Positions 1-64,000 of a stretch of DNA of 64,000 nucleotides are shown in pieces. Source of the stretch: Sanguibacter keddieii DSM 10542 (GTDB lineage Bacteria; Actinomycetota; Actinomycetes; Actinomycetales; Cellulomonadaceae); assembly GCF_000024925.1 (NCBI RefSeq), contig NC_013521.1:1922001-1986000 (forward strand), written 5' to 3'. Positions within the stretch are counted from its first letter, which is position 1. Every line of letters starts with the position of its first letter. A program made the translations under genes and the position numbers. The notes beneath the pieces were generated by a model. The model was not told the origin of the DNA and did no database searches. It saw nothing but the letters and a program-made list of their open reading frames with translations.

Positions 1-16
1 AGGCGCCGTACAGCGC

Positions 17-787
17 TCATCCGGTGATCGAGCCGAGCAGGAGGGAGGTGAGGGTGGTGAACCCGAAGCACTGACGCACGTTGTACATGGTCGCATCTGT
101 GCAGAACTGGGGTGACGTCGTCCCGCAGGCGTCCTCGAGCAGCACGACGTCGTAGCCGATGTTCGCGGCGTCCACGAGGCTCGCGTAGACGCACTGGTCG
201 ACGTTGACGCCGGCGAACAGCAGCGTGTCGACGCGCAGCCCGCGCAGCACGGAGTCGAGCGGGGTGTCGACGAAGCCGCTCATGCGGACCTTGTCGACGT
301 GCACGTCCTCGGGTGCGACCACCGCGGCGAGCTCGTCGACGAGCGCGGCGGCCCACGACCCGGCCTCGAGCACGGGCGACCCGGCGGCGTTGCTCGGCGA
401 GCCGATGCCGACGCCGGTGCCCGCGGGGTCGTAGACGTGCAGCACGCCCGGTGGGAGCCCGGCCCGGTCGGGACGGGCGCCCCACGACACCCACACGACC
501 GGTACGCCCGCCGACCTCAGCGCCGGGACCGCCTCGACCAGCACGTCGATCGGCGCGCGCGCCGGCGTCACGTCGACGCCGATCCCGGCCAGCCAGCCGT
601 CGGGGTGGCAGAAGTCGTTCTGCATGTCGACGACCACCAGGGCCGTGCGCGCCAGGTCGACGGTGAGGTGCTGCGGGAGGGCCTCGACGTCGACGGGACG
701 TGGTCGCGGCACGGGGCGTCGCAGGTCGACGTGGGTGGCCGAGAGCCCCCAGGCGTCCCTGCCGGTCAGGGGGGTGGCGGTGCTCAC
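17..787 (-). CDS. Isochorismatase-fold cysteine hydrolase, BiuH/RutB-like
   Basis: This 256-residue protein looks like a cysteine amidohydrolase of the isochorismatase superfamily. The expected Asp-Lys-Cys triad is visible as D54 (in VVDMQND), K166 (in VDKVRMSGF) and C199 (in VNVDQCV). The segment MSGFVDTPLDSVLR and the C-terminal YNVRQCFGF resemble biuret hydrolase (BiuH) and peroxyureidoacrylate amidohydrolase (RutB) more than isochorismatase proper. Such enzymes cleave a terminal carbamoyl group and release ammonia. The GTG start overlaps the stop of the upstream amidase by 4 bp (GTGA), so translation is probably coupled. Family membership is confident. Biuret, ureidoacrylate, N-carbamoylsarcosine or another carbamoyl compound could be the substrate. 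Confidence 0.85.
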   Translation of the reverse strand: MSTATPLTGRDAWGLSATHVDLRRPVPRPRPVDVEALPQHLTVDLARTALVVVDMQNDFCHPDGWLAGIGVDVTPARAPIDVLVEAVPALRSAGVPVVWVSWGARPDRAGLPPGVLHVYDPAGTGVGIGSPSNAAGSPVLEAGSWAAALVDELAAVVAPEDVHVDKVRMSGFVDTPLDSVLRGLRVDTLLFAGVNVDQCVYASLVDAANIGYDVVLLEDACGTTSPQFCTDATMYNVRQCFGFTTLTSLLLGSITG

Positions 788-2391
788 AGGGTTCCTCCGG
801 TGGCGAGGTCGACGAGGGTGCGGTCCTGGCCCGGCGCGGCGACCAGGCACAGACCGACGGGGAGAGAGCCCACGCGTGGCGTGGGCACGGAGAGGGCGGG
901 CAGGCCGCCGAGGCTCGCGAGGCAGGTCAGCCGCAGCGTGGCGGCGCGCGTCAGGTCGATCTCGGCGGGGCCTGCGTCGGTGCGAGGTGCGACGCTCGAC
1001 GTGCTGGGCAGCGCCAGGACGGTGCCGTGCGGCAGCAGCCGGGCGAGCGTCGTGCGTGCCTGGGTGATCGTGGCTTGGGCCCGGGCGACGTCTGTCTCGG
1101 TGACGGCCGAGCCGGCGAGGAACCTCTCCTCGACCGCCGGCTCGAAGGCCCCGGGGTGCGCCTGGACGAAGGCACCGTGGGTCTCCCACGCCTCGGCCTG
1201 CTGCAGCGTGCGGAAGGCGGCGAACCACGACTCGAGGGCGCCCGGGCCGACCTCGCCGGCGGTCTCGACGGGGATGCCGGTCCGCACGGAGAGCGCGAGC
1301 AGCGCGGCCTCGACCGCGAGCCGCACGTCCGGCTCGGCGAGCTCCAGCAGCGCGGGGACCACGACCAGCCGGTCCACCGTGGTGACGTCCTGCTCGGGCA
1401 GCAGCGTCTCGACCGCCGAGGCGAGGAGCGGCCCGCCGCGGGTGAGGACGCCGACGGTGTCGAAGGACGGCGCGAGGCCCACCAGACCGGCGCGCGAGAC
1501 GGCGTCGTGCGTGGTCCGCAGCCCGTAGAGCCCGCAGTAGGACGCCGGCACGCGGACCGAGCCCGCGGTGTCGGTGCCCAGGGCCAGGTCCGCGAGACCT
1601 GCGGCCACGGCGGCGGCCGGGCCGCTCGTGGACCCTCCGGTGATCCGGCCCGGTGCTGCGGCGTTGGGCGGCGTGCCGTGGTGGACGTTCGTCCCGGCGA
1701 GGGAGAAGGCGAGCTCGTCCGTGTGGGCGACGCCCTCGACGTGCGCCCCCGCGGTGAGAAACGAGGTCAGGGCCGCCGCGTCGACGGTCTCGACCTCGGC
1801 CTGCGCCAGCCATGCCGGGTTGCCGGCCCCGGTGCGCTGACCGGCGACAGCGAAGAGGTCCTTGACCGCGATGCCGACGCCCGCCAGCGGCAGGCCACGC
1901 GCCACGCTCGGGACGTCCGCCCGGCCGGCGGCCGAGGTGCCGTGCTCGAGGTCTGCCGGGGCCACCCGCCACACGGCGCCCAGGTCGGCGTCCGCCGGGA
2001 GCGACGGGGCCGGCGCCGGGGGAGCGGAGGACACGTGCGCCGTCATGACGGTCCAGCGGCCCTCGGCGCGTCGCCACACCTGCGTCTGCACCCCGGTGCT
2101 GCCGTCCGGACGCACCGACTCGGCGACCATCACCGTCACGACGGGGTTGCGGTGCACGTCAGAGCTCACGTCCTGCACGTGCACCCGCTCCAGCCACCGG
2201 CGCGGTGCCGCCGGCCTGCCGGCCCGGAACGCCGAGATGTGCCCGTGGCCCACGAGCGTCGCGCCACCGTCCGACCGCACGGTCTCGGACGAGTCCTCGA
2301 AGAGCTCGTCGAGCACCTCGACGTCCCCGCCCATGAGGGCGTCCTCGTAGCGGGCGAAGGCACGGAGCAGGTCGTCGTGCGGAGCGGTCAT
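784..2391 (-). CDS. AtzH-like (NTF2-fold) domain fused to amidase-signature hydrolase
   Basis: This 535-residue protein has two parts. Residues 1 to about 125 look like a SnoaL/NTF2-like domain of the DUF3225/AtzH/HpxZ type. Residues about 145-535 are an amidase-signature enzyme. The Ser-cisSer-Lys triad is visible as K177 (GIAVKDLF), S254 (TGGSTSG) and S278 (DTAGSVR). AtzH and the amidase AtzE are usually separate genes in s-triazine degradation, where AtzE hydrolyses 1-carboxybiuret; HpxY/HpxZ are a similar separate pair in oxalurate use. Here they form one chain. The ATG at 2391 is chosen over an in-frame ATG at 2412 because GGAGGA sits 6 bases upstream. The gene overlaps the BiuH-like gene and probably supplies or consumes its product. 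The substrate is unproven. Confidence 0.82.
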   Translation of the reverse strand: MTAPHDDLLRAFARYEDALMGGDVEVLDELFEDSSETVRSDGGATLVGHGHISAFRAGRPAAPRRWLERVHVQDVSSDVHRNPVVTVMVAESVRPDGSTGVQTQVWRRAEGRWTVMTAHVSSAPPAPAPSLPADADLGAVWRVAPADLEHGTSAAGRADVPSVARGLPLAGVGIAVKDLFAVAGQRTGAGNPAWLAQAEVETVDAAALTSFLTAGAHVEGVAHTDELAFSLAGTNVHHGTPPNAAAPGRITGGSTSGPAAAVAAGLADLALGTDTAGSVRVPASYCGLYGLRTTHDAVSRAGLVGLAPSFDTVGVLTRGGPLLASAVETLLPEQDVTTVDRLVVVPALLELAEPDVRLAVEAALLALSVRTGIPVETAGEVGPGALESWFAAFRTLQQAEAWETHGAFVQAHPGAFEPAVEERFLAGSAVTETDVARAQATITQARTTLARLLPHGTVLALPSTSSVAPRTDAGPAEIDLTRAATLRLTCLASLGGLPALSVPTPRVGSLPVGLCLVAAPGQDRTLVDLATGGTL

Positions 2392-2458
2392 GAGGGTCCT
2401 CCAGGTGGGCACAGGTCAGGGGAGCGAGCGAGCGGGGCGGCGACGCCGGGGCAGCCGC

Positions 2459-3082
2459 CTAGGGCAGGATCTCCGTCGCCGTCCAGGTCCCGTCCGCAGC
2501 TCGGTCGAACCGGGTCTTGCGTGCCGCGAGCTCAGGCCCGACGCCCTCCCACAGGTCCACCCGGGTGGCCGAGAAGTCGACCGTCGTCCACGACGGCGGC
2601 ATCGGGAGCGGTTCCTGCCGCTGCGCGTGCACCGCGACCCGAGCGGCCACCAGGTCTGCCGGCGCGGCGACGTCGGCCGACACCACCTCCTGGTCTGCCT
2701 GCCCGCCACCCGCCTCGCGCAGCACGTCGTCGTAGGCCCACGCCACCAGCCGCAGCTGCCGGGGGCGTGTCCCGTACGCCGCCACCGACTCCTCGACCGC
2801 GGCCTCGCGCGCCGTCCCGTGCAGCACCGCCTGGCGTCCCGTCTCCGGCCAGAAGAACACGCAGGCCGACCTCGGGTCGTGCCGCAGGTCTCGCGTCTTG
2901 GCCGTCGGCGACGAGCTGTGGAACCGCACACCCTCGGCACCGACCCGCGTGCTGAGGACCGTCCGTGCCTGCGGCGCACCCGACGCGTCGACCGTCGAGA
3001 AGGTCAGCGTCCGTGGGCTCGGCGAGCCGGCCTCCTCGGCCTCGGTGATCCACCGCGCCAGCGTCGTCATCGGGTCGAGCAT
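2459..3082 (-). CDS. PNPOx-fold flavoprotein, pyridoxamine phosphate oxidase-like
   Basis: This 207-residue protein has the split-barrel layout of pyridoxamine 5'-phosphate oxidase relatives. The N-terminus has TFSTVDASGAPQARTVL, then residues near 50-70 with SSPTAKTRDL, a family FMN-site feature, and a basic C-terminal segment. PdxH oxidises pyridoxamine or pyridoxine phosphate with FMN. Cluster members of this fold often act as flavin-dependent oxidoreductases on other substrates, so the pathway context argues against simple vitamin B6 salvage. GAGGAG lies 6 bases before the ATG. The stop codon of the XRE-cupin gene is 9 bases upstream, so both are probably on one transcript. A true PdxH remains possible. 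Confidence 0.72.
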   Translation of the reverse strand: MLDPMTTLARWITEAEEAGSPSPRTLTFSTVDASGAPQARTVLSTRVGAEGVRFHSSSPTAKTRDLRHDPRSACVFFWPETGRQAVLHGTAREAAVEESVAAYGTRPRQLRLVAWAYDDVLREAGGGQADQEVVSADVAAPADLVAARVAVHAQRQEPLPMPPSWTTVDFSATRVDLWEGVGPELAARKTRFDRAADGTWTATEILP

Positions 3083-3091
3083 GGGTGCTCC

Positions 3092-3820
3092 TCAGGTGTC
3101 GGGGTCTGCGCTCGCGGACCCGTGCTCGTGGTCGGTGTCACCGGCGTCCTCGGGTCCCGAGTGGACGACGAGGACGACGCACTCGTCCGTGCCGACGCGC
3201 CGGTGGCGGTGGCGGACGGAGCCGGGGTAGCCGATGCTCTGCCGGGCCTCGAGGGTGTACAGCGTGGTGGTCCGTGCTGCCTCGGGGGATGCGTCTAGGG
3301 CGGTGCCGGCCGCGCCGTAGGAGCCTTCGTGGGGGTCCGGTGCGGCGAGCTCGACCTCGAGGCGACCCGAGACGACGTACACGAGCTCGTGCCGGCCGTG
3401 TGCAAAGTAGCCCTCGAAGGTTTCTGGGACGTTAAGGAACTCGGTGACGTCTGCGCCGCCCTCGACGTGGCTGAGCAGACGGGCCGACCCGGCCTGGACC
3501 GTGAGGGCAGGGCTCTGCCCGGACACGACACCCGGACCCACCGGCGAGGTGGACGGCGGGGTGGCGGCGGCGAGGAGCGCCTGCTGCGTGGTGCCCAGCG
3601 CCTGGGCGATGAGGTAGAGCGAGCGCATCGAGGGTCGGGCGCGCCCGCGCTCGAGCTGGCTGAGGAACGAGTGCGAGAGCCCGCTCGACCCGGCGACCTC
3701 GACGAGGGTCCGTCCGAGCGCGTGCCGGCGCGCCCGGACGACGGTGCCGAGGCGCCGGTCGGCGCTCTGCTCGGGGTCCCCGGGCGGGGGAGTGGTCGGT
3801 TCGTTCGTGGTCGAGGACAT
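3092..3820 (-). CDS. XRE-family regulator with C-terminal cupin domain
   Basis: This 242-residue protein carries an N-terminal XRE helix-turn-helix at about residues 25-80 (LSHSFLSQLERGRARPS is the recognition-helix region). A cupin domain follows at about 115-225, containing FAHGRHELVYVVSGRLEVEL and later PGSVRHRHRR. HTH-cupin proteins usually sense a small ligand through the cupin and control a neighbouring catabolic operon. This gene is divergent from the MBL-fold gene, and the shared region holds a palindromic site (3879-3902) that recurs 10.5 kb away in the other divergent promoter of the cluster. It is therefore the best candidate regulator of both halves and of itself. The direction of control, repression or activation, cannot be read from sequence. 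Confidence 0.88.
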   Translation of the reverse strand: MSSTTNEPTTPPPGDPEQSADRRLGTVVRARRHALGRTLVEVAGSSGLSHSFLSQLERGRARPSMRSLYLIAQALGTTQQALLAAATPPSTSPVGPGVVSGQSPALTVQAGSARLLSHVEGGADVTEFLNVPETFEGYFAHGRHELVYVVSGRLEVELAAPDPHEGSYGAAGTALDASPEAARTTTLYTLEARQSIGYPGSVRHRHRRVGTDECVVLVVHSGPEDAGDTDHEHGSASADPDT

Positions 3821-3870
3821 CGGTCACACATCCGGTTCCTGGTCGTTACGTCGACGAAACAGTCGCTGCC

Positions 3871-3876
3871 TACGGT
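3871..3876 (+). promoter_or_regulatory. Possible -10 element for the MBL-fold/transport operon
   Basis: TACGGT fits the actinobacterial TANNNT -10 pattern and lies 2 bases upstream of the palindromic site at 3879. A factor bound there would overlap the start of transcription. No convincing -35 element was seen. A similar arrangement (TAGCGT just before the site) is found on the minus strand at the second copy. Confidence 0.35.
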
Positions 3877-3878
3877 TC

Positions 3879-3902
3879 TGAATGTTAGTCACATCAACAT
3901 CG
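3879..3902. promoter_or_regulatory. Putative operator, copy 1
   Basis: The plus strand reads TGAATGTTAGTCACATCAAC then ATCG. Its reverse complement contains ATGTTGATGTGACTAACAT, an inverted repeat with 8-base arms, 6 of 8 matching, around GTG. The site lies in the divergent promoter between the XRE-cupin gene and the MBL-fold gene. It is 22/24 identical, in reversed orientation, to the site at 14406-14429. Confidence 0.75.
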
Positions 3903-4011
3903 CTCCGAGCGGGTACGACCCGCCGCACGCACCGCACCTTCGGCCTCCGCCCCGCAGCCCCACCCCCGGCAGCCCGCGCTGGCCCCCCGTCCCACGACAG
4001 CAGGAGGTGAC

Positions 4012-5055
4012 ATGACGACCACGACCACAGGCACCACGACAGGCCCCGGCCCCACGCACGACGGGTACGCCACGTGCGCCCCGGCAGCCGACTGGTTCCA
4101 CGTCGCCGACCTCGGCGACGGCATCACGCTGATCTCCGAGCCCGGGCACGTCAACTGCTTCCTCGTGCAGGGCACCGAGCGCGCCCTCCTCTTCGACACC
4201 GGCACCGGCCTCGCCCCCGTCTCCGAGGTGGTCCGCCACCTCACCGACCTCCCCCTCCTGGTCGTCGTGTCGCACGACCACCTCGACCACCGGGGCGGGA
4301 ACGCCGACGTGGTGGCGCACGCCGACGAGCTCGCGCTCGTCGGCATCGCCGCCCACCCGACCGCCCTCGAGCCGGGCTCGACCCTCCACGGCGCGGTCGA
4401 CCGCGGGTTCCTCGACGCGTACGCCCAGGCGATGCGCACCGTGGTGGACCAGTACGAGACCTTCGCCGCCCTCGACGCCCAGAGCTTCTACGTCCTGCCC
4501 ACCCTCGACGCGGGCGACAGCCCGCTGCGCCCCGTCCCCGACACGACGTCGTGGACGGTCCCGGCAGTCCGGCCCGACGTCGCGCTCGCGGACGGCGACG
4601 TCCTCGACCTCGGCGGCCGGTCGCTGCGTGTGGTGCACACCCCCGGGCACAGCCCGGACTCGCTCTGCCTCGTCGACGACGCGCACGGCGTGCTGCTCGC
4701 AGGGGACACCGTCGTCGCGGCCGCCTCGTGGCTGCACGGCGCGGGAGCCGACCTCGACGACTTCGCCCGCTCGACGGCCGCCCTCGCCGGGCTGCCGCTG
4801 CGCCGGGTGCTCACCGCCCACAACCTCTGCGCCGAGCGCCCGCCGTCCTACGTCCGCTCGGTGGCCCAGACGGCCGAGCGGGTGCGCGCCGGCCAGAGCA
4901 CGCCGAGGCCGGGGACCGACCTGCTGGGCAACCCCGTCGACCGCCACACCCACGACGGCGTGACGCTGCTGCTGCCGCCCAGCCCCACGTCGCCCAGCCC
5001 CACGTCGTCCGCCGCACCATCCAGGACTGACCCGCAGACCGAGGAGATCGCATGA
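4012..5055 (+). CDS. MBL-fold metallohydrolase
   Basis: This 347-residue protein contains the zinc-binding motif SHDHLDH (H88, H90, D92, H93). It also has the later ligands HTPGHSPDS and LLAGDTVV, followed by an AHN near the C-terminal third, as in metallo-beta-lactamase-fold hydrolases. The N-terminus (DWFHVADLGDGITLISEPG) resembles unclassified MBL proteins that hydrolyse esters or lactones. A strong AGGAGGTGA ribosome site precedes the ATG. It is the first gene after the putative operator, and its stop overlaps the next start (ATGA), so it leads the transport/hydrolase operon. A ring-opening or lactone-hydrolysing step is plausible but not shown. Confidence 0.85.
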   Translation: MTTTTTGTTTGPGPTHDGYATCAPAADWFHVADLGDGITLISEPGHVNCFLVQGTERALLFDTGTGLAPVSEVVRHLTDLPLLVVVSHDHLDHRGGNADVVAHADELALVGIAAHPTALEPGSTLHGAVDRGFLDAYAQAMRTVVDQYETFAALDAQSFYVLPTLDAGDSPLRPVPDTTSWTVPAVRPDVALADGDVLDLGGRSLRVVHTPGHSPDSLCLVDDAHGVLLAGDTVVAAASWLHGAGADLDDFARSTAALAGLPLRRVLTAHNLCAERPPSYVRSVAQTAERVRAGQSTPRPGTDLLGNPVDRHTHDGVTLLLPPSPTSPSPTSSAAPSRTDPQTEEIA

Positions 5056-6473
5056 ACCAGGTCATCACGCTCGGCGCACCGGACGGTGCGCCCCGGGCGA
5101 CGGGGCTGACCCCGGACCGCATCACCGGGGTCCGGCTCGTCGACGGGACCCTCGTCGACCTCACGCTCGCCGCGGGACGCATCACCGGCATCGTGCCGGC
5201 GGCCTCGGGGTCCGCCGCCGACGGTGCTCCCGACGGTGCCACCGAAGGCGTCACGCTCGACGCGTCCGGGTGGCGGGCGCTGCCGGCCACGACGGAGCCG
5301 CACGCCCACCTCGACAAGGCGCTCTCGGCGGAGCGCGTCGACTACTTCTCCGGGACCACCCAGAACGACCTGCCGGCCGCGATCGAGCAGTGGAGCGGCC
5401 TGCTGGAGAGCATCGACGAGGAGGACATCCGCACCCGGGCCACCCGGGCGGTCTCCCGCTATGTCGCGCAGGGCACCACCACGGTCCGCACGCACGTCGA
5501 CTTCCCGCGGACGGGCGACCCGCTGCGCGGCCTGCGGGCGCTGGTGGCGGTCCGCGAGGCGCTCGCCGGGGTCCTCACGCTCCAGATCACCGGCCTGACC
5601 GGGTTCCACACCCCCGGGTCGGTCATCGACGACGCGGTCGACCTCGGCCTCGACGTGCTCGGCGGGTGCCCGCACCTGTCGCCCGACCCGCACCACGAGA
5701 CGACGCGCGTGCTCGACGTCGCCGAGCGCACCGGCCTGCCCGTCGACCTCCACACCGACGAGCAGACGGGCACCGAGCACCTCGACGTCGTCGACCTCGC
5801 CCAGCAGGTGATCTCCCGCGGCCTGACGCAGCGGGTGACCGCGAGCCACTGCGTCCGGCTCGGCTCGCTGCCCCCCGACGAGCTCCGCCCGGTGCTCGAC
5901 CTCGTCGCCCGGGCCGGGATCGGGATCGTCACGCTGCCCATCACCAACCTGTACCTCCAGGGCTGGGACGCGACGCACCTCGCCCCCCGCGGCCTCACCG
6001 CGGTCCGGGCGATCCTCGACGCGGGCATCCCGCTCGCCGCCGGTGCCGACAACCTGCGGGACCCCTTCAACCCCGTCGGACGCGCCGACCCCTACGAGAC
6101 GACGTCGCTGCTGGTGACCGCAGGCCACCTCACGCCGGTCGAGGCGCTCGCCGCGGTGACGACCGGGCCGCGGACGGTGCTCGGTCTGCCGGCGGTCCTC
6201 GACGTCGGCCCGACCCGCCCGGCCGCCCGGCTCTGGGCCGACGGGGCACCCGCCGAGCTGCCCGTCGCCGACCTGGTGCTCGTCCCCGACGTCGACCTGG
6301 GCGACGTGCTCGCCGGGAACGTCGGCTCCCGGGTCGTGCTGCACGGCGGGCGGGTCCTCGCCGACACCCGGACGGCGCAGACCCTCGACCTCAGCGCACG
6401 GCACCACCCGGCCGGCGCCCCCGGCGAACCTGTCTCGACCTCCTTCCGCCCAGCCCTCGAGCACGTGAGGTGA
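5052..6473 (+). CDS. Cytosine-deaminase-like amidohydrolase
   Basis: This 473-residue protein is a metal-dependent TIM-barrel amidohydrolase of the CodA branch. It shows the metal pair H84/H86 in EPHAHLDKA, a third ligand in DLHTDE, ASHCV, and the Asp loop GADNLRDPFNPVGR, which parallels the CodA loop. CodA-type enzymes deaminate cytosine, isocytosine, creatinine or related pyrimidines and imidazolones, and some members hydrolyse cyclic amides. The gene overlaps the MBL-fold gene by 4 bp. Five bases separate it from the ABC ATPase gene, suggesting its substrate is what the transporter imports. The exact substrate is unknown. Confidence 0.83.
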   Translation: MNQVITLGAPDGAPRATGLTPDRITGVRLVDGTLVDLTLAAGRITGIVPAASGSAADGAPDGATEGVTLDASGWRALPATTEPHAHLDKALSAERVDYFSGTTQNDLPAAIEQWSGLLESIDEEDIRTRATRAVSRYVAQGTTTVRTHVDFPRTGDPLRGLRALVAVREALAGVLTLQITGLTGFHTPGSVIDDAVDLGLDVLGGCPHLSPDPHHETTRVLDVAERTGLPVDLHTDEQTGTEHLDVVDLAQQVISRGLTQRVTASHCVRLGSLPPDELRPVLDLVARAGIGIVTLPITNLYLQGWDATHLAPRGLTAVRAILDAGIPLAAGADNLRDPFNPVGRADPYETTSLLVTAGHLTPVEALAAVTTGPRTVLGLPAVLDVGPTRPAARLWADGAPAELPVADLVLVPDVDLGDVLAGNVGSRVVLHGGRVLADTRTAQTLDLSARHHPAGAPGEPVSTSFRPALEHVR

Positions 6474-6478
6474 CCACC

Positions 6479-7294
6479 ATGAGCACTCCGACCTCCAGCA
6501 CGGCGACCACGACCAGCACGGCGACCACCAGCACCCCAGACCGTATCCAGCACGTCTCCCAGACCCGGACCCTCGTCATGGAGGGTGTCTCCAAGACCTT
6601 CTCGACGGGGACCGTCGCCCTGACCGGCGTCGACCTGACCGTCGCGGCAGGGGACTTCGTGTCCGTGGTGGGACCGTCCGGCTGCGGCAAGTCCACGCTG
6701 CTGCGCCTCGCGTCCGGGCTCGACGACGCGACCGAGGGCACGGTCGAGGTCAACACCGACTCGACCAGCTACGTGTTCCAGGACCCGACGCTGCTGCAGT
6801 GGCGGACCGCGCAGAAGAACGTCGAGCTCATCGGCGAGCTGCGGTCGCGGTCCAAGATCGACCGGCGCCGCGCCGCCCAGGAGGCGCTCGAGCTCGTCGG
6901 CCTCGGCGGCTTCGAGCGGCAGTTCCCGCGGCAGCTCTCCGGGGGGATGCGCATGCGCGTCTCGCTGGCCCGCGCGCTCGTCGCCGAGCCTGACCTCTTC
7001 CTCTTCGACGAGCCCTTCGGCGCCCTCGACGAGATCACCCGGCTGACCATGCAGACCGAGCTGCAGCGGCTCTTCGCGCTCAAGCAGTTCGCCGGACTGT
7101 TCATCACCCACTCCGTCTCCGAGGCGGTGTACCTCAGCACCCGGGTGATCGTCATGAGCGGTCGCCCCGGCACCGTCGTGGCCGACCTCCCCGTGCCGTT
7201 CTCCTACCCCCGCCCGCCCGAGCTGCGCTTCGACCCCGCGTTCGCCGAGCTCGCCGGGACCGTGTCCGCAGCCCTCGAAGGAGACCACCGATGA
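6479..7294 (+). CDS. ABC transporter ATPase, NitT/TauT (SsuB/ThiZ-like) type
   Basis: This 271-residue ATP-binding subunit has Walker A GPSGCGKST, Q-loop YVFQDPTLLQW, signature LSGGMRMRVSLARAL, Walker B LFLFDEPFGALDE and the H-loop ITHSVSEAVYLSTR. The QDPTLLQW segment and EAVYL typify the nitrate/sulfonate/pyrimidine-precursor importer family. The first 40 residues are a Thr/Ser-rich tail not seen in most homologues. The ATG at 6479 is preceded by GAGGTGA. The stop overlaps the permease start by 4 bp. It energises uptake of the cluster substrate together with the next two genes. Confidence 0.93.
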   Translation: MSTPTSSTATTTSTATTSTPDRIQHVSQTRTLVMEGVSKTFSTGTVALTGVDLTVAAGDFVSVVGPSGCGKSTLLRLASGLDDATEGTVEVNTDSTSYVFQDPTLLQWRTAQKNVELIGELRSRSKIDRRRAAQEALELVGLGGFERQFPRQLSGGMRMRVSLARALVAEPDLFLFDEPFGALDEITRLTMQTELQRLFALKQFAGLFITHSVSEAVYLSTRVIVMSGRPGTVVADLPVPFSYPRPPELRFDPAFAELAGTVSAALEGDHR

Positions 7295-8268
7295 GCGCAG
7301 AGACCCGCACGCCCGCGACGGGCACGTCGCCCACGGCCGAGAACGCGACGCCGGTGACCGGGCAGCCGGGTGCCGTGACCGCGCCCGGTGCCGCGCCCGC
7401 GACGTCCGCCGGGGCCACGTCCACGCCGACGACCAGCAGCCCGCAGGGCTCTCGGGGCTCTCGACGCCGCCGCGCGGTCCCGGCAGCGGTGCGCAGCGCC
7501 ACGGGCTCGGCGCTGCCGGTCCTCGGGGCGCTGGGCGTCGCGATCGGGCTCTGGTACGCCATGACCTACCTGGTGCTGCCCGAGGGTCGACGGTTCCTGC
7601 TCCCGCCCCCGCACCAGGTCCTCACCGAGTCCGTCCTCGACTGGTCGAAGCTCGAGCCGATGCTCGTGGCGCTCGCGCTCACGGCCCAGGTGGCGCTCAC
7701 CGGCCTGGTGATCGCCGTGGTCCTGGGCATCAGCCAGGCGATCCTCATGAGCCAGGCGCGCTGGCTCGAGCGGTCCCTCTACCCCTACGCGGTGATCTTG
7801 CAGACGATCCCGATCCTGGCCCTGGTGCCGCTCATCGGCCTGTGGTTCGGCTTCGGCTTCACCTCGCGGGTCATCGTCTGCGTGATCATCGCGCTGTTCC
7901 CGATGATCTCGAACACGCTGTTCGGCATCCAGTCGGCCGAGCCCGCCGCCCACGACCTGTTCACCCTCAACAAGGCCACCCGGGCGCAGCGGCTCTGGAA
8001 GCTCCAGATGCCGGCGGCCGTCCCGTCGATCTTCGCCGGGCTCAAGATCTCGGCGGGCCTGGCGGTCATCGGCGCGATCGTCGGCGACATGTTCTTCCGC
8101 CAGGGCGCACCGGGCATCGGCAGCCTGCTCGACGTCTACCGGGCGCGGGTCGAGTCGGAGAACCTGCTCACGGCGATCGGTCTCGCGTCGCTGTTCGGAG
8201 TCCTGGTCTTCGCCTTCTTCACCGCGGTCGACAAGGCGGTCCTCAGCCGCTGGTACGGCAAGCGCTGA
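7291..8268 (+). CDS. ABC transporter permease, NitT/TauT type
   Basis: This 325-residue protein is a binding-protein-dependent transport permease. About six hydrophobic segments are visible (near residues 75-95, 125-150, 165-188, 193-212, 250-272 and 295-318). An EAA-type coupling loop sits around residues 215-250 (LNKATRAQRLWKLQMPAAVP). The first ~65 residues are an unusual Thr/Ala/Pro-rich cytoplasmic extension. It forms the membrane channel for the importer with the ATPase (4-bp overlap upstream) and the lipoprotein downstream. Confidence 0.92.
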   Translation: MSAETRTPATGTSPTAENATPVTGQPGAVTAPGAAPATSAGATSTPTTSSPQGSRGSRRRRAVPAAVRSATGSALPVLGALGVAIGLWYAMTYLVLPEGRRFLLPPPHQVLTESVLDWSKLEPMLVALALTAQVALTGLVIAVVLGISQAILMSQARWLERSLYPYAVILQTIPILALVPLIGLWFGFGFTSRVIVCVIIALFPMISNTLFGIQSAEPAAHDLFTLNKATRAQRLWKLQMPAAVPSIFAGLKISAGLAVIGAIVGDMFFRQGAPGIGSLLDVYRARVESENLLTAIGLASLFGVLVFAFFTAVDKAVLSRWYGKR

Positions 8269-8446
8269 CCGCCTGACCACAGGCCTGCAGCCGCCTACCT
8301 CTGCACCTGCTCCCGCACCTACCCCCACAGTCCAGCGACCCGCACGAGCGGGCCGCTCCACCGAGCACACCCTCGTGCCGGTGACCAGCGCACCAGACCG
8401 CCACACCCGTCCCCCCATGCTCCGCCCCTCACCAAGGAGTCGCACC

Positions 8447-9628
8447 ATGATCCGCTCCAGAGCAACCGTCGTCGCCGGGTCCACCCTCACGCTCTTCTCC
8501 CTCCTCGCCCTGAGCGCCTGCTCGTCGGGCGAGGACGAGGCAGCCGCCTCCGCACTGGAGGTCCCGGCCGCCGAGGCGGGGTCTGCCCTCGACCTCGCCG
8601 ACGTCTGCCCGGCGACCGTCGTCATGCAGCAGGACTGGGAGCCCGAGGCCGAGCACGCCGGCATGTACTCCCTCGTCGGCTCCGACTACACGATCGACAC
8701 CGACAAGAAGCGCGTCACCGGCTCGCTCGTCACGCAGGGCGTGGACACGGGCGTCGACATCGAGGTCCGCCCCGGCGGCGCAGCGATCAGCTACCAGTCG
8801 GTCACCTCGCAGATGTACGTCGACCAGGACATCATGCTGGGCGCCGTGAACACCGACGGTGCCGTGGCGTCGTCGGGGAACCAGCCCGTGACGGCGGTCG
8901 TGGCACAGCTCAACATGAGCCCGCAGGTCATCATGTGGGACCCGGACGCCTACCCGGGCGCCACCACCGTCGAGGAGATCGCGGCCGACGGCGCGACGAT
9001 CGTCGTCTCGGGCGGCGGCAGCAACCTCGGTGCGCTGCTGTCGGGCAACGGCACCGTCCCAGCCGACCAGGTCGACCCGTCGTACAACGGCGACCCGTCG
9101 CGGTTCGTGGGTGACCCGACCATCGCGCAGCAGGGCTTCGCCACGGCCGAGCCGTACGTCTACGAGAACGAGGTCTCGGCCTGGGGCAAGCCCGTCGCCT
9201 ACCAGCTCGTCTCCGAGGTGGGCTACACCATCTACCCCGAGCCCCTCGCGGTGCGCACCGCCGACCTCGAGGAGTACCGCCCCTGCCTCGAGAAGCTCGT
9301 CCCGATCCTCCAGCAGACCCAGATCGACTACCTGTCCGACCCCGACGCGACCAACGCGCTGATCGTCGAGCTCGTCGAGAAGTACAGCACCGGGTGGGTC
9401 TACTCCCAGGGGGTGGCCGACTACTCGGTCCAGGCGATGCAGGACCTCGGGATCGTGCAGACCGACACCTCGGGGATCTTCGGCGGCATGGACGAGGCGC
9501 GCATCCAGGAGGTCATGGACACCTTCACGCCGATCCTCGAGGCCTCCGGCACGGACGTGGCCGACGACCTCGTGCCCTCGGACCTGTTCACCAACGAGTT
9601 CCTCGACACCTCCATCACGCTCGACTGA
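8447..9628 (+). CDS. ABC transporter substrate-binding lipoprotein
   Basis: This 393-residue protein begins with a lipoprotein signal peptide: a basic start MIRSR, a hydrophobic stretch, then the lipobox LSAC with the lipidated cysteine near residue 25. It continues as a NMT1/ThiY-like periplasmic binding fold (MQQDWEPEAEHAGMYSL), a family binding thiamine-pyrimidine precursors, sulfonates or other heterocycles. The ATG at 8447 is chosen because AAGGAG lies 8 bases upstream and the signal peptide starts there. The 178-bp gap behind the permease shows no clear promoter. A GC-rich hairpin follows the gene. The ligand is not predictable. Confidence 0.9.
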   Translation: MIRSRATVVAGSTLTLFSLLALSACSSGEDEAAASALEVPAAEAGSALDLADVCPATVVMQQDWEPEAEHAGMYSLVGSDYTIDTDKKRVTGSLVTQGVDTGVDIEVRPGGAAISYQSVTSQMYVDQDIMLGAVNTDGAVASSGNQPVTAVVAQLNMSPQVIMWDPDAYPGATTVEEIAADGATIVVSGGGSNLGALLSGNGTVPADQVDPSYNGDPSRFVGDPTIAQQGFATAEPYVYENEVSAWGKPVAYQLVSEVGYTIYPEPLAVRTADLEEYRPCLEKLVPILQQTQIDYLSDPDATNALIVELVEKYSTGWVYSQGVADYSVQAMQDLGIVQTDTSGIFGGMDEARIQEVMDTFTPILEASGTDVADDLVPSDLFTNEFLDTSITLD

Positions 9629-9667
9629 GCGTCCGCAGGTCTCGACGCCGCCCCGGAGGCTCTCCCC

Positions 9668-9700
9668 GCGGGCGGGCCCGTACCTCGTAGGCCCGCCCGC
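9668..9700 (+). terminator. GC-rich hairpin after binding-protein gene
   Basis: GCGGGCGGGC pairs with GCCCGCCCGC (10-11 bp) around a 13-base loop. There is no T-run, so it is either a weak terminator or a 3' stabiliser that raises expression of the binding protein relative to the downstream oxidase. Confidence 0.5.
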
Positions 9701-9773
9701 ACCCTGCCGGCTCAGCCGCCCCTGCCCCGCCCCGTCCCGCCCCGTCCAGTCCCGCCCCGAACGAAGGATGCGT

Positions 9774-11138
9774 ATGTCCCTCACACCCGAGGCCGTCGCC
9801 TCGTTCGCCGACCTCGTCACCCGCGAGCTCGGCGAGGGAGTCGCGAGCACCGACCCCGCCCTCATCCTCAAGTGCTCCTCCGACTGGTCCAAGATGTCGC
9901 CGATCCTCCAGGAGAAGCTGCCCCCCGGGCGGTTCCCCGCGGACCTCGTGGTCCGTCCCACCTCGACCCGGCAGGTGCCCGCCTTCCTGCGCCTGGCCTA
10001 CGAGCACGACGTCCCGGTGGTGCCACGCGGTGCCGGCACCGGGAACTACGGGCAGGCGACCCCCTTCACCGGGGGAGCGGTCCTCGACCTGCGCGGCCTC
10101 GACCAGGTGCTCGAGGTCGGCGACGGCTTCGTCACCGCCCAGGCCGGAGCGAGGCTGACGGTCGTCGACGACGCGGTGCGCGCCACCGGGCAGGACCTCT
10201 GGATGTTCCCGTCCACCAAGGGCTCGAGCATCGGTGGCTTCGTCGCCGGCGGCTCCGCCGGCACGGGCACGGTCGAGCACGGCACGACCGCCGACGGGTT
10301 CGTCCGCGCGATGACCATCGCCCCCTGTGACGGGTCCGGGACGGACTTCCGTGTCGAGGGGAGCGCCACGGTCCCGTACATCCACACCTACGGGGTCACC
10401 GGGGTCGCCACCGAGCTCACGGTGCGGACCGACCCGGCGCGCGAGTGGGTCGCGCTGTACGCCGCCTTCGCCGACTACGGGCAAGCGCTCGCGGTGCACC
10501 GCACCCTGGCCGACCTCGCGGTCCTGCCCCGGCTGGCGTCCCTCGACGAGCCCGGACTCGTGGGGACCCTGCCGGCCCCGGTCGAGCTCGACGCGACCCG
10601 CACCAGCCTGCGCGTCATCCTCGAGGTGTCGACCGTCGACGAGGTCCGCCGGCGCGTGGTCGCCGCGGGCGGCGAGGTGGTGGCCGTCTACGAGGACTAC
10701 GCCGAGACGGACCGGCTCTCGTCGATGTCCTACAACCACCCCGTGTACTTCCTGCAGCAGTCGGGGTACCCGTGCTTCCACCTCGAGGTGGGCGGCCGTG
10801 CCCTGTGGGACACCCCGGACCTGGTCCGCACGGTCTACCCGAACGCCATGGTCCACCTCGAGCTGCGCACGCAGGGCCCGCTCGGCATGTACGTCGCCGA
10901 CTACGAGTCCGAGGCGCAGGTCCTCGCCGGCTTCGAGGCCCTCGAGGCGCTCGGCGTCGGCATCCACAGCCCGCACCAGTGGATGGTCGACCGCCACGTC
11001 GCCGAGGCGCTCGTCACCGCCCCCGTCACAGACCCCAAGGGTCTGCTCAACCAGCTCAAGCTCGACCGAGACGGTGCCGCCCCCGCACGGGTGGACACCA
11101 GGAACGAGGTTCTCGTTGCCCGCACCCCAGCGTCCTGA
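9774..11138 (+). CDS. FAD-binding oxidoreductase (GlcD/VAO-type)
   Basis: This 454-residue protein has a FAD_binding_4 domain (about residues 55-235) with VVPRGAGTGNYGQATP as the pyrophosphate-binding segment, then a cap domain. The family oxidises hydroxy acids, alcohols or amines with FAD (glycolate oxidase, VAO). A strongly conserved GSSIGGFVAGGSAGTGTVEHG stretch supports function. Two ATGs compete: GAAGGA at 9763-9768 overlaps the ATG at 9768 but is 5 bases before the one at 9774, so the latter is chosen. It probably performs the oxidative step of the pathway. Its stop lies inside the next gene. Confidence 0.85.
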   Translation: MSLTPEAVASFADLVTRELGEGVASTDPALILKCSSDWSKMSPILQEKLPPGRFPADLVVRPTSTRQVPAFLRLAYEHDVPVVPRGAGTGNYGQATPFTGGAVLDLRGLDQVLEVGDGFVTAQAGARLTVVDDAVRATGQDLWMFPSTKGSSIGGFVAGGSAGTGTVEHGTTADGFVRAMTIAPCDGSGTDFRVEGSATVPYIHTYGVTGVATELTVRTDPAREWVALYAAFADYGQALAVHRTLADLAVLPRLASLDEPGLVGTLPAPVELDATRTSLRVILEVSTVDEVRRRVVAAGGEVVAVYEDYAETDRLSSMSYNHPVYFLQQSGYPCFHLEVGGRALWDTPDLVRTVYPNAMVHLELRTQGPLGMYVADYESEAQVLAGFEALEALGVGIHSPHQWMVDRHVAEALVTAPVTDPKGLLNQLKLDRDGAAPARVDTRNEVLVARTPAS

Positions 11139-11916
11139 CGCCCCCAGGTTCATCGACCTCACCTACCAGCAGGTCGGCGCCCTGCCGCCCAGCACCGTCG
11201 CGGTCCTCCCGCTCGGCGCGATCGAGCAGCACGGCGCGCACCTGCCCGTCTCGACCGACCACCTCGTGGCGTCGAGCGTCGCCGAGGCGGCCGTGGCCAC
11301 CGTCGCCGAGTCCGGTGCCGCGCACGCCCTGCTGCTGCCCGGGCTGGCGTACACCAAGTCCGACGAGCACCACTGGGCACCGGGCACCATCTGGCTCGGC
11401 TGGGAGACGCTCATGGCGACCCTGGTCGACATCGGGCGCTCGCTCGCGGTGTCGCCGGTCGAGCGGCTCATGTTCGTCAACGGCCACGGCGGCAACTCGG
11501 CGCTCGGCCAGGTGGCCTGCCGCGAACTGCACCGGCGGTTCGGCCTCAAGACCTTCTTCGCGCACTCGAGCATGCCGCGCGACCAGGGCGGGGGCCTGGC
11601 GCCCGACGTCGACCCCGAGAACGGCTTCGGGGTGCACGGGGGACGGGGGGAGACCTCGATGGTCCTGCACCTGCGGCCGGACCTCGTCCACATGGACCTC
11701 GCCACCCGGCAGGTCCCCGAGCGGATGGCGCAGTACGAGCACATCGGCTTCGGCAAGGCCGTGAGCTTCGGCTGGACCTCCGACGACTTCGGCCCTGGCG
11801 GCGTGATCGGCGACCCGACCGGTGCGACCGCCGACCACGGCAAGGTGCTCTTCGAGGGAGCCGTGTCGAAGGTCGCCGCTGCCATCGTCGAGGCGAGCGT
11901 CTTCGAGATCGGCTGA
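11116..11916 (+). CDS. Creatininase-family amidohydrolase
   Basis: This protein of about 266 residues carries the creatininase metal motif PLGAIEQHGAHLPVSTDH, then FVNGHGGNS and HGGRGETSMVL, which supply the remaining His and Glu ligands. Family members open cyclic amides (creatinine) or remove formyl groups (FAPy deformylase). No ATG or GTG lies ahead of the motif. The TTG at 11116, with ACGAGG upstream, gives the expected length and a 23-bp overlap with the oxidase gene, implying coupling. It probably hydrolyses a cyclic amide or N-formyl intermediate. The substrate is unknown. Confidence 0.82.
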   Translation: MPAPQRPDAPRFIDLTYQQVGALPPSTVAVLPLGAIEQHGAHLPVSTDHLVASSVAEAAVATVAESGAAHALLLPGLAYTKSDEHHWAPGTIWLGWETLMATLVDIGRSLAVSPVERLMFVNGHGGNSALGQVACRELHRRFGLKTFFAHSSMPRDQGGGLAPDVDPENGFGVHGGRGETSMVLHLRPDLVHMDLATRQVPERMAQYEHIGFGKAVSFGWTSDDFGPGGVIGDPTGATADHGKVLFEGAVSKVAAAIVEASVFEIG

Positions 11917-11961
11917 CCCGCACCCAACGCCACGACGCACCGCAGCGTGACGCGTGGAGCA

Positions 11962-12005
11962 CGAGAAGAGGTCCGTACCCCGGGAGGGGCACGGACCTCT
12001 TCTCG
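11962..12005. terminator. Bidirectional terminator between convergent cluster halves
   Basis: CGAGAAGAGGTCCGT pairs perfectly with ACGGACCTCTTCTCG (15 bp). The loop can form four more pairs (CCCC/GGGG). It sits between the creatininase gene (plus) and the formamidase gene (minus) and would end both transcripts. Confidence 0.85.
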
Positions 12006-12015
12006 CGCCGGTGCC

Positions 12016-13254
12016 TCAGACCTGCGGGGGAGCCGAAGGTCCCCGGAGCTCACGGAGGTCGGCCTTGCGGATGGTCCCGTGGACCCCGCACACCTGGTCG
12101 ACCACCTGCGACACGGCGAAGTCACCGGCCGCCGAGAGATAGGCGTAGGCGTGGGCGGGGTGCATCCCCTCCCGCTCGAGGAGCGCGAGAGCGCACCGCG
12201 TGGCGTCGCGCACCGCCTCACCGAGGTCGGCGTCCAGACCGATCGCCACGAGCAGCTCGTCGGTCTCCGCCCACGGTCCGGTCGGACCCGGGGTAGTCGT
12301 GGGACCTGGCGCGCTCGCGGACGCGTCGCCCGCGCCGTGCGCGTCGCCCTGCCGGACGAGGTCGAAGCGCAGCAGGGCGCGCAGCGGCGCCTCGAAGGCG
12401 GTGAGCGCGACCTCCCCGTCACCCTGGCTGAAGTGCGGGTCGCCCACGTAGGCGAGGGCGCCGGGCACCTGGACGGGCAGGTGCAGGGTCGACCCGACCC
12501 CGAGCACGGAGACGTCGAGGTTGCCCCCGTGCTGCCCCGGTGGGACGGAGTGGGGGCGGGTGCCACCGGCGACCGCGACCCCGGTCGTCCCGAGGAACGG
12601 GGCGAGCGGGAACCGCACCCGGCGCGGGTCGCCAGGCCCGGCGGGGAGGGAGCCGGAGAGGCCGTCCGGGCCGTCCTCGACCGTGCACAGGAGCGAGACC
12701 GGACCGGGCGAGCGCGGGTCGGGCATCTCTCCCGGGAGGGCACCGCGCCCGTGCCGGCTCGACACGACCCCGTACCCGGCACGCAGGCGCAGGTCCACGA
12801 CGGTCACCGACAGCACGTCACCGGGCAGGGCGCCGCGGACCTCGACCGGTCCGGTGACCACGTGCGGACCGTCGACCGCGGGGTCGTGGGCGACCTCCCG
12901 GGCCACCCGGACCGCGTCGTCGAGCACGTCCTCGCCCGGCACGCCGTGCCCGGTGAAGAACGCCACCGGGTCGCGGCCCTGGTCCTCGAGGATCCCCTCG
13001 TGGCTCACCGTGTCGACCCAGACCTCCTGGCCCGGGTCGACGCTCAGCACGGGGGAGTCGGACGCGCACGGCAGCCGGCCCCACAGCACCGTCTCCGGCG
13101 TCGCCGGGAGGTACCCCGGGACGTCGGACGGTGCGACCGGCCGGTCGCCGAGCGGCTGCATGACGCGCACGCCGGACGCGACGGACGGCGCCGCCCCCGG
13201 GAGGGACGGCGCCGCCGCGGTCTCGCTGCTGGACATCGTCTCGGTGCTGGTCAC
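12016..13254 (-). CDS. Acetamidase/formamidase family protein
   Basis: This 412-residue protein matches the FmdA/AmdA family. Visible hallmarks are QHGGNLD and GDPHFSQGDGEV, which hold the family's metal and catalytic residues, plus RVRFPLAPFLG. Formamidases release ammonia and formate from formamide; acetamidases act on acetamide. A Gly/Pro/Thr-rich insertion lies near residues 305-325. The GTG at 13254 is chosen because GAGGG stands 7 bases upstream, inside the end of the cupin gene. It is probably the last step, collecting nitrogen from a small amide made by upstream ring cleavage, which is inference. Confidence 0.85.
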   Translation of the reverse strand: MTSTETMSSSETAAAPSLPGAAPSVASGVRVMQPLGDRPVAPSDVPGYLPATPETVLWGRLPCASDSPVLSVDPGQEVWVDTVSHEGILEDQGRDPVAFFTGHGVPGEDVLDDAVRVAREVAHDPAVDGPHVVTGPVEVRGALPGDVLSVTVVDLRLRAGYGVVSSRHGRGALPGEMPDPRSPGPVSLLCTVEDGPDGLSGSLPAGPGDPRRVRFPLAPFLGTTGVAVAGGTRPHSVPPGQHGGNLDVSVLGVGSTLHLPVQVPGALAYVGDPHFSQGDGEVALTAFEAPLRALLRFDLVRQGDAHGAGDASASAPGPTTTPGPTGPWAETDELLVAIGLDADLGEAVRDATRCALALLEREGMHPAHAYAYLSAAGDFAVSQVVDQVCGVHGTIRKADLRELRGPSAPPQV

Positions 13255-13264
13255 GCGCGAGCCC

Positions 13265-13711
13265 TCAGACCGCCGTCGGTGCGAGCGAGGCCACCAGGTG
13301 ACCCAGGTCCTCGGCGGTCAGCGGGGCCGGGGTCCCGTCGGTGACGAGCCTCGCGAAGCCGCCGTCGTTCGCCATGATCGTGATCGTGTAGAGACGCTGG
13401 TCCGCGGAGGTGTTGAGGATCCGGTGCTCCGACCCGGGCTGCAGGATCAGCACGTCCCCGGCGACCAGCTCGTGCACGTCCGCGTCGCTGTGCGCCTCCG
13501 CCTGCCCGGAGAGCACGATGAAGATCTCCGCCGAGTCCTCGTGCGAGTTGAGCGGCTGCGCGCCGCCCGGCTCCCAGATCTCGAGGAACACGCTCGTGCC
13601 CGTCCCGTGCGACGGCCCCGCGAGCTCGGCCAGCCGGACCGTGTCGTCGGGGGAGATCAGGTAGCCGGGGATGTCGGAGAGCTTGCGGATGATGGGTGCT
13701 GCGCCGGACAT
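13265..13711 (-). CDS. Small cupin-domain protein
   Basis: This 148-residue single-domain cupin has the first motif as NSHEDSAEIFIVLSGQAEAH and the second as PGSEHRILNTSA, with candidate metal ligands H in NSHE, E in AEIF and H in SEHR. Such proteins serve as metal-dependent dioxygenases, isomerases or ligand-storage proteins. It lies between the flavin reductase and formamidase genes on the same strand and is 10 bases from the latter, so it belongs to the pathway. Its reaction cannot be predicted. Confidence 0.8.
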   Translation of the reverse strand: MSGAAPIIRKLSDIPGYLISPDDTVRLAELAGPSHGTGTSVFLEIWEPGGAQPLNSHEDSAEIFIVLSGQAEAHSDADVHELVAGDVLILQPGSEHRILNTSADQRLYTITIMANDGGFARLVTDGTPAPLTAEDLGHLVASLAPTAV

Positions 13712-13834
13712 GGTGGTTCCTCTCGACGTGCGGACGGGGCGGTGGTGCGGGCGGGGCGGTGGGGCTTCGGTGGCTCTTCGGTGACTGATGGCTGGAGCGG
13801 GGGAGCACGGTGGGGCGGGACAGGGCCCGACGGC

Positions 13835-14383
13835 TCAGGCCGCCGGGCGGGTCGGCAAGGAGTGGAAGGTGCGGGCGAGGTAGCCGAGCGCGTGCGGGTG
13901 CTCCTCCTCGGGCCGCAGCACCTCGGTGACGTGGCCCAGCACGAGCGTGTGGTCACCGGCCTCGACGACCCGGGACACGGTGCACGCGACCGCACGGACG
14001 CTGTCCCGCGGCAGCCAGGGCAGCCCCTCACGCGTGGTCGCCCGCGCGACCGGCCCCGACTCCGGGGCGAACTTGTCCTCCGCACGGCTGGCGAAGGCCG
14101 AGGCCACCCGGGAGGCGTGCCCGCCGAGGACGTTGGCCACGAAGGCACCCCGGGCCAGCAGGGCCGGGAGGGTGCGCGACGTGTTGTCGACGCACACGCC
14201 GAAGATCGGCGGGTCCATGCTCACGCTGAACCCGGTCGTGACCGTCAGCCCGGTCGGCGTGCCTCCGTCGTCGGTGGTGATGACGCAGACACCCCCGGCG
14301 AGGGTCGACATCGCCTCGCGGAACGCGGCGCCGACGTCCTGCCCGGGCAGCGTGCCGGTGATGGTCCGGACGACAGTGCTCAC
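13835..14383 (-). CDS. Flavin reductase-like (RutF/HpaC type)
   Basis: This 182-residue protein has the flavin-reductase split-barrel fold. It contains REAMSTLAGGVCVIT, GLTVTTGFSVSMDPP (FMN/FAD site), NTSRTLPALLARGAFVANVLG and, near the end, LGHVTEVL. Such reductases feed reduced FMN or FAD to a partner monooxygenase. No two-component monooxygenase is visible in the window, so the partner is either elsewhere or one of the flavoproteins here. The GTG start has AGGAGG 5 bases upstream. The promoter region contains the second copy of the putative operator, making this the first gene of the leftward right-half operon. Confidence 0.87.
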   Translation of the reverse strand: MSTVVRTITGTLPGQDVGAAFREAMSTLAGGVCVITTDDGGTPTGLTVTTGFSVSMDPPIFGVCVDNTSRTLPALLARGAFVANVLGGHASRVASAFASRAEDKFAPESGPVARATTREGLPWLPRDSVRAVACTVSRVVEAGDHTLVLGHVTEVLRPEEEHPHALGYLARTFHSLPTRPAA

Positions 14384-14405
14384 AGGTACCTCCTCGTGCT
14401 CTCGA

Positions 14406-14429
14406 CGATGTTGATGTGATCAACATTCA
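14406..14429. promoter_or_regulatory. Putative operator, copy 2
   Basis: The core ATGTTGATGTGATCAACAT (14408-14426) is a perfect inverted repeat of 8-base arms around GTG. It lies between the divergent flavin reductase and AtzB-like amidohydrolase genes. On the minus strand a TAGCGT -10-like hexamer stands just before it. It matches the site at 3879-3902 in 22 of 24 positions, so one regulator probably binds both. Confidence 0.8.
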
Positions 14430-14619
14430 CGCTAGAGGCGATGTGTTACAGACGAGAAGACCCCGGTTTCCGGCGTGTAAACGTTGTGGAACGACCACGT
14501 GAGACACGCCCAGACGCCGCCACCAGCACCGTAGTGTCCGGGACAGCCGCCGACGCGAGCACGCCTACGCCTCCCCACCCGGAGCGACCTCGACGACGCC
14601 GGCACACCAGGAGCCTCCT

Positions 14620-16206
14620 GTGACCACCGCTACGACCCGCCCCACCTCCGCACCACGCCTGACCATCGTCAACGCGCTCCTCCTCCCCATGGCCGACCCC
14701 GGCACCACCACCCACCCCGACTGGTACGTCGGGTGGCTCACCGTCGGCCACGACGGACGCATCACCGGCATCGGCCCCGGCGAACCGCCCACCACCACCG
14801 CCACCGGAGAGGTCTCCGAACCCGACGGCGCTCGCGGACCTGCCGTCGACCAGGGCGAGGTCTTCGACGCGCGCGGTGCGATCGTCGCCCCGGGGTTCGT
14901 CTCCGCGCACAGCCACATCTACACCTCAGGGCTGCGCGGCCTGGCGCACTCCGAGACGCTCTACCCCTGGGTGCTGAAGAACAACGAGGCGCTGCTCGGC
15001 TCGGGCGCCGAGGACGTCTACTGGTACACGCTCCACGGGAGCCTCGACTTCGTCGACAACGGCATCACCTCGGCGTACAACTTCACGCACTCGCGCGTCG
15101 CCTGGCTCTACGACGCCGCCACCGGGCACAACGCACCGGCGCGCATCCGTGGCACCGACTACGTGACGCGCCAGCTCGACGGGTGCGTCGACGCAGGCCT
15201 GCGCGTGGTCCACAGCGTCCGGCTCGACGACGAGGCGTTCACCGAGGCGGAGGCCCTCGACGCCTTCGCCCAGACCGTCGAGGACAGCCTGACCCGTGCG
15301 CCTGCCGACCAGCACCTCGGGACCTCGATCATGGGGGCCGTCCAGTGGTCGGCCGCCGCGCGCACCGCCGAGCTCGAGGCGCTGACGATGCGCACCCACC
15401 GGGTGAGCAACCAGGCGCACTTCGTCGAGACGGCCGAGAACCTCGACACCCAGCGCGCCAAGTTCGACTGGTACGACGCCGCAGGAGCGCTCGGGCCCAC
15501 CTTCCTCTTCGGGCACTTCGTGCACCCGACCGACCACATGGTGGCCCGCGCCGTCGAGACGGGCAGCGCCATGGTGTGGCAGCCGACCTCCAACGGTCGG
15601 CTCGGCTCGGGGATGGCCGACGTCGCACGGTTCCGCGACCTCGGCATGCGGATCGGCATGGGGCTCGACGACCAGTCCTGCACCGACGTGTCCGACCCCT
15701 TCCAGAACATGCGCATCGGCCTCTACACGGTCCGCGCCCGGCACAGCGACGCCTCCGTCATGACCCCGCGCGAGATCCTGCGCATGCACACCCTCGGCTC
15801 CGCAGAGGTGCTCGGCGCCGCCGCGTCGGTCGGCAGCCTCGAGGTGGGCAAGCAGGCCGACCTGCTCGTCGTCGACCCCCGGCACCCCGACACCGGCCCC
15901 GTGTGGGACGTCTACGCGACCTACGTCATGGCCTGCGGGCTCCGGAACCTCACGCGCGTCTACCAGGGAGGGCGCCTCGCCTCGCGCGACGGCGTCTCGA
16001 CGAACCCGCTCGCACCGCAGGCCACGCTCGAGCTGCACGCACGCATCGTCCACGGTGCGCGGTCCGAGGGCATGCACCTCGACCACGTCCCGGACGAGGC
16101 GGTCCTCGAGCGCGCCGCCGCGAGACGGGGCCACGTGCTGCCCGTGCTGCCCGTGCCCTCGGAGCGTGGCCGATCCGTCCAAGACCTCGCAGCCCAGCCC
16201 CGCTAG
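14620..16206 (+). CDS. AtzB/guanine-deaminase-type metal amidohydrolase
   Basis: This 528-residue TIM-barrel amidohydrolase shows all expected metal ligands: H97/H99 in SAHSHIYTSG, the third His in NQAHFVET, the fourth in FGHFVHP and the Asp in GMGLDDQS. This pattern fits the branch holding hydroxydechloroatrazine ethylaminohydrolase (AtzB), TrzN, 8-oxoguanine and isoxanthopterin deaminases, and SsnA. These enzymes remove an amino or other group from an aromatic N-heterocycle. The GTG start is set by CAGGAG 6 bases upstream. It is divergent from the flavin reductase and shares its operator. It probably performs an early ring-substituent hydrolysis. Confidence 0.84.
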   Translation: MTTATTRPTSAPRLTIVNALLLPMADPGTTTHPDWYVGWLTVGHDGRITGIGPGEPPTTTATGEVSEPDGARGPAVDQGEVFDARGAIVAPGFVSAHSHIYTSGLRGLAHSETLYPWVLKNNEALLGSGAEDVYWYTLHGSLDFVDNGITSAYNFTHSRVAWLYDAATGHNAPARIRGTDYVTRQLDGCVDAGLRVVHSVRLDDEAFTEAEALDAFAQTVEDSLTRAPADQHLGTSIMGAVQWSAAARTAELEALTMRTHRVSNQAHFVETAENLDTQRAKFDWYDAAGALGPTFLFGHFVHPTDHMVARAVETGSAMVWQPTSNGRLGSGMADVARFRDLGMRIGMGLDDQSCTDVSDPFQNMRIGLYTVRARHSDASVMTPREILRMHTLGSAEVLGAAASVGSLEVGKQADLLVVDPRHPDTGPVWDVYATYVMACGLRNLTRVYQGGRLASRDGVSTNPLAPQATLELHARIVHGARSEGMHLDHVPDEAVLERAAARRGHVLPVLPVPSERGRSVQDLAAQPR

Positions 16207-16216
16207 CCTCGGACGC

Positions 16217-16609
16217 ATGACTCCTCGACTCGACCTCGTCGGCCTCGTCACCGCCGACATGCCCCGCTCGCTCGCCTTCTACCGCCTCCTCGGCCTCGAC
16301 ATCCCCGCAGAGGCCGACACGGAGCCGCACGTCGAGGTCACCCTGCCCGGAGGGCTGCGCCTCGCCTGGGACACCGTCGACACCATCCGCAGCTTCGACC
16401 CCGGGTGGACGCCTCCCACCGGAGGCCACGCCAGCTCGCTGGCCTTCCTCTGCGACTCGCCCGCCGAGGTCGACTCTGTCACCGCGTCCCTCGAGGCCGC
16501 GGGCACCACCGTGCACCACCAGCCCTGGGACGCCTTCTGGGGGCAGCGCTACGCGACCGTGCTGGACCCCGACGGCAACCCCGTCGACCTCTTCGCCCCG
16601 CTCGGCTGA
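16217..16609 (+). CDS. VOC (glyoxalase/bleomycin-resistance) family protein
   Basis: This 130-residue protein has the paired beta-alpha-beta-beta-beta modules of the vicinal oxygen chelate superfamily. It starts LVGLVTADMPRSLAFYRLLG and ends RYATVLDPDGNPVDLF, the classic C-terminal signature. Roles range from dioxygenases and isomerases to binding proteins. It follows the AtzB-like gene by 10 bases and may be cotranscribed. Its last 61 bp overlap the convergent AraC-like gene. Confidence 0.85.
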   Translation: MTPRLDLVGLVTADMPRSLAFYRLLGLDIPAEADTEPHVEVTLPGGLRLAWDTVDTIRSFDPGWTPPTGGHASSLAFLCDSPAEVDSVTASLEAAGTTVHHQPWDAFWGQRYATVLDPDGNPVDLFAPLG

Positions 16610-17391
16610 GCCGGGCGCGGCAGCACGACCGCCGGGGTCCGGCCGGTGAGCGCGACCACCTCGCGCGACAGGTGCGCCTGGTCCGCGTAGCCGGACCGGG
16701 CCGCGACCTCGGCGAGCGTCCAGCCCTGCGCCGCCAGGCGCACCGCCGCCTGCAGCCTCAGCACCCGACGCAGCGTCGTGAGCCCGTACCCGAAGAGGTC
16801 GTGGCTGTGCCTGCGGAGCTGGCGCTCCGACCACCCGGTGGCCCGGGCGACCTCGGCGACGCCCGCGCCCGCGGTCGCCATGCGGAGCATCACGCCGCGA
16901 CCCACGGCGTCTCCTGTGGAGCCGTCCGCCCCAGGACGACGGCTGACGTCGCGCTCGACCACCCCTGCCACGCGCGCAGCGGTGCCGGCGGTCGGGCCAC
17001 CGGACACCGTCCGCTCGACCGCGTCGGACAGGCGTCGCGCCACCGTCGCGGGCCACAGGTCCTCGAGGGGGACGCGACGGTCGACCAGCTCGTGGGCGGG
17101 GACGCCGAGCACCGCAGGAGCCGCCCCGGGCGCGAACCGCAGGCCTGCCGCGCTCCTGCCGGGCCCCAGCGGCGCCAGGTGCCCCCGTGTGTCGGGGCCG
17201 GCGACCAGCAGGCGCCCCTCGGACCACAGGATGTCCATGCTCCCGTCCGGCACGACCAGGTCGGCCACGCGGGGCACCGGGGGAGCGGCGCCGTCGTCCG
17301 CAGGGGCCGACGCGGTCGACGGCTCGACCTGCCACACCGTCCCGCCCGGGACCGCGGACCTCCGCTCGCTGTACACGGACCCATCGTCCAC
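16549..17391 (-). CDS. AraC-family transcriptional regulator
   Basis: This protein of about 280 residues has a C-terminal AraC DNA-binding domain (about residues 165-270). Two helix-turn-helix units are visible: VAEVARATGWSERQLRRHSH and LAEVAARSGYADQAHLSRE. The N-terminal part (YSERRS, then VVPDGSMDILWS, LVAGPDT) matches the DUF6597-type domain of actinobacterial AraC proteins. The start is uncertain: GTG at 17391 or GTG at 17376, neither with a strong ribosome site. It overlaps the convergent VOC gene and is divergent from the YdjM-like gene. Target genes are unknown. Confidence 0.78.
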   Translation of the reverse strand: MDDGSVYSERRSAVPGGTVWQVEPSTASAPADDGAAPPVPRVADLVVPDGSMDILWSEGRLLVAGPDTRGHLAPLGPGRSAAGLRFAPGAAPAVLGVPAHELVDRRVPLEDLWPATVARRLSDAVERTVSGGPTAGTAARVAGVVERDVSRRPGADGSTGDAVGRGVMLRMATAGAGVAEVARATGWSERQLRRHSHDLFGYGLTTLRRVLRLQAAVRLAAQGWTLAEVAARSGYADQAHLSREVVALTGRTPAVVLPRPAQPSGAKRSTGLPSGSSTVA

Positions 17392-17432
17392 CACGCAGCC
17401 CGCTCGGCCGAGCCCGACGCTCGGCGAGGCGG

Positions 17433-17448
17433 TCGAACACGTGTTCGG
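17433..17448. promoter_or_regulatory. LexA (SOS) box upstream of the YdjM-like gene
   Basis: TCGAACACGTGTTCGG matches the Gram-positive/actinobacterial LexA consensus CGAACRNRYGTTCG in every position. A possible -10 (TAACCT, 17457-17462) lies just downstream, so bound LexA would cover the promoter. The box is about 180 bp before the ATG of the YdjM-like gene and 42 bp before the divergent AraC-like gene. Confidence 0.8.
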
Positions 17449-17570
17449 GTCGGTGATAACCTCGGCTCTCCCGCCGACGGCACGACGCCCCAGCGCCGGC
17501 AGCCAGCCGACCCGGAGCCGAGCCTGGGCCGGCCCGACGGCACGTCCCGCACCACCCGAGGAGCACCCGA

Positions 17571-17633
17571 GTGAACGCCCTACGCGCCCGACGCGCCGCC
17601 ACCCTGCGCACGGCAAGGGGCTCGCGCCGATGA
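17571..17633 (+). CDS. Possible 20-residue Arg-rich leader peptide
   Basis: A GTG preceded by GAGGAG (8-base spacing) opens a 20-codon frame containing seven arginines. Its TGA overlaps the ATG of the YdjM-like gene (ATGA, 17630-17633). The next gene itself has only a distant AAGGGG, so translation may depend on coupling to this short frame. It could also be the start of a mis-assigned upstream reading. No homologue is recognised. Confidence 0.4.
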   Translation: MNALRARRAATLRTARGSRR

Positions 17634-18448
17634 TGGGCGCCAGCCACGCCGTCTCGGGCGCTGCCGCCTGGGTCGCGCTCACCTCGACCGCTCCGATCGC
17701 CCTCGGCACGCACCCTCTCCCGCCCCAGGGCGTCATCATCGGAGCGCTCGTCACCGCCGGCGCCGCCCTGCTGCCCGACGCCGACCACCACTCCGCGACC
17801 ATCGCACGCTCGGGCGGCTTCCTCACCCGCGGCCTGGCCGGTGCTGCCGGAGCGGCGTCGGGAGGTCACCGCCACGGGCTCCACACGGCGATCGCCGCCG
17901 TCGGTGCCGCGCTGCTCACCGGGCTGGCGGACCGGCTGACCGCGACGGTCCCGCTGCTCGGCACGATCCCGCTCGGGTCGGCCCTGGTGCTGCTGGCCCT
18001 GGTCGCCTTCGCGAACAAGGCGCTCGACCTCGGGCGGTCCGGGGTGGTCAACCTCTGGCTCGGTGCGACGGTGGTGACCGTGGCCGTGCTCGCCTGGGCG
18101 CCGGAGCAGCTCGAGTGGCTCCCGCAGGCCGTGCTGGTCGGGTTCCTCGTCCACCTCGTCGGCGACCTCCTCACCACCGGCGGGCTGCCGCTGCTCTGGC
18201 CGTTCCTCGTCAGGCCGCCGCGCAGGCTCCGCAAGGCCCCCGTGCTCCGGCGGGTGTGGCTGCCGAACGGGTACGTCGCGCTGCCGGTGCTCGGCCGCAC
18301 CGGGTCGGCACGGGAGCAGGCGCTCACCGCCGTCCTCAGCCTCTACGCCGGTGCGCTGGTCGTCGTCGCGGCCGGGCGGCTCGTCGACGGCATCGGTCGC
18401 GGCACCGCCGGTGCTGCCAGCGCCGCCGGCGTCGCCGGTCTCGGCTGA
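17630..18448 (+). CDS. YdjM-like metal-dependent membrane hydrolase
   Basis: This 272-residue membrane protein begins MMGASHAVSGAAAW and has LLPDADHHSATIAR and SGGHRHGLHT, the His/Asp-rich pattern of the YdjM/YfhO-type 'metal-dependent hydrolase' family. Several transmembrane segments follow (near residues 80-100, 105-125, 135-155 and 160-180). In E. coli, ydjM is LexA-regulated; here a consensus LexA box lies upstream, so SOS control is likely. The biochemical role in DNA damage is not known for the family. The start is taken at the first of two adjacent ATGs. Confidence 0.82.
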   Translation: MMGASHAVSGAAAWVALTSTAPIALGTHPLPPQGVIIGALVTAGAALLPDADHHSATIARSGGFLTRGLAGAAGAASGGHRHGLHTAIAAVGAALLTGLADRLTATVPLLGTIPLGSALVLLALVAFANKALDLGRSGVVNLWLGATVVTVAVLAWAPEQLEWLPQAVLVGFLVHLVGDLLTTGGLPLLWPFLVRPPRRLRKAPVLRRVWLPNGYVALPVLGRTGSAREQALTAVLSLYAGALVVVAAGRLVDGIGRGTAGAASAAGVAGLG

Positions 18449-18571
18449 GGCCCCTGGGTGAAGCGTCGTGCCGGGCCACCCGCCGAGGGGCGGGACACGT
18501 GCACGGGTGCGATGCTGCTGACCACAGCCCTCCGCGACGACCGGAGGTCTCGACCGAAGGGCAGGACCCTC

Positions 18572-18925
18572 ATGGCATCGACCCCCGTCACCACGTACGT
18601 CGCCGGGCTCGCTCCACCGCTGCGCGAGGTCGCGGAGCGTCTCGTCGAGATCCTCGACGCCGGCCTGGAGGGGCGTGACGGGGTCATGTGGCACGGCCAC
18701 CCCGTGTGGATGGACGGCAAGACCCCCGTCGCCGGCTTCAAGGCCTACAGCGCGTACGTCACGCTGATGCTCTGGCAGGGCCAGCGCATCGACGACGCCA
18801 CCGGCAGGCTGGCGGGGAGCGGCTCCGCGCAGATGGCCTCGACCAAGATCGCGACCGTCGACGACATCGGGGAGGCGACCATCTCGGGCTGGCTCCAGGC
18901 CGTCGACGACCTCCCTGCTGCGTGA
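18572..18925 (+). CDS. DUF1801/YdhG-like small protein
   Basis: This 117-residue soluble protein resembles the DUF1801 (YdhG/YjbR-like) fold: an N-terminal helix (LREVAERLVEIL), the core GVMWHGHPVWMDGKTPVAGFKAY, LMLWQG and a C-terminal region with ASTKIATVDDI. Family function is unknown, though YdhG relatives bind iron or act as frataxin-like proteins. AGGA 6 bases before the ATG supports this start. It is separated by 123 bp from the YdjM-like gene and appears independently expressed. Confidence 0.7.
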   Translation: MASTPVTTYVAGLAPPLREVAERLVEILDAGLEGRDGVMWHGHPVWMDGKTPVAGFKAYSAYVTLMLWQGQRIDDATGRLAGSGSAQMASTKIATVDDIGEATISGWLQAVDDLPAA

Positions 18926-19010
18926 CGGGTGTCACAGGACTAGGTTCTGACGTACCGCCGGTGCGCGCCGGTGGTGCACACCAGGAGCACACCACCAGAG
19001 GGAGCAGACC

Positions 19011-19181
19011 ATGAGCGAGCAGGGCAAGGGTGGACTCGGAGACTTCGCCGGCAAGGCGAAGGACTTCCTCACGGACGACAAGATCGACTCCGTCGCGGAC
19101 GCCATCAAGTCCGTGGCGCCGGACTCCGTCGACGCGAAGGTCGACCAGCTGGCAGAGAAGGCGAAGAAGGCCAACGACTGA
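19011..19181 (+). CDS. 56-residue charged helical protein, MT0933-antitoxin-like
   Basis: The frame encodes a 56-residue, Lys/Asp/Ala-rich protein with LGDFAGKAKDFLTDDKID near the start and AEKAKKAND at the end. A GAGGGAG ribosome site precedes the ATG, and a 10-bp hairpin follows the stop. Composition and layout resemble actinobacterial MT0933/Rv0909-type antitoxins and CsbD-like stress proteins. No toxin gene is adjacent, so an orphan antitoxin-like or general stress protein is the safest description. Confidence 0.65.
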   Translation: MSEQGKGGLGDFAGKAKDFLTDDKIDSVADAIKSVAPDSVDAKVDQLAEKAKKAND

Positions 19182-19216
19182 CCGACCTCCTCCGCCCGGA
19201 CACCAGCCGGCCATCA

Positions 19217-19248
19217 GCAGGCCACCAGCAACGCGGCCGGTGGCCTGC
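19217..19248 (+). terminator. Terminator hairpin after the 56-residue protein
   Basis: GCAGGCCACC pairs perfectly with GGTGGCCTGC (10 bp, 12-base loop), 35 bases after the stop codon. No T-run is present, as is common in GC-rich actinobacteria. Confidence 0.6.
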
Positions 19249-19276
19249 GGCACGGGTCCCACAGGTGTCGGTACCA

Positions 19277-19310
19277 TCGAGGGGCGCTCTCGCACGAGGG
19301 CGCCCCTCGA
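19277..19310 (+). promoter_or_regulatory. 11-bp hairpin in the thrS leader
   Basis: TCGAGGGGCGC pairs perfectly with GCGCCCCTCGA (11 bp, 12-base loop), ending 21 bases before the GTG of thrS and immediately before its AGGAGA site. A TACCAT -10-like hexamer overlaps its start, so the hairpin may form the very 5' end of the mRNA. It may regulate translation or stabilise the leader. No T-box features were seen. Confidence 0.45.
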
Positions 19311-19331
19311 TCGTCCTAGGAGAAGACCACC

Positions 19332-21362
19332 GTGCCCGAGTCGCCCGAGTCGTCAGCGCTGCACCCCGACGTCACCATCACCCTCGACGGCACGCAGACG
19401 ACAGTGACCACCGCGACCACCGGCACCGAGCTCTTCGCCGACCGCAAGGACGTCGTCGTGGTGCGCGTGGGCGGCGAGCTCAAGGACCTCGCGAGCACCT
19501 TCACCGAGGGAGACGTCGTCGAGCCGGTCACCATCGACTCGCCCGACGGCCTCGACGTGCTGCGCCACTCCGCCGCGCACGTCCTCGCCCAGGCGGTCCA
19601 GCAGGTGAACCCGACCGCGAAGCTCGGCATCGGCCCGCCCATCACCGACGGCTTCTACTACGACTTCGACGTCGCCGAGCCCTTCACCCCCGAGGACCTC
19701 AAGGCCCTCGAGAAGGCCATGATGCGCATCGTCAAGGAGGGCCAGACCTTCCGCCGGCGCGTCGTCACCGAGGCCGAGGCGCTCGTCGACCTCGCCGACG
19801 AGCCCTACAAGATCGAGCTCGTGGGCCTCAAGGGCTCGAGCGACACCGCGGGCGAGGGGGCCTCGGTCGAGGTCGGTGCCGGCGAGCTGAGCATCTACCA
19901 GAACGTCAGGCGCAACGGCGACGTGGCCTGGGAAGACCTGTGCCGCGGCCCGCACCTGCCCAGCACCCGCCTCATCGGCAACGGCTTCCAGCTCATGCGC
20001 TCGGCCGCCGCCTACTGGCGCGGCAGCGAGAAGAACCCGCAGCTGCAGCGCGTCTACGGCACCGCCTGGCCCACCAAGGACGAGCTCAAGGCTCACCTCG
20101 AGCGTCTCGCCGAGGCCGAGCGCCGCGACCACCGACGCCTGGGCAGCGAGCTGGACCTCTTCTCGTTCCCGGACGAGATCGGCTCCGGGCTGGCCGTGTT
20201 CCACCCCAAGGGCGGCATCATCCGCTCCGAGATGGAGCAGTACTCCCGCAAGCGGCACGTCGAGGAGGGCTACTCCTTCGTCAACACCCCGCACATCACC
20301 AAGGAGCAGCTGTTCCTCACCTCGGGGCACCTGGACTGGTACGCCGACGGCATGTACCCGCCCATGCACCTCGACGAGGAGGTCGACGCTGACGGGACCG
20401 TGCGCAAGGCCGGGCAGAACTACTACCTCAAGCCCATGAACTGCCCGATGCACAACCTCATCTTCGCCTCGCGCGGACGCTCGTACCGCGAGCTGCCGCT
20501 GCGCCTGTTCGAGTTCGGCACGGTCTACCGCTACGAGAAGTCCGGCGTCGTGCACGGTCTGGCCCGCGGGCGCGGCTTCACGCAGGACGACGCGCACATC
20601 TACTGCACCCGCGAGCAGATGAAGGACGAGCTCACCACCTCGCTCAACTTCGTGCTCGGCCTGCTCAAGGACTACGGCCTCGACGACTTCTACCTCGAGC
20701 TGTCGACCCGTGACCCGGAGAAGTCCGTCGGCACCGACGACGCCTGGGAGGAGGCCACCCGCACCCTCGAGGAGGTCGCGGTCGCCTCAGGGCTCGACCT
20801 CGTCCCGGACCCGGGCGGCGCCGCCTTCTACGGCCCCAAGATCTCCGTCCAGGCCAAGGACGCGATCGGTCGCACCTGGCAGATGTCGACCATCCAGCTC
20901 GACTTCAACCTCCCCGAGAAGTTCGACCTCGAGTTCGCCGCGGCCGACGGCACCCGCCAGCGTCCGGTGATGATCCACCGTGCGCTCTTCGGGTCGATCG
21001 AGCGGTTCTTCGCCGTGCTCACCGAGCACTACGCGGGCGCCTTCCCGGCCTGGCTCGCGCCCGTGCAGGTCCTCGCGGTCCCCGTCGCCGAGCCCTTCAA
21101 CGACTACCTCGCCGACGTGGTCGCCCAGCTCCGCAAGGCCGGCGTCCGCGCCGACCTCGACGACAGCAGCGACCGGTTCGCCAAGAAGATCCGCACGGCC
21201 AGCACGCAGAAGATCCCCTTCGTGCTCATCGCCGGGGGAGAGGACGCCGAGGCCGGGGCCGTGTCGTTCCGCTACCGCGACGGCCGCCAGGAGAACGGTG
21301 TCCCGGTCGCCGAGGCGATCGAGCGCGTCCTCGCCGCAGTCCGGGACCGGGTCCAGGTGTGA
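19332..21362 (+). CDS. thrS: Threonyl-tRNA synthetase
   Basis: This 676-residue class II synthetase charges tRNA-Thr. An N-terminal TGS domain (about residues 12-75) is followed by the editing domain with [11 protein letters not shown] (HxxxH) and CRGPHLPST, then the catalytic core. The core has the Zn ligands MNCPMHN and later H residues, motif 2 [24 protein letters not shown], and motif 3 [13 protein letters not shown]-terminal anticodon-binding domain completes it. The GTG start follows AGGAGA. It is the first gene of a six-to-seven-gene operon leading into phosphatidylinositol mannoside synthesis, the same order as in mycobacteria. Confidence 0.97.
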
Positions 21363-21937
21363 GCGAGCAGGCATCCGACCACCCGGGTGAGCCCGACGGG
21401 CTCGAACGTCTCTGGACGCCGCACCGCATGGTGTACATCGGCGGGCAGGACAAGCCGGCCGACGCGTCCTCCGACGAGTGCCCGTTCTGCCGGGTGCCCT
21501 CGCTCTCCGACGAGGACGGCCTCGTCGTCGCCCGGGGCGAGCACGCCTACGTCGTGCTCAACCTCTACCCGTACAACTCCGGGCACCTCCTGGTGTGCCC
21601 GTACCGGCACGTCGCGGACTACACGGACCTCACGACCGACGAGGTCGTGGAGGTCGCCGAGCTGACCCGGACGGCCATGTCGGTCGTCCGGGCCGTCTCC
21701 GGTCCGCACGGCTTCAACCTGGGCATGAACCAGGGGGCCGTGGCCGGTGCCGGCATCGCGGCGCACCTGCACCAGCACGTGGTCCCGCGCTGGGCAGGCG
21801 ACGCGAACTTCCTCCCGGTGGTGGGGCGGACCAAGGCGCTGCCGCAGCTGCTGTCCCAGACCCGCGACCTGTTCGCCGACGCCTGGCCCGCCACCCCGCA
21901 CACGACCACGACCACACCGGAGGACGAGCCGTGCTGA
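21359..21937 (+). CDS. HIT-family Ap4A phosphorylase-like protein
   Basis: This 192-residue HIT protein has the nucleotide-binding motif HLHQHVV (residues about 137-143) and a CPFC pair near residue 43 that could bind zinc. It is the positional and size counterpart of M. tuberculosis Rv2613c, a diadenosine tetraphosphate phosphorylase. Ap4A arises as a by-product of aminoacyl-tRNA synthetases, which fits its place directly behind thrS. The GTG start overlaps the thrS stop by 4 bp. Activity is inferred from this synteny. Confidence 0.88.
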
Positions 21938-22578
21938 GCCGCCTGAGGGGCCTCATGGGCCGCCTCTTCCACCCCCTCGCGAAGGCGCTGCTCGCCGCGA
22001 AGGTCTCACCCGACGCGGTGACCGTCTTCGGGACCGTCGGGGTGCTCGTCACCGCGCTCTGGGCCTTCCCGACCGACCACCTCGTCGCAGGAGCGGTGAT
22101 CATCGGGCTCTTCGCCTTCCTAGACTCCCTCGACGGGACCATGGCCCGCCTGGCGGGGCGCTCGGGCAGCTGGGGCGCGTTCCTCGACTCGACGCTCGAC
22201 CGGCTCGCCGACGCCGCGATCTTCTGCGGTCTCGCCGCGTACTTCCTGCTGCACCACGACGGCCCGACCCGCGTCTGGGGCGCCGCGGCAGCGATCGCCT
22301 GCCTCGTCGTCGGATCGATGGTCTCCTATGCCCGGGCACGAGCCGAAGGGCTCGGGATGACCGCGGACGTCGGGATCGCCGAGCGCGCCGAACGCCTCGT
22401 GGTGTCCCTCGTGGCCGCCGGCGTCGTCGGGCTCGGCCTGCCCGTCGTCGTGCTCGTCGTCGCCCTCGTGGTGCTCGCCCTCGCGAGCGTCGTCACCGTC
22501 GGCCAGCGGGTCGCGACGGTCCATCGCCAGGCGCTGGCCGCGACGGCCGCCGAGCCGTCCACGACGGTCGAGGGCTGA
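21931..22578 (+). CDS. pgsA: Phosphatidylinositol phosphate synthase (CDP-alcohol phosphotransferase)
   Basis: This 215-residue membrane enzyme has the CDP-alcohol phosphotransferase signature FLDSLDGTMARLAGRSG followed by GAFLDSTLDR (D-x2-D-G-x2-A-R-x8-G-x3-D-x3-D). About six hydrophobic segments are visible. In actinobacteria the gene at this place (Rv2612c-type) joins CDP-diacylglycerol to inositol phosphate to make phosphatidylinositol phosphate. The GTG start has GGAGG 7 bases upstream and overlaps the HIT gene by 7 bp. A phosphatidylglycerophosphate synthase is the alternative, but position beside pimA favours PI phosphate synthesis. Confidence 0.88.
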   Translation: MLSRLRGLMGRLFHPLAKALLAAKVSPDAVTVFGTVGVLVTALWAFPTDHLVAGAVIIGLFAFLDSLDGTMARLAGRSGSWGAFLDSTLDRLADAAIFCGLAAYFLLHHDGPTRVWGAAAAIACLVVGSMVSYARARAEGLGMTADVGIAERAERLVVSLVAAGVVGLGLPVVVLVVALVVLALASVVTVGQRVATVHRQALAATAAEPSTTVEG

Positions 22579-22581
22579 GGG

Positions 22582-23535
22582 GTGGCGCTCGACGCCGGAC
22601 GGCTCTTCCACCTCGCGTGGCGGCACGCCGGAGCCGTCCCCGCACCCGTCCTGCGCGGCGTGACGGTGGTCGCAGCCGACGTCGTCTGGCTGATGCGCAC
22701 CGGCGGCGTGCAGCAGCTCACGCGCAACCTCGCCCGGGCGCGGCCGACGGCGAGCCCGCGCGAGCTGCGCCGGCTGGCACGCGCGGGCATGCGCTCCTAC
22801 ATGCGCTACTACGGCGAGGCCTTCGTCATGCGCCACGCGACCCCCGAGCAGGTCGAGGCGCGCGTCCGGGTCGTCGGCTACGACGAGACCCGTGAGCTCG
22901 TGGCTGCAGGCGTCACCCCGGTGATCGCCCTGTCGCACCAGGGCAACTGGGACCTCGCCGGCGTGTACGCCAGCGTGCACATCGCCCCCGTCCTCACGGT
23001 GGCCGAGCGGCTCGAGCCACCCGAGCTCTACGAGGAGTTCAAGGCCTTCCGCGAGGACCTCGGCATGGAGATCCTCACGGCCGGCGACCCCGGCGTGTTC
23101 CGCTCGCTGCTCCGGGCCGCGCAGAAGCCCGGTCGGATCGTCTGCCTGCTGGCGGACCGCGACCTCTCGCACCGCGGCGTCGAGGTCGACTACCTCGGTG
23201 CTCGTGCGCGCGTCGCGGCCGGCCCTGCCGCCCTGGCGGTGTCCACGGGTGCGCCCCTCATGGCCGCCGGCATCTACTACGAGCGCCTGACCGGCGCCCG
23301 CCGTGCTGCCGCGGGGACGCCGTGGGGCATCGTCATCAGGTTCCACCCGTCGATCCCGGTGCCGGCAGAGGGCACCACCAAGGAGCGCGTCCAGGTGGTC
23401 ACCCAGCGATGGGTCGACGACCTCGCCGGCGACATCCGTGCCCACCCGCAGGACTGGCACATGCTGCAGAAGGTCTTCGTCGAGGACCTCGACGCGGCAC
23501 GCTACGCACGCACCGTGCAGAAGTCGGAGAGCTGA
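22582..23535 (+). CDS. PIM acyltransferase (PatA/Rv2611c-like, LpxL family)
   Basis: This 317-residue protein of the LpxL/HtrB lysophospholipid acyltransferase family shows the H-x4-D motif in IALSHQGNWDLAG and a second conserved block VCLLADRDLSHRGVEVDYLG. The M. tuberculosis neighbour in the same place, PatA, adds a fatty acyl chain to the mannose of phosphatidylinositol mannosides at the inner membrane. The gene lies between pgsA (3-base gap) and pimA (1-base overlap), so it is part of the PIM operon. Confidence 0.9.
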   Translation: MALDAGRLFHLAWRHAGAVPAPVLRGVTVVAADVVWLMRTGGVQQLTRNLARARPTASPRELRRLARAGMRSYMRYYGEAFVMRHATPEQVEARVRVVGYDETRELVAAGVTPVIALSHQGNWDLAGVYASVHIAPVLTVAERLEPPELYEEFKAFREDLGMEILTAGDPGVFRSLLRAAQKPGRIVCLLADRDLSHRGVEVDYLGARARVAAGPAALAVSTGAPLMAAGIYYERLTGARRAAAGTPWGIVIRFHPSIPVPAEGTTKERVQVVTQRWVDDLAGDIRAHPQDWHMLQKVFVEDLDAARYARTVQKSES

Positions 23536-24743
23536 TGCCCACGCGAAGCCTGAGGGTCGGGATCGTCTGCCCGTACTCCTTCGACGTCCCCGGGGGCGTC
23601 CAGTTCCACATCCGTGACCTCGCCGAGGCGCTCATGGCCCAGGGGCACACCGTCTCCGTGCTCGCGCCCGCCGACGAGGACACCCCCATCCCGGACTACA
23701 TCACGTCGGCCGGCAAGGCGATCCCGGTCAAGTACAACGGGTCCGTCGCCCGGATGACCTTCGGGCCGCGCACCGCCGCCAAGGTGCGCCGCTGGCTCAA
23801 GGAGGGGCAGTTCGACGTCCTGCACCTCCACGAGCCGGTCACCCCGAGCCTGAGCATGCTCGCGCTGTGGATCGCCCGCGGGCCCATCGTGGCGACCATG
23901 CACACGGCGCTCATCCGGTCGCGCGCGCTGCAGGCCGCCTACCCCCTCGTGCGGCAGAGCCTCGAGAAGATCTCCGCGCGCATCGCGGTGTCCGAGGACG
24001 CCCGGCGCACGCTCGTCGAGCACATGGGCGGCGATGCCGTGGTGATCCCCAACGGGGTCTACGTCGACACCTTCGAGCAGGCCGAGGCCGACCCACGCTG
24101 GGTGGGCACCGCCGAGGCGCCGACCATCGCGTTCCTCGGGCGCCTCGACGAGCCGCGCAAGGGCCTGCCGGTCCTCACCCGTGCTGTCCCGGAGATCCTC
24201 CGCGCCGTCCCCGGTGCGCGGTTCCTGGTGGCCGGGCGCGGCGACGACGGCCGTGACGCCGCCCTCGCCGAGCTCGGCGAGCACGCCTCCTCGGTCGAGT
24301 TCCTCGGGTCGATCACCGACGAGGACAAGGCCGCGCTGCTGTCCTCGGTCGACCTCTACATCGCGCCGCAGACCGGGGGCGAGAGCTTCGGCATCGTGCT
24401 GGTCGAGGCCATGAGCGCCGGCGCCTGCGTGGTCGCGAGCGACCTCGGCGCCTTCGAGCGGGTCCTCGACGACGGGCGCGCCGGCTACGTGTTCCAGGTG
24501 GGTGACAGCGCCGACCTCGCACGCACCGTCCTGCAGGCCCTGTCCGACCCGGAGGAGCGTGCGCGACGCACGGCCCTGGCCTCGACGGCGGTGCGCCAGT
24601 ACGACTGGTCGACGGTCACCAGCCAGGTGCTCACGGTCTACGAGATGGTCCTCGAGGCCTCGCGCGCCCTCGGCGGCGTCGAGGAGGACCCGACCTCCGT
24701 CACCGGCAGGCGACGTGGCGGCCGGACGGAGGTGGCCCGATGA
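23535..24743 (+). CDS. pimA: Phosphatidylinositol alpha-mannosyltransferase
   Basis: This 402-residue GT4 glycosyltransferase transfers the first mannose from GDP-mannose to phosphatidylinositol. It begins RVGIVCPYSFDVPGGVQFHI, a glycine-rich loop typical of PimA, and contains HLHEPVTPS, FLGRLDEPRKGL and the E-x7-E pair in ESFGIVLVEAMSAG. The ATG overlaps the previous stop (TGATG). Identity rests on motifs plus the conserved pgsA-acyltransferase-pimA order. Confidence 0.93.
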   Translation: MPTRSLRVGIVCPYSFDVPGGVQFHIRDLAEALMAQGHTVSVLAPADEDTPIPDYITSAGKAIPVKYNGSVARMTFGPRTAAKVRRWLKEGQFDVLHLHEPVTPSLSMLALWIARGPIVATMHTALIRSRALQAAYPLVRQSLEKISARIAVSEDARRTLVEHMGGDAVVIPNGVYVDTFEQAEADPRWVGTAEAPTIAFLGRLDEPRKGLPVLTRAVPEILRAVPGARFLVAGRGDDGRDAALAELGEHASSVEFLGSITDEDKAALLSSVDLYIAPQTGGESFGIVLVEAMSAGACVVASDLGAFERVLDDGRAGYVFQVGDSADLARTVLQALSDPEERARRTALASTAVRQYDWSTVTSQVLTVYEMVLEASRALGGVEEDPTSVTGRRRGGRTEVAR

Positions 24744-25444
24744 CCTGGTCCGAGACCGCGGTGATCGTCATCGCCGTCGTGCTGGTGCTCGGGTGGCTCG
24801 TGTGGGTGTCTGCTACCCGCCTCGACCGCTTGCACCGCAAGGTGGTCGCGTCCCGGCTCGCCCTCGACGCCCAGCTGCTCCGACGGTCCGCCGTCGCGGC
24901 CGAGCTCGCGACCTCGGGCGTGCTCGACCCCGTGAGCTCCGTGCTCCTGCTCGAGGCGACCCGGGACGCCTCCTCGGGCTCCTCCGACGGTGAGCGCGAG
25001 CTCGCCGTCGCGGTCCCCGACCTGGAGCCCCTCGTCCGCGAGCCGCAGGCCGACGGCCGCGCCGGCCGCGGCCCCTCGCGCGGGACCGTCTCCCGGGCGC
25101 TCGAGGGCGACCTCGGCGACGAGAGGTCGCAGGCCGAGAGCACCCTGTCGTCGACCCTGCGTGCCGTGCTCGACGACCCGGCCGAGGTCGAGGACCTCTA
25201 CGAGCTCCCCGAGGCCGGGGTGCTGCTCGACGACCTCGCGGGTGCCTGGTACCGCGTGCAGCTCGCCCGCCGGTTCCACAACGAGGCCGTCGACCAGGCG
25301 CAGCGCATGCGGGCCAAGGTCCTCGTGCGTGCGGTCCGCCTGGCCGGTCGCGCCTCCATGCCGCAGACGGTCGAGCTCGACGACACCTGGCCGGTGGCGC
25401 TGCGCCGCCCGCGTGCGATGCCCGGGGCCACCGGTGGAGCCTGA
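24740..25444 (+). CDS. Membrane-anchored coiled-coil protein, LemA-like
   Basis: This 234-residue protein has one N-terminal membrane segment (residues about 7-25, VIVIAVVLVLGWLVW). A helical region follows (LDRLHRKVVASRLALDAQLLRRSAVAAELA). A second helical region at about 170-200 contains YRVQLARRFHNEAVDQAQ. This helix plan and the RRFHNEAV segment resemble LemA family proteins, but the similarity is partial. It overlaps pimA by 4 bp and the NUDIX gene by 11 bp, suggesting a role near the PIM machinery. Function is unknown. Confidence 0.65.
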   Translation: MTWSETAVIVIAVVLVLGWLVWVSATRLDRLHRKVVASRLALDAQLLRRSAVAAELATSGVLDPVSSVLLLEATRDASSGSSDGERELAVAVPDLEPLVREPQADGRAGRGPSRGTVSRALEGDLGDERSQAESTLSSTLRAVLDDPAEVEDLYELPEAGVLLDDLAGAWYRVQLARRFHNEAVDQAQRMRAKVLVRAVRLAGRASMPQTVELDDTWPVALRRPRAMPGATGGA

Positions 25445-26051
25445 CGCACCGGTCGAGCCTGGCGGCCAGCCGGTCGACCAGCGCGACGACCAGCGCGAGC
25501 TGCAGGACGCGCAGGAGCGCAGCCTGCAGCTCGACGCCGGGTGGACGGTCGGGCCCACAGGCCTGCGGACACGCTCTGCGGCGCGCGTGATCCTCGTCGA
25601 CGAGCAGGACCGCGTGCTGCTGGTCCGCGGGCACGACGCCGACGAGCCGACCCGGCACTGGTGGTTCACCGTCGGCGGCGGCATCGACCCGGGGGAGACG
25701 TCCCGGGAGGCCGCGGTCCGCGAGGTCTTCGAGGAGTCCGGGCTCCGGCTCTCCGTCGAGGAGCTCGTCGGCCCCGTGGTGACCCGGTCGGCGATCTTCG
25801 ACTTCGCCCGCGAGAGCTGCCTGCAGCACGAGGAGTTCTTCTACGCGCGGGTGACGCACGACGGCACGCTGGTCCGCGACGGCTGGACCGAGATCGAGGC
25901 CGGGTTCATCGACGAGATGGCGTGGACCACCACCGCCGACCTGCGCAGCACCGAGGACGAGGTCTTCCCGCGCGAGCTCGCCGACATCGTCGACGGGCTG
26001 CTCGGCGGGTGGGACGGCGTCGTCCGCGCGATCGGCCTGGAGCGCGACTAG
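25434..26051 (+). CDS. NUDIX hydrolase
   Basis: This protein of about 205 residues contains the complete Nudix box GGGIDPGETSREAAVREV then FEESGL, which binds Mg2+ and cleaves nucleoside diphosphate-linked compounds. The first 45 residues are Asp/Gln-rich and variable. In mycobacteria a NUDIX gene (Rv2609c) also follows pimA. Substrate candidates include nucleotide sugars or damaged nucleotides. The GTG at 25434 is the most plausible start, with a weak ribosome site, consistent with coupling to the preceding gene. Confidence 0.87.
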   Translation: MEPDAPVEPGGQPVDQRDDQRELQDAQERSLQLDAGWTVGPTGLRTRSAARVILVDEQDRVLLVRGHDADEPTRHWWFTVGGGIDPGETSREAAVREVFEESGLRLSVEELVGPVVTRSAIFDFARESCLQHEEFFYARVTHDGTLVRDGWTEIEAGFIDEMAWTTTADLRSTEDEVFPRELADIVDGLLGGWDGVVRAIGLERD

Positions 26052-26123
26052 CCACGAGCGTGCCCCGCCGTCCGGCAGGGTCAGGCACACTGGAGACCCC
26101 CGGGTACGAGAGGCACCACCGTC

Positions 26124-27494
26124 ATGACGAGCTTCACCGACTTCTCCCTGCCCGCAGCCCTGTGCGACGAGCTCGCACGGCAGGGCATCACCACGCCCTT
26201 CCCGATCCAGGTCGCGACCCTGCCGGACACCCTCGCGGGCAAGGACGTCCTCGGCCGCGGCCGCACCGGGTCCGGCAAGACGCTCGCCTTCGCGCTGCCG
26301 CTGGTCACCCGGCTCGCGGCGACCAAGCCGCGGCGCGCCGTGCGCGTGCCGCGCGCGCTGGTGCTGTGCCCCACCCGCGAGCTGGCCAACCAGATCGAGG
26401 CGACCCTCGCGCCGCTCGCACGGTCGCTCGGGCTCGTCACCACCGTCATCTACGGCGGGGTGACGCAGCGGCGCCAGGTGTCGGCGCTCAACGGCGGCGT
26501 CGACGTCGTCATCGCCTGCCCCGGACGGCTGGAGGACCTGCTCCAGCAGAAGGCGCTCACGCTCGAGGCCGTCGAGGTGTCGGTCATCGACGAGGCCGAC
26601 CACATGGCCGAGCTCGGGTTCCTCCCCGGTGTGCGGCGCATCATGAAGAAGACCCCGCGGGGGAGCCAGCGGCTGCTGTTCAGCGCCACCCTCGACCACG
26701 GCGTCGACGAGCTCGTCGACCGCTTCCTCGACCGACCGGTGACGCACGTCGTCGAGAGCCCGCGGTCCTCCGGGGCGGCCATGACCCACCACGTGCTCGC
26801 CGTCCCCGACCCCGGGGAGAAGGCCGCCGTGGTCGCACGGCTCGCGTCGGGCACGGGGCGCCGGGTGCTCTTCACCCGGACCCGGCTGCAGGCCAAGAAG
26901 CTCGCCAAGATCCTCACCGCGCAGGGCATCCCCGCGGTCGAGCTGCACGGTGACCTCGCCCAGAACGTGCGCGAGCGCAACCTCGAGGCCTTCACCTCGG
27001 GGCTCGTCCGGGTGCTGGTCGCCACGGACGTCGCCGCCCGCGGCATCCACGTCGACGGCGTCGAGCTCGTGGTGCACGTGGACCCGCCGGCCGAGCACAA
27101 GTCCTACCTGCACCGCTCGGGCCGGACGGCTCGTGCCGGGCGCGCGGGCGACGTGGTGACGATCATGCTCCCCGAGCAGCAGGGCGAGGTGCGCGACCTG
27201 CTGCGCCTGGCCAAGATCACGGCGAAGCACCAGCAGGTGACCGTGGGCGACGTCGTCGTGACCCGGCTGGTCGGCGAGGTGGCGCCGTTCGTGCGGCCGT
27301 CGAGGACCACCGGCTCGGGCCAGGCGCTCCGCTCGGCCCGAGCACCGCGGGTCCCGGGCGAGGAGGCCCCCGCCGTCAGTAGCCCTGCGGTCGGTAGCCC
27401 GGCGGCGGGTAGCCGTAGCCGGAGGCCGACGACGCCGCGACCTTCTTCTGGTTCGAGCGGCGCACGCCCCACCAGATCGCACCGGCGACCGTGA
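26124..27494 (+). CDS. DEAD-box RNA helicase
   Basis: This 456-residue ATP-dependent RNA helicase carries, in order, the Q motif (TPFPIQVATLP), motif I GRGRTGSGKT, Ia PTRELANQ, II VIDEADHM, III FSAT, V VATDVAARGIHVDGV and VI HRSGRTARAG. Such enzymes remodel structured RNA in ribosome assembly or decay. The last ~70 residues are a low-complexity Arg/Ser/Pro tail, typical of RNA-binding extensions. The terminal 119 bp overlap the convergent membrane-protein gene in antisense, so the two messages may interfere. Confidence 0.95.
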   Translation: MTSFTDFSLPAALCDELARQGITTPFPIQVATLPDTLAGKDVLGRGRTGSGKTLAFALPLVTRLAATKPRRAVRVPRALVLCPTRELANQIEATLAPLARSLGLVTTVIYGGVTQRRQVSALNGGVDVVIACPGRLEDLLQQKALTLEAVEVSVIDEADHMAELGFLPGVRRIMKKTPRGSQRLLFSATLDHGVDELVDRFLDRPVTHVVESPRSSGAAMTHHVLAVPDPGEKAAVVARLASGTGRRVLFTRTRLQAKKLAKILTAQGIPAVELHGDLAQNVRERNLEAFTSGLVRVLVATDVAARGIHVDGVELVVHVDPPAEHKSYLHRSGRTARAGRAGDVVTIMLPEQQGEVRDLLRLAKITAKHQQVTVGDVVVTRLVGEVAPFVRPSRTTGSGQALRSARAPRVPGEEAPAVSSPAVGSPAAGSRSRRPTTPRPSSGSSGARPTRSHRRP

Positions 27495-28095
27495 GCGCGA
27501 GCCCGAGCAGGCCGCCGAGGACACCGGCGACCACGAGGACCACCCCGACCCCGATGTCGCGGGCGAGGCCCTCGACCGCGCTCGGGTCGACCACGGCGAC
27601 GTCCCAGGACCGGGTCTGCGACGAGACCACGTCGATCGTGTAGGTCCCGGCCGGGCCGGCGGTGAACGACGCGAAGCGGGTGACCGAGGCACCGTTGAGG
27701 TCCAGGTCCGTCGAGTCGTCCTCGGGCACCACCCGGGTCGGACTGCCGTCCGGCGCGGTGACCTCCGTCGACGACGGCATGGTGCGCCCGCTCGTGCGGT
27801 CGATCGAGACGAGGGAGTAGGTGCGCCCGGCCTCGGCGTCGAGCTCGAGCGGCTGGCCGGCCTCGCCCCGCGCGATGACGATCGACCCCGGGCCGCCGTC
27901 CAGCGGGTCGGCGACCACGTCGGCGATCGACCGGATGCCGATGATCAGGAGGACGGTCGCCACGACGAGAGCCAGCACGCCCAGGAGAGTGAGCACCCGG
28001 CCGCCCGTCGTCGAGGTCTTCGGGGTGCGGAGCGAGTAGGGGCCGCCTGCCGGCTGCCACCGTCCTGGTGGGGGAGACGTGTACGGCTGGCTCAT
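27376..28095 (-). CDS. Actinobacterial membrane protein of unknown function
   Basis: This protein of about 239 residues has a Pro-rich N-terminus, a transmembrane segment near residues 33-56 (VLTLLGVLALVVATVLLIIG), and an extracellular domain of about 135 residues containing DRTSGRTMPSSTEV. A second membrane segment lies near 185-212, with a short tail ending in a Tyr/Pro/Gly-rich stretch. No enzymatic motif was recognised. The ATG at 28095 with GGAGC upstream is preferred over a GTG start further upstream. It converges on the DEAD-box gene and overlaps it by 119 bp. Confidence 0.75.
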   Translation of the reverse strand: MSQPYTSPPPGRWQPAGGPYSLRTPKTSTTGGRVLTLLGVLALVVATVLLIIGIRSIADVVADPLDGGPGSIVIARGEAGQPLELDAEAGRTYSLVSIDRTSGRTMPSSTEVTAPDGSPTRVVPEDDSTDLDLNGASVTRFASFTAGPAGTYTIDVVSSQTRSWDVAVVDPSAVEGLARDIGVGVVLVVAGVLGGLLGLALTVAGAIWWGVRRSNQKKVAASSASGYGYPPPGYRPQGY

Positions 28096-28434
28096 CAGGG
28101 GTGCTCCGTGCGGTCGAGGGCGGGTCGCGGTCGTCGGGTCTGGTGAGGTGCGCACGGTCCTCGACGAGGAGTCGAGCGTAGCGCTCGGCGGGCTGCCCGC
28201 CAGGGGGACCGGTCACCATCGAGCCGACCGAGCCGCGCCGGGCGCAGCCCGCCCGACCGCACCGCTGCTCGACTCCCGGTAAGATCGACGCAGTCCGGCG
28301 CGGCTGCGCCGAGCGAACGACACGCGCGGGCACCGGTCAGCACCGACCGGAGCCGGTCCGCGGAGCCGGCCGCTCGACGCCGCAGGGCGCCACAGCAGCT
28401 GTCCGAACCGATCGTTCGCAAGGAGTACTCAGGC
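28096..28434. other. 339-bp intergenic region upstream of yebC
   Basis: This gap between divergent genes holds a TAAGAT -10-like hexamer (28280-28285), a 6-bp hairpin (28333-28350), an inverted repeat CGAAC/GTTCG with 5-base spacing (28404-28418) and the AAGGAG site of yebC. No additional gene was found. Confidence 0.5.
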
Positions 28435-29193
28435 ATGTCAGGTCACTCCAAATGGGCCACCACGAAGCACAAGAAGGCGGTCATCGACGCCAAGCGTGGC
28501 AAGCTCTTCGCCAAGCTCATCAAGAACATCGAGGTGGCCGCCCGCACGGGCGGCGGTGACATCAACGGCAACCCGACGCTCTTCGACGCGGTCCAGAAGG
28601 CCAAGAAGACCTCTGTCCCGAACGACAACATCGAGCGCGCGCTCAAGCGCGGCTCCGGCCAGGAGGCCGGCGGCGCCGACTACCAGACGATCATGTACGA
28701 GGGCTACGGCCCCGGCGGCATCGCCTTCCTCGTCGAGTGCCTCACCGACAACAAGAACCGCGCGGCCGCCGAGGTCCGCATCGCGTTCACCCGCAACGGC
28801 GGCCAGCTGGCCGACCCCGGGTCCGTCTCCTACCTGTTCTCCCGCAAGGGCGTCGTCATCGTGCCCAAGGACGGCACCGACGAGGACTCGGTCCTCGAGG
28901 CCGTCCTCGAGGCCGGTGGCGAAGAGGTCAACGACCTCGGCGAGTCCTTCGAGGTGCTCTCCGAGGCCACGGACCTCGTCGCGGTCCGCACCGCGCTCCA
29001 GGAGGCCGGCATCGAGTACGACTCGGCCGACGTCGTCTTCCACCCCTCGATGCAGGTCGAGGTCGACGCCGAGGGCGCCCGCAAGGCGCTCCGCCTCGTC
29101 GACGCCCTCGAGGACTCCGACGACGTGCAGAACGTCTTCGCCAACTTCGACGCCTCCGACGAGGTCATGGCGGAGCTCGAGAACGACGACTGA
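28435..29193 (+). CDS. yebC: YebC/PmpR-family protein (TACO1-like)
   Basis: This 252-residue protein matches the YebC family end to end: [25 protein letters not shown] at the start, the three-domain layout and an acidic C-terminus. Members are described as DNA-binding regulators (PmpR) and, more recently, as translation factors that ease ribosome stalling at proline stretches. AAGGAG precedes the ATG. It heads the conserved yebC-ruvC-ruvA-ruvB block, 6 bases before ruvC. Confidence 0.95.
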
Positions 29194-29199
29194 CGCGTC

Positions 29200-29769
29200 G
29201 TGCGAGTCCTGGGCGTCGACCCTGGCCTGACCCGCTGCGGCATCGGTGTCGTGGACTCCGTGACGGGGCGCCGTGCGCGCCTCGTCGCGGTCGGCGTCGC
29301 CATGTCGCCACCGACCGACACCGTCGACGCCCGGCTGCTGCAGATCGCGACCGAGCTCGACGCGTGGATGGACGCGCACACGCCCGACGTCGTGGCGGTC
29401 GAGCGGGTCTTCGCCCAGCACAACGTCTCGACCGTCATGGGGACCGCGCAGGTGGCGGGCCTGGCGATGGTGGCGGCCGCGCGCCGTGGGGTGCCCGTCG
29501 CGATGCACACCCCGAGCGAGGTCAAGGCCGCGGTCACCGGCAGCGGGCGGGCGGGCAAGGAGCAGGTGCAGAAGATGGTCGCCCAGATCCTCGGGCTGTC
29601 CGAGGTCCCGCGCCCGGCCGACGCCGCCGACGCTCTCGCCCTGGCGATCTGCCACCTCTGGCGCCCGTCGGCGATCCTCGACAAGGCCGAGCGGTTCGCC
29701 CAGACGCCGGCGCAGCGGGCATGGGCGGCGGCCGAGCAGTCGGCGCGTCGTGCGAAGGGCACCCGGTAG
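29200..29769 (+). CDS. ruvC: Holliday junction resolvase RuvC
   Basis: This 189-residue endonuclease cuts Holliday junctions with RuvAB. Catalytic acidic residues are visible as D in [13 protein letters not shown] in [12 protein letters not shown], and the Asp pair in [13 protein letters not shown]. The GTG start is 6 bases after the yebC stop. A LexA-like box lies between ruvC and ruvA, so ruvA may also have its own damage-inducible promoter. Confidence 0.96.
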
Positions 29770-29786
29770 CGGTTGTTACGGTTGTT

Positions 29787-29800
29787 CGTACACATGTTCG
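29787..29800. promoter_or_regulatory. LexA-like box upstream of ruvA
   Basis: CGTACACATGTTCG matches the LexA consensus CGAACRNRYGTTCG except for one base (T for A at position 3). It lies in the 52-bp gap between ruvC and ruvA, 22 bp before the ruvA start. The ruv genes are classical SOS genes, which supports function. Confidence 0.55.
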
Positions 29801-29821
29801 TCCCAGCAGATCGGTGAGACC

Positions 29822-30442
29822 GTGATCGCGTCCCTGTCCGGAACCGTCCAGACCGTCCGTCTGGACAGTGCCGTCCTGAACGTCGCCGGCATCGGCTACC
29901 TCGTCTACGCGACCCCCGCGACGCTCGCGACGCTGCGGGTCGGCGCCGAGGCCTCGGTCGCCACGTCGCTCGTGGTCCGCGAGGACTCGCTCACCCTCTA
30001 CGGCTTCTCGGACGACGACGAGCGTTCCGTCTTCGAGGCCTCGCAGACGGTCAGCGGTGTCGGTCCCCGCCTGGCCCTCGCGATGCTCGCCGTCCACACC
30101 CCCGACGGGCTGCGCCGTGCGCTGGCCGGTGGCGACGTCAAGGCGCTCACCCGTGTCCCGGGGATCGGTGCCAAGGGTGCGCAGCGTCTCATCCTCGAGC
30201 TGGGCGACAAGCTCGGGCAGCCGACCGGGCTCGACGGCGGGTCCGTCGCGCCCACCGCCGGCCTCGGGGACCAGCGCGACCAGGTGGTCGAGGCGCTCGT
30301 GAGCCTGGGGTGGTCCGCGAAGGTCGCCGAGGACGCGATCGGCACGGTCCTGGCAGAGTCGGGCGCCACCTCTGTGACGACCTCCGACGTCCCCGTCGTG
30401 CTCCGGTCCGCGCTCAAGGTCCTCGGTGGCCACCGTGGATGA
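29822..30442 (+). CDS. ruvA: Holliday junction branch migration protein RuvA
   Basis: This 206-residue junction-binding protein has an N-terminal OB fold ([19 protein letters not shown]), helix-hairpin-helix motifs ([13 protein letters not shown] and [12 protein letters not shown]) and a C-terminal domain III ([17 protein letters not shown]) that contacts RuvB. The GTG start follows the ruvC gap containing the LexA-like box. It overlaps ruvB by 17 bp. Confidence 0.95.
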
Positions 30443-31493
30443 GGTCGACGCGGACGCGTACGGGCTCGACCTCGCGGCGGACCGGTTGACAGGCTCGGAC
30501 GCGAGCGACCTCGAGCGGGCGGCCGAGGCGGCCCTCCGCCCGCGACGCCTCGACGAGTTCGTCGGGCAGCGCGTGGTCCGCGACCAGCTCTCCCTCGTGC
30601 TCGACGCGGCGATCGGCCGCGGCTCCTCGCCCGACCACGTCCTGCTCTCGGGACCGCCCGGGCTCGGCAAGACGACCCTCGCGATGATCATCGCCGCCGA
30701 GCTGGGTGCGTCCCTGCGCGTGACGTCGGGACCGGCGATCCAGCACGCGGGCGACCTCGCGGCCGTGCTCTCCTCGCTCGACGAGGGCGAGGTGCTGTTC
30801 ATCGACGAGATCCACCGCCTCGCCCGGCCGGCCGAAGAGCTCCTGTACGTGGCGATGGAGGACTTCCGGGTGGACGTCGTCGTCGGCAAGGGGGCCGGGG
30901 CGAGCGCCATCCCGCTCACGCTCCCGCGGTTCACCGTCGTGGGGGCGACCACCCGCGCGGGGCTGCTCCCGGCGCCGCTGCGCGACCGCTTCGGCTTCAC
31001 GGGGCACCTCGACTTCTACTCCTCGGACGAGCTCGAGCGGGTCCTCACGCGGTCCGCGGGGCTGCTCGGCTCCGCGCTCCAGCCGCAGGCGGCGAGCGAG
31101 CTCGCGTCCCGGTCGCGCGGCACACCCCGCATCGCCAACCGGCTGCTGCGCCGGGTGCGCGACTGGGCCGAGGTCCGCGGTGACGGGTCGATGGACCTGC
31201 GGGCCGCGCGCGCAGCCCTCGAGGTCTACGAGGTCGACGACCTCGGCCTCGACCGGCTCGACCGCGCCGTGCTCCGTGCGCTGTGCACGCGGTTCGCCGG
31301 AGGGCCCGTCGGGCTCACGACGCTCGCGGTGACGGTCGGCGAGGAGCCGGAGACCGTCGAGACGGTCGCCGAGCCGTTCCTCGTGCGCGAGGGACTCATG
31401 GGACGCACACCCCGCGGTCGGGTCGCGACCCCGGCAGCCTGGGCGCACCTCGGACTGACCCCGCCGGCCGACGGGGCGACGCTCTTCGCGTGA
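30426..31493 (+). CDS. ruvB: Holliday junction branch migration helicase RuvB
   Basis: This 355-residue AAA+ motor drives branch migration. It shows [11 protein letters not shown], Walker [12 protein letters not shown], Walker [10 protein letters not shown], sensor 1 [10 protein letters not shown], arginine finger region RDRFGF, and the winged-helix C-terminus. The GTG at 30426 overlaps ruvA; an in-frame GTG at 30435 is an alternative. Confidence 0.97.
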
Positions 31494-31575
31494 CGCACGG
31501 CCCTGATACCCCACCGGGGGAGAGCGGGCACTTTCTGGCGTGTCGGGGCGTTAGTCTCTTGGGCGCCACTGCGCC

Positions 31576-31581
31576 TAGACT
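31576..31581 (+). promoter_or_regulatory. Possible -10 element for yajC-secDF
   Basis: TAGACT fits TANNNT and lies 42 bp before the yajC start. The same hexamer occurs upstream of aspS and rpsD. The -35 candidate (TTAGTC) is at a poor spacing of 19. Confidence 0.4.
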
Positions 31582-31622
31582 CCGATAGTTCCCTACGCAG
31601 AACGGAGACGTGATCTCACGTC

Positions 31623-32006
31623 ATGACTACGATCTTCATCCTCCTGCTCGCCGCGGTCGCGATGGTCTTCATGACCCGCAGCTCGCGCAAGCGTCAGAAA
31701 GAGGCCATGTCCTTCCGGGACAACCTGGCCGTCGGCCAGGAGGTCATGACCGGCTCCGGCTACTTCGGGACGATCGTCGCCGTCGAGGACGACGCGATCA
31801 CGCTCGAGACCACCCCGGGCAACACGTCGCGCTGGCTCCGTGCCGCGATCGCCAAGCTCGTGGACCCGCCCGCTGACGCCATCGTCGTCGAGGGCTCCTC
31901 GATCGAGACGGCCGCTGCCGTCGACGCCAAGGACGAGCGCGCCTTCGACATCCCTGAGGACATCTCGAGCCTCATCGACAAGAAGTCCGACGAGAACGGC
32001 AAGTAG
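31623..32006 (+). CDS. yajC: Preprotein translocase subunit YajC
   Basis: This 127-residue single-pass membrane protein starts MTTIFILLLAAVAMVFMTRSSRK and continues with the conserved GQEVMTGSGYFGTIV domain. YajC associates with SecDF and YidC at the SecYEG translocon. It precedes secD-secF in the usual order. An acidic tail follows the core. Confidence 0.93.
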   Translation: MTTIFILLLAAVAMVFMTRSSRKRQKEAMSFRDNLAVGQEVMTGSGYFGTIVAVEDDAITLETTPGNTSRWLRAAIAKLVDPPADAIVVEGSSIETAAAVDAKDERAFDIPEDISSLIDKKSDENGK

Positions 32007-32021
32007 CCCCATCCACCCGTT

Positions 32022-32053
32022 CCACGCTCCCGCCCGGGCAGGGCGGGGCGTGG
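32022..32053 (+). terminator. Hairpin between yajC and secD
   Basis: A 13-bp stem with one bulged T pairs 32022-32035 with 32041-32053 around GGGCA. It lies 16 bp after the yajC stop and without a T-run, so it could partly terminate or be an mRNA processing/stability element. A second, smaller hairpin (CCGCTGC/GCAGCGG, 32064-32082) follows. Confidence 0.45.
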
Positions 32054-32107
32054 TCTGAGCGCCCGCTGCCGTGAGCAGCGGACGCCCGCACGAGAAGAGA
32101 CACTCTG

Positions 32108-34252
32108 TTGGCCACCACCAACCGCTCCACCTCCCGTCCGGGACGGTCGCTCATCGGGCTCGGGATCATCGTCCTGGTCCTCTTCGGCAGCATCGGCATC
32201 GGGACGTGGCAGTCTGACGCCTCGTGGTCGCCGAAGCTCGCCCTGGACCTCGAGGGCGGCACGCAGATCATCCTGCAGCCCGTGACCACGGACGGTCAGA
32301 CGGTGACCTCCGAGGACATCAACCAGGCGATCGCGATCATCCGTCAGCGTGTCGACTCCTCGGGCGTCTCCGAGGCGGAGATCACCAGCCAGGGTGGCAG
32401 CAACATCGTGGTGGCCCTGCCGGGCCAGCCGAGCCAGGAGACGCTCGACCTGGTCCGGGAGTCTGCGCAGATGCAGTTCCGGCCTGTCCTCTCCTTCTCG
32501 ATGGTGGCCCCGACGGCCCTGCCCACGGAGGACCCGACGACCGGTCCGACGGCGCCGACCGACGTGCCCACCGAGGACGTCGCGCCCGAGGACGGTGCGA
32601 CCACCGACGCTCCTGAGGAGCCCGCGACCGACGCGACGACCGAGCCGGCCGAGTCCGGCTCCGGTGGCGGCGTCGCCGCAGCCACGGACCCGGCCGTCGA
32701 GCCGACGACGGACGCGGCGACGGAGCCTGCCGTGGAGCCCACGACCGACGCGACCGAGCCTGCCGTGGAGCCCACGACGGACGCCGAGGTCCCGCTCCCG
32801 TCCAACCCGAGCGACCTCGCCCAGATCACCCCCGAGCTCCTCGCCGAGTTCCAGGCGCTGACCTGCAGCCCCGACGCGAGCGCCGCGGGCACCGCGCCCA
32901 AGGACCCCGCGTCGCCCATCGCCGTCTGCTCGGTCGACGGGACGATGAAGTACATCCTCGGCCCGATGGAGATCGCCGGGACCGAGATCGACAGCGCCAG
33001 CTCCGGCCTCCAGGTCAACTCGCAGGGCGTCGCGCTCAACACCTGGGCCGTGAACCTGCGCTTCACCGCTGCCGGGACCGACAAGTTCGCCGACGTGACG
33101 ACGCGTCTCGCGACCCTGCCGACGTACGCCCAGTGGATCTCCACGGAGAACCCGACCCTGGCACCGAACATGTTCGCCATGGTCCTCGACAACCAGGTCA
33201 TCGGGGCGCCCGGTGTCACGGCGACGATCCCCGACGGTCGTGCCGAGATCACGGGCAGCTACACGCGCGAGACCGCGACGGCACTGGCGAACCAGCTGAA
33301 CTTCGGTGCGCTCCCGCTCACCTTCGAGGTGCAGAGCGAGCAGCAGATCTCGGCGACCCTCGGCAGCGAGCAGCTCGAGAAGGGCATGATCGCCGGGCTC
33401 ATCGGCCTCCTCCTCGTGGTCGTCTACTCGCTGTTCCAGTACCGCGCCCTCGGTCTCGTCACCGTCGCCTCGCTGCTCATCGCCGGGCTGGTGACCTACG
33501 GGATGATCACCCTGCTGTCGTGGACGCAGGGATACCGCCTCTCCCTCCCGGGAGTCGCCGGCCTCATCGTCGCGATCGGCATCACGGCCGACTCGTTCAT
33601 CGTGTACTTCGAACGCATCCGTGACGAGCTGCGCGACGGCAGGTCTCTGACGTCCGCGGTCGACACCGGGTGGGACCGCGCGCGCCGCACGATCGTCGCC
33701 TCGGACACGGTGAACTTCCTCGCTGCCGTGGTGCTCTACTTCCTCGCCGTCGGCGGGGTCCGCGGGTTCGCCTTCACCCTCGGCCTCACGACGCTGGTCG
33801 ACCTCATCGTCGTGTTCTTCTTCACGCACCCGCTGATGAAGCTCCTCGCCAGGACCCGGTTCTTCGCGGACGGGCACCCGGCGTCCGGCCTCGACCCGCA
33901 CCGCCTCGGCGCGACGGGGGTCCGCTACGCGGGCCGTGGCCGCGTGGTCACGCCCGCCACGGCGGCTGCGACCCCGGGCCTCACCGAGGACCGCCCCGCC
34001 GAGCCCACGGGCAAGAAGAAGAAGAAGCAGCTGGTCCCCGCCGGCGCTGCCACGGCCGCGCCCACGATGACCATCGCCGAGCGTCGTGCCCTGGCCGCGG
34101 CCGAGGCTGCCGCGCAGAAGTCCGACGCTGCTGAGGCGTCCGACTCCTCGGAGGCCGAGACCGAGCACGACCCGGCGGGCACCCCGCCGGCTGACGACAC
34201 CCGGACCGACGGCACGCCCGCGTCCGACGAGCGCAAGGACGGGAACCTCTGA
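32108..34252 (+). CDS. secD: Protein translocase subunit SecD
   Basis: This 714-residue RND-type membrane protein uses proton motive force to aid export. The N-terminal LALDLEGGTQI, the second periplasmic part GRAEITGSYTRETATALANQ, and the C-terminal bundle SLPGVAGLIVAIGITADSFIVYFERIRDE are typical SecD. It is longer than usual because of a Thr/Pro/Glu-rich insert (about residues 137-240, with an 11-residue repeat) in the periplasmic domain and a charged ~90-residue tail. TTG is the only suitable start, with AGAAGAGA upstream. It overlaps secF by one base. Confidence 0.95.
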   Translation: MATTNRSTSRPGRSLIGLGIIVLVLFGSIGIGTWQSDASWSPKLALDLEGGTQIILQPVTTDGQTVTSEDINQAIAIIRQRVDSSGVSEAEITSQGGSNIVVALPGQPSQETLDLVRESAQMQFRPVLSFSMVAPTALPTEDPTTGPTAPTDVPTEDVAPEDGATTDAPEEPATDATTEPAESGSGGGVAAATDPAVEPTTDAATEPAVEPTTDATEPAVEPTTDAEVPLPSNPSDLAQITPELLAEFQALTCSPDASAAGTAPKDPASPIAVCSVDGTMKYILGPMEIAGTEIDSASSGLQVNSQGVALNTWAVNLRFTAAGTDKFADVTTRLATLPTYAQWISTENPTLAPNMFAMVLDNQVIGAPGVTATIPDGRAEITGSYTRETATALANQLNFGALPLTFEVQSEQQISATLGSEQLEKGMIAGLIGLLLVVVYSLFQYRALGLVTVASLLIAGLVTYGMITLLSWTQGYRLSLPGVAGLIVAIGITADSFIVYFERIRDELRDGRSLTSAVDTGWDRARRTIVASDTVNFLAAVVLYFLAVGGVRGFAFTLGLTTLVDLIVVFFFTHPLMKLLARTRFFADGHPASGLDPHRLGATGVRYAGRGRVVTPATAAATPGLTEDRPAEPTGKKKKKQLVPAGAATAAPTMTIAERRALAAAEAAAQKSDAAEASDSSEAETEHDPAGTPPADDTRTDGTPASDERKDGNL
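32723..32784 (+). repeat. 33-bp period tandem repeat within secD
   Basis: Two 29-base units (32723-32751 and 32756-32784) differ at one base and lie 33 bp apart, encoding 11-residue repeats of the EPAVEPTTDA kind. They form part of the low-complexity insert in the periplasmic region of SecD. Confidence 0.7.
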
Positions 34253-35367
34253 TGGCCGTCGGATTCGCCCAGTGGGGCAACGACCTCTACACCGGCCGGA
34301 AGTCGTACGACATCGTCGGCAAGCGTCGCAAGTTCTACATCGCCTCCGTGGTGATCGTGCTGCTCAGCCTCGTGGTCCTGCTGACCCGTGGGTTCAACCT
34401 CGGCATCGAGTTCCGCGGCGGCTCCGAGTTCACGGTGTCCGACGTGTCGACGCTGAGCCAGCAGGAGGCTCTCGACGCGGTGGCCAGCGTCGCCCCGGCC
34501 GAGCAGCCGCGCATCTCGAGCGTCGGCTCGAGCGCTCTGCGGGTCCAGACCGCCGCGCTCGACGAGGACGAGGTCGTCGCGGTGCGCGACGCCCTCGCCG
34601 CCGCCTACGGTGTGAGCGCCGACGAGGTCACCAGCTCGTTCATCGGCCCGTCGTGGGGAGCCGACGTCTCGGGGAAGGCCCTCACCGGCCTCGTCGTGTT
34701 CCTCGTCCTCGTCACCCTCGTCATGTCCGTGTACTTCCGTGCGTGGCGCATGGCGGCGGCGGCGCTCGTCGCGCTGTTCCACGACCTCATCATCACGGCG
34801 GGCGTCTATGCGCTCATCGGGTGGGAGGTCACCCCCGCGACGGTGATCGGGTTCCTCACCATCCTCGGGTACTCGATCTACGACACCGTCGTGGTCTTCG
34901 ACAAGGTCCGGGAGAACACCGCGGACATCACCAAGCAGACCCGGAGCACCTACGCCGAGCGTGCCAACCTCGCGGTGAACCAGACCCTCGTCCGCTCGAT
35001 CAACACCTCGGTGGTCGCGCTGCTCCCGGTCGCGTCGATCCTGTTCATCGGCGCCTTCATCCTCGGCGCCGGCACCCTGCGCGACATCGCTCTCGCGCTG
35101 TTCGTCGGCATGGCCGTGGGCACCTACTCGTCGATCTTCCTCGCGACGCCGCTCGAGGTGACCCTGCGCATGCGCGAGCCCGCCATCGTCGAGCACACGA
35201 AGACCGTGCTCGCCCGCCGCGCGGAGAAGGTCTCTGCCGCGGACGGCTCGGGCGACACCGGCGCCGAGGATGCCGAGACCTCGCAGGTCCAGTACGTCGG
35301 CCAGCTGAGCCCGGGCTCGCACCAGGGCCACGCCGCACAGCCCCGCAAGCGCAAGGGATCACGGTGA
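34252..35367 (+). CDS. secF: Protein translocase subunit SecF
   Basis: This 371-residue partner of SecD has the SecF pattern: an N-terminal membrane segment, GFNLGIEFRGGSEF, then ATVIGFLTILGYSIYDTVVVFDKVRE and RSINTSVVALLPV in the C-terminal bundle. A charged cytosolic tail follows. ATG overlaps the secD stop (TGATG), and its own stop overlaps apt by 4 bp. Confidence 0.96.
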   Translation: MAVGFAQWGNDLYTGRKSYDIVGKRRKFYIASVVIVLLSLVVLLTRGFNLGIEFRGGSEFTVSDVSTLSQQEALDAVASVAPAEQPRISSVGSSALRVQTAALDEDEVVAVRDALAAAYGVSADEVTSSFIGPSWGADVSGKALTGLVVFLVLVTLVMSVYFRAWRMAAAALVALFHDLIITAGVYALIGWEVTPATVIGFLTILGYSIYDTVVVFDKVRENTADITKQTRSTYAERANLAVNQTLVRSINTSVVALLPVASILFIGAFILGAGTLRDIALALFVGMAVGTYSSIFLATPLEVTLRMREPAIVEHTKTVLARRAEKVSAADGSGDTGAEDAETSQVQYVGQLSPGSHQGHAAQPRKRKGSR

Positions 35368-35897
35368 CCCGCACGCGCGTCGAGGACCTCGCGTCGTACA
35401 TCCGGGACGTCCCGGACTACCCGCGCGACGGGATCGTGTTCAAGGACATCACCGGTCTGCTCGTCGACCCGGACGCCCTCACCGAGGCGGTCGACCGCCT
35501 CGCGGCGCTCGTGCCCGACGACGTCGAGCTCATCTCCGGCATGGAGGCGCGCGGGTTCATCGTCGGCGCGGCTCTGGCCTTCCGTCTCGGGCTGGGCTTC
35601 GTCCCCGTCCGCAAGGCCGGGAAGCTGCCGCCTCCCGTGCGCTCGGCCACGTACGGCCTCGAGTACGGGGAGGCGACCATCGAGATCCGCGAGGGCACCG
35701 TCCCTGCCGGTGCTCGCGTCATGCTCGTCGACGACGTGCTCGCCACGGGCGGCACCGCCGCAGCGGGCGCTCAGCTCCTCGAGGAGCTCGGTGCCGAGGT
35801 GGTCGGCCTCGCGTTCCTGCTCGAGCTCGACGGCCTCGGAGGCCGCGAGAGGCTGGCAGGGCGCTCCGTGTCCACGGTGCTGCTGGCCGGGTCGTAG
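35364..35897 (+). CDS. apt: Adenine phosphoribosyltransferase
   Basis: This 177-residue enzyme salvages adenine to AMP with PRPP. The PRPP loop VMLVDDVLATGGTAAAG and the preceding KAGKLPPPV flexible loop are clear, and the N-terminus IRDVPDYPRDGIVFKDIT is diagnostic. GTG overlaps the secF stop (GTGA) with AAGGGA upstream. The secDF-apt-relA order is conserved in actinobacteria. Confidence 0.95.
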   Translation: MTRTRVEDLASYIRDVPDYPRDGIVFKDITGLLVDPDALTEAVDRLAALVPDDVELISGMEARGFIVGAALAFRLGLGFVPVRKAGKLPPPVRSATYGLEYGEATIEIREGTVPAGARVMLVDDVLATGGTAAAGAQLLEELGAEVVGLAFLLELDGLGGRERLAGRSVSTVLLAGS

Positions 35898-35925
35898 AAT
35901 CGCATCTTCGGGGCTCGTCCCGAAG
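35895..35925 (+). promoter_or_regulatory. Possible relA promoter and leader hairpin
   Basis: TAGAAT (35895-35900), overlapping the apt stop, is a good TANNNT -10. Immediately after it CTTCGGG (35906-35912) pairs with CCCGAAG (35919-35925), so the transcript would begin with a 7-bp hairpin just before the GGAGGAGG ribosome site of relA. Confidence 0.45.
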
Positions 35926-35942
35926 GTCAGGAGGAGGCGCGC

Positions 35943-38270
35943 ATGACTGAGGACACCCGCTCGACAGACGCGCCCGTCGACCCGGCCCCCGTGAGCACGC
36001 CGCCGCTCGGCATCAGCTCCGCCAGCCGCGTCCGGTCTCGCCTCGTGAGGTTCGGCTCGCGGCACGCCGTCGGCACCCCCGCGCTCGAGCCGTTGCTGCG
36101 CGCGGTGCGCGCCAACCACCCGAAGGCCGACGTCTCGATCATCGAGCGTGCCTACGTCACCGCGGAGAAGGCCCACCGCGGCCAGATGCGCAAGAGCGGC
36201 GACCCGTACATCACGCACCCCGTCGCGGTCTCGACCATCCTCGCCGAGCTCGGCATGACGCCTCCCACGCTCGCCGCGGCTCTGCTGCACGACACGGTCG
36301 AGGACACCGACTACTCGCTCGACCAGCTGCGTCGCGACTACGGCGACGAGATCGCCATGCTGGTCGACGGCGTCACCAAGCTCGACAAGGTGACCTACGG
36401 TGACGCCGCGCAGGCCGAGACGGTCCGCAAGATGGTCGTCGCCATGGCCCGCGACATCCGCGTACTCGTCATCAAGCTCGCGGACCGCCTGCACAACGCC
36501 CGCACCTGGAAGTTCGTGCCGTCGTCCTCCGCGCAGCGCAAGGCGCGCGAGACCATCGAGATCTACGCGCCCCTCGCGCACCGCCTCGGCATGAACACCA
36601 TCAAGTGGGAGCTCGAGGACCTGTCCTTCCAGACCCTCTACCCCAAGGTGTACGACGAGATCGTGCACCTGGTGAGCGAGCGGGCGCCGGCGCGCGAGGA
36701 GTACCTGGCGCTGGTCCGCGAGCAGATCACGGCGGACCTGCGGACCTCGAAGATCAAGGCGACGGTCACCGGCCGGCCCAAGCACTACTACTCGATCTAC
36801 CAGAAGATGATCGTCCGCGGTCACGACTTCGCCGACATCTACGACCTCGTCGGCACGCGCGTCCTCGTGGACTCGGTGCGCGACTGCTACGCGACGCTCG
36901 GCGCCCTCCACGCGCGGTGGAACCCCGTCCCCGGACGGTTCAAGGACTACATCGCGATGCCGAAGTTCAACATGTACCAGTCGTTGCACACGACGGTCAT
37001 CGGCCCCGGCGGCAAGCCCGTCGAGATCCAGATCCGCACCCACGAGATGCACCGCCGCGCCGAGTACGGCGTCGCCGCGCACTGGAAGTACAAAGAGGCC
37101 GCCAAGGACGGCGCCGACGCCGCCGGCAACGACATGCAGTGGCTCCGCCAGCTCGTCGACTGGCAGCGCGAGACCGCTGACCCGTCGGAGTTTCTCGACT
37201 CGCTGCGCTTCGAGATCAGCGGGGGAGAGGTCTACGTCTTCACCCCCAAGGGCGACGTGGTCGCCCTGCCTGCGGGCTCGACCCCCGTCGACTTCGCGTA
37301 CACGGTGCACACCGAGGTGGGGCACCGCACGATGGGTGCCCGGGTCAACGGTCGGCTCGTCCCGCTCGACTCCGCGCTCGACAACGGCGACGTGGTCGAC
37401 GTGCTCACCTCCAAGTCCGAGACGGCCGGGCCGTCGCGTGACTGGATGGCCTTCGTCAAGAGCCCGCGCGCCAAGAACAAGATCCGGCAGTGGTTCTCCA
37501 AGGAGCGCCGCGAGGAGGCCATCGAGCAGGGCAAGGACGCGATCGCGAAGGCGATGCGCAAGCAGAACCTCCCGATCCAGCGCATCCTGTCGCACGAGTC
37601 CATCGTCACCACCGCGCACGAGATGCGCTTCGCCGACGTGTCCGCGCTCTACGCCGCGGTCGGCGAGGGGCAGATCTCAGCCGCGAACGTCGTCCAGAAG
37701 CTCGTCCAGGCGATGGGCGGCGAGGACAGCAACGCCGAGGACATGGCCGAGATCGCCCGGCCGGGCCACCCGCAGCGCCGGGCGCGGACCGGCGACCCGG
37801 GCGTCGTCGTCAAGGGTGTCGACGACATCTGGGTCAAGCTCGCCAAGTGCTGCACCCCGGTCCCGGGGGACTCGATCGTCGGGTTCATCACGCGGGGCCA
37901 GGGGGTCAGCGTGCACCGCGCCGACTGCGCCAACTTCGAGGCCCTCCGGTCGCAGCCCGAGCGGATCGTGGACGTCGAGTGGACCACGGGCAGCAGCGCG
38001 CTGTTCCTCGTGCAGATCCAGGTCGAGGCGCTCGACCGCTCCCGTCTGCTCTCCGACGTGACCCGGGTGCTCTCGGACCACCACGTGAACATCCTCTCGG
38101 CGACGGTCTCGACCTCGAGCGACCGGGTCGCGCTCTCGCGCTTCGTCTTCGAGATGGCCGAGCCCGGCCACCTCGCGAGCGTGCTCACGGCCGTCCGCAA
38201 GATCGACGGGGTGTTCGACGTCTACCGCATCACGGGCTCGAAGGCCGCGGAGCCCGTCGTCCACGCCTGA
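35943..38270 (+). CDS. relA: Bifunctional (p)ppGpp synthetase/hydrolase Rel
   Basis: This 775-residue long RSH enzyme controls the stringent response. The hydrolase HD domain is intact ([23 protein letters not shown]). The synthetase domain carries [20 protein letters not shown], whose RFKD form is usual for bifunctional enzymes. A TGS domain ([24 protein letters not shown]), a zinc-finger-like region KCCTPVPGD and an ACT domain ([18 protein letters not shown]) follow. GGAGGAGG precedes the ATG. Its last 49 bp overlap the convergent AbiEi-like gene. Confidence 0.97.
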
Positions 38271-38851
38271 GTGCCTGCTGCGCGTCGGGCCTCGTCGATC
38301 CTGCGCCTGGCCACGGCCGACCCGCGCCAGCCTGCGGTGCGGTCCAGCTGGAGGGCCGCCTCGCCGAGGTCGGTCCCGGCGGCCGCGAGCCGCAGGAGCG
38401 CCCGTCGCGCGTCGTCCTCGGTGCTCCACGTGGCCAGGTCCATGGCGGTCCGCACCGGGGTGGTCAGCGCTACCCCGCCCAGCTCGGTGACGTCCCAGGG
38501 TCGCAGCGGCGCCTGGACGGCGTCGAGCCACGCCCTGGCCTTCGGCCGGGAGGTGCCGGGGCGGTAGACGACGCACGTCCTCCCGCGGGGAGGCGGGCCT
38601 CCGGTGTGCACCCACGCCGCCCACGAGCGAGCCAGGACGAGCCCTCCCGTGACCTCCTGGGCGAAGGTGCAGGCCCTCAGCCCGGCTGACTCCGCGACCC
38701 CGGCGACGAGGGCGTAGCCGTCGCGGACCTCGACGAGGTACCCGTCACGCAGCAGCGACGCCCAGGCGGCGCCGGTGCACCCGGGGGAGCGCGGCGTCAC
38801 GAGCGGACCCACCCGAGGGGTGTCTGCGAGCAGGTAGGCGAGCGTCGTCAC
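38222..38851 (-). CDS. AbiEi-like antitoxin-family protein, solitary
   Basis: This protein of about 209 residues resembles actinobacterial 'type IV toxin-antitoxin AbiEi family' proteins. It has a short N-terminal segment, [27 protein letters not shown]-type middle, and [16 protein letters not shown] near the C-terminal third, followed by [15 protein letters not shown] partner AbiEii nucleotidyltransferase is not adjacent. The GTG at 38851 is the best start. It converges with relA (49-bp overlap). A stand-alone regulator or degenerate antitoxin is equally possible. Confidence 0.6.
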
Positions 38852-38884
38852 CGCACCAGCGTGCCCGGACCGTGCCCGGAGACG

Positions 38885-38925
38885 CCACCGGCGGCGCCCG
38901 TCCTGTGGACGAGCGCCGCCGGTGG
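38885..38925 (-). terminator. Terminator of the DUF349 gene
   Basis: CCACCGGCGGCGC pairs with GCGCCGCCGGTGG (13 bp), and the loop folds further (CGTCC/GGACG). It lies 36 bp beyond the stop of the minus-strand DUF349 gene and separates it from the AbiEi-like gene. Confidence 0.8.
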
Positions 38926-38960
38926 GTCGAGGCTCTACGAGCCCTGAGACGTACCTGAGG

Positions 38961-40640
38961 TCAGCCCTGAGCGTCCTCGGCTGCCTTGACGACCTGCTCG
39001 AGCCAGGAGCGGCGTGCGGCGAGCGCCGCCTCCGCATCCTTGATCTTGCGGGCGTCGCCCTTGGCCTGGGCCTTGACGAGGTCCTCCTCGAGCCCGACGA
39101 TCGCGGCCTCGAGCTGCGCCGCGGCGCCCTCGGCGCGTGCGCGGGTCTCGGGGTTGGTGCGGGTCCACTTGGCCTGCTCCGCGTCGCGGACGGCCGTCTC
39201 GACGGCGCGCATGCGGCCCTCGACACGCTGGACGTCGCCGCGCGGCACCTTGCCGGCAGCCTCCCAGCGGTCCTGGATGCTGCGCAGCGAGACCTTCGCC
39301 TGGGCGAGGTCCTTGATGGGCAGGAGCGCCTCGGCCTCGGCGAGGATGGCCTCCTTGACCACGAGGTTCTCGCCGTACTCGGCGTCGATCTCGGCGTTGG
39401 CAGCGTCACGGGCCGCGAAGAACGCGTCCTGCGCCCCGCGGAACCGTGCCCAGAGGGCGTCGTCGTCCTTGCGGTTGGCGCGGCCCGCAGACTTCCAGCG
39501 GGTCATGAGGTCGCGGTACGCGCCGGCCGTCGCGCCCCACTCGGTGCTGGTCGAGAGCTTCTCGGCCTCCTCGACCAGGGCCGCCTTGGTGGCCTTGGCG
39601 CCCGAGTTCTGCTTCTCGAGCTCGGCGAAGAAGTGCCGGCGCTCACGGTCGAAGGTGGTGCGGGCGTGGCTGAACCGCTTCCACAGCGCCTCCTCGCTCG
39701 GGCGGTCCAGGCGCGGTCCGTTGCGCTGGGCGTCCTTCCACGTCTCGAGGAGCGAGCGGAGCTCCTCGCCCGCCGGCTTCCACTGGATGCGGGAGGGGTC
39801 GGTCGACGCGAGCTTCTCGGCCGCCTCGACGATCTCGGTGCGGGCCGCCAGCGCGGTGGCCTTGGCTGCGGAGCGCTCCTGCTCGAGCTCGGCGCGACGT
39901 CCTGCCGCGACCGTGCGCAGCGCCTCGACGCGGGCACGGAGGCCGTCGAGGTCTCCGACGGCAGCCGGCTCGGCCACCTCCTCGCCGAGCTTGGCGAGCG
40001 TCGAGTCGATCTCCTTGGTGGTGAGCTCCGCGGTGCCGAGGCGGGCCTCGAAGAGCGCGACCTTCGCCTGCAGGTCGAGGAACCGGCGGACGTAGAGGGC
40101 GATGGCCTCGTCCGGGGTGACGCCGGGGAACTGGCCCACGGTGCGCTCTCCGGCGGACTCGGTCACGTAGACGGTGCCGTCCTCCTCGACGCGCCCGAAG
40201 GCGAGGGCGGCCTGGGTCTGGGCGCTCTCGTCGGGGATCGCCGCGGCGGCGGGCTCGGCCGCGCTCGGGGTCGCTGCGGCCTGCGGGCGTGCCGCGGGGC
40301 GCGGCACCGGGCGGGGGACCGGACGCGGGGTCGGGCGTCCCTGTGCTGCGGGAGCGGCGGGGGCCGGGGCAGCGGGAGCCTCTGCGGGCGCTGCGGCCGG
40401 CTCGGGCTCGGTGGACTCGCTGGTCGACGCAGCGGCCTCGGGCTCGGCTGCCTCAGGGGCAGCAGGCTCGGTCTCGGCTGCGGCCTCGGCGGGCTCGGTG
40501 GTCTCCGGCTCGGCGGTCTCGACCGCGGCGGGGGCCTCGGCAGCCTGGGGCTGCGCCGGCGTCGACGCTCCCTGAGCGTCGTCGGCTGTCGTGACAGCGT
40601 CCGGGACGGCATCCGTGGTGTTGTCGGTGCTCTCGCTCAT
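38961..40640 (-). CDS. DUF349-domain protein
   Basis: This 559-residue protein has an N-terminal low-complexity part of about 150 residues rich in Glu, Pro and Ala. Several DUF349 helical repeats follow, recognisable by their Trp-Arg/Lys pattern (for example RIQWKPAGEELRSLLETWKD, FSHARTTFDRERRHFF, TRWKSAGRANRKDDDALW, RWEAAGKVPRGDVQRVE). DUF349 proteins are long coiled-coil, possibly nucleic-acid or ribosome-associated factors of unknown role. ATG at 40640 has AAGGAG 12 bases upstream. It diverges from hisS across a region holding an 18-bp palindrome. Confidence 0.85.
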   Translation of the reverse strand: MSESTDNTTDAVPDAVTTADDAQGASTPAQPQAAEAPAAVETAEPETTEPAEAAAETEPAAPEAAEPEAAASTSESTEPEPAAAPAEAPAAPAPAAPAAQGRPTPRPVPRPVPRPAARPQAAATPSAAEPAAAAIPDESAQTQAALAFGRVEEDGTVYVTESAGERTVGQFPGVTPDEAIALYVRRFLDLQAKVALFEARLGTAELTTKEIDSTLAKLGEEVAEPAAVGDLDGLRARVEALRTVAAGRRAELEQERSAAKATALAARTEIVEAAEKLASTDPSRIQWKPAGEELRSLLETWKDAQRNGPRLDRPSEEALWKRFSHARTTFDRERRHFFAELEKQNSGAKATKAALVEEAEKLSTSTEWGATAGAYRDLMTRWKSAGRANRKDDDALWARFRGAQDAFFAARDAANAEIDAEYGENLVVKEAILAEAEALLPIKDLAQAKVSLRSIQDRWEAAGKVPRGDVQRVEGRMRAVETAVRDAEQAKWTRTNPETRARAEGAAAQLEAAIVGLEEDLVKAQAKGDARKIKDAEAALAARRSWLEQVVKAAEDAQG

Positions 40641-40701
40641 GGGGACTGCGCTCCTTGGATGATGGCTCGTGCGAGAGGCGTGCTCCCGCGGGCCAGCGAC
40701 T

Positions 40702-40719
40702 GCCTGGGGTACCCCAGGC
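40702..40719. promoter_or_regulatory. 18-bp perfect palindrome in DUF349/hisS promoter region
   Basis: GCCTGGGGTACCCCAGGC is a perfect palindrome located 62 bp upstream of the DUF349 gene and 180 bp upstream of hisS. It may be an operator for a dimeric regulator or a hairpin. No similar site was noticed elsewhere in the window. Confidence 0.5.
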
Positions 40720-40898
40720 CGATGTGTGCACTCGGTCCGTGTGCGCGCGCCGAACGGCACCCGCGCCACGGGCTCCCCACAGTCTAGGGAAGTCTGCGCC
40801 TCCGCGCTGACGATTTCTGCGATCCGGGCACGAGCGCGCCGGCCCGTGCTCTGGGCGAGGGCGCCGGTCGACCGCCGGGTCTGGAAGAATGTCGTCTC

Positions 40899-42299
40899 AT
40901 GGCACGCCCCACACCCCTCTCCGGTTTCCCCGAATGGCTCCCCGCGGCTCGCATCGTCGAGCAGCACGTCCTGGACTCGGTGCGGCGCACCTTCGAGCTC
41001 CACGGGTTCGTCGGGATCGAGACCCGAGCCGTCGAGCCGCTCGACCAGCTGCTGCGCAAGGGGGAGACCTCGAAGGAGGTCTACGTCCTCAACCGTCTGC
41101 AGGCGACCGAGGACGAGAAGGCCGAGGCCAACCTGTCGGCGGCCGACAAGCAGGGGCTGGGTCTGCACTTCGACCTCACCGTGCCCTTCGCGCGGTACGT
41201 CCTCGAGAACGCCGGGCACCTCGCCTTCCCCTTCAAGCGCTACCAGATCCAGAAGGTGTGGCGCGGCGAGCGCCCCCAGGACGGCCGCTTCCGCGAGTTC
41301 GTGCAGGCCGACATCGACGTCGTCGGCGCGGGCTCGCTGCCCTACCACTTCGAGGTCGAGGTCCCGCTCGTCATGGCCGAGGCCCTCGGCGCGCTGCGCT
41401 CCGTGGGTGTCCCGCCGGTGAAGATCCTCGTCAACAACCGCAAGGTGGCCGAGGGCTTCTACCGCGGGCTGGGCCTCGAGGCAGTCGACGGCGTCCTGCA
41501 GGTCATCGACAAGCTCGACAAGATCGGGCCCGAGAAGGTCGCGGCCGCGCTCGTCGCCGACCTCGGTGCGACCCAGGAGCAGGCCGAGGCCTGCCTCGAG
41601 CTCGCCTCGATCTCGGGCGAGGACCTCACCGTCGTCGACCGCGTGCGCGCGCTCGCCACGACCCACGGGATCGAGTCCGACCTCCTCGACGAGGGGCTCG
41701 CCGAGCTCGGCGCGCTCGTCGAGGCGGCTGCGGTGCGCGCACCGGGCGTGGTGGTCGCCGACCTGAAGATCGCCCGTGGGCTCGACTACTACACGGGCTC
41801 GGTCTACGAGACGGTCCTCGTCGGCCACGAAGAGCTCGGGTCGATCTGCTCGGGCGGGCGCTACGACACGCTCGCCTCCGACGGGGCGAACACCTACCCC
41901 GGCGTCGGGCTCTCGATCGGCATCTCGCGGCTCGTCTCGCGCCTGGTGGGCAAGGGCCTGGTCCAGGCGTCCCGCTCGGTCCCGAGCGCCGTGGTCGTGG
42001 CGGTCACCTCCGACGAGACCCGTCCGGCCTCCGAGGCCGTCGCCGTCGCGCTGCGTGCCCGCGGGATCCCCGTCGAGGTCGCGCCGAGCGCCGCGAAGTT
42101 CGGCAAGCAGATCAGGTACGCCGACCGTCGCGGGGTGCCCTTCGTCTGGTTCCCGGCCGGGCTGGGCGCGGACGGCGAGCCCGTCCCGCACCAGGTCAAG
42201 GACATCCGCTCCGGCGAGCAGGTCGAGGCCGACCCCGCCACGTGGGAGCCCGGCGCCGACGACTGGTGGCCGCGGGTGCTCCCCGTCGACCAGCCCTGA
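40899..42299 (+). CDS. hisS: Histidyl-tRNA synthetase
   Basis: This 466-residue class II synthetase charges tRNA-His. Motif 2 region FKRYQIQKVWRGERPQDGRFREF and the histidine-specific KIARGLDYYTGSVYE are both present, with CSGGRYD and the C-terminal anticodon-binding domain (VPFVWFPAG). Length is at the upper end for the family. The 258-bp promoter region with the DUF349 gene includes the palindrome at 40702-40719. Confidence 0.96.
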   Translation: MARPTPLSGFPEWLPAARIVEQHVLDSVRRTFELHGFVGIETRAVEPLDQLLRKGETSKEVYVLNRLQATEDEKAEANLSAADKQGLGLHFDLTVPFARYVLENAGHLAFPFKRYQIQKVWRGERPQDGRFREFVQADIDVVGAGSLPYHFEVEVPLVMAEALGALRSVGVPPVKILVNNRKVAEGFYRGLGLEAVDGVLQVIDKLDKIGPEKVAAALVADLGATQEQAEACLELASISGEDLTVVDRVRALATTHGIESDLLDEGLAELGALVEAAAVRAPGVVVADLKIARGLDYYTGSVYETVLVGHEELGSICSGGRYDTLASDGANTYPGVGLSIGISRLVSRLVGKGLVQASRSVPSAVVVAVTSDETRPASEAVAVALRARGIPVEVAPSAAKFGKQIRYADRRGVPFVWFPAGLGADGEPVPHQVKDIRSGEQVEADPATWEPGADDWWPRVLPVDQP

Positions 42300-42355
42300 C
42301 CTGCCCGTGGTCCGGGCCTGCCCGCGACCGATCACCAGGGGATGGTCTGGCCCTC

Positions 42356-42361
42356 TAGACT
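42356..42361 (+). promoter_or_regulatory. Possible -10 element for aspS
   Basis: TAGACT fits TANNNT and lies 64 bp before the aspS GTG. The -35 region is not clear. Confidence 0.35.
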
Positions 42362-42424
42362 TGTCCCCGACCGTACGGCTCTGCCGGCGGTCCTCTGCCC
42401 CACCACCGTCTGAGAGGCTTCTTC

Positions 42425-44197
42425 GTGCTACGCACTCACACCGCCGGATCGTTGCGCGCCGAGCACATCGGCCAGACCGTCACCCTCACCGGGTGGGTCG
42501 ACCGTCGTCGTGACCACGGAGGCGTCGCCTTCATCGATCTGCGTGATGCGAGCGGCGTGGCCCAGGTGGTCATCCGTGACGAGTCCGTCGCCCACCCGCT
42601 GCGCTCCGAGTTCGTGCTGCAGGTGACCGGCGAGGTCTCCCAGCGCCCCGACGGCAACGAGAACACGAACCTCGCGACCGGCCAGGTCGAGCTCGTGGCG
42701 GCCGACGTCGTCGTGCTCAACGAGTCGGCGCCGCTGCCCTTCCAGGTCTCGACCGCCCTCGACGGCACCGAGACCATCGGCGAGGAGGCGCGCCTCAAGC
42801 ACCGCTACCTCGACCTGCGTCGCCCGGCGCCCGCCAAGGCGCTGCGCCTGCGCGCCAAGGCGAACGCCGCGGCCCGCCGCGTGCTCGACGCTCAGGAGTT
42901 CGTCGAGATCGAGACGCCGACCCTCACCCGGTCGACGCCCGAGGGTGCCCGCGACTTCCTGGTGCCCGCACGCCTGGCCCCCGGGTCCTGGTACGCACTG
43001 CCGCAGTCCCCGCAGCTGTTCAAGCAGCTGCTCATGGTCGCCGGCATGGAGCGCTACTACCAGATCGCCCGCTGCTACCGCGACGAGGACTTCCGTGCGG
43101 ACCGCCAGCCGGAGTTCACCCAGCTGGACGTCGAGATGAGCTTCGTCGAGCAGGACGACGTCATCGCCCTGGGCGAGCAGCTGCTCGTCGCGCTCTGGGA
43201 CCTCATCGGTGTCACGATCCCGACGCCCATCCCGCGCATGACGTTCAAGGACGCCATGGAGCGCTACGGCTCCGACAAGCCCGACCTGCGCTTCGGCCTC
43301 GAGCTCACCGAGCTCACCGGGTACTTCAGCGAGACCCCCTTCCGCGTGTTCCAGGCGCCGTACGTCGGGGCCGTCGTGTTCCCCGGCGGTGCCTCCACGC
43401 CGCGCCGTGGCTTCGACGCCTGGCAGGAGTGGGCCAAGCAGCGTGGCGCCAAGGGTCTCGCCTACGTCACCTTCACCGAGGACGGCGAGCTCGGCGGTCC
43501 GGTCGCCAAGAACCTCTCCGACTCCGAGCGCGAGGGCCTCGCGGCCGCCACGGGCGCCAAGCCCGGTGACGCCGTGTTCTTCGCGGCCGGCAAGCCGACC
43601 GACGCCCGTGCCCTCCTCGGTGCGGCTCGTCTGGAGATCGGCAAGAAGGCCGGTCTCATCGACGAAGACCAGTGGGCCTTCGTGTGGGTCGTCGACGCGC
43701 CGCTGTTCAAGCCCACGGGCGAGGACGACGACGTCGCGGTCGGCGAAGGTGCGTGGACCGCGGTCCACCACGCCTTCACCTCGCCCACCCCGGAGTGGAT
43801 CGACACCTTCGAGGAGAACCCGGGCGAGGCTCTCGCCTACGCCTACGACATCGTCTGCAACGGCAACGAGATCGGTGGCGGGTCCATCCGTATCCACCGC
43901 CGCGACGTCCAGGAGCGCGTCTTCGCGATCATGGGCATCGGCGAGGAAGAGGCGCAGGAGAAGTTCGGCTTCCTCCTCGACGCCTTCGCCTTCGGCGCGC
44001 CGCCCCACGGCGGGATCGCCTTCGGCTGGGACCGCATCCTCACGCTGCTCACCGGGTCGGACTCCATCCGCGACGTCATCGCCTTCCCGAAGTCGGGCGG
44101 CGGCTTCGACCCGCTCACCCAGGCCCCGGCTCCGATCACCGCGCAGCAGCGCAAGGAAGCCGGTGTCGACAGCACGCCCAAGCCTCCTGTCGAGTGA
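42425..44197 (+). CDS. aspS: Aspartyl-tRNA synthetase, likely non-discriminating
   Basis: This 590-residue class IIb synthetase begins with an OB-fold anticodon-binding domain ([23 protein letters not shown]). It has the catalytic core ([28 protein letters not shown], motif 3 [10 protein letters not shown]) and a bacterial GAD insertion. His in RRRDHGG and Gly in QRPDGNEN match the His31/Gly83 pair reported for non-discriminating enzymes, which also make Asp-tRNA(Asn) for GatCAB. That reading is inference. GTG start, with GAGAGG upstream. It overlaps the next gene by 4 bp. Confidence 0.95.
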
Positions 44198-44970
44198 CGA
44201 CCGTCGGCTCGCTGCCGACCCCGTGGAGCGCGGACCCCTACCTCGTGGGGGAGCGCGCTGACGCCGAGCTCCTCGCGCACGCCTGGGACGACCAGGGCTG
44301 CGTGCTGGTGCTCGACGACCACCTGGGTCGGTCGCTCGTCGGCATCGGGACCCCGGAGGCCGTCGCCCGGCGGCTCACGCAGTCGGCGGCGGCCTTCGCC
44401 GCGCTCGGCCCCCGGACCCTGACCCTCGAGCGCGGGACGTGGGAGCGGGTCCCTGCCGACGTGCGTGAGGTGCTCGTGGGCGCGCACCGGGTGTCCGAGT
44501 GGGACTGGATGTGGACGGGGGCGCCGCTGCGTCTCTCAGGCGCCGCACGGACCGTCGAGCGCTTCTCGCTCGGCCCCGAGGCCGACGCGCTCGTGAGGGA
44601 GTGCCTCGACCGGGCGCACCCGGTCGCCTCGACGCTCCCGGGCGACCCACGGCTCACGGCCTGGTGGGGCGTGAGGGACGGGACGCGTCTGCTCGCGACC
44701 GTCGGGTCGATCGACGTGTTCCCCGGTGCGCCGTCGCACCTCGTCTCCCTCGGCGTCGACCCGGAGCACCGGGGCGAGGGGCTGGCCGGTGCCGTGCTCG
44801 CCGCCGCGGTCGAGGACGGCCTGCGGCGGGTCCCCGCCGTCGGCGCACCGATGGTGCACCTCGGGCTCTACGCGTCGAACGACGTCGCACGCCGGGTCTA
44901 CACCCGGCTCGGCTTCACGCTCGCGCACCAGTTCATGTCGGTGCGGGCGGCTGAGGTCGAGACCGGGTGA
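44194..44970 (+). CDS. GNAT-family acetyltransferase
   Basis: This 258-residue protein ends in a GNAT acetyltransferase domain (about residues 150-250). The acetyl-CoA motif A is seen in [19 protein letters not shown], and motif B in [15 protein letters not shown]. The N-terminal 130 residues form a less conserved half, perhaps a second degenerate GNAT fold. The substrate is unknown. The GTG overlaps the aspS stop, so it is cotranscribed with aspS. Confidence 0.82.
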
Positions 44971-44993
44971 CCACGCCGACCTGATCTCCGGCA

Positions 44994-45034
44994 GGCTGCC
45001 CGCGGCTCGTCCTCTGCGGACGGTGCGGGCAGCC
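44994..45034. terminator. Bidirectional terminator
   Basis: GGCTGCCCGC pairs with GCGGGCAGCC (10 bp) around 21 bases that themselves fold (CGTCC/GGACG). It lies between the convergent GNAT and MMPL genes. Confidence 0.75.
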
Positions 45035-45062
45035 GGGACCCTCGGTGGGTGGGTGCCCTCGG

Positions 45063-47348
45063 TCAGTGGATGATCGCGAGCCGCTCGTGCACGCGGCGCA
45101 GCGGCGCCGGCGCCCACCAGTTGTAGCGGCCGAGCAGCGTCATGGTCGCGGGCACCAGCAGCATGCGGACGATCGTCGCGTCGATGAGCACGGCGACCGC
45201 CAGGGCGAAGCCGACCTGCTTGATGATGAGCAGCTCGCCGAACACGAACCCGGCGAAGACCACGATGATGATCGCCGCGGCCGAGGTGATGATGCGGCCC
45301 GAGCGCTGCAGCCCGAGCCGGACCGCCGTGTCGGGGTCTGTCCCGGAGTCGTACAGCTCCTTGATCCGCGACAGCAGGAACACCTCGTAGTCCATCGCGA
45401 GCCCGAAGGCGAAGGCGACGACGAGCGCGACCACGAAGGTCTCGATGCCCCCGGTCGAGGTGAAGCCGAGCAGGCCGGACAGGTGCCCGTCCTGGAACAC
45501 CCACACGAGGATGCCCATCGAGGCGCTGATCGAGATCGCGTTGGTCAGCAGCGCCTTGAGCGGGATGACCACGGAACCGGTCATGAGGAACAGCAGCACG
45601 AAGGTCGCCAGGACCACGATCGCGACCGCCCACCAGACCCGGTCGGCGAGGGCCGAGACGAAGTCGGCCTGCCCTGCCGCCTGGCCCGTGACCCAGGTGT
45701 CGAAGCCGGGGTCGAGGGCGCGGATCTCGGCGACCACGTCGAGGGCCTCCTGGCCGCCCGCGTCGCCCGAGTCCAGGGTGATGCCGACGACGGAGTAGCT
45801 GCCCTCGGGTACCGGCGCCGAGACGGTGTCGACGCCGGGGATCGCGGTGACGTCCACCCCCCAGTCGGCCAGCGGGCCGGTGATCGACCCGTCGGTCATC
45901 TGGTCGGTGATGTCCACGTCGGCCACGACGACGATCTCGGGCGACGACGTCGAGGGGAACTGCTCGGCGAGCCGCGTGACGAACTGGCGCTGGTCCGACG
46001 ACGCCGGGAGCATCTCGATCCCGGAGTTGCGCATCTGCAGGCCGAGGGCGGGGGAGGCCAGGCCGAGGAGCACCACGACGCACCCGGCCGCGACCCAGCC
46101 GGGTCGGCGCTGGACGCGCTCGGCGAGCCGGGAGAAGACGCCCTCGTCGCGGTCGACGGCCGCGGTGTGGCGCAGGACGCGGTCGGCACCGGGGACCTTG
46201 GTGAGGACGCCGGGGCGGACCAGACGACGGCCGGCGAGCCGCAGCAGCGCGGGGACCAGGGTCAGGGCCGTCGCGACGGCTACGAGGATGATCGACACCC
46301 CGCCGGCGCCGATGGCGCGCAGGATGTCGGGGCGGAACACGAGGAGGCCCGCGATGGAGATCGCGACCGTGAGGGCCGAGAACGCGACGGTGCGGCCCGC
46401 GGTGGCCATGGTGCGCACGAGCGCGTCGGCGACGACGGTGTCCTTGCGGCTGCGTCGCCGAGGGGCGTCCGCGTCGGTCGGCGCGAGCGCGTCGAGCCGG
46501 ACGAGCTCCTCGCGGAACCTGGAGACGACGAGCAGCCCGTAGTCGATGGACAGCCCGAGGCCCAGGACGGTGACCACGTTGACGATCGAGGCGTCGATCT
46601 CCATGAGGTACGACAGCCCGAGGAGCACGCCGAGGCCGGTGCCGATCGAGGCCAGCGCGCCGGCCATGGGCATCGCGGCGGCGAGGAACCCACCGAAGAC
46701 GAGCACCATGATGAGCAGCGCGACCGGGAGGGCGATCGCCTCGCCGGTGGTGAGGTCGCGCTCGACCTGGTGGGTGATCGCATCGATGACCAACGATGTC
46801 GCGCCGACCAGGCCCGTGGTCTCCGGCTCGAAGGCCTGGAGCTGCGCGGTGGTGGCGTCGAGGGCCGTGACGACCTCCGCGACGGTGGCCGAGGCCTGGT
46901 CGGCCGTGAGGTCGCCGCTCACCGAGACGATGACGACGAACCCGTCGCCGTCGGCGGCGGTCAGCAGGGCTCCCGCGGGGCTCGTGGGGCCGTCCGGCAA
47001 GGACACCGGGTCGAGGACCGTCTCCACGCCGTCGACCGCCGCGACGTCCGCGAGGGCGGGCTCGAGCACCTCGGCGAGGCCGTCGGTGGTCGGGGCGAGG
47101 TTGTCCACGATGAGCGTGACGTCCTCGCCGTCCTCGTCGACCGTCGCGAGGATCCGCTGACCCTCGTAGCTCTCGGAGCCCGCGACCGCGGGGTCGCCGG
47201 TGGTGAGCCGCGAGAACAGGCTCTCGCCGTGCACCCCGAAGAGGGCCAGGGCGACGCCGAGCGTCGTCAGCGCGGCCCACACGGAGATGGCGGTACGGGG
47301 GTGGTCGCTGATGCGACGGCCTAGGTTCTCGAACACGCAGGCCAGCAT
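45063..47348 (-). CDS. MMPL-family (RND) transporter
   Basis: This protein of about 761 residues has the two-fold MMPL architecture: an N-terminal membrane segment, a ~140-residue extracellular loop, a five-to-six helix bundle with [19 protein letters not shown], a second extracellular loop, and a second bundle containing [21 protein letters not shown]. The paired D-Y motifs carry protons. Actinobacterial MMPL proteins export lipids or siderophores, or act as drug exporters; the cargo here is unknown. The start is uncertain; ATG at 47348 gives the expected length. Confidence 0.88.
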
Positions 47349-47492
47349 CCCATCCCGCGGGCCCTCGGGGCTACGTCGCGCGGTCGCCGGACGTCTCGTG
47401 AGCGCGACCGCCGGACGCGCAGGGAGCCGAGAGGCACCGTCAGGCGGCGTCCGCGGCGGGCGGCGTGGGTGGGAGGACCTACGCTTGTCCGC

Positions 47493-48965
47493 ATGGATCT
47501 GTTCGACTCGACGACGCAGGACACCAGCGGCGTCCCGCGGGTCGGGGCAGGCTCCCCGCTCGCCGTCCGCATGCGTCCGGCGTCGCTGGCGGAGGTCGCG
47601 GGACAGAAGCACCTGCTCGTGCAGGGCTCACCGCTGCGCAGGCTCGTCGAGCCGGCCGACGACTCGTCCCGCCGGGCGGCGCCCGGCTCCGTCATCCTCT
47701 GGGGCCCTCCGGGCACCGGCAAGACGACGCTCGCCTACCTCATCGCGACGAGCTCCGGGCGTCGGTTCGTCGAGCTCTCCGCCGTGACGGCGGGCGTCAA
47801 GGACGTCCGCGCCGTCATCGAGGACGCCCGCCGGCGCCTGGCGACCGGAGGCTCCGAGACCGTCCTGTTCATCGACGAGGTGCACAGGTTCTCCAAGTCG
47901 CAGCAGGACGCGCTGCTGCCCAGCGTGGAGAACCGCTGGGTGACGCTCGTCGCCGCGACCACCGAGAACCCGAGCTTCTCGGTGAACTCCCCGCTGCTGT
48001 CGCGGTCGCTGCTGCTCACCCTGCAGCCGCTCACCACCGACGACGTCCGGACGCTCGTGCGTCGCGCGGTCGAGGACGAGCGCGGGCTCGCCGCCACGGT
48101 GCGCCTCGACGACGACGCCGAGGACCACCTGCTGCGGCTCGCCGGCGGCGACGCGCGCAAGGCGCTCACCATCCTCGAGGCGGCGGCCGGGGCGGCGCTC
48201 TCCGACCACCGTGAGGAAGAGCTGGTCGGGAAGCCGGACGGCGCGAGCGGCGAGACTGATGCTGCCGAGACTGACGCTGACGAGGATGCGGCCGACGAGG
48301 ATGCTGACGACGGCGCCGCCCTCGTCACCGTGGACCTCGCGACCATGGAGCGCGCGATCGACGTGGCCGCCGTGCGCTACGACCGGGACGGCGACCAGCA
48401 CTACGACGTGATCAGCGCCTTCATCAAGTCGATGCGCGGCTCTGACGTCGACGCCTCGCTGCACTACCTCGCGCGGATGATCGCGGCGGGGGAGGACCCG
48501 CGGTTCATCGCGCGACGCGTCGTCATCGCGGCGGCCGAGGAGGTCGGCATGGCGGACCCGAGCGCGCTCCAGACGGCGACGGCCGCGGCGAACGCCGTCG
48601 CGCTCATCGGGATGCCCGAGGCGCGGATCATCCTCGCCGAGGCCGTCGTGCACATCGCGTCGGCCCCGAAGTCGAACGCGGCCTACACGGCCATCGACGC
48701 CGCCCTCGCCGACGTCCGGGCCGGGAAGGTCGGCACGGTGCCCCCGCACCTGCGCGACGCCCACTACTCGGGAGCCAAGGCCCTGGGGCACGGTCAGGAC
48801 TACCGGTACGCGCACGACGCGCCGCACGCGGTCGCGACCCAGCAGTACCTCCCCGACGACCTCGTCGGCACGCAGTACTACCGCCCGAGCGACCGTGGCT
48901 TCGAGCGGTCCGTCGGCGAGCGGATGGAGCGCGTGCGCAAGATCCTGCGGGGCGAGTCGTCCTGA
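47493..48965 (+). CDS. rarA: Replication-associated recombination protein A (RarA/MgsA AAA+ ATPase)
   Basis: This protein of about 490 residues is a clamp-loader-like AAA+ ATPase acting at stalled replication forks. It shows [15 protein letters not shown], Walker [12 protein letters not shown], Walker [21 protein letters not shown], sensor [10 protein letters not shown] and the C-terminal [14 protein letters not shown]-like region (here [14 protein letters not shown]). A ~35-residue Asp/Glu/Ala-rich insert lies near residue 255. The ATG starting MDLFD matches the family, although the only GGGAGG is 16 bases upstream; a GTG at 47469 is an alternative. Confidence 0.93.
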
Positions 48966-48985
48966 GGCGCCGGACGCGCCTCAGG
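48961..48985 (+). terminator. rarA terminator hairpin
   Basis: CCTGAGGCGC pairs with GCGCCTCAGG (10 bp, 5-base loop). The 5' arm includes the rarA stop codon. Confidence 0.7.
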
Positions 48986-49037
48986 TCGTGAGGTCGTGAC
49001 GTGCAGCGGCTGTGACCGGCCTACCTCTACCTGCTGC

Positions 49038-49043
49038 TAGACT
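49038..49043 (+). promoter_or_regulatory. Possible -10 element for rpsD
   Basis: TAGACT lies 164 bp upstream of the rpsD start and fits TANNNT. It implies a long leader that could host autoregulation by S4, though no specific structure was resolved. Confidence 0.35.
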
Positions 49044-49207
49044 TCTCAGGTTGCCCTCACGGGTGACCGCCTGGGACCTCGGCCCGGTGAGACCCGCTCG
49101 AGCACGTCTCGTGCACGATCGTGGGTCTCCGTCGGCTGGTCCCGCACGCTGCTGCACCGCAGCCGCGTGTGATCGAACACTCCACGACAGGAACGGAAGA
49201 ACTCTCT

Positions 49208-49834
49208 ATGTCTTCAGTGACCCGTTCGCGCCGCCAGGTCCGCCTGAGCCGCGCGCTGGGCATCGCGCTCACCCCGAAGGCCGTCAAGCACTTCGAGAAG
49301 CGTCCCTACCCGCCCGGCGAGCACGGCCGTGCCCGCCGCCGCACCGAGTCGGACTACGCGGTCCGTCTCCGTGAGAAGCAGCGTCTGCGCGCCCAGTACG
49401 GCCTCCGCGAGAAGCAGATGGCCCGTGCCTTCGAAGAGGCTCGCAAGGCTCCGGGCCTGACCGGTGAGGCGCTCGTCGAGCTCCTCGAGGTCCGTCTCGA
49501 CGCCCTGGTGCTCCGTGCCGGCTTCGCCCGCACCACGCTCCAGGCCCGCCAGGCCGTGGTCCACCGCCACATCCTCGTCGACGGCAAGATCGTCGACCGC
49601 CCCTCGTTCAAGGTGAAGCCGGGCCAGACGGTCCAGGTCAAGCCGAAGAGCCAGTCGATGACGCCGTTCCAGGTCGCCGCTGCCGGCGCCCACCGCGACG
49701 TCCTCCCCGCCGTCCCCGGGTACCTCACGGTCTCGCTCGAGAAGCTCTCCTTCGTGCTCTCGCGCAGCCCGAAGCGTGCCGAGGTCCCCGTGACCTGCGA
49801 GGTCCAGCTGGTCGTCGAGCACTACTCGCGCTGA
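49208..49834 (+). CDS. rpsD: 30S ribosomal protein S4
   Basis: This 208-residue protein starts an S4 assembly-initiator fold (RLSRALGIALTPKAVKHFEKRPYPPGEHG) and has the S4 RNA-binding domain (RLDALVLRAGFARTTLQARQAVVHRHILVDG). It lacks cysteines, so it is the zinc-free form. It stands alone rather than in the alpha operon, with a long leader and a strong terminator. This location upstream of alaS is common in Micrococcales. Confidence 0.97.
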   Translation: MSSVTRSRRQVRLSRALGIALTPKAVKHFEKRPYPPGEHGRARRRTESDYAVRLREKQRLRAQYGLREKQMARAFEEARKAPGLTGEALVELLEVRLDALVLRAGFARTTLQARQAVVHRHILVDGKIVDRPSFKVKPGQTVQVKPKSQSMTPFQVAAAGAHRDVLPAVPGYLTVSLEKLSFVLSRSPKRAEVPVTCEVQLVVEHYSR

Positions 49835-49867
49835 CCCGCTGCACCCCGGAGCACCTGCTCCACCACC

Positions 49868-49900
49868 ACACCCCGTCCGCAGACCCTGCGGGCGGGGTGT
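49868..49900 (+). terminator. rpsD terminator hairpin
   Basis: ACACCCCGTCCGCAG pairs with CTGCGGGCGGGGTGT (15 bp, one G-T pair) around a 3-base ACC loop. It lies 34 bp after the rpsD stop. Confidence 0.85.
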
Positions 49901-50046
49901 CGTGCGTCCTGGGCCGTCCACGACCCGCATGCGTCGAGCGCCCGCGGGCGGGTATGGTCGCACCAGCCCTCAGGCAGGTGGCGCACGGTGCCGCCCGTCT
50001 TCGCCCCGGGTCTCGTGCGACCCGGAGAACAGTGCAGGAGTACTCA

Positions 50047-50421
50047 GTGATCGGTGACATCGCAGGACTCATCGCGGCCGTCGCGTTCGTCGCGCTCGTC
50101 GGGCTGCTGGCGGTCCCGCTCGTCAAGCTCGGGAAGGTCTTCGACACCACGACCGAGAGCATCAAGGACCTCACCGAGCACTCGGTGCCGATCCTCGACG
50201 AGTCCGCGCAGACCGTCGCGAGCGCCAACTCCCAGCTGGTCAAGGTCGACACCATCACGACCTCGGCCGCCGAGGTCAGCCAGAACGTCTCGGCCCTCAC
50301 CGGCCTCTACGCGGCCGCGTTCGGGGCGCCGATCGTCAAGGTCGCGGCCTTCTCCTACGGCGTCCGCAAGGCCTTCGGCCAGGGCGTGTCGCGCGTCCGC
50401 GGCGCCGGGAAGGACAGCTGA
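50047..50421 (+). CDS. DUF948-type small membrane protein
   Basis: This 124-residue protein has one N-terminal membrane segment (IAGLIAAVAFVALVGLLAVPL) followed by a helical stretch (FDTTTESIKDLTEHSVPILDE), the usual DUF948 layout. AGGAG precedes the GTG start. It overlaps the next gene by one base. The pair sits upstream of alaS in many actinobacteria, but function is unknown. Confidence 0.82.
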   Translation: MIGDIAGLIAAVAFVALVGLLAVPLVKLGKVFDTTTESIKDLTEHSVPILDESAQTVASANSQLVKVDTITTSAAEVSQNVSALTGLYAAAFGAPIVKVAAFSYGVRKAFGQGVSRVRGAGKDS

Positions 50422-50795
50422 TGTCGCGGCTGTTCTGGCTCGGCACCGGCGTCGCCCTCACCGTGGTGGTGGTGGTCAAGGGGCGCCAGGTCGTGCGTCG
50501 CTACGCACCTGCCACCCTCGTCGACCAGGCGACGGCCACCGCGCAGGCCACGGGCTCGGCGCTCTCCGAGGCCGCGTCGAGGTTCCTCGACGACTTCCGC
50601 GCCGCGCGCGACGAGCGTGCGGAGCAGCTGAGCGACTCGCTCCTGGCCCGCACCCAGGGGTCGGTCGACGACCTCCGTGCCCGCCGCGACGCGACGTCGC
50701 GCCCCGGCGCCGCACGCCCCGGGTCGGCCCGCGCCCACGGCCGCCACAGCGACCTCGAGGACCCCGACGACGACGAGCTCGGCTACTCCTTCTGA
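50421..50795 (+). CDS. Small membrane-anchored protein, unknown
   Basis: This 124-residue protein has an N-terminal membrane segment (LFWLGTGVALTVVVVVKG), a helical middle, and an acidic C-terminus ending LGYSF. No domain was recognised. ATG overlaps the DUF948 stop (TGATG), so the two are probably coexpressed and may interact. Confidence 0.75.
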   Translation: MSRLFWLGTGVALTVVVVVKGRQVVRRYAPATLVDQATATAQATGSALSEAASRFLDDFRAARDERAEQLSDSLLARTQGSVDDLRARRDATSRPGAARPGSARAHGRHSDLEDPDDDELGYSF

Positions 50796-50860
50796 CCCAC
50801 CCCGCCTCACCCTGAAACACCCTGCCCCGGCCTTCGCCCTCCGCTCCTCCCTCCCACGAG

Positions 50861-50916
50861 CACGCGACACGCTCGCGGGGGTACCGCACGCGGTACCCCC
50901 GCGCGCGTGTCGCGTG
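50861..50916. repeat. 27-bp near-perfect inverted repeat
   Basis: CACGCGACACGCTCGCGGGG then GTACCGC (50861-50887) pairs with 50890-50916 with one mismatch and a 2-base centre. It could fold as a very stable hairpin or cruciform. It lies 66 bp after the membrane-protein gene and 139 bp before alaS, and may act as a strong terminator, although it is far longer than the others in the window. Confidence 0.75.
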
Positions 50917-51054
50917 GGTGGTGGAGGGTCGGCTGAACGGTTCGGCGTGCGGGGCGACTACGATTGACCGCGCCCGTCCGCTCGGGCGCCCTGTGTGCAC
51001 GTCGTCTGCCCGACGACGGTGCTCCACCCCGATCCCGCCCAGCCAGAGGACTTC

Positions 51055-53742
51055 ATGCGCACCGCCGAGATTCGCCAGCGTTGGCTCACCTACTTCGAGG
51101 ACCGCGGTCACACCGTGGTCCCCTCGGCGTCTCTGGTCTCGCCGGACCCCTCGACGCTGTTCACCATCGCGGGCATGGTGCCGTTCATCCCGTACATGAC
51201 CGGACAGCAGACCGCCCCGTGGAAGCGCGCGACGAGCGTGCAGAAGTGCGTGCGCACCCTGGACATCGAAGAGGTCGGCAAGACGACCCGCCACGGCACC
51301 TTCTTCCAGATGAACGGCAACTTCTCGTTCGGCGACTACTTCAAAGAAGAGGCCATCGCCTACGCGTGGGACTTCATCACGGGCTCGGTCGACGACGGCA
51401 AGCTCGGCTTCGACCCCGAGCTCGTCTGGGTCACGGTCTTCCACGAGGACGACGAGGCACGTGAGATCTGGAAGCGGGTCGCCGGCCTGACGGACGAGCG
51501 CATCCAGTCGCGCGGCATGCGGGACAACTTCTGGTCGACCGGCGCCCGAGGCCCGGCCGGGCCCTGCTCGGAGATCTACATCGACCGCGGCCCCGAGTAC
51601 GGCGCCGAGGGCGGCCCCGTCGTCGACGAGGACCGCTACATCGAGATCTGGAACCTCGTGTTCATGCAGTTCGAGCGCGCCGACGGCGGCACCAAGGACG
51701 ACTTCCCGATCCTCGGACCGCTCGCCTCGCGCAACATCGACACCGGCATGGGCCTCGAGCGCGTCGCGTTCCTGCTCCAGGGCGTCGACAACATGTACGA
51801 GATCGACGAGGTGTTCCCGGTCATCGAGGTCGCCCAGCGTCTCTCGGGCAAGACCTACGGCGCGGTCGAGGCCGACGACGTGCGCATGCGTGTCGTCGCC
51901 GACCACATCCGCTCCGCCGTCATGCTCATCGGCGACGGCATCCGCCCCTCGAACGAGGGCCGCGGCTACGTGCTGCGCCGCCTCATCCGCCGCTCGGTCC
52001 GCGCCATGCGCCTGCTGGGCGTCGAGGAGCCGGCCCTGCCCGCCCTCGTCCCGGCGAGCATCGAGGTCATGAAGGCCTCGTACCCCGAGCTCGGGGAGGG
52101 CTCGGACCGCATCCTGTCGATCGCCCTCGCCGAGGAGGAGGCGTTCCGCCGCACCCTCACGGCCGGGACCACCATCCTCGAGACGGCCGTCGGCTCGGCG
52201 CTGTCCACGTCCGGCCCGGGCAAGGCCGTCCTCGGCGGTGCCGAGGCCTTCCAGCTCCACGACACCTACGGCTTCCCGATCGACCTCACGCTCGAGATGG
52301 CCTCCGAGCACGGCGTCACCGTCGACGAGACGGCGTTCCGCACCCTCATGCAGGAGCAGCGCACCCGCGCACGGGCCGACGCCCTCGCCAAGCGCTCTGG
52401 CGGCGCCGACAAGGCCGCCTACGAGGCGCTGCAGACGGGGCTCGGCGCCCCGGTCGAGTTCCTCGGCTACACGGACACCACGGCGCGCTCGACCATCGTC
52501 GGCCTCATCGTCGACGGAGTGCCCGGCCCGGTGGCCACCGCACCCGCGACGGTCGAGGTCATCCTCGACCGGACGCCCTTCTACGCCGAGGCCGGTGGCC
52601 AGCTCGCCGACCAGGGCACCATCGTGCTCGACGGCGGCGGGACCATCGAGGTCGACGACGTCCAGGCACCCATCAAGGGCCTCTCCGTCCACCGCGGACG
52701 CGTCGTCGACGGCGTGGTGACGATGGGGGAGTCCGGCACCGCGACGATCGACACCGCGCGCCGCAAGGCCATCAGCCGTGCGCACTCGGCCACGCACATG
52801 ATCCACAAGGCGCTCCAGGAGTCGCTCGGCAAGGACGCGACCCAGGCCGGGTCGGAGAACGCACCGAGCCGCATCCGCTTCGACTTCCGCTCGAGCCAGG
52901 CGGTGCCGACCGGTGCCCTCGCCGAGATCGAGGAGCGCGTCAACACCCAGCTCGCCGAGGACCTCGAGGTCACCGAGCAGGTCATGAACATCGACGAGGC
53001 CCGCGCCCTCGGTGCCATGGCGCTGTTCGGCGAGAAGTACGGCGACCGCGTCCGTGTGGTCTCGATCGGCGGCGACTGGTCGCGCGAGCTCTGCGCCGGC
53101 ACGCACGTCAAGCGCTCCGGCCAGCTCGGTCTCGTCACCCTGCTCGGCGAGGCCTCGATCGGCTCGGGCGTCCGGCGCGTCGACGCGCTCGTCGGCGACG
53201 GCGCCTACGGCTTCCAGGCCAAGGAGCACGCCCTCGTCGGCCAGCTCACCGGCATGCTCAACGTCCGCACCGAGGAGCTCCCGGACCGCATCGGCGGACT
53301 GATCACGCGCCTCAAGGAGGCCGAGAAGGAGCTCGCCGCGGTCCGCCAGGGCCAGCTGCTCGCCGCGGCGGGCCAGCTCGCCGCCTCGGCCGAGATGGTC
53401 GGCGACGCCCGCGTCGTCACGCACGACGCCGGCGAGGTGGCCTCGGCCGACGACCTGCGCGCCCTCGCGCTCGACGTCCGTGGCCGTCTGGGCGAGTCCG
53501 CCCCGACCGTCGTGGCCGTGGCCGGCGTGAGCAAGGACCGTCCGCTCGTCGTCGTCGTCACCAACGCGACCGCCCGTGAGCGTGGCCTCAAGGCCGGAGC
53601 CTTCGTCAAGGCCGCCTCGGGCGTCCTCGGCGGCGGTGGCGGCGGCAAGGACGACATGGCGCAGGGTGGTGGCCAGGACGTCACGGCCGTGCCCGCGGCC
53701 CTCGCAGGTCTGCGCGACGGCGTCGCGGCCCAGCTGGCGTGA
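51055..53742 (+). CDS. alaS: Alanyl-tRNA synthetase
   Basis: This 895-residue class IIc synthetase begins MRTAEIRQRWLTYFEDRGHTVVPSAS. It has the catalytic core with FFQMNGNFSFGDYFKEEAI, WNLVFMQF and GMGLERVA. The editing domain follows, with the zinc/catalytic HSATHMIH (HxxxH) and CAGTH motifs. The C-terminal domain ends in a Gly-rich stretch (LGGGGGGKDDMAQGGG). ATG at 51055 with AGAGGAC upstream is chosen over a GTG 60 bp earlier. It overlaps ruvX by 4 bp. Confidence 0.97.
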   Translation: MRTAEIRQRWLTYFEDRGHTVVPSASLVSPDPSTLFTIAGMVPFIPYMTGQQTAPWKRATSVQKCVRTLDIEEVGKTTRHGTFFQMNGNFSFGDYFKEEAIAYAWDFITGSVDDGKLGFDPELVWVTVFHEDDEAREIWKRVAGLTDERIQSRGMRDNFWSTGARGPAGPCSEIYIDRGPEYGAEGGPVVDEDRYIEIWNLVFMQFERADGGTKDDFPILGPLASRNIDTGMGLERVAFLLQGVDNMYEIDEVFPVIEVAQRLSGKTYGAVEADDVRMRVVADHIRSAVMLIGDGIRPSNEGRGYVLRRLIRRSVRAMRLLGVEEPALPALVPASIEVMKASYPELGEGSDRILSIALAEEEAFRRTLTAGTTILETAVGSALSTSGPGKAVLGGAEAFQLHDTYGFPIDLTLEMASEHGVTVDETAFRTLMQEQRTRARADALAKRSGGADKAAYEALQTGLGAPVEFLGYTDTTARSTIVGLIVDGVPGPVATAPATVEVILDRTPFYAEAGGQLADQGTIVLDGGGTIEVDDVQAPIKGLSVHRGRVVDGVVTMGESGTATIDTARRKAISRAHSATHMIHKALQESLGKDATQAGSENAPSRIRFDFRSSQAVPTGALAEIEERVNTQLAEDLEVTEQVMNIDEARALGAMALFGEKYGDRVRVVSIGGDWSRELCAGTHVKRSGQLGLVTLLGEASIGSGVRRVDALVGDGAYGFQAKEHALVGQLTGMLNVRTEELPDRIGGLITRLKEAEKELAAVRQGQLLAAAGQLAASAEMVGDARVVTHDAGEVASADDLRALALDVRGRLGESAPTVVAVAGVSKDRPLVVVVTNATARERGLKAGAFVKAASGVLGGGGGGKDDMAQGGGQDVTAVPAALAGLRDGVAAQLA

Positions 53743-54242
53743 GCGACGACCAGGCGCTCGAGCGCGGCGCACGCCTGTGCGTCGACGTCGGCAGCGTGCG
53801 CGTCGGGGTCGCGGTGAGCGACCCCGACGGGCTCATCGCCACCCCGGTCGAGACGCTCCCGCGTGACGTGGTCACCGCGGCCAAGAACCCGGCCGCGGTG
53901 CCGACGGACCTGGCGGCTCTCGCGGAGCAGGTGGTCGAGCGCGGTGTGAAGGTTGTGTACGTCGGGCTCCCTCGGCACCTTTCGGGCGCCGAGGGCACCG
54001 CGTCGGCGTCGGCACGTGCGTACGCTGTCCAGGTCGCCCGTCTGGTCGCGCCGGTCCCGGTGCGTCTGGTCGACGAGCGGATGAGCACCGTCACGGCGCA
54101 CCAGGCGCTGCACGCCTCCGGCCGGGCGGGGCGCAAGCACCGCGCGGTGGTCGACCAGGTCGCCGCCGTCGTGATCCTGCAGTCGGCGCTCGACTTCGAG
54201 CGTGGCTCGGGCCGACGGCCCGGCGAGGTCGTCGAGGCGTAG
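53739..54242 (+). CDS. ruvX: Holliday junction resolvase-like RuvX/YqgF
   Basis: This 167-residue RNase H-fold protein shows CVDVGSVRVGVAVSD, VVYVGLPRHLSG and VDERMSTVTA, with a C-terminal Asp in VVDQVAAVVIL. YqgF proteins act in 16S rRNA 5'-end maturation and possibly recombination. GTG overlaps the alaS stop. It precedes mltG, as in many actinobacteria. Confidence 0.93.
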   Translation: MSDDQALERGARLCVDVGSVRVGVAVSDPDGLIATPVETLPRDVVTAAKNPAAVPTDLAALAEQVVERGVKVVYVGLPRHLSGAEGTASASARAYAVQVARLVAPVPVRLVDERMSTVTAHQALHASGRAGRKHRAVVDQVAAVVILQSALDFERGSGRRPGEVVEA

Positions 54243-54250
54243 CGCCAGGC

Positions 54251-54271
54251 GCCCGTCCGAGGAGGACGGGC
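54251..54271 (+). terminator. Hairpin between ruvX and mltG
   Basis: GCCCGTCC pairs with GGACGGGC (8 bp, GAGGA loop), 8 bp after the ruvX stop. Without a T-run it may only attenuate the transcript entering mltG. Confidence 0.45.
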
Positions 54272-54330
54272 CCGGAGGTCAGACCGCGGGCAGCGGCACA
54301 CGAGAGTGATCGAGAGAAGGTACGGCGACG

Positions 54331-55497
54331 GTGGACGAGCAGGGCGCAGCACCCGAGGTGGCACCGACCCGCGGCGAGGCCTCCCGGTCCCGCCGGGACG
54401 CGGTGCGCGCCGAGCGCGCGAAGGCCGCCAAGCAGCGCCGCACCGTGCTGCTCTCGGTGCTGGTCGGCGTGCTCGTCATCGGTGCCGTGTTCTACCTCAT
54501 GTGGACCCGGGGCGCCGACATGTTCTCGTCGACCGACGAGCCGTCCCTCGTCGCGGTCACCAAGGACCCCGTCGTCGACTTCCCGGGGCCGGGCGGCGAG
54601 CCGGTCCAGGTGACCGTGGCAGCCGAGACGACCCCAGAGCTGCTCGGGGCGACGCTCGTGGACGCCGGCGTGGTGAGCTCGGTCGAGGTCTTCACGGCCG
54701 CCTACGCCGAGTCGCCCGACGCGCCGTCCATCGCACCGGGGACCTACAACGTGTTCCGGCAGATGCGCGCCGCCGACGCGATCGCTGCGCTCCTCGACCC
54801 CGAGAACCTCGCGGACCTCACGGTCGAGGTCAAGGCGGGCCTCACGGTCCCCGAGATCAAGACCGAGCTGTCCCGTGTCACCGGTGTCGGCATCGACCAG
54901 GTCGACGAGGCCTTCGCGGACACCGCTTCGACCGGGCTCCCGGACGAGGCCGGCGGCCGCTACGAGGGCTGGCTCGCACCCGGGACGTACCACTTCGGGC
55001 TCGACTCGACCCCCACGCAGATGCTGGCGACCATGGTCGCCACGACCGTCGAGACGCTCGACGGCCTGGGGGTCGCGGTCGAGGACCGTGTCGCCGTGCT
55101 CACCAAGGCGTCGCTCGTCGAGAAGGAGGGGGCGCTGCCGGAGGACCTCGCCGGTATCGCGGCCGTCATCGACAACCGTCTCGCCGCGGGCACCAACCTG
55201 CAGCGTGACTCGACCGTGCGCTATGCCCTGGGCCGGCCTGACGACTACGCGGTGACGCAGGCAGACCGCCAGGACCCGTCGGAGTACAACACCTTCGCCA
55301 ACGCCGGTCTCCCGCCGTCGGCGATCTCGACGGTCAGCGCCGAGGCCCTCCAGGCGGTGCTCGCCCCCGCGGACTCCGACGCCGTCTACTTCCTCATGGT
55401 CGACCCGGTGACCCGCGAGATCCAGTTCTCCGACACCTACACCGAGTACCAGGACAGCCTCAAGGCCTACCAGGCCTGGCTGGACGCGAACGGCTGA
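54331..55497 (+). CDS. mltG: Endolytic murein transglycosylase, paralogue 1
   Basis: This 388-residue MltG/YceG protein has a basic cytoplasmic N-terminus, one membrane segment near residues 39-57 (VLLSVLVGVLVIGAVFYLMW) and an extracellular domain. The catalytic region KASLVEKEGALPEDLAGIAA then VIDNRL contains both Glu residues of the EKE pair, and NTFANAGLPPSAIS is the conserved C-terminal block. MltG cleaves nascent glycan strands and sets their length. A second paralogue follows within 170 bp. Confidence 0.9.
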   Translation: MDEQGAAPEVAPTRGEASRSRRDAVRAERAKAAKQRRTVLLSVLVGVLVIGAVFYLMWTRGADMFSSTDEPSLVAVTKDPVVDFPGPGGEPVQVTVAAETTPELLGATLVDAGVVSSVEVFTAAYAESPDAPSIAPGTYNVFRQMRAADAIAALLDPENLADLTVEVKAGLTVPEIKTELSRVTGVGIDQVDEAFADTASTGLPDEAGGRYEGWLAPGTYHFGLDSTPTQMLATMVATTVETLDGLGVAVEDRVAVLTKASLVEKEGALPEDLAGIAAVIDNRLAAGTNLQRDSTVRYALGRPDDYAVTQADRQDPSEYNTFANAGLPPSAISTVSAEALQAVLAPADSDAVYFLMVDPVTREIQFSDTYTEYQDSLKAYQAWLDANG

Positions 55498-55665
55498 CCA
55501 GCGCCTTCACGTGCGGTCGCGATCGCGCCGGATGTCCGACCTGACCGGGTGAGACGCGGGGGGCTCCACGGTGGGAAGATGTCCTGGAGGACCATGGTGC
55601 AGTAGGTTGTCTGATTGTCTGTGGGGGGCGCAGAGCACATGTCATGACAGTGGAGGCTCCAACCG

Positions 55666-56853
55666 GTGAACGATCTCTTCGAAGGACCCGCCGTCTCTGA
55701 CCAGCCGGAGGACGAGCGACAGCTCTCCCGTGCTGAGAAGCGGGCGCTGCGCGAGGCACGTCGACGTGCCGCGAAGCGCCGTCGGCGAGCCCTCGTGGCC
55801 GTGGTCGTCGCCCTGGCCGTGCTCGGTGTCGGCGGCTACCTCGCCTGGAACCGCGGAGCAGACTTCTTCGGTGGGCTGAGCCTCGGCGGCTCTGAGGCCG
55901 CGCAGGACTTCCCCGGTCCCGGCACGGGCGAGGTGCGGGTGACCGTGGCCCAGGGCGCCACGGGGACCGCGATCGGCCAGGAGCTCGTCGAGGCCAACGT
56001 CGTGGCCTCCGTCCCCGCCTTCATCTCGGCCTTCAACGCCAACCCGTCCTCCGGATCCATCCAGCCGGGGACCTACACGCTGCGCGAGGAGATGTCCTCG
56101 GCGCGCGCCGTCGAGTTCCTCCTCGACACCGGCAACCGCACCGACTTCCTCGTGGACCAGCGTCCGGGGACCACCGTCGAGGACACCATCGCCCGGATCG
56201 TCTCCGTGACCGGTGTCTCCGAGGAGGACCTCCGTGCGGCCATGGTCGACGTCGCGGCGACCGGCCTGCCTGCCGAGGCCCAGGTGTTCCCCGCGGACGA
56301 CCTCCGCAACTACGAGGGCTGGCTGGCCACCAAGCAGTACCAGTTCAGCGACGAGGCCACCCCGACCGAGATGATCGCCGAGATGGTCGCCGGGACGGTG
56401 ACGATGCTCGACGAGCTCGGCGTCCCGGTGGAGGACCGCCAGCGCGTGCTCACCGAGGCGTCGATCATCCAGCGCGAGGCCGGCAACCTCGACGCCGAGC
56501 AGCAGGCGCTCGTCGCAGGAGTGATCGACGGACGTCTCGAGGACGGCATGCGGCTGCAGATGGACTCGACGGTCCACTACATGTTCGGTACCTCGCCCGA
56601 CGCGTCGACCACCGCGGACCAGCGCGCCACGGAGAGCCCGTACAACACGTACCTCAACTCGACCCTGCCGCCGACGGCGATCGCTGCCCCGAGCCGGACG
56701 GCGATCGAGGCGGTGCTCAACGCGCCGGAGACGCCGTACCGCTACTTCGTGACGGTCAACCCCGACACCGGGGAGACCAAGTTCGCGGAGACCAACGACG
56801 AGCACAACGTGAACCGCCGTGAGTACCAGGCGTGGCTGGACGCACGCGGGTGA
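55666..56853 (+). CDS. mltG: Endolytic murein transglycosylase, paralogue 2
   Basis: This 395-residue second MltG has the same plan: a basic N-terminus, a membrane segment near residues 43-62 (ALVAVVVALAVLGVGGYLAW) and an extracellular YceG domain ending YNTYLNSTLPPTAIAAPS. In the catalytic region ASIIQREAGNLDAEQ the first Glu of the usual E-K-E pair is Gln while the second, aligning with the catalytic Glu, is kept. GGAGG stands 9 bases before the GTG. A TGTCATGACA palindrome and TTGTCTGA direct repeat precede it, so it may have its own promoter. Confidence 0.9.
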   Translation: MNDLFEGPAVSDQPEDERQLSRAEKRALREARRRAAKRRRRALVAVVVALAVLGVGGYLAWNRGADFFGGLSLGGSEAAQDFPGPGTGEVRVTVAQGATGTAIGQELVEANVVASVPAFISAFNANPSSGSIQPGTYTLREEMSSARAVEFLLDTGNRTDFLVDQRPGTTVEDTIARIVSVTGVSEEDLRAAMVDVAATGLPAEAQVFPADDLRNYEGWLATKQYQFSDEATPTEMIAEMVAGTVTMLDELGVPVEDRQRVLTEASIIQREAGNLDAEQQALVAGVIDGRLEDGMRLQMDSTVHYMFGTSPDASTTADQRATESPYNTYLNSTLPPTAIAAPSRTAIEAVLNAPETPYRYFVTVNPDTGETKFAETNDEHNVNRREYQAWLDARG

Positions 56854-57704
56854 CCTCTCGCGCCGCCGTCCTCGGTCACCCGATCAGCCACTCGCTCTCC
56901 CCGGTGCTGCACCGCGCCGCCTACGAGGCGCTCGGCCTCGACGGCTGGGAGTACGAGGCGGTCGACGTGACCGAGGAGACCCTCGCGGGGTTCCTCGACG
57001 GGCTCGACGAGACCTGGGCAGGTCTGAGCCTGACGATGCCGCTCAAGCAGACGGTCATGCCGATGCTCGACCACGTCGACCCGCTGGCCGTCGTGACGGG
57101 CGCGGTGAACACCGTGGTGTTCCAGGGGACCGGTACGTCGCGGACCCTCATCGGGGCGAACACCGACGTCTACGGGCTCGTCGCCGCCTTGCGTGAAGGG
57201 GGCGCCGGGGGAGAGGGGCCGACCGGTCGCGGCACCGGCATCGTCCTCGGCGCCGGGGCGACCGCGTCGTCGACGCTCGCTGCGCTGGCCGAGCTGGGGA
57301 TCACGTCGGTCGACGTGTTCGTCCGCTCCCTCGGGCGCACGGGCGACCTGCAGCGCGCCGCGCACCGCATGGGGCTCGCACCGCGGTTCCACCCGATCGC
57401 CGGGGCCGCTGAGGCCGCGCTCGGGGCTGACGTCGTCGTCTCGACCCTCCCAGCCCACGGCGCGGACGCCGTCGCTGCGGAGCTGGCCGCCTCGGGCCGC
57501 ACGGTCGAGGGCGTCCTCATCGACGTGTCCTACGACCCCCGGGTCACGGCGCTCACCGCCGCGTGGAGCTCGCTCGACGGTGCCACGGTGCCCGGGCAGC
57601 GCATGCTGCTGCACCAGGCCGCCGAGCAGGTCCGGCTCATGACCGGGCACGTGGCGCCCGTGGCGGCGATGGACGACGCGCTCGAGGCGGCCCTCGCGGC
57701 CTGA
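56850..57704 (+). CDS. aroE: Shikimate dehydrogenase
   Basis: This protein of about 284 residues reduces 3-dehydroshikimate with NADPH in aromatic amino acid synthesis. Hallmarks are VLGHPISHSLSP, LSLTMPLKQ with the catalytic Lys, TGAVNTVVF, GANTDVYG and the nucleotide-binding GAGATASSTLAAL. The GTG at 56850 overlaps the mltG stop (GTGA); a GTG at 56832 is an alternative. The mltG-aroE order is conserved in Micrococcales. Confidence 0.94.
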   Translation: MTSRAAVLGHPISHSLSPVLHRAAYEALGLDGWEYEAVDVTEETLAGFLDGLDETWAGLSLTMPLKQTVMPMLDHVDPLAVVTGAVNTVVFQGTGTSRTLIGANTDVYGLVAALREGGAGGEGPTGRGTGIVLGAGATASSTLAALAELGITSVDVFVRSLGRTGDLQRAAHRMGLAPRFHPIAGAAEAALGADVVVSTLPAHGADAVAAELAASGRTVEGVLIDVSYDPRVTALTAAWSSLDGATVPGQRMLLHQAAEQVRLMTGHVAPVAAMDDALEAALAA

Positions 57705-57837
57705 GGCGCCTGCTCGTCGACCCGGAGGCTCGAGGTCCGTCGAGGCCTCAGGCGTCCGCCCACCGGGCACGGCCGTCTCGTCCTCGGACGTGACGTGCGC
57801 TACTCCCGCTCAAGGTCGAGCCTCCCCGTGCCGAGAC

Positions 57838-57856
57838 AGTCTTCACGTCAAGACTG
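57838..57856 (+). promoter_or_regulatory. Short hairpin in the pilB leader
   Basis: CAGTCTT pairs with AAGACTG (7 bp, 6-base loop), 41 bp before the pilB start. Its A/T content is unusual for the region, so it may be a promoter-proximal element. Function is uncertain. Confidence 0.35.
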
Positions 57857-57897
57857 CCGGTGGGGGCCCCTCCGCGCCGGCGAGGTGAGGAGAGGTC

Positions 57898-59571
57898 ATG
57901 AAGCAGCTCGGAGAGATCCTGCTCGAGGAAGGCCTCGTCAACGAGGCCCAGCTGATGGCTGCCCTCGACGAGCAGGTGGTCCGGGGGACCAGCCTCGGGC
58001 GTGTGCTCGTCGAGCTCGGTGTCCTCTCCGAGGGCCAGCTCGTGTCGGCACTGGCCGCGCAGGTCGGCATGCAGTTCGTGGACCTCGACACCTTCCCGGT
58101 CGACCGCGCGGCCGTCAGCCGCCTCACCGGCGCCGTGTGCCGGCGCTACACCGTGCTGCCCATCGCCTTCGAGGGCGACGCCCTCGTCCTCGCCATGGCC
58201 GACCCGGGCAACGTGCTCGCCGTCGACGACGTGCGCTCGTCGACCGGCATGCAGGTGCTGCCGGTCGTCGCCACGCACGAGGACCTCTCACGCGCCATCG
58301 ACCGGTTCGTCCGCGCGGACGACGAGATGGACAACCTCACCAACGCGTTCACCGAGGAGCAGCGCGTCGACGACGTCGACCTCTCCAAGATCGGCGACTC
58401 CGTCGACGACGACGCGCCGATCGTCCGGTACGTGAACCTCATCGTCACGCAGGCCATCACGGACCGCGCCTCCGACATCCACATCGAGCCGAGCGAGCAC
58501 GACCTCCGCGTGCGGTACCGCATCGACGGCGTGCTCCACGAGATGCAGAGGTCGCCCAAGAACATCACCGGGGGAGTGATCTCCCGCGTGAAGATCCTCT
58601 CGGACATCGACATCGCGGAACGCCGCAAGCCCCAGGACGGCCGCATGTCCGTCACCCACAACGGCCGAAAGATCGACCTCCGTGTCGCGACCCTGCCGAC
58701 GGTGTGGGGCGAGAAGATCGTCATGCGAATCCTCGACAACTCCACGGCAAGCCTCGACCTGCGCGACCTGTCCTTCGGCGAGGAGAACTACGAGGTCTAC
58801 TCCGAGGCGTACAACAAGCCCTACGGCATGATCCTCGTGACCGGCCCGACCGGGTCCGGCAAGTCCACGACCCTGTACGCGACGCTCAACGCGGTGTCCA
58901 AGCCCGAGATCAACGTCATCACCGTCGAGGACCCCGTCGAGTACCGCCTCCCCGGCATCAACCAGGTGCAGGTGAACCCCAAGGCCGGCCTGACCTTCGC
59001 GGGCGCGCTGCGCTCGATCCTGCGCTCCGACCCCGACGTCGTGCTGCTCGGTGAGATCCGTGACCACGAGACCGCCCAGATCGCCATCGAGGCCGCGCTC
59101 ACCGGTCACCTCGTGCTCTCGACCCTGCACACCAACGACGCACCGTCCGCCATCACCCGCCTCGTCGAGATGGGCATCGAGCCCTTCCTCGTGGGGTCGG
59201 CCATCGACTGCATCGTGGCGCAGCGACTGGCGCGTCGGCTCTGCGGGAAGTGCAAGGAGCCCTACGAGCCCAGCGAGGTCGAGCTGGTCGCCGCGCGGTT
59301 CCCGTGGACGGAGGGTGAGCCCAAGCCGGTGCTGCACCGCCCGGGCGGCTGCACCACGTGCTCCGGCACCGGGTACCGGGGTCGTCTCGCCCTCCACGAG
59401 GTCATGCGCGTCACCGAGGACATCGAGCGTCACGCCGTCGCCGGGTCCTCCTCCGCGGAGATCGCGAAGACCGCCGTGGCCCAGGGCATGCGCAGCCTGC
59501 GCGACGACGGCTGGATGAAGGTCGTCGCCGGGCAGACGTCGATCGAGGAGATCCTCCGCGTCGTCGCTTAA
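57898..59571 (+). CDS. pilB: Type IV pilus assembly ATPase PilB (GspE family)
   Basis: This 557-residue hexameric ATPase drives pilus extension. The N-terminal MshEN-type domain (MKQLGEILLEEGLVNEAQLM) is followed by the ATPase core with Walker A GPTGSGKSTTLYATL, Asp box VITVEDPVEYRLPGI, Walker B VLLGEIRDHETAQIA and His box LSTLHTNDA. A zinc tetracysteine (LCGKCKEPYEP and CTTCSGTGYRG) completes it. It starts the pilus operon after aroE with GAGGAGAGGTC upstream of the ATG. Confidence 0.95.
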   Translation: MKQLGEILLEEGLVNEAQLMAALDEQVVRGTSLGRVLVELGVLSEGQLVSALAAQVGMQFVDLDTFPVDRAAVSRLTGAVCRRYTVLPIAFEGDALVLAMADPGNVLAVDDVRSSTGMQVLPVVATHEDLSRAIDRFVRADDEMDNLTNAFTEEQRVDDVDLSKIGDSVDDDAPIVRYVNLIVTQAITDRASDIHIEPSEHDLRVRYRIDGVLHEMQRSPKNITGGVISRVKILSDIDIAERRKPQDGRMSVTHNGRKIDLRVATLPTVWGEKIVMRILDNSTASLDLRDLSFGEENYEVYSEAYNKPYGMILVTGPTGSGKSTTLYATLNAVSKPEINVITVEDPVEYRLPGINQVQVNPKAGLTFAGALRSILRSDPDVVLLGEIRDHETAQIAIEAALTGHLVLSTLHTNDAPSAITRLVEMGIEPFLVGSAIDCIVAQRLARRLCGKCKEPYEPSEVELVAARFPWTEGEPKPVLHRPGGCTTCSGTGYRGRLALHEVMRVTEDIERHAVAGSSSAEIAKTAVAQGMRSLRDDGWMKVVAGQTSIEEILRVVA

Positions 59572-59641
59572 GTCCGGGGCATGAAGAGCCGATGACCTAC
59601 GAGCCGCAGCAACCTGCGACAACCGACCTGAGGGGTAGCCA

Positions 59642-61198
59642 GTGAGTGAGACAACTGCGGGGGAGACCGCGCCGTTCGTGACCCGACGGTCGTTGGCCGA
59701 GCAGGGCATCACGGGCTGGCAGCCCACACCGGCGCCCGCGGACGCAGGTCCGCCGGCTGGGCTCCCCCCGCAGGCACCGCGGCGCGCGGCCGAGCCCGCG
59801 TCTGCGGCTCCTCACGCCCAGCCTCCTGCACCGGGGACCCAGTACGGCGCCCCCGTGCCCCAGTACGGCGCTCCGGCACCCCAGTACCAGGCCCAGGTGT
59901 CCCAGCACCAAGCCCCGGTGTCCCAGCACCCGGGGCAGCCCACGCACCCCGCCCCGGGCACGTCGGCGCAGCCGGCCGCAGCCCAGCAGGGTGCACGACG
60001 TCCCGTGGACGCCCCGCCCGCAGGTGCTGGCCGTACCGGCCTGAGCCGCCCCACGCAGGCCGACGACATCGTCCTCGACGCCGTGCTGCGCATCATGGTC
60101 GAGGCCGGGGCCTCCGACCTCCACCTCACGGCGGGGTCCGCCCCGAAGATCCGCGTGAACGGCTCGCTGCAGACCGTCGACGGTCAGCCCGAGGTCGCCT
60201 CCGAGAGCCTGCAGCGCACGCTGTACGCGATCCTCACGCAGAAGCAGCGCGAGAAGTTCGAGGCCAACCTCGAGCTCGACTTCTCGTACTCCGTGCGGGG
60301 CCTGGCCCGGTTCCGTGTGAACTTCTACCAGCAGCGTGAGTCCATCGGTGCGGCGTTCCGCCTCATCCCGTACGAGATCAAGCCCCTCGAAGAGCTCGGC
60401 GTCCCCCCGGTCGTCTCGAGCTTCGCGAACCTGCCCCGCGGCCTCGTCCTCGTCGCCGGGCCCACCGGCTCGGGCAAGTCGACGACGCTCGCGTCGATCA
60501 TCGACCTCGCCAACCGGACGCGCTCCGACCACATCATGACGGTCGAGGACCCCATCGAGTTCCTCCACCGCCACAAGAAGTCGCTCATCAACCAGCGCGA
60601 GGTCGGGGCGGACACCCACAGCTTCGCCAACGCCCTCAAGCACGTGCTCCGCCAGGACCCCGACATCATCCTGGTCGGCGAGATGCGCGACCTCGAGACC
60701 ATCTCCGTCGCGCTCACCGCCGCCGAGACCGGCCACCTCGTCTTCGCGACCCTGCACACGCAGGATGCCGCGCAGACCATCGACCGCATCATCGACGTGT
60801 TCCCGCCCGAGCAGCAGGGGCAGGTTCGCACCCAGCTCGGCGGAGCCCTGCAGGGAGTGGTCTGCCAGACCCTCTGCAAGCGCTCCGACGGCCCGGGTCG
60901 CGTCGTCGCCACCGAGGTCATGGTCGCGACGCCTGCGGTGCGCAACCTCATCCGCGAGGGCAAGACCCACCAGGTGTACTCCGCGATGCAGGCTGGCAAG
61001 CAGCAGGGCATGCACACCATGGACCAGCACCTTGCGGACCTCGTCCGTCAGGGACGCATCTCCTACGAGACCGGCCTCGAGAAGTGCCACCACATCGAGG
61101 ACTTCAACCGGCTGAGCGGACGCTCGGGCGGATCCACAGGCGCAGGGTTCGCCGCCGCCGGCATGGGCGGACAGTCATACGGAGCGAGTGGTCACTGA
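59642..61198 (+). CDS. pilT: Type IV pilus retraction ATPase PilT
   Basis: This 518-residue protein has a C-terminal PilT core of about 360 residues: DLHLTAGSAPKIRVNG, Walker A GPTGSGKSTTLASII, Walker B IILVGEMRDLETISVALTAA, FATLHTQDAAQTIDRI and the AIRE-like region. It is much longer than ordinary PilT (~345) because residues 1-140 form a Gln/Pro/Ala-rich tail with QYGAP-type repeats. PilT retracts pili for twitching or DNA uptake. GTG start with GAGGGG upstream. Its stop overlaps pilC (TGATG). Confidence 0.94.
   Translation: MSETTAGETAPFVTRRSLAEQGITGWQPTPAPADAGPPAGLPPQAPRRAAEPASAAPHAQPPAPGTQYGAPVPQYGAPAPQYQAQVSQHQAPVSQHPGQPTHPAPGTSAQPAAAQQGARRPVDAPPAGAGRTGLSRPTQADDIVLDAVLRIMVEAGASDLHLTAGSAPKIRVNGSLQTVDGQPEVASESLQRTLYAILTQKQREKFEANLELDFSYSVRGLARFRVNFYQQRESIGAAFRLIPYEIKPLEELGVPPVVSSFANLPRGLVLVAGPTGSGKSTTLASIIDLANRTRSDHIMTVEDPIEFLHRHKKSLINQREVGADTHSFANALKHVLRQDPDIILVGEMRDLETISVALTAAETGHLVFATLHTQDAAQTIDRIIDVFPPEQQGQVRTQLGGALQGVVCQTLCKRSDGPGRVVATEVMVATPAVRNLIREGKTHQVYSAMQAGKQQGMHTMDQHLADLVRQGRISYETGLEKCHHIEDFNRLSGRSGGSTGAGFAAAGMGGQSYGASGH
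59838..59930 (+). repeat. Pro/Gln-rich repeats in the PilT N-terminus
   Basis: Near-repeats of CCCAGTACGGCGC (encoding QYGAP) and GGTGTCCCAGCAC (encoding VSQH) occur in tandem. They code for an unstructured Gln/Pro-rich tail ahead of the ATPase domain. Confidence 0.65.
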
Positions 61199-62448
61199 TG
61201 GCATCGACAGACGTCAAGACAGCCTCGGGCAAGCGGACCTTCGAGTACACGGTCCGCGACTCGAAGGGGAAGATCGTCAAGGGGCGGATCGAGGCCCTGG
61301 ACCAGGGTGCGGTCGCCTCTCGTCTGAAGACCATGAACCTCGTCCCGCTCTCGGTCACCGAGATCAAGACGACGGGCCTTCAGCAGGAGATCAACATCCC
61401 GGGGATCTCTGATCGGATCGGGCTGTCCGACCTCGCGATCATGGCGCGTCAGATGGCGACGATGGTCTCGGCCGGTCTCTCGCTCATCCGCACCCTCGGG
61501 ATCCTCGCGGACCAGACGGAGAACAAGCCGCTCGCCAAGGTTCTCGGCATCGTGAGGTCCGATGTCGAGACCGGGCTGTCGCTCTCCAACGCACTGGTCA
61601 AGCACCCCGAGGCGTTCCCGCCGATCATGGTCAACATCGTCCGTGCTGGCGAGACCGGCGGGTTCCTCGAGAAGTCGCTGCTCTCCGCCGCTGACAACTT
61701 CGAGGCCGAGGTGAAGCTGCGCGCCAAGGTGAAGTCGGCCATGACGTACCCGGTGGTCGTGCTGTTCATCGCGATCGCCGCGGTGATCGGCATGCTCCTG
61801 TTCATCGTGCCGATCTTCAAGGACATGTTCGAGGGCCTCGGTGGAGAGCTCCCGGCGCCGACGCAGTTCCTCGTGCTGCTGTCGTCGTGGATGAAGTGGC
61901 TGCTGCCGCTCGTGCTGGTGGTCTCCGCGGTGGTCGGGATCTGGTGGCAGCGGCACAAGAACGACGAGGAGGTCCGGTCGAAGTCCGACCCCTTCAAGCT
62001 CAAGCTGCCCGTGTTCGGCAAGCTCTTCCAGAAGATCGCCATCGCCCGCTTCACCCGCAACTTCTCGACGATGCTCGGGGCGGGGGTGCCGATCCTCCAG
62101 GCGCTGGACATCGTCGGCAGCACCTCGGGGAACTGGGCGATCGAGAACGCGCTGCGGGACGTCGAGAAGTCGGTGCGCACCGGTGAGTCCTTGTCCGGTC
62201 CGCTCGCGCACCACGACGTGTTCCCGCCCATGGTCACGCAGATGATCGCGGTCGGCGAGGACGCCGGGTCGATGGAGCTCATGCTCGCGAAGATCTCGGA
62301 GTTCTACGACCAAGAGGTCGAGTCCACCACCGAACAGCTGACGTCGCTCCTCGAGCCGCTCATGATCGTGTTCCTCGGGGCCATCATCGGCGGCATGATC
62401 ATCGCCCTCTACATGCCGATCTTCAAGATCTTCGATCTCATGGGGTGA
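61198..62448 (+). CDS. pilC: Type IV pilus inner-membrane platform protein PilC
   Basis: This 416-residue GspF-family protein has two T2SSF domains: one with DLAIMARQMATMVSAGLSLI, the second with KIAIARFTRNFSTMLGAGVPILQAL. Each is followed by membrane segments (VVVLFIAIAAVIGMLLFIVPIF and a C-terminal segment FLGAIIGGMIIALYMPIF). It couples PilB and PilT to pilin insertion. ATG overlaps the pilT stop. Confidence 0.94.
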   Translation: MASTDVKTASGKRTFEYTVRDSKGKIVKGRIEALDQGAVASRLKTMNLVPLSVTEIKTTGLQQEINIPGISDRIGLSDLAIMARQMATMVSAGLSLIRTLGILADQTENKPLAKVLGIVRSDVETGLSLSNALVKHPEAFPPIMVNIVRAGETGGFLEKSLLSAADNFEAEVKLRAKVKSAMTYPVVVLFIAIAAVIGMLLFIVPIFKDMFEGLGGELPAPTQFLVLLSSWMKWLLPLVLVVSAVVGIWWQRHKNDEEVRSKSDPFKLKLPVFGKLFQKIAIARFTRNFSTMLGAGVPILQALDIVGSTSGNWAIENALRDVEKSVRTGESLSGPLAHHDVFPPMVTQMIAVGEDAGSMELMLAKISEFYDQEVESTTEQLTSLLEPLMIVFLGAIIGGMIIALYMPIFKIFDLMG

Positions 62449-62583
62449 AGCCGAGAAAAACTTCGTCGAGCTGCTCAAGGTGCAGGTCAGGGCCGCCGAT
62501 GAAGATCTCGTGACGGACACGCGGGCAAACCGCGAACGTCGCTCCCTAGCTCTGAACAACGACTACTCCCACGGAGAATCAAC

Positions 62584-63015
62584 ATGATTGCTCGCGTTTC
62601 GAAGGCCATGAACAAGAAGGACGGCGACAAGGGCTTCACCCTCGTCGAGCTCCTCGTCGTCGTGATCATCATCGGCATCCTCGCCGCGATCTCGGTCCCG
62701 CTCTACCTCAACCAGCAGAACAAGGCGAAGGACTCGGCCGCCAAGGCTGACCTCGCGACGCTGCGCACGAACATCGCCGTCGTCATGTCGGAGAACACCA
62801 AGGTCACCGGCATCGCGCTGACCGGCACGGACTCGGTCGCCATCACGCCGACTCCGACCGGTGAGGTGACCACCATCGCGCTCAGCGAGGGTGTCACCTT
62901 CAACGAGACCGCCAGCTCGGTCGATCTCGCAGACGGCACCTTCACCATCCAGGTGACCTCGGCCACGGACAAGGTGTTCGAGACCACCGAAGCCGGCACG
63001 ATCACCGAGAAGTAG
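62584..63015 (+). CDS. Major type IV pilin
   Basis: This 143-residue prepilin has a 17-residue leader ending in Gly-Phe, cut after G17 to give FTLVELLVVVIIIGILAAIS, the hydrophobic assembly helix with the +5 Glu. The globular part is Thr/Val-rich with no cysteines, so it lacks the usual disulfide-bounded D region. GGAGA lies upstream of the ATG. It is followed by a strong terminator, so it can be expressed at higher level than the downstream minor pilins. Confidence 0.93.
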   Translation: MIARVSKAMNKKDGDKGFTLVELLVVVIIIGILAAISVPLYLNQQNKAKDSAAKADLATLRTNIAVVMSENTKVTGIALTGTDSVAITPTPTGEVTTIALSEGVTFNETASSVDLADGTFTIQVTSATDKVFETTEAGTITEK

Positions 63016-63030
63016 TAGCTTCTTCCCTGA

Positions 63031-63067
63031 GATTCCCGCTGCCGCTGACCGAGCGGCAGCGGGAATC
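63031..63067 (+). terminator. Strong terminator after the major pilin
   Basis: A 16-bp perfect stem (63031-63046 with 63052-63067, GACCG loop) 15 bp after the pilin stop is followed by a pyrimidine-rich stretch with CCCCTTTCTTTC. It probably sets the ratio of major to minor pilin. Confidence 0.9.
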
Positions 63068-63109
63068 CGTGGTTCCCCTTTCTTTCAGCACGCACAGAGG
63101 CGGAGTTCA

Positions 63110-63523
63110 GTGAGCGATCACCATCGCGACGACGCGGGATTCGGGATGGTCGAGATCATCGTCTCGATGATGATGCTGGCCATCCTCGCTGTCGTCCTCG
63201 CACCCGTGATCATCGGAGGAGTCCGCGCCACCGCGAAGATGTCGACTATTGCCACGGCGACGCAGCTCGTCAACGACGGACTGGAGACCCAGCGTGCGTC
63301 TCTCGGGACGGGAGGCTGCCCGTCCACAGCTCCTCCAGCGACGACCACCACGGACGCCCGTGGGGTCCAGCTGACCCGCGAGATCTCCTTCCCCAACCTG
63401 TCCGCGTGCGCCACGACGGGCCTGCTCGACGTGACGGTCCGTGTCTCGACGGCCGCCCTGACACCGCTGTTCCCTGCGGGCAGGGTGCTCTCGAGCGCCG
63501 ACACAAAGGTGTACGTCTCGTGA
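63110..63523 (+). CDS. Minor pilin-like (PilV type) prepilin
   Basis: This 137-residue protein has a short basic/acidic leader with G10-F11 as the probable cut (GFGMVEIIVSMMMLAILAVVL) and the +5 Glu. The rest is a small globular domain with two cysteines (GGCPST, SACATT) that could form a disulfide. GTG start with a weak GAGTTCA upstream. Its stop overlaps the next gene. Confidence 0.82.
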   Translation: MSDHHRDDAGFGMVEIIVSMMMLAILAVVLAPVIIGGVRATAKMSTIATATQLVNDGLETQRASLGTGGCPSTAPPATTTTDARGVQLTREISFPNLSACATTGLLDVTVRVSTAALTPLFPAGRVLSSADTKVYVS

Positions 63524-64000
63524 GGTCCATTCACGCACGACTCCGTCGCACCACTGGTGACGCTCCGAGCGACCGTGGTTTCACGCTCGTCGAGCTCCTC
63601 GTGGTCATCCTCCTCTTCGGGCTGGTCCTGGCGCTGGCCGGCACGCTCTTGCTCAACGGGCTCAAGGGGCAGCAGAAGGTGGTCGGGTCCAGCCAGGCGT
63701 CGAACGATGCCCAGGTCACGATGTCCTCTATGGAACGGGCGATCCGCAACGCCTCTCAGGGAGGCGTGCTCGAGGCGGACACGCTCCTGGTCACGCACAC
63801 CGGTGGTGGCGACGGCTCTCAGCCGTGGCGCTGCCAGGCCTGGATCTACGTGCCGCCCGCCGCAGGAGCGACACACGGTGCGATCTACACGCGGAGCAGC
63901 GCGCAGAAGGCGTCCTTGAAGGTCAGTGCGTCGGCGTTCTCGTCCGGGCCGCCGTCTGGCTGGACCCTCGCGGTCGCCGACGTGAAGCCGCCGACCGGGG
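63520..64000 (+). CDS. Minor pilin-like (PilW type) prepilin, cut by window end
   Basis: At least 160 residues are visible. A basic leader (MRSIHARLRRTTGDAPSDRG) is cut after G20 to give FTLVELLVVILLFGLVLALAG, with the +5 Glu. The following region has GLKGQQKVVGSSQASNDAQV, typical of PilW/PilJ pseudopilins. The GTG overlaps the previous stop (GTGA). The reading frame is open at 64000, so the protein is incomplete here. Confidence 0.82.
   Translation, partial: MRSIHARLRRTTGDAPSDRGFTLVELLVVILLFGLVLALAGTLLLNGLKGQQKVVGSSQASNDAQVTMSSMERAIRNASQGGVLEADTLLVTHTGGGDGSQPWRCQAWIYVPPAAGATHGAIYTRSSAQKASLKVSASAFSSGPPSGWTLAVADVKPPTG

Follow-up and report, generated by a model that had tools for sequence, protein, structure and literature searches.

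XRE-cupin proteins of Pseudomonas such as PsdR, PauR and ErfA are local repressors with a common domain order, an HTH followed by a cupin domain. As described in parts of PMC7901475, they bind beside their own genes and mostly have one or two targets; where motifs have been determined these are palindromic, with sites mostly located in core promoters. The GlnR regulon of actinomycetes, with glnA, amtB and nirB, consists of nitrogen-acquisition genes that share a box upstream of the -10 element (PMC10704036, PMC5826061). This box has been published as gTnAc-n6-GaAAc with glnA and nirB/nirD named as targets (PMC10704036), and in S. coelicolor the GlnR site of amtB lies at the -35 position (PMC5826061). 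In the window, the 64,000-nucleotide stretch of the Sanguibacter keddieii genome analysed here, we propose that two matching palindromic sites are the operators of an XRE-cupin protein (3092-3820, minus strand) that would act as the local repressor of a catabolic cluster for nitrogen scavenging. The likeness to the Pseudomonas proteins lies in architecture and site placement: here too the site adjoins the regulator's own gene, targets are few and the sites sit in core promoters, whereas the gene set and the phylum are different and a GlnR-type box stands in phase with the operator. The spacing of this box in the window is the one found at glnA, nirB and nirD of the same genome, but here, unlike in the GlnR regulon, the -10 hexamer of each promoter is directly followed by a palindromic operator specific to the pathway. 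The operator sequence and its combination with a GlnR-type box appear to be new, whereas the kinds of regulator are known. In the literature searched we found neither a description of this gene set and operator nor a mention of a GlnR box paired with a pathway-specific operator, and the available portion of a gene list for nitrogen-limited M. smegmatis (PMC4617892) does not name a cluster of this type.

The cluster comprises four transcription units. Leftward from the first site, the XRE-cupin gene is followed on the minus strand by genes for a PNPOx/PhzG-like FMN oxidase-family protein (2459-3082), a fusion of an AtzH-like domain with an AtzE-like amidase (784-2412) and a RutB/BiuH-like isochorismatase-fold amidohydrolase (17-628, start codon uncertain). 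In the opposite direction an MBL-fold hydrolase (4012-5055) heads a plus-strand operon with a cytosine-deaminase-like amidohydrolase (5052-6473), a nitrate/taurine-type ABC transporter ATPase (6470-7294), an ABC transporter permease (7291-8268), a protein in the ABC substrate-binding place (8375-9628, start codon uncertain), an FAD-linked, GlcD-like oxidoreductase (9768-11138) and a creatininase/MftE-like hydrolase (11080-11916, start codon uncertain). A flavin reductase (13835-14383) heads the leftward, minus-strand operon from the second site, with a small cupin protein (13265-13711) and a formamidase/acetamidase-like protein (12016-13254), and an 8-oxoguanine-deaminase/TRZ-ATZ-like amidohydrolase (14620-16206) is read rightward from this site on the plus strand. 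An earlier sequence-only reading of this DNA had described a regulon reading outward from two control points. Two divergent control points of one cluster are indeed present, but two of the units (from XRE to the RutB-like gene leftward, and the amidohydrolase rightward) point outward and the other two converge inward.

With the Rut and s-triazine/biuret pathways the cluster shares a RutB/BiuH-like hydrolase, a RutF-like flavin reductase and an AtzE/AtzH-like amidase. The RutB, RutF, BiuH and AtzE matches of the cluster proteins are below the curated cut-offs (AtzE, TIGR02715, 180 bits against 425.75; BiuH, 89.7 against 370), and no pathway enzyme among the scanned cluster proteins reached an NCBIfam cut-off. 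There was no luciferase-family match, as for RutA, among the cluster proteins scanned (17-16206) and no cyanuric-acid hydrolase among the cluster genes. The protein encoded at 8375-9628, placed by position and a lipoprotein-like N-terminus, matched no Pfam or NCBIfam family and no PDB sequence, and PHROGs were likewise unhelpful. Overall, the enzyme families suggest nitrogen-ring or amide chemistry, and the gene set looks made for nitrogen scavenging.

Positions 3879-3902 of the window read TGAATGTTAGTCACATCAACATCG, and 14406-14429 read TGAATGTTGATCACATCAACATCG on the reverse strand. The sequence-only reading had paired these stretches as oppositely oriented copies that agree at 22 of 24 positions, each beside a -10-like hexamer, with a perfect 8-3-8 inverted repeat as the core of the second; all of this holds. 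Operator site 2 (ATGTTGATGTGATCAACAT, 14408-14426, without assigned strand) is the perfect repeat and lies between the flavin-reductase start at 14383 (minus) and the amidohydrolase start at 14620 (plus). Operator site 1 (ATGTTAGTCACATCAACAT, 3882-3900, likewise strandless), between the XRE-cupin ATG at 3820 (minus) and the MBL-fold ATG at 4012 (plus), has two mismatches to the core of site 2 and to the motif ATGTTGATNNNATCAACAT. Allowing up to three mismatches, the window holds two matches, while 100 shuffled versions averaged 0.00, and the next best window sites have six mismatches; no third site below six mismatches was found beside the amidase unit, where the amidase gene comes after the XRE and PNPOx-family genes on the same strand. 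Many unrelated copies across the genome, named earlier as the finding that would count against a shared operator, are absent: in 4,253,413 bases ATGTTGATNNNATCAACAT occurs twice at up to two mismatches, exactly at sites 1 and 2, with two further matches at three mismatches and no match to a reversed control pattern. One of the three-mismatch sites lies downstream of another XRE-type gene, 0.8 kb beyond its 3' end. That two unrelated inverted repeats are alike by chance has a negligible probability given the zero matches in shuffles, the two in the genome and the conservation across families, and is refuted by the following comparative data.

In the bacterium's own family, the perfect site was present in 9 of 9 sampled genomes that encode a close XRE-cupin relative and in 0 of 52 that do not (p = 6e-11, a value that ignores kinship among the genomes); close was defined as E<1e-20, a threshold set after the next relative had been seen at E 1e-12. 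In a sample of 394 genomes of the class, a perfect site occurs in five, and in each of these the contig that bears it also encodes an XRE relative (E<=1e-60). Among the matches listed for public genomes, an XRE gene lies within 2 kb in 23 of 29 actinobacterial exact-motif stretches and at 9.6 and about 13 kb in two more, compared with 0 of 88 others. The exact motif marks the same gene set in other actinobacterial families, one of which keeps the same operator layout, and where the amidase unit stands apart from XRE (L120, G228, G439 and G430) it has a site of its own. The motif is also kept at three mismatches in G228 and as a four-mismatch variant in the genome of L124. Another concern had been that the motif might be missing from conserved clusters. 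It is mostly kept, but among 24 class-level genomes in which a close XRE relative occurs, seven show no recognised site next to this relative; these are six members of one family (f36) and one order-level relative, five of them checked within about 1.5 kb of flank. All seven XRE relatives retain LSHPFLSQ, as does a further relative (L044) likewise without a recognised site, and a palindrome search around the motif-less relatives yielded no common alternative operator. With up to one mismatch allowed, a site is found in 32 class genomes. It is linked to an XRE gene in 14 of them, one of which (G434) lacks the cluster genes around the site, and unlinked in the other 18, so inexact sites are often chance matches.

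In the window as in relatives, the palindromic operator adjoins the XRE-cupin gene. Its product combines an N-terminal HTH_3 domain (39.5 bits, cut-off 23) with a C-terminal Cupin_2 domain (28.6 bits, cut-off 27.2). A structure model (pLDDT 81.3, helices then strands) resembles the Vibrio cholerae HTH_3 regulator 1y9q (TM 0.71 by target length); a PDB sequence search gave nothing useful. H141, E145 and H204, which we take to be the cupin metal triad, are invariant in 21 of 21 aligned XRE-cupin proteins, a set picked for linked sites. The recognition helix reads HSFLSQLE (residues 50-57), and the motif-linked XRE-cupin proteins inspected carry [LI]SH[PS]F[LIV]SQ in this helix; six paralogues of one genus (g79) with L/VSVPFLSQ had no site in the flanks examined. 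The proposal that this protein is the candidate regulator of both sites is supported by its comparative co-occurrence with operator and gene set. Since binding of the protein to the palindrome is a prediction, a regulator encoded elsewhere could read the site and the XRE-cupin gene could merely lie in a conserved cluster; an AraC-type regulator gene is found in the window at 16549-17826 and also near the distal site in G439. We regard this as very unlikely: the XRE-cupin gene recurs cluster after cluster, whereas among the mapped stretches a match to the AraC-type gene turned up in G439 alone (L174, L240), site presence largely tracks the recognition-helix signature, and the P. aeruginosa XRE-cupin proteins described in parts of PMC7901475 bind beside their own genes.

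The operator appears to be one half of a two-input promoter, with GlnR-type boxes, which the sequence-only reading had not noted, as the other half. We scored gTnAC-n6-GAAAC upstream of the operator in 53 aligned promoters, all picked for carrying a site and 11 of them from close Curtobacterium-type relatives. A box with at least eight of nine positions is present in 41 of the 53, compared with 1.4% of first-order Markov resamples; the reverse strand also reaches 8/9 in seven. A TAnnnT hexamer occurs in 40 of the 53, exactly 10 nt after the box in 31 of the 41 boxed promoters, and a gap of 2-6 nt separates the hexamer from the operator behind it. The 12 promoters without a forward 8/9 box comprise five at 7/9 and seven at 6/9 or less, the latter being four amidase promoters, two from Trebonia and that of G494. 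The composite pattern retrieved five clusters outside its defining set.

In the window, the MBL promoter has a 9/9 box (GTTACGTCGACGAAAC, 3845-3860, plus strand) 10 nt before TACGGT (3871-3876, plus), a hexamer assigned by consensus match and conservation that ends 5 nt before operator 1. At the flavin-reductase promoter the full box (TTTACACGCCGGAAAC, 14466-14481, minus strand, 8/9) is displaced upstream and a second half-box, GTAAC (14445-14449, minus), occupies the canonical place 10 nt before TAGCGT (14429-14434, minus), 2 nt before operator 2; G040 and G070 have GAAAC here. Both promoters therefore show GAAAC or GTAAC-n10-TAnnnT, and at glnA, nirB and nirD of this genome the promoter-proximal GAAAC is also exactly 10 nt before TAnnnT. 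The genome encodes GlnR (L266; E 2e-87 to 8hig and 2e-27 to 4o1h, the latter named GlnR). The box at the MBL promoter is one of six exact matches in the genome; of the other five, glnA and nirB/nirD have one each.

Half of these six exact boxes are without an assigned nitrogen gene, and amtB of this genome has GTAAC-n17-GAAAC with no TAnnnT at 10 nt. Other OmpR-family regulators such as MtrA can read related boxes. The GTTAC/GAAAC element could hence be another regulator's site or some other conserved promoter feature, leaving the operator to stand alone. We consider this unlikely, as the element fits the published GlnR box (PMC10704036), the GlnR gene and the exact boxes at glnA and nirB/nirD with their common 10-nt spacing are found in the same genome, and the -35 position of the GlnR site in S. 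coelicolor amtB (PMC5826061) is a described precedent.

In the model that we consider highly probable, the XRE-cupin protein represses until a pathway compound releases it, and GlnR activates under nitrogen limitation. A dimer would bind the 8-3-8 palindrome, whose half-sites are 11 bp apart, one helical turn. Starting 2-6 bp past the -10 hexamer (5 bp at site 1 and 2 bp at site 2), the operator would lie over the likely transcription start, so that repressor bound there would prevent open complexes from forming at the MBL and flavin-reductase promoters. From the same sites it would probably also repress the divergent XRE-to-RutB-like and amidohydrolase units. Binding of a pathway compound in the cupin domain would release the repressor. 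Given the GlnR-type half-box 10 nt before the -10 hexamer in both promoters, GlnR would activate them when nitrogen is limiting. With matching repressor sites near GlnR-type sites, expression of the genes looks to require both a shortage of nitrogen and the presence of the right compound.

The sign of regulation is not fixed directly by the sequence, and the same operators face divergent units, so the XRE-cupin protein could own the operator and yet activate, or both activate and repress. This is improbable: an operator starting 2-6 nt past the -10 at the catabolic promoters is where a repressor is expected, the activator position is already filled by the GlnR-type boxes, and in P. aeruginosa the XRE-cupin regulators whose regulons have been determined are all repressors (PMC7901475). 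Going beyond local repression by the XRE-cupin protein, we lean towards a widespread actinobacterial AND gate for the scavenging of ring nitrogen or cyclic amides, with GlnR upstream, the repressor just after the -10 in fixed phase and a difference in operator strength built in. It would be a compact and phylogenetically deep case in which one core promoter, with fixed spacing, apparently serves both a global nitrogen activator and a local sensor of the substrate. An unnamed, widespread actinobacterial gene set gains a candidate regulator, a predicted operator, defined transcription units and a likely role in nitrogen scavenging. With such a candidate regulator and its predicted 19-bp operator, the substrate can be sought via the compound that releases the XRE-cupin protein from its site.

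Three further features of related clusters were observed. In G494 a luciferase-type monooxygenase comes after the site. The search around motif-less XRE relatives gave one palindrome, GTGTTGATGCCATGAACAC, upstream of the amidase in G342. In clusters of the MBL type, the regulator-side site is imperfect (ATGTTA..., giving TAACAT toward XRE) and the distal site is perfect or nearly so.

Reading the window directly confirmed the two putative operators proposed by the sequence-only reading, inverted and identical at 22 of 24 positions. Allowing up to 3 mismatches, their 19-bp core, ATGTTGATNNNATCAACAT, is found twice in the window, where 100 shuffles gave a mean of 0.00 matches; the next best candidates in the window have 6 mismatches. 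In the whole genome (one contig, 4,253,413 bases) it matched twice at up to 2 mismatches, both times in the cluster, and at two further places at exactly 3 mismatches; the reversed control pattern gave no match in the same scan. Many unrelated genomic copies, which the earlier reading had itself named as an argument against a cluster-specific operator, were looked for and are absent. One 3-mismatch site (L003, G000:C1:1855948) lies about 0.8 kb past the 3' end of another XRE-type gene of this genome.

Site 1 (3882-3900) separates the adjoining XRE-cupin gene (3092-3820, minus strand) from an MBL-fold hydrolase gene that starts at 4012 on the plus strand. After the XRE-cupin gene, its unit continues with a PNPOx-family gene, a gene for an AtzH-AtzE-like amidase and one for a RutB/BiuH-like hydrolase. 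After the MBL-fold gene come a cytosine-deaminase-like amidohydrolase gene, ABC transporter genes, and genes for a GlcD-like FAD enzyme and a creatininase-like protein. The second site (14408-14426) lies between a flavin reductase gene, which together with a small cupin and a formamidase-like gene occupies the minus strand, and an 8-oxoguanine-deaminase-like amidohydrolase gene on the plus strand. A regulon reading outward from two control points had been proposed; of the four units, whose limits strand and spacing suggest, two do read outward and the other two converge. The AtzH-like domain and the AtzE-like amidase are fused in one protein (784-2412), and sequence searches of Pfam, NCBIfam, PHROGs and PDB gave no match for the protein in the ABC substrate-binding position (8375-9628). 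For the flavin reductase, the cluster offers no obvious monooxygenase partner; in another genome, G494, a luciferase-type monooxygenase gene (L254:10630-11820) directly follows the operator, and its product is a plausible partner.

The operator and the XRE-cupin gene tend to occur together, by counts that are uncorrected for phylogeny. In the window's family (f1), which we take to be GTDB's Cellulomonadaceae, the site occurs at up to 2 mismatches in 29 of 200 genomes and is perfect in 16. Sixty-one f1 genomes were also searched with the XRE-cupin protein, and nine had a close relative (E<1e-20; next best 1e-12). A perfect site was present in 9/9 genomes with such a relative versus 0/52 without (p 6e-11, with species that are not independent), although in G070 site and gene lie on separate contigs. 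Within a class sample of 394 genomes, all five with a perfect site also have, on that contig, an XRE relative (E<=1e-60). Such a relative occurs in 24 class genomes: 14 carry on its contig a site with no more than 1 mismatch, three (G491, G353, G342) a site at 2-3 mismatches, and seven no recognised site, these being scanned mostly in flanks (about 1.5 kb in five; G470 and G546 whole, at up to 3 mismatches). Conversely, 32 class genomes carry the site at up to 1 mismatch, 14 linked to an XRE relative and 18 unlinked; one of the linked ones, G434, has no cluster around the site. The exact motif was found in at least 117 public stretches. Among the matches listed, 29 are actinobacterial by title, 23 of them with an XRE relative within 2 kb (phmmer E<1e-10), and 0/88 non-actinobacterial stretches have one. 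In two actinobacterial stretches, L133 and L174, the relative lies 9.6 kb and about 13 kb away; the remaining four are L084, L124, L148 and L149, and the genome of L124 has an XRE relative elsewhere, in whose promoter stands the 4-mismatch variant CTGTTGACGTGGTCAACAA. In at least 14 stretches of one Verrucomicrobia MAG (JAPLUA01; L064, L068, L070, L078, L083, L095, L102, L111, L132, L147, L150, L159, L167, L169) the same palindrome occurs and its spacer is always CAG/CTG; this is probably a dispersed repeat that has nothing to do with XRE-cupin.

Aligned operator flanks revealed a second element that the earlier reading lacks, gTnAC-n6-GAAAC, the same box as the published GlnR box gTnAc-n6-GaAAc (PMC10704036). 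We scored 53 promoters picked for a linked site, 11 of them from close Curtobacterium-type relatives, and 41 have a GlnR-type box at 8/9 or better, compared to 1.4% of first-order Markov resamples. In these 41 the box-to-operator distance is 21 nt in 29, 18 in 4, 22 in 3 and other in 5. Forty of the 53 promoters also have a TAnnnT hexamer, which starts ahead of the operator by 11 nt (29 promoters), 8 nt (8), 10 nt (2) or 12 nt (1); the box-to-hexamer gap is exactly 10 nt in 31/41. The 12 promoters without a forward box at 8/9 comprise five at 7/9 and seven at 6/9 or less; three of the four amidase promoters among these 12 have an inverted box at 8/9. In the window, promoter 1 (MBL-fold gene) has a 9/9 box; in promoter 2 (flavin reductase) the box scores 8/9 and is 39 nt away from the operator, with GTAAC at the canonical place; G040 and G070 share the latter arrangement, with GAAAC at the canonical place.

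Only six exact boxes exist in the window's genome. Three fall at promoter 1, glnA and the nirB/nirD intergenic region (GlnA 677 bits, cut-off 429; NirD 85, cut-off 75; NirB partial, 392 vs cut-off 578), and the other three have no assigned nitrogen gene. GAAAC stands exactly 10 nt before TACGTT (glnA), TAGCGT (nirD) and TACGGT (nirB), the geometry seen in the window, where G[AT]AAC-n10-TAnnnT occurs three times over the two strands of the 64 kb, twice as promoters 1 and 2. About 5 kb from the nirB/nirD box, L282 (G000:C1:85638) encodes a uroporphyrinogen-III-synthase-like protein with an OmpR-type DNA-binding domain, resembling NnaR. GlnR itself is encoded (L266; E 2e-87 against 8hig and 2e-27 against 4o1h, which is named GlnR). 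Upstream of amtB we found GTCAC-n6-GTAAC-n17-GAAAC, with no TAnnnT at 10 nt from GAAAC. In the composite promoter the GTTAC half is at the -35 position, as is a GlnR site of S. coelicolor amtB (PMC5826061).

The composite pattern GAAAC-n10-TAnnnT-n2-5-ATGTTnnTnnnATCAACAT gave 13 matches in 10 of 396 genomes of the order, and its reversed control none. Seven of the ten had not been used to define the pattern, four of these being congeneric with one that had. All five inspected (G743, G640, G822, G683, G672; G741 and G750 were left out) contain the cluster, its gene order almost unchanged and a site standing at either end; G683 and G672 lack a small-cupin match and G822 the distal amidohydrolase.

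The XRE-cupin protein combines HTH_3 and Cupin_2 domains, and its model (pLDDT 81) resembles the HTH-cupin regulator 1y9q, with HTH-cupin epoxidases as top Foldseek rows by E-value. Six residues of the recognition helix (S49, H50, F52, S54, Q55, E57) and three of the cupin domain (H141, E145, H204) do not vary among 21 aligned relatives, which were picked for sites. Motif-linked proteins inspected read [LI]SH[PS]F[LIV]SQ, and six paralogues of genus g79 with L/VSVPFLSQ have no site in the flanks examined. The signature is not sufficient, because several relatives in family f36 keep LSHPFLSQ without a recognised site. P. aeruginosa XRE-cupin proteins are described as local repressors (PMC7901475): they bind next to their own genes, mainly in core promoters, and such motifs as have been determined are palindromic. 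Motif, co-occurrence and gene order point to XRE-cupin as the candidate regulator of the predicted operators. Starting as it does 2-6 nt beyond the -10 hexamer, the operator is most simply read as a site of repression by occlusion: XRE-cupin would block the promoter, and together with GlnR would make it a two-input promoter. We found no published account of this operator or its pairing with a GlnR box in the largely open-access literature searched.

In most mapped regions (20 fetched, 9 public stretches) sites stand immediately ahead of a unit's leading gene, be it MBL, cytosine-deaminase-like, ABC, flavin reductase, cupin, formamidase or amidase; exceptions are G434, without a cluster, and G353, whose 2-mismatch site adjoins no matched gene. 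Where the amidase/RutB-like unit is split from XRE (G228, G439, G430, L120), the unit carries a site of its own (1-3 mismatches). So do the amidase units of G743, G640 and G822, despite an adjacent PNPOx gene; those of G683 and G672 do not. In seven MBL-type clusters (window, G040, G070, G082, G228, G439, G430) and the five prediction-test clusters, the site next to the regulator is imperfect, always in the same half (ATGTTA). The distal site of these 12 has a mismatch only in G430 (one) and is otherwise perfect. Gene order differs in G438 and Trebonia, and the pattern does not hold there. Read toward XRE, the imperfect half in the window (3882-3887) is TAACAT, and twelve MBL-type clusters keep it. 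It may mark a weaker autoregulatory operator or serve as a -10 element (TAACAT) for XRE.
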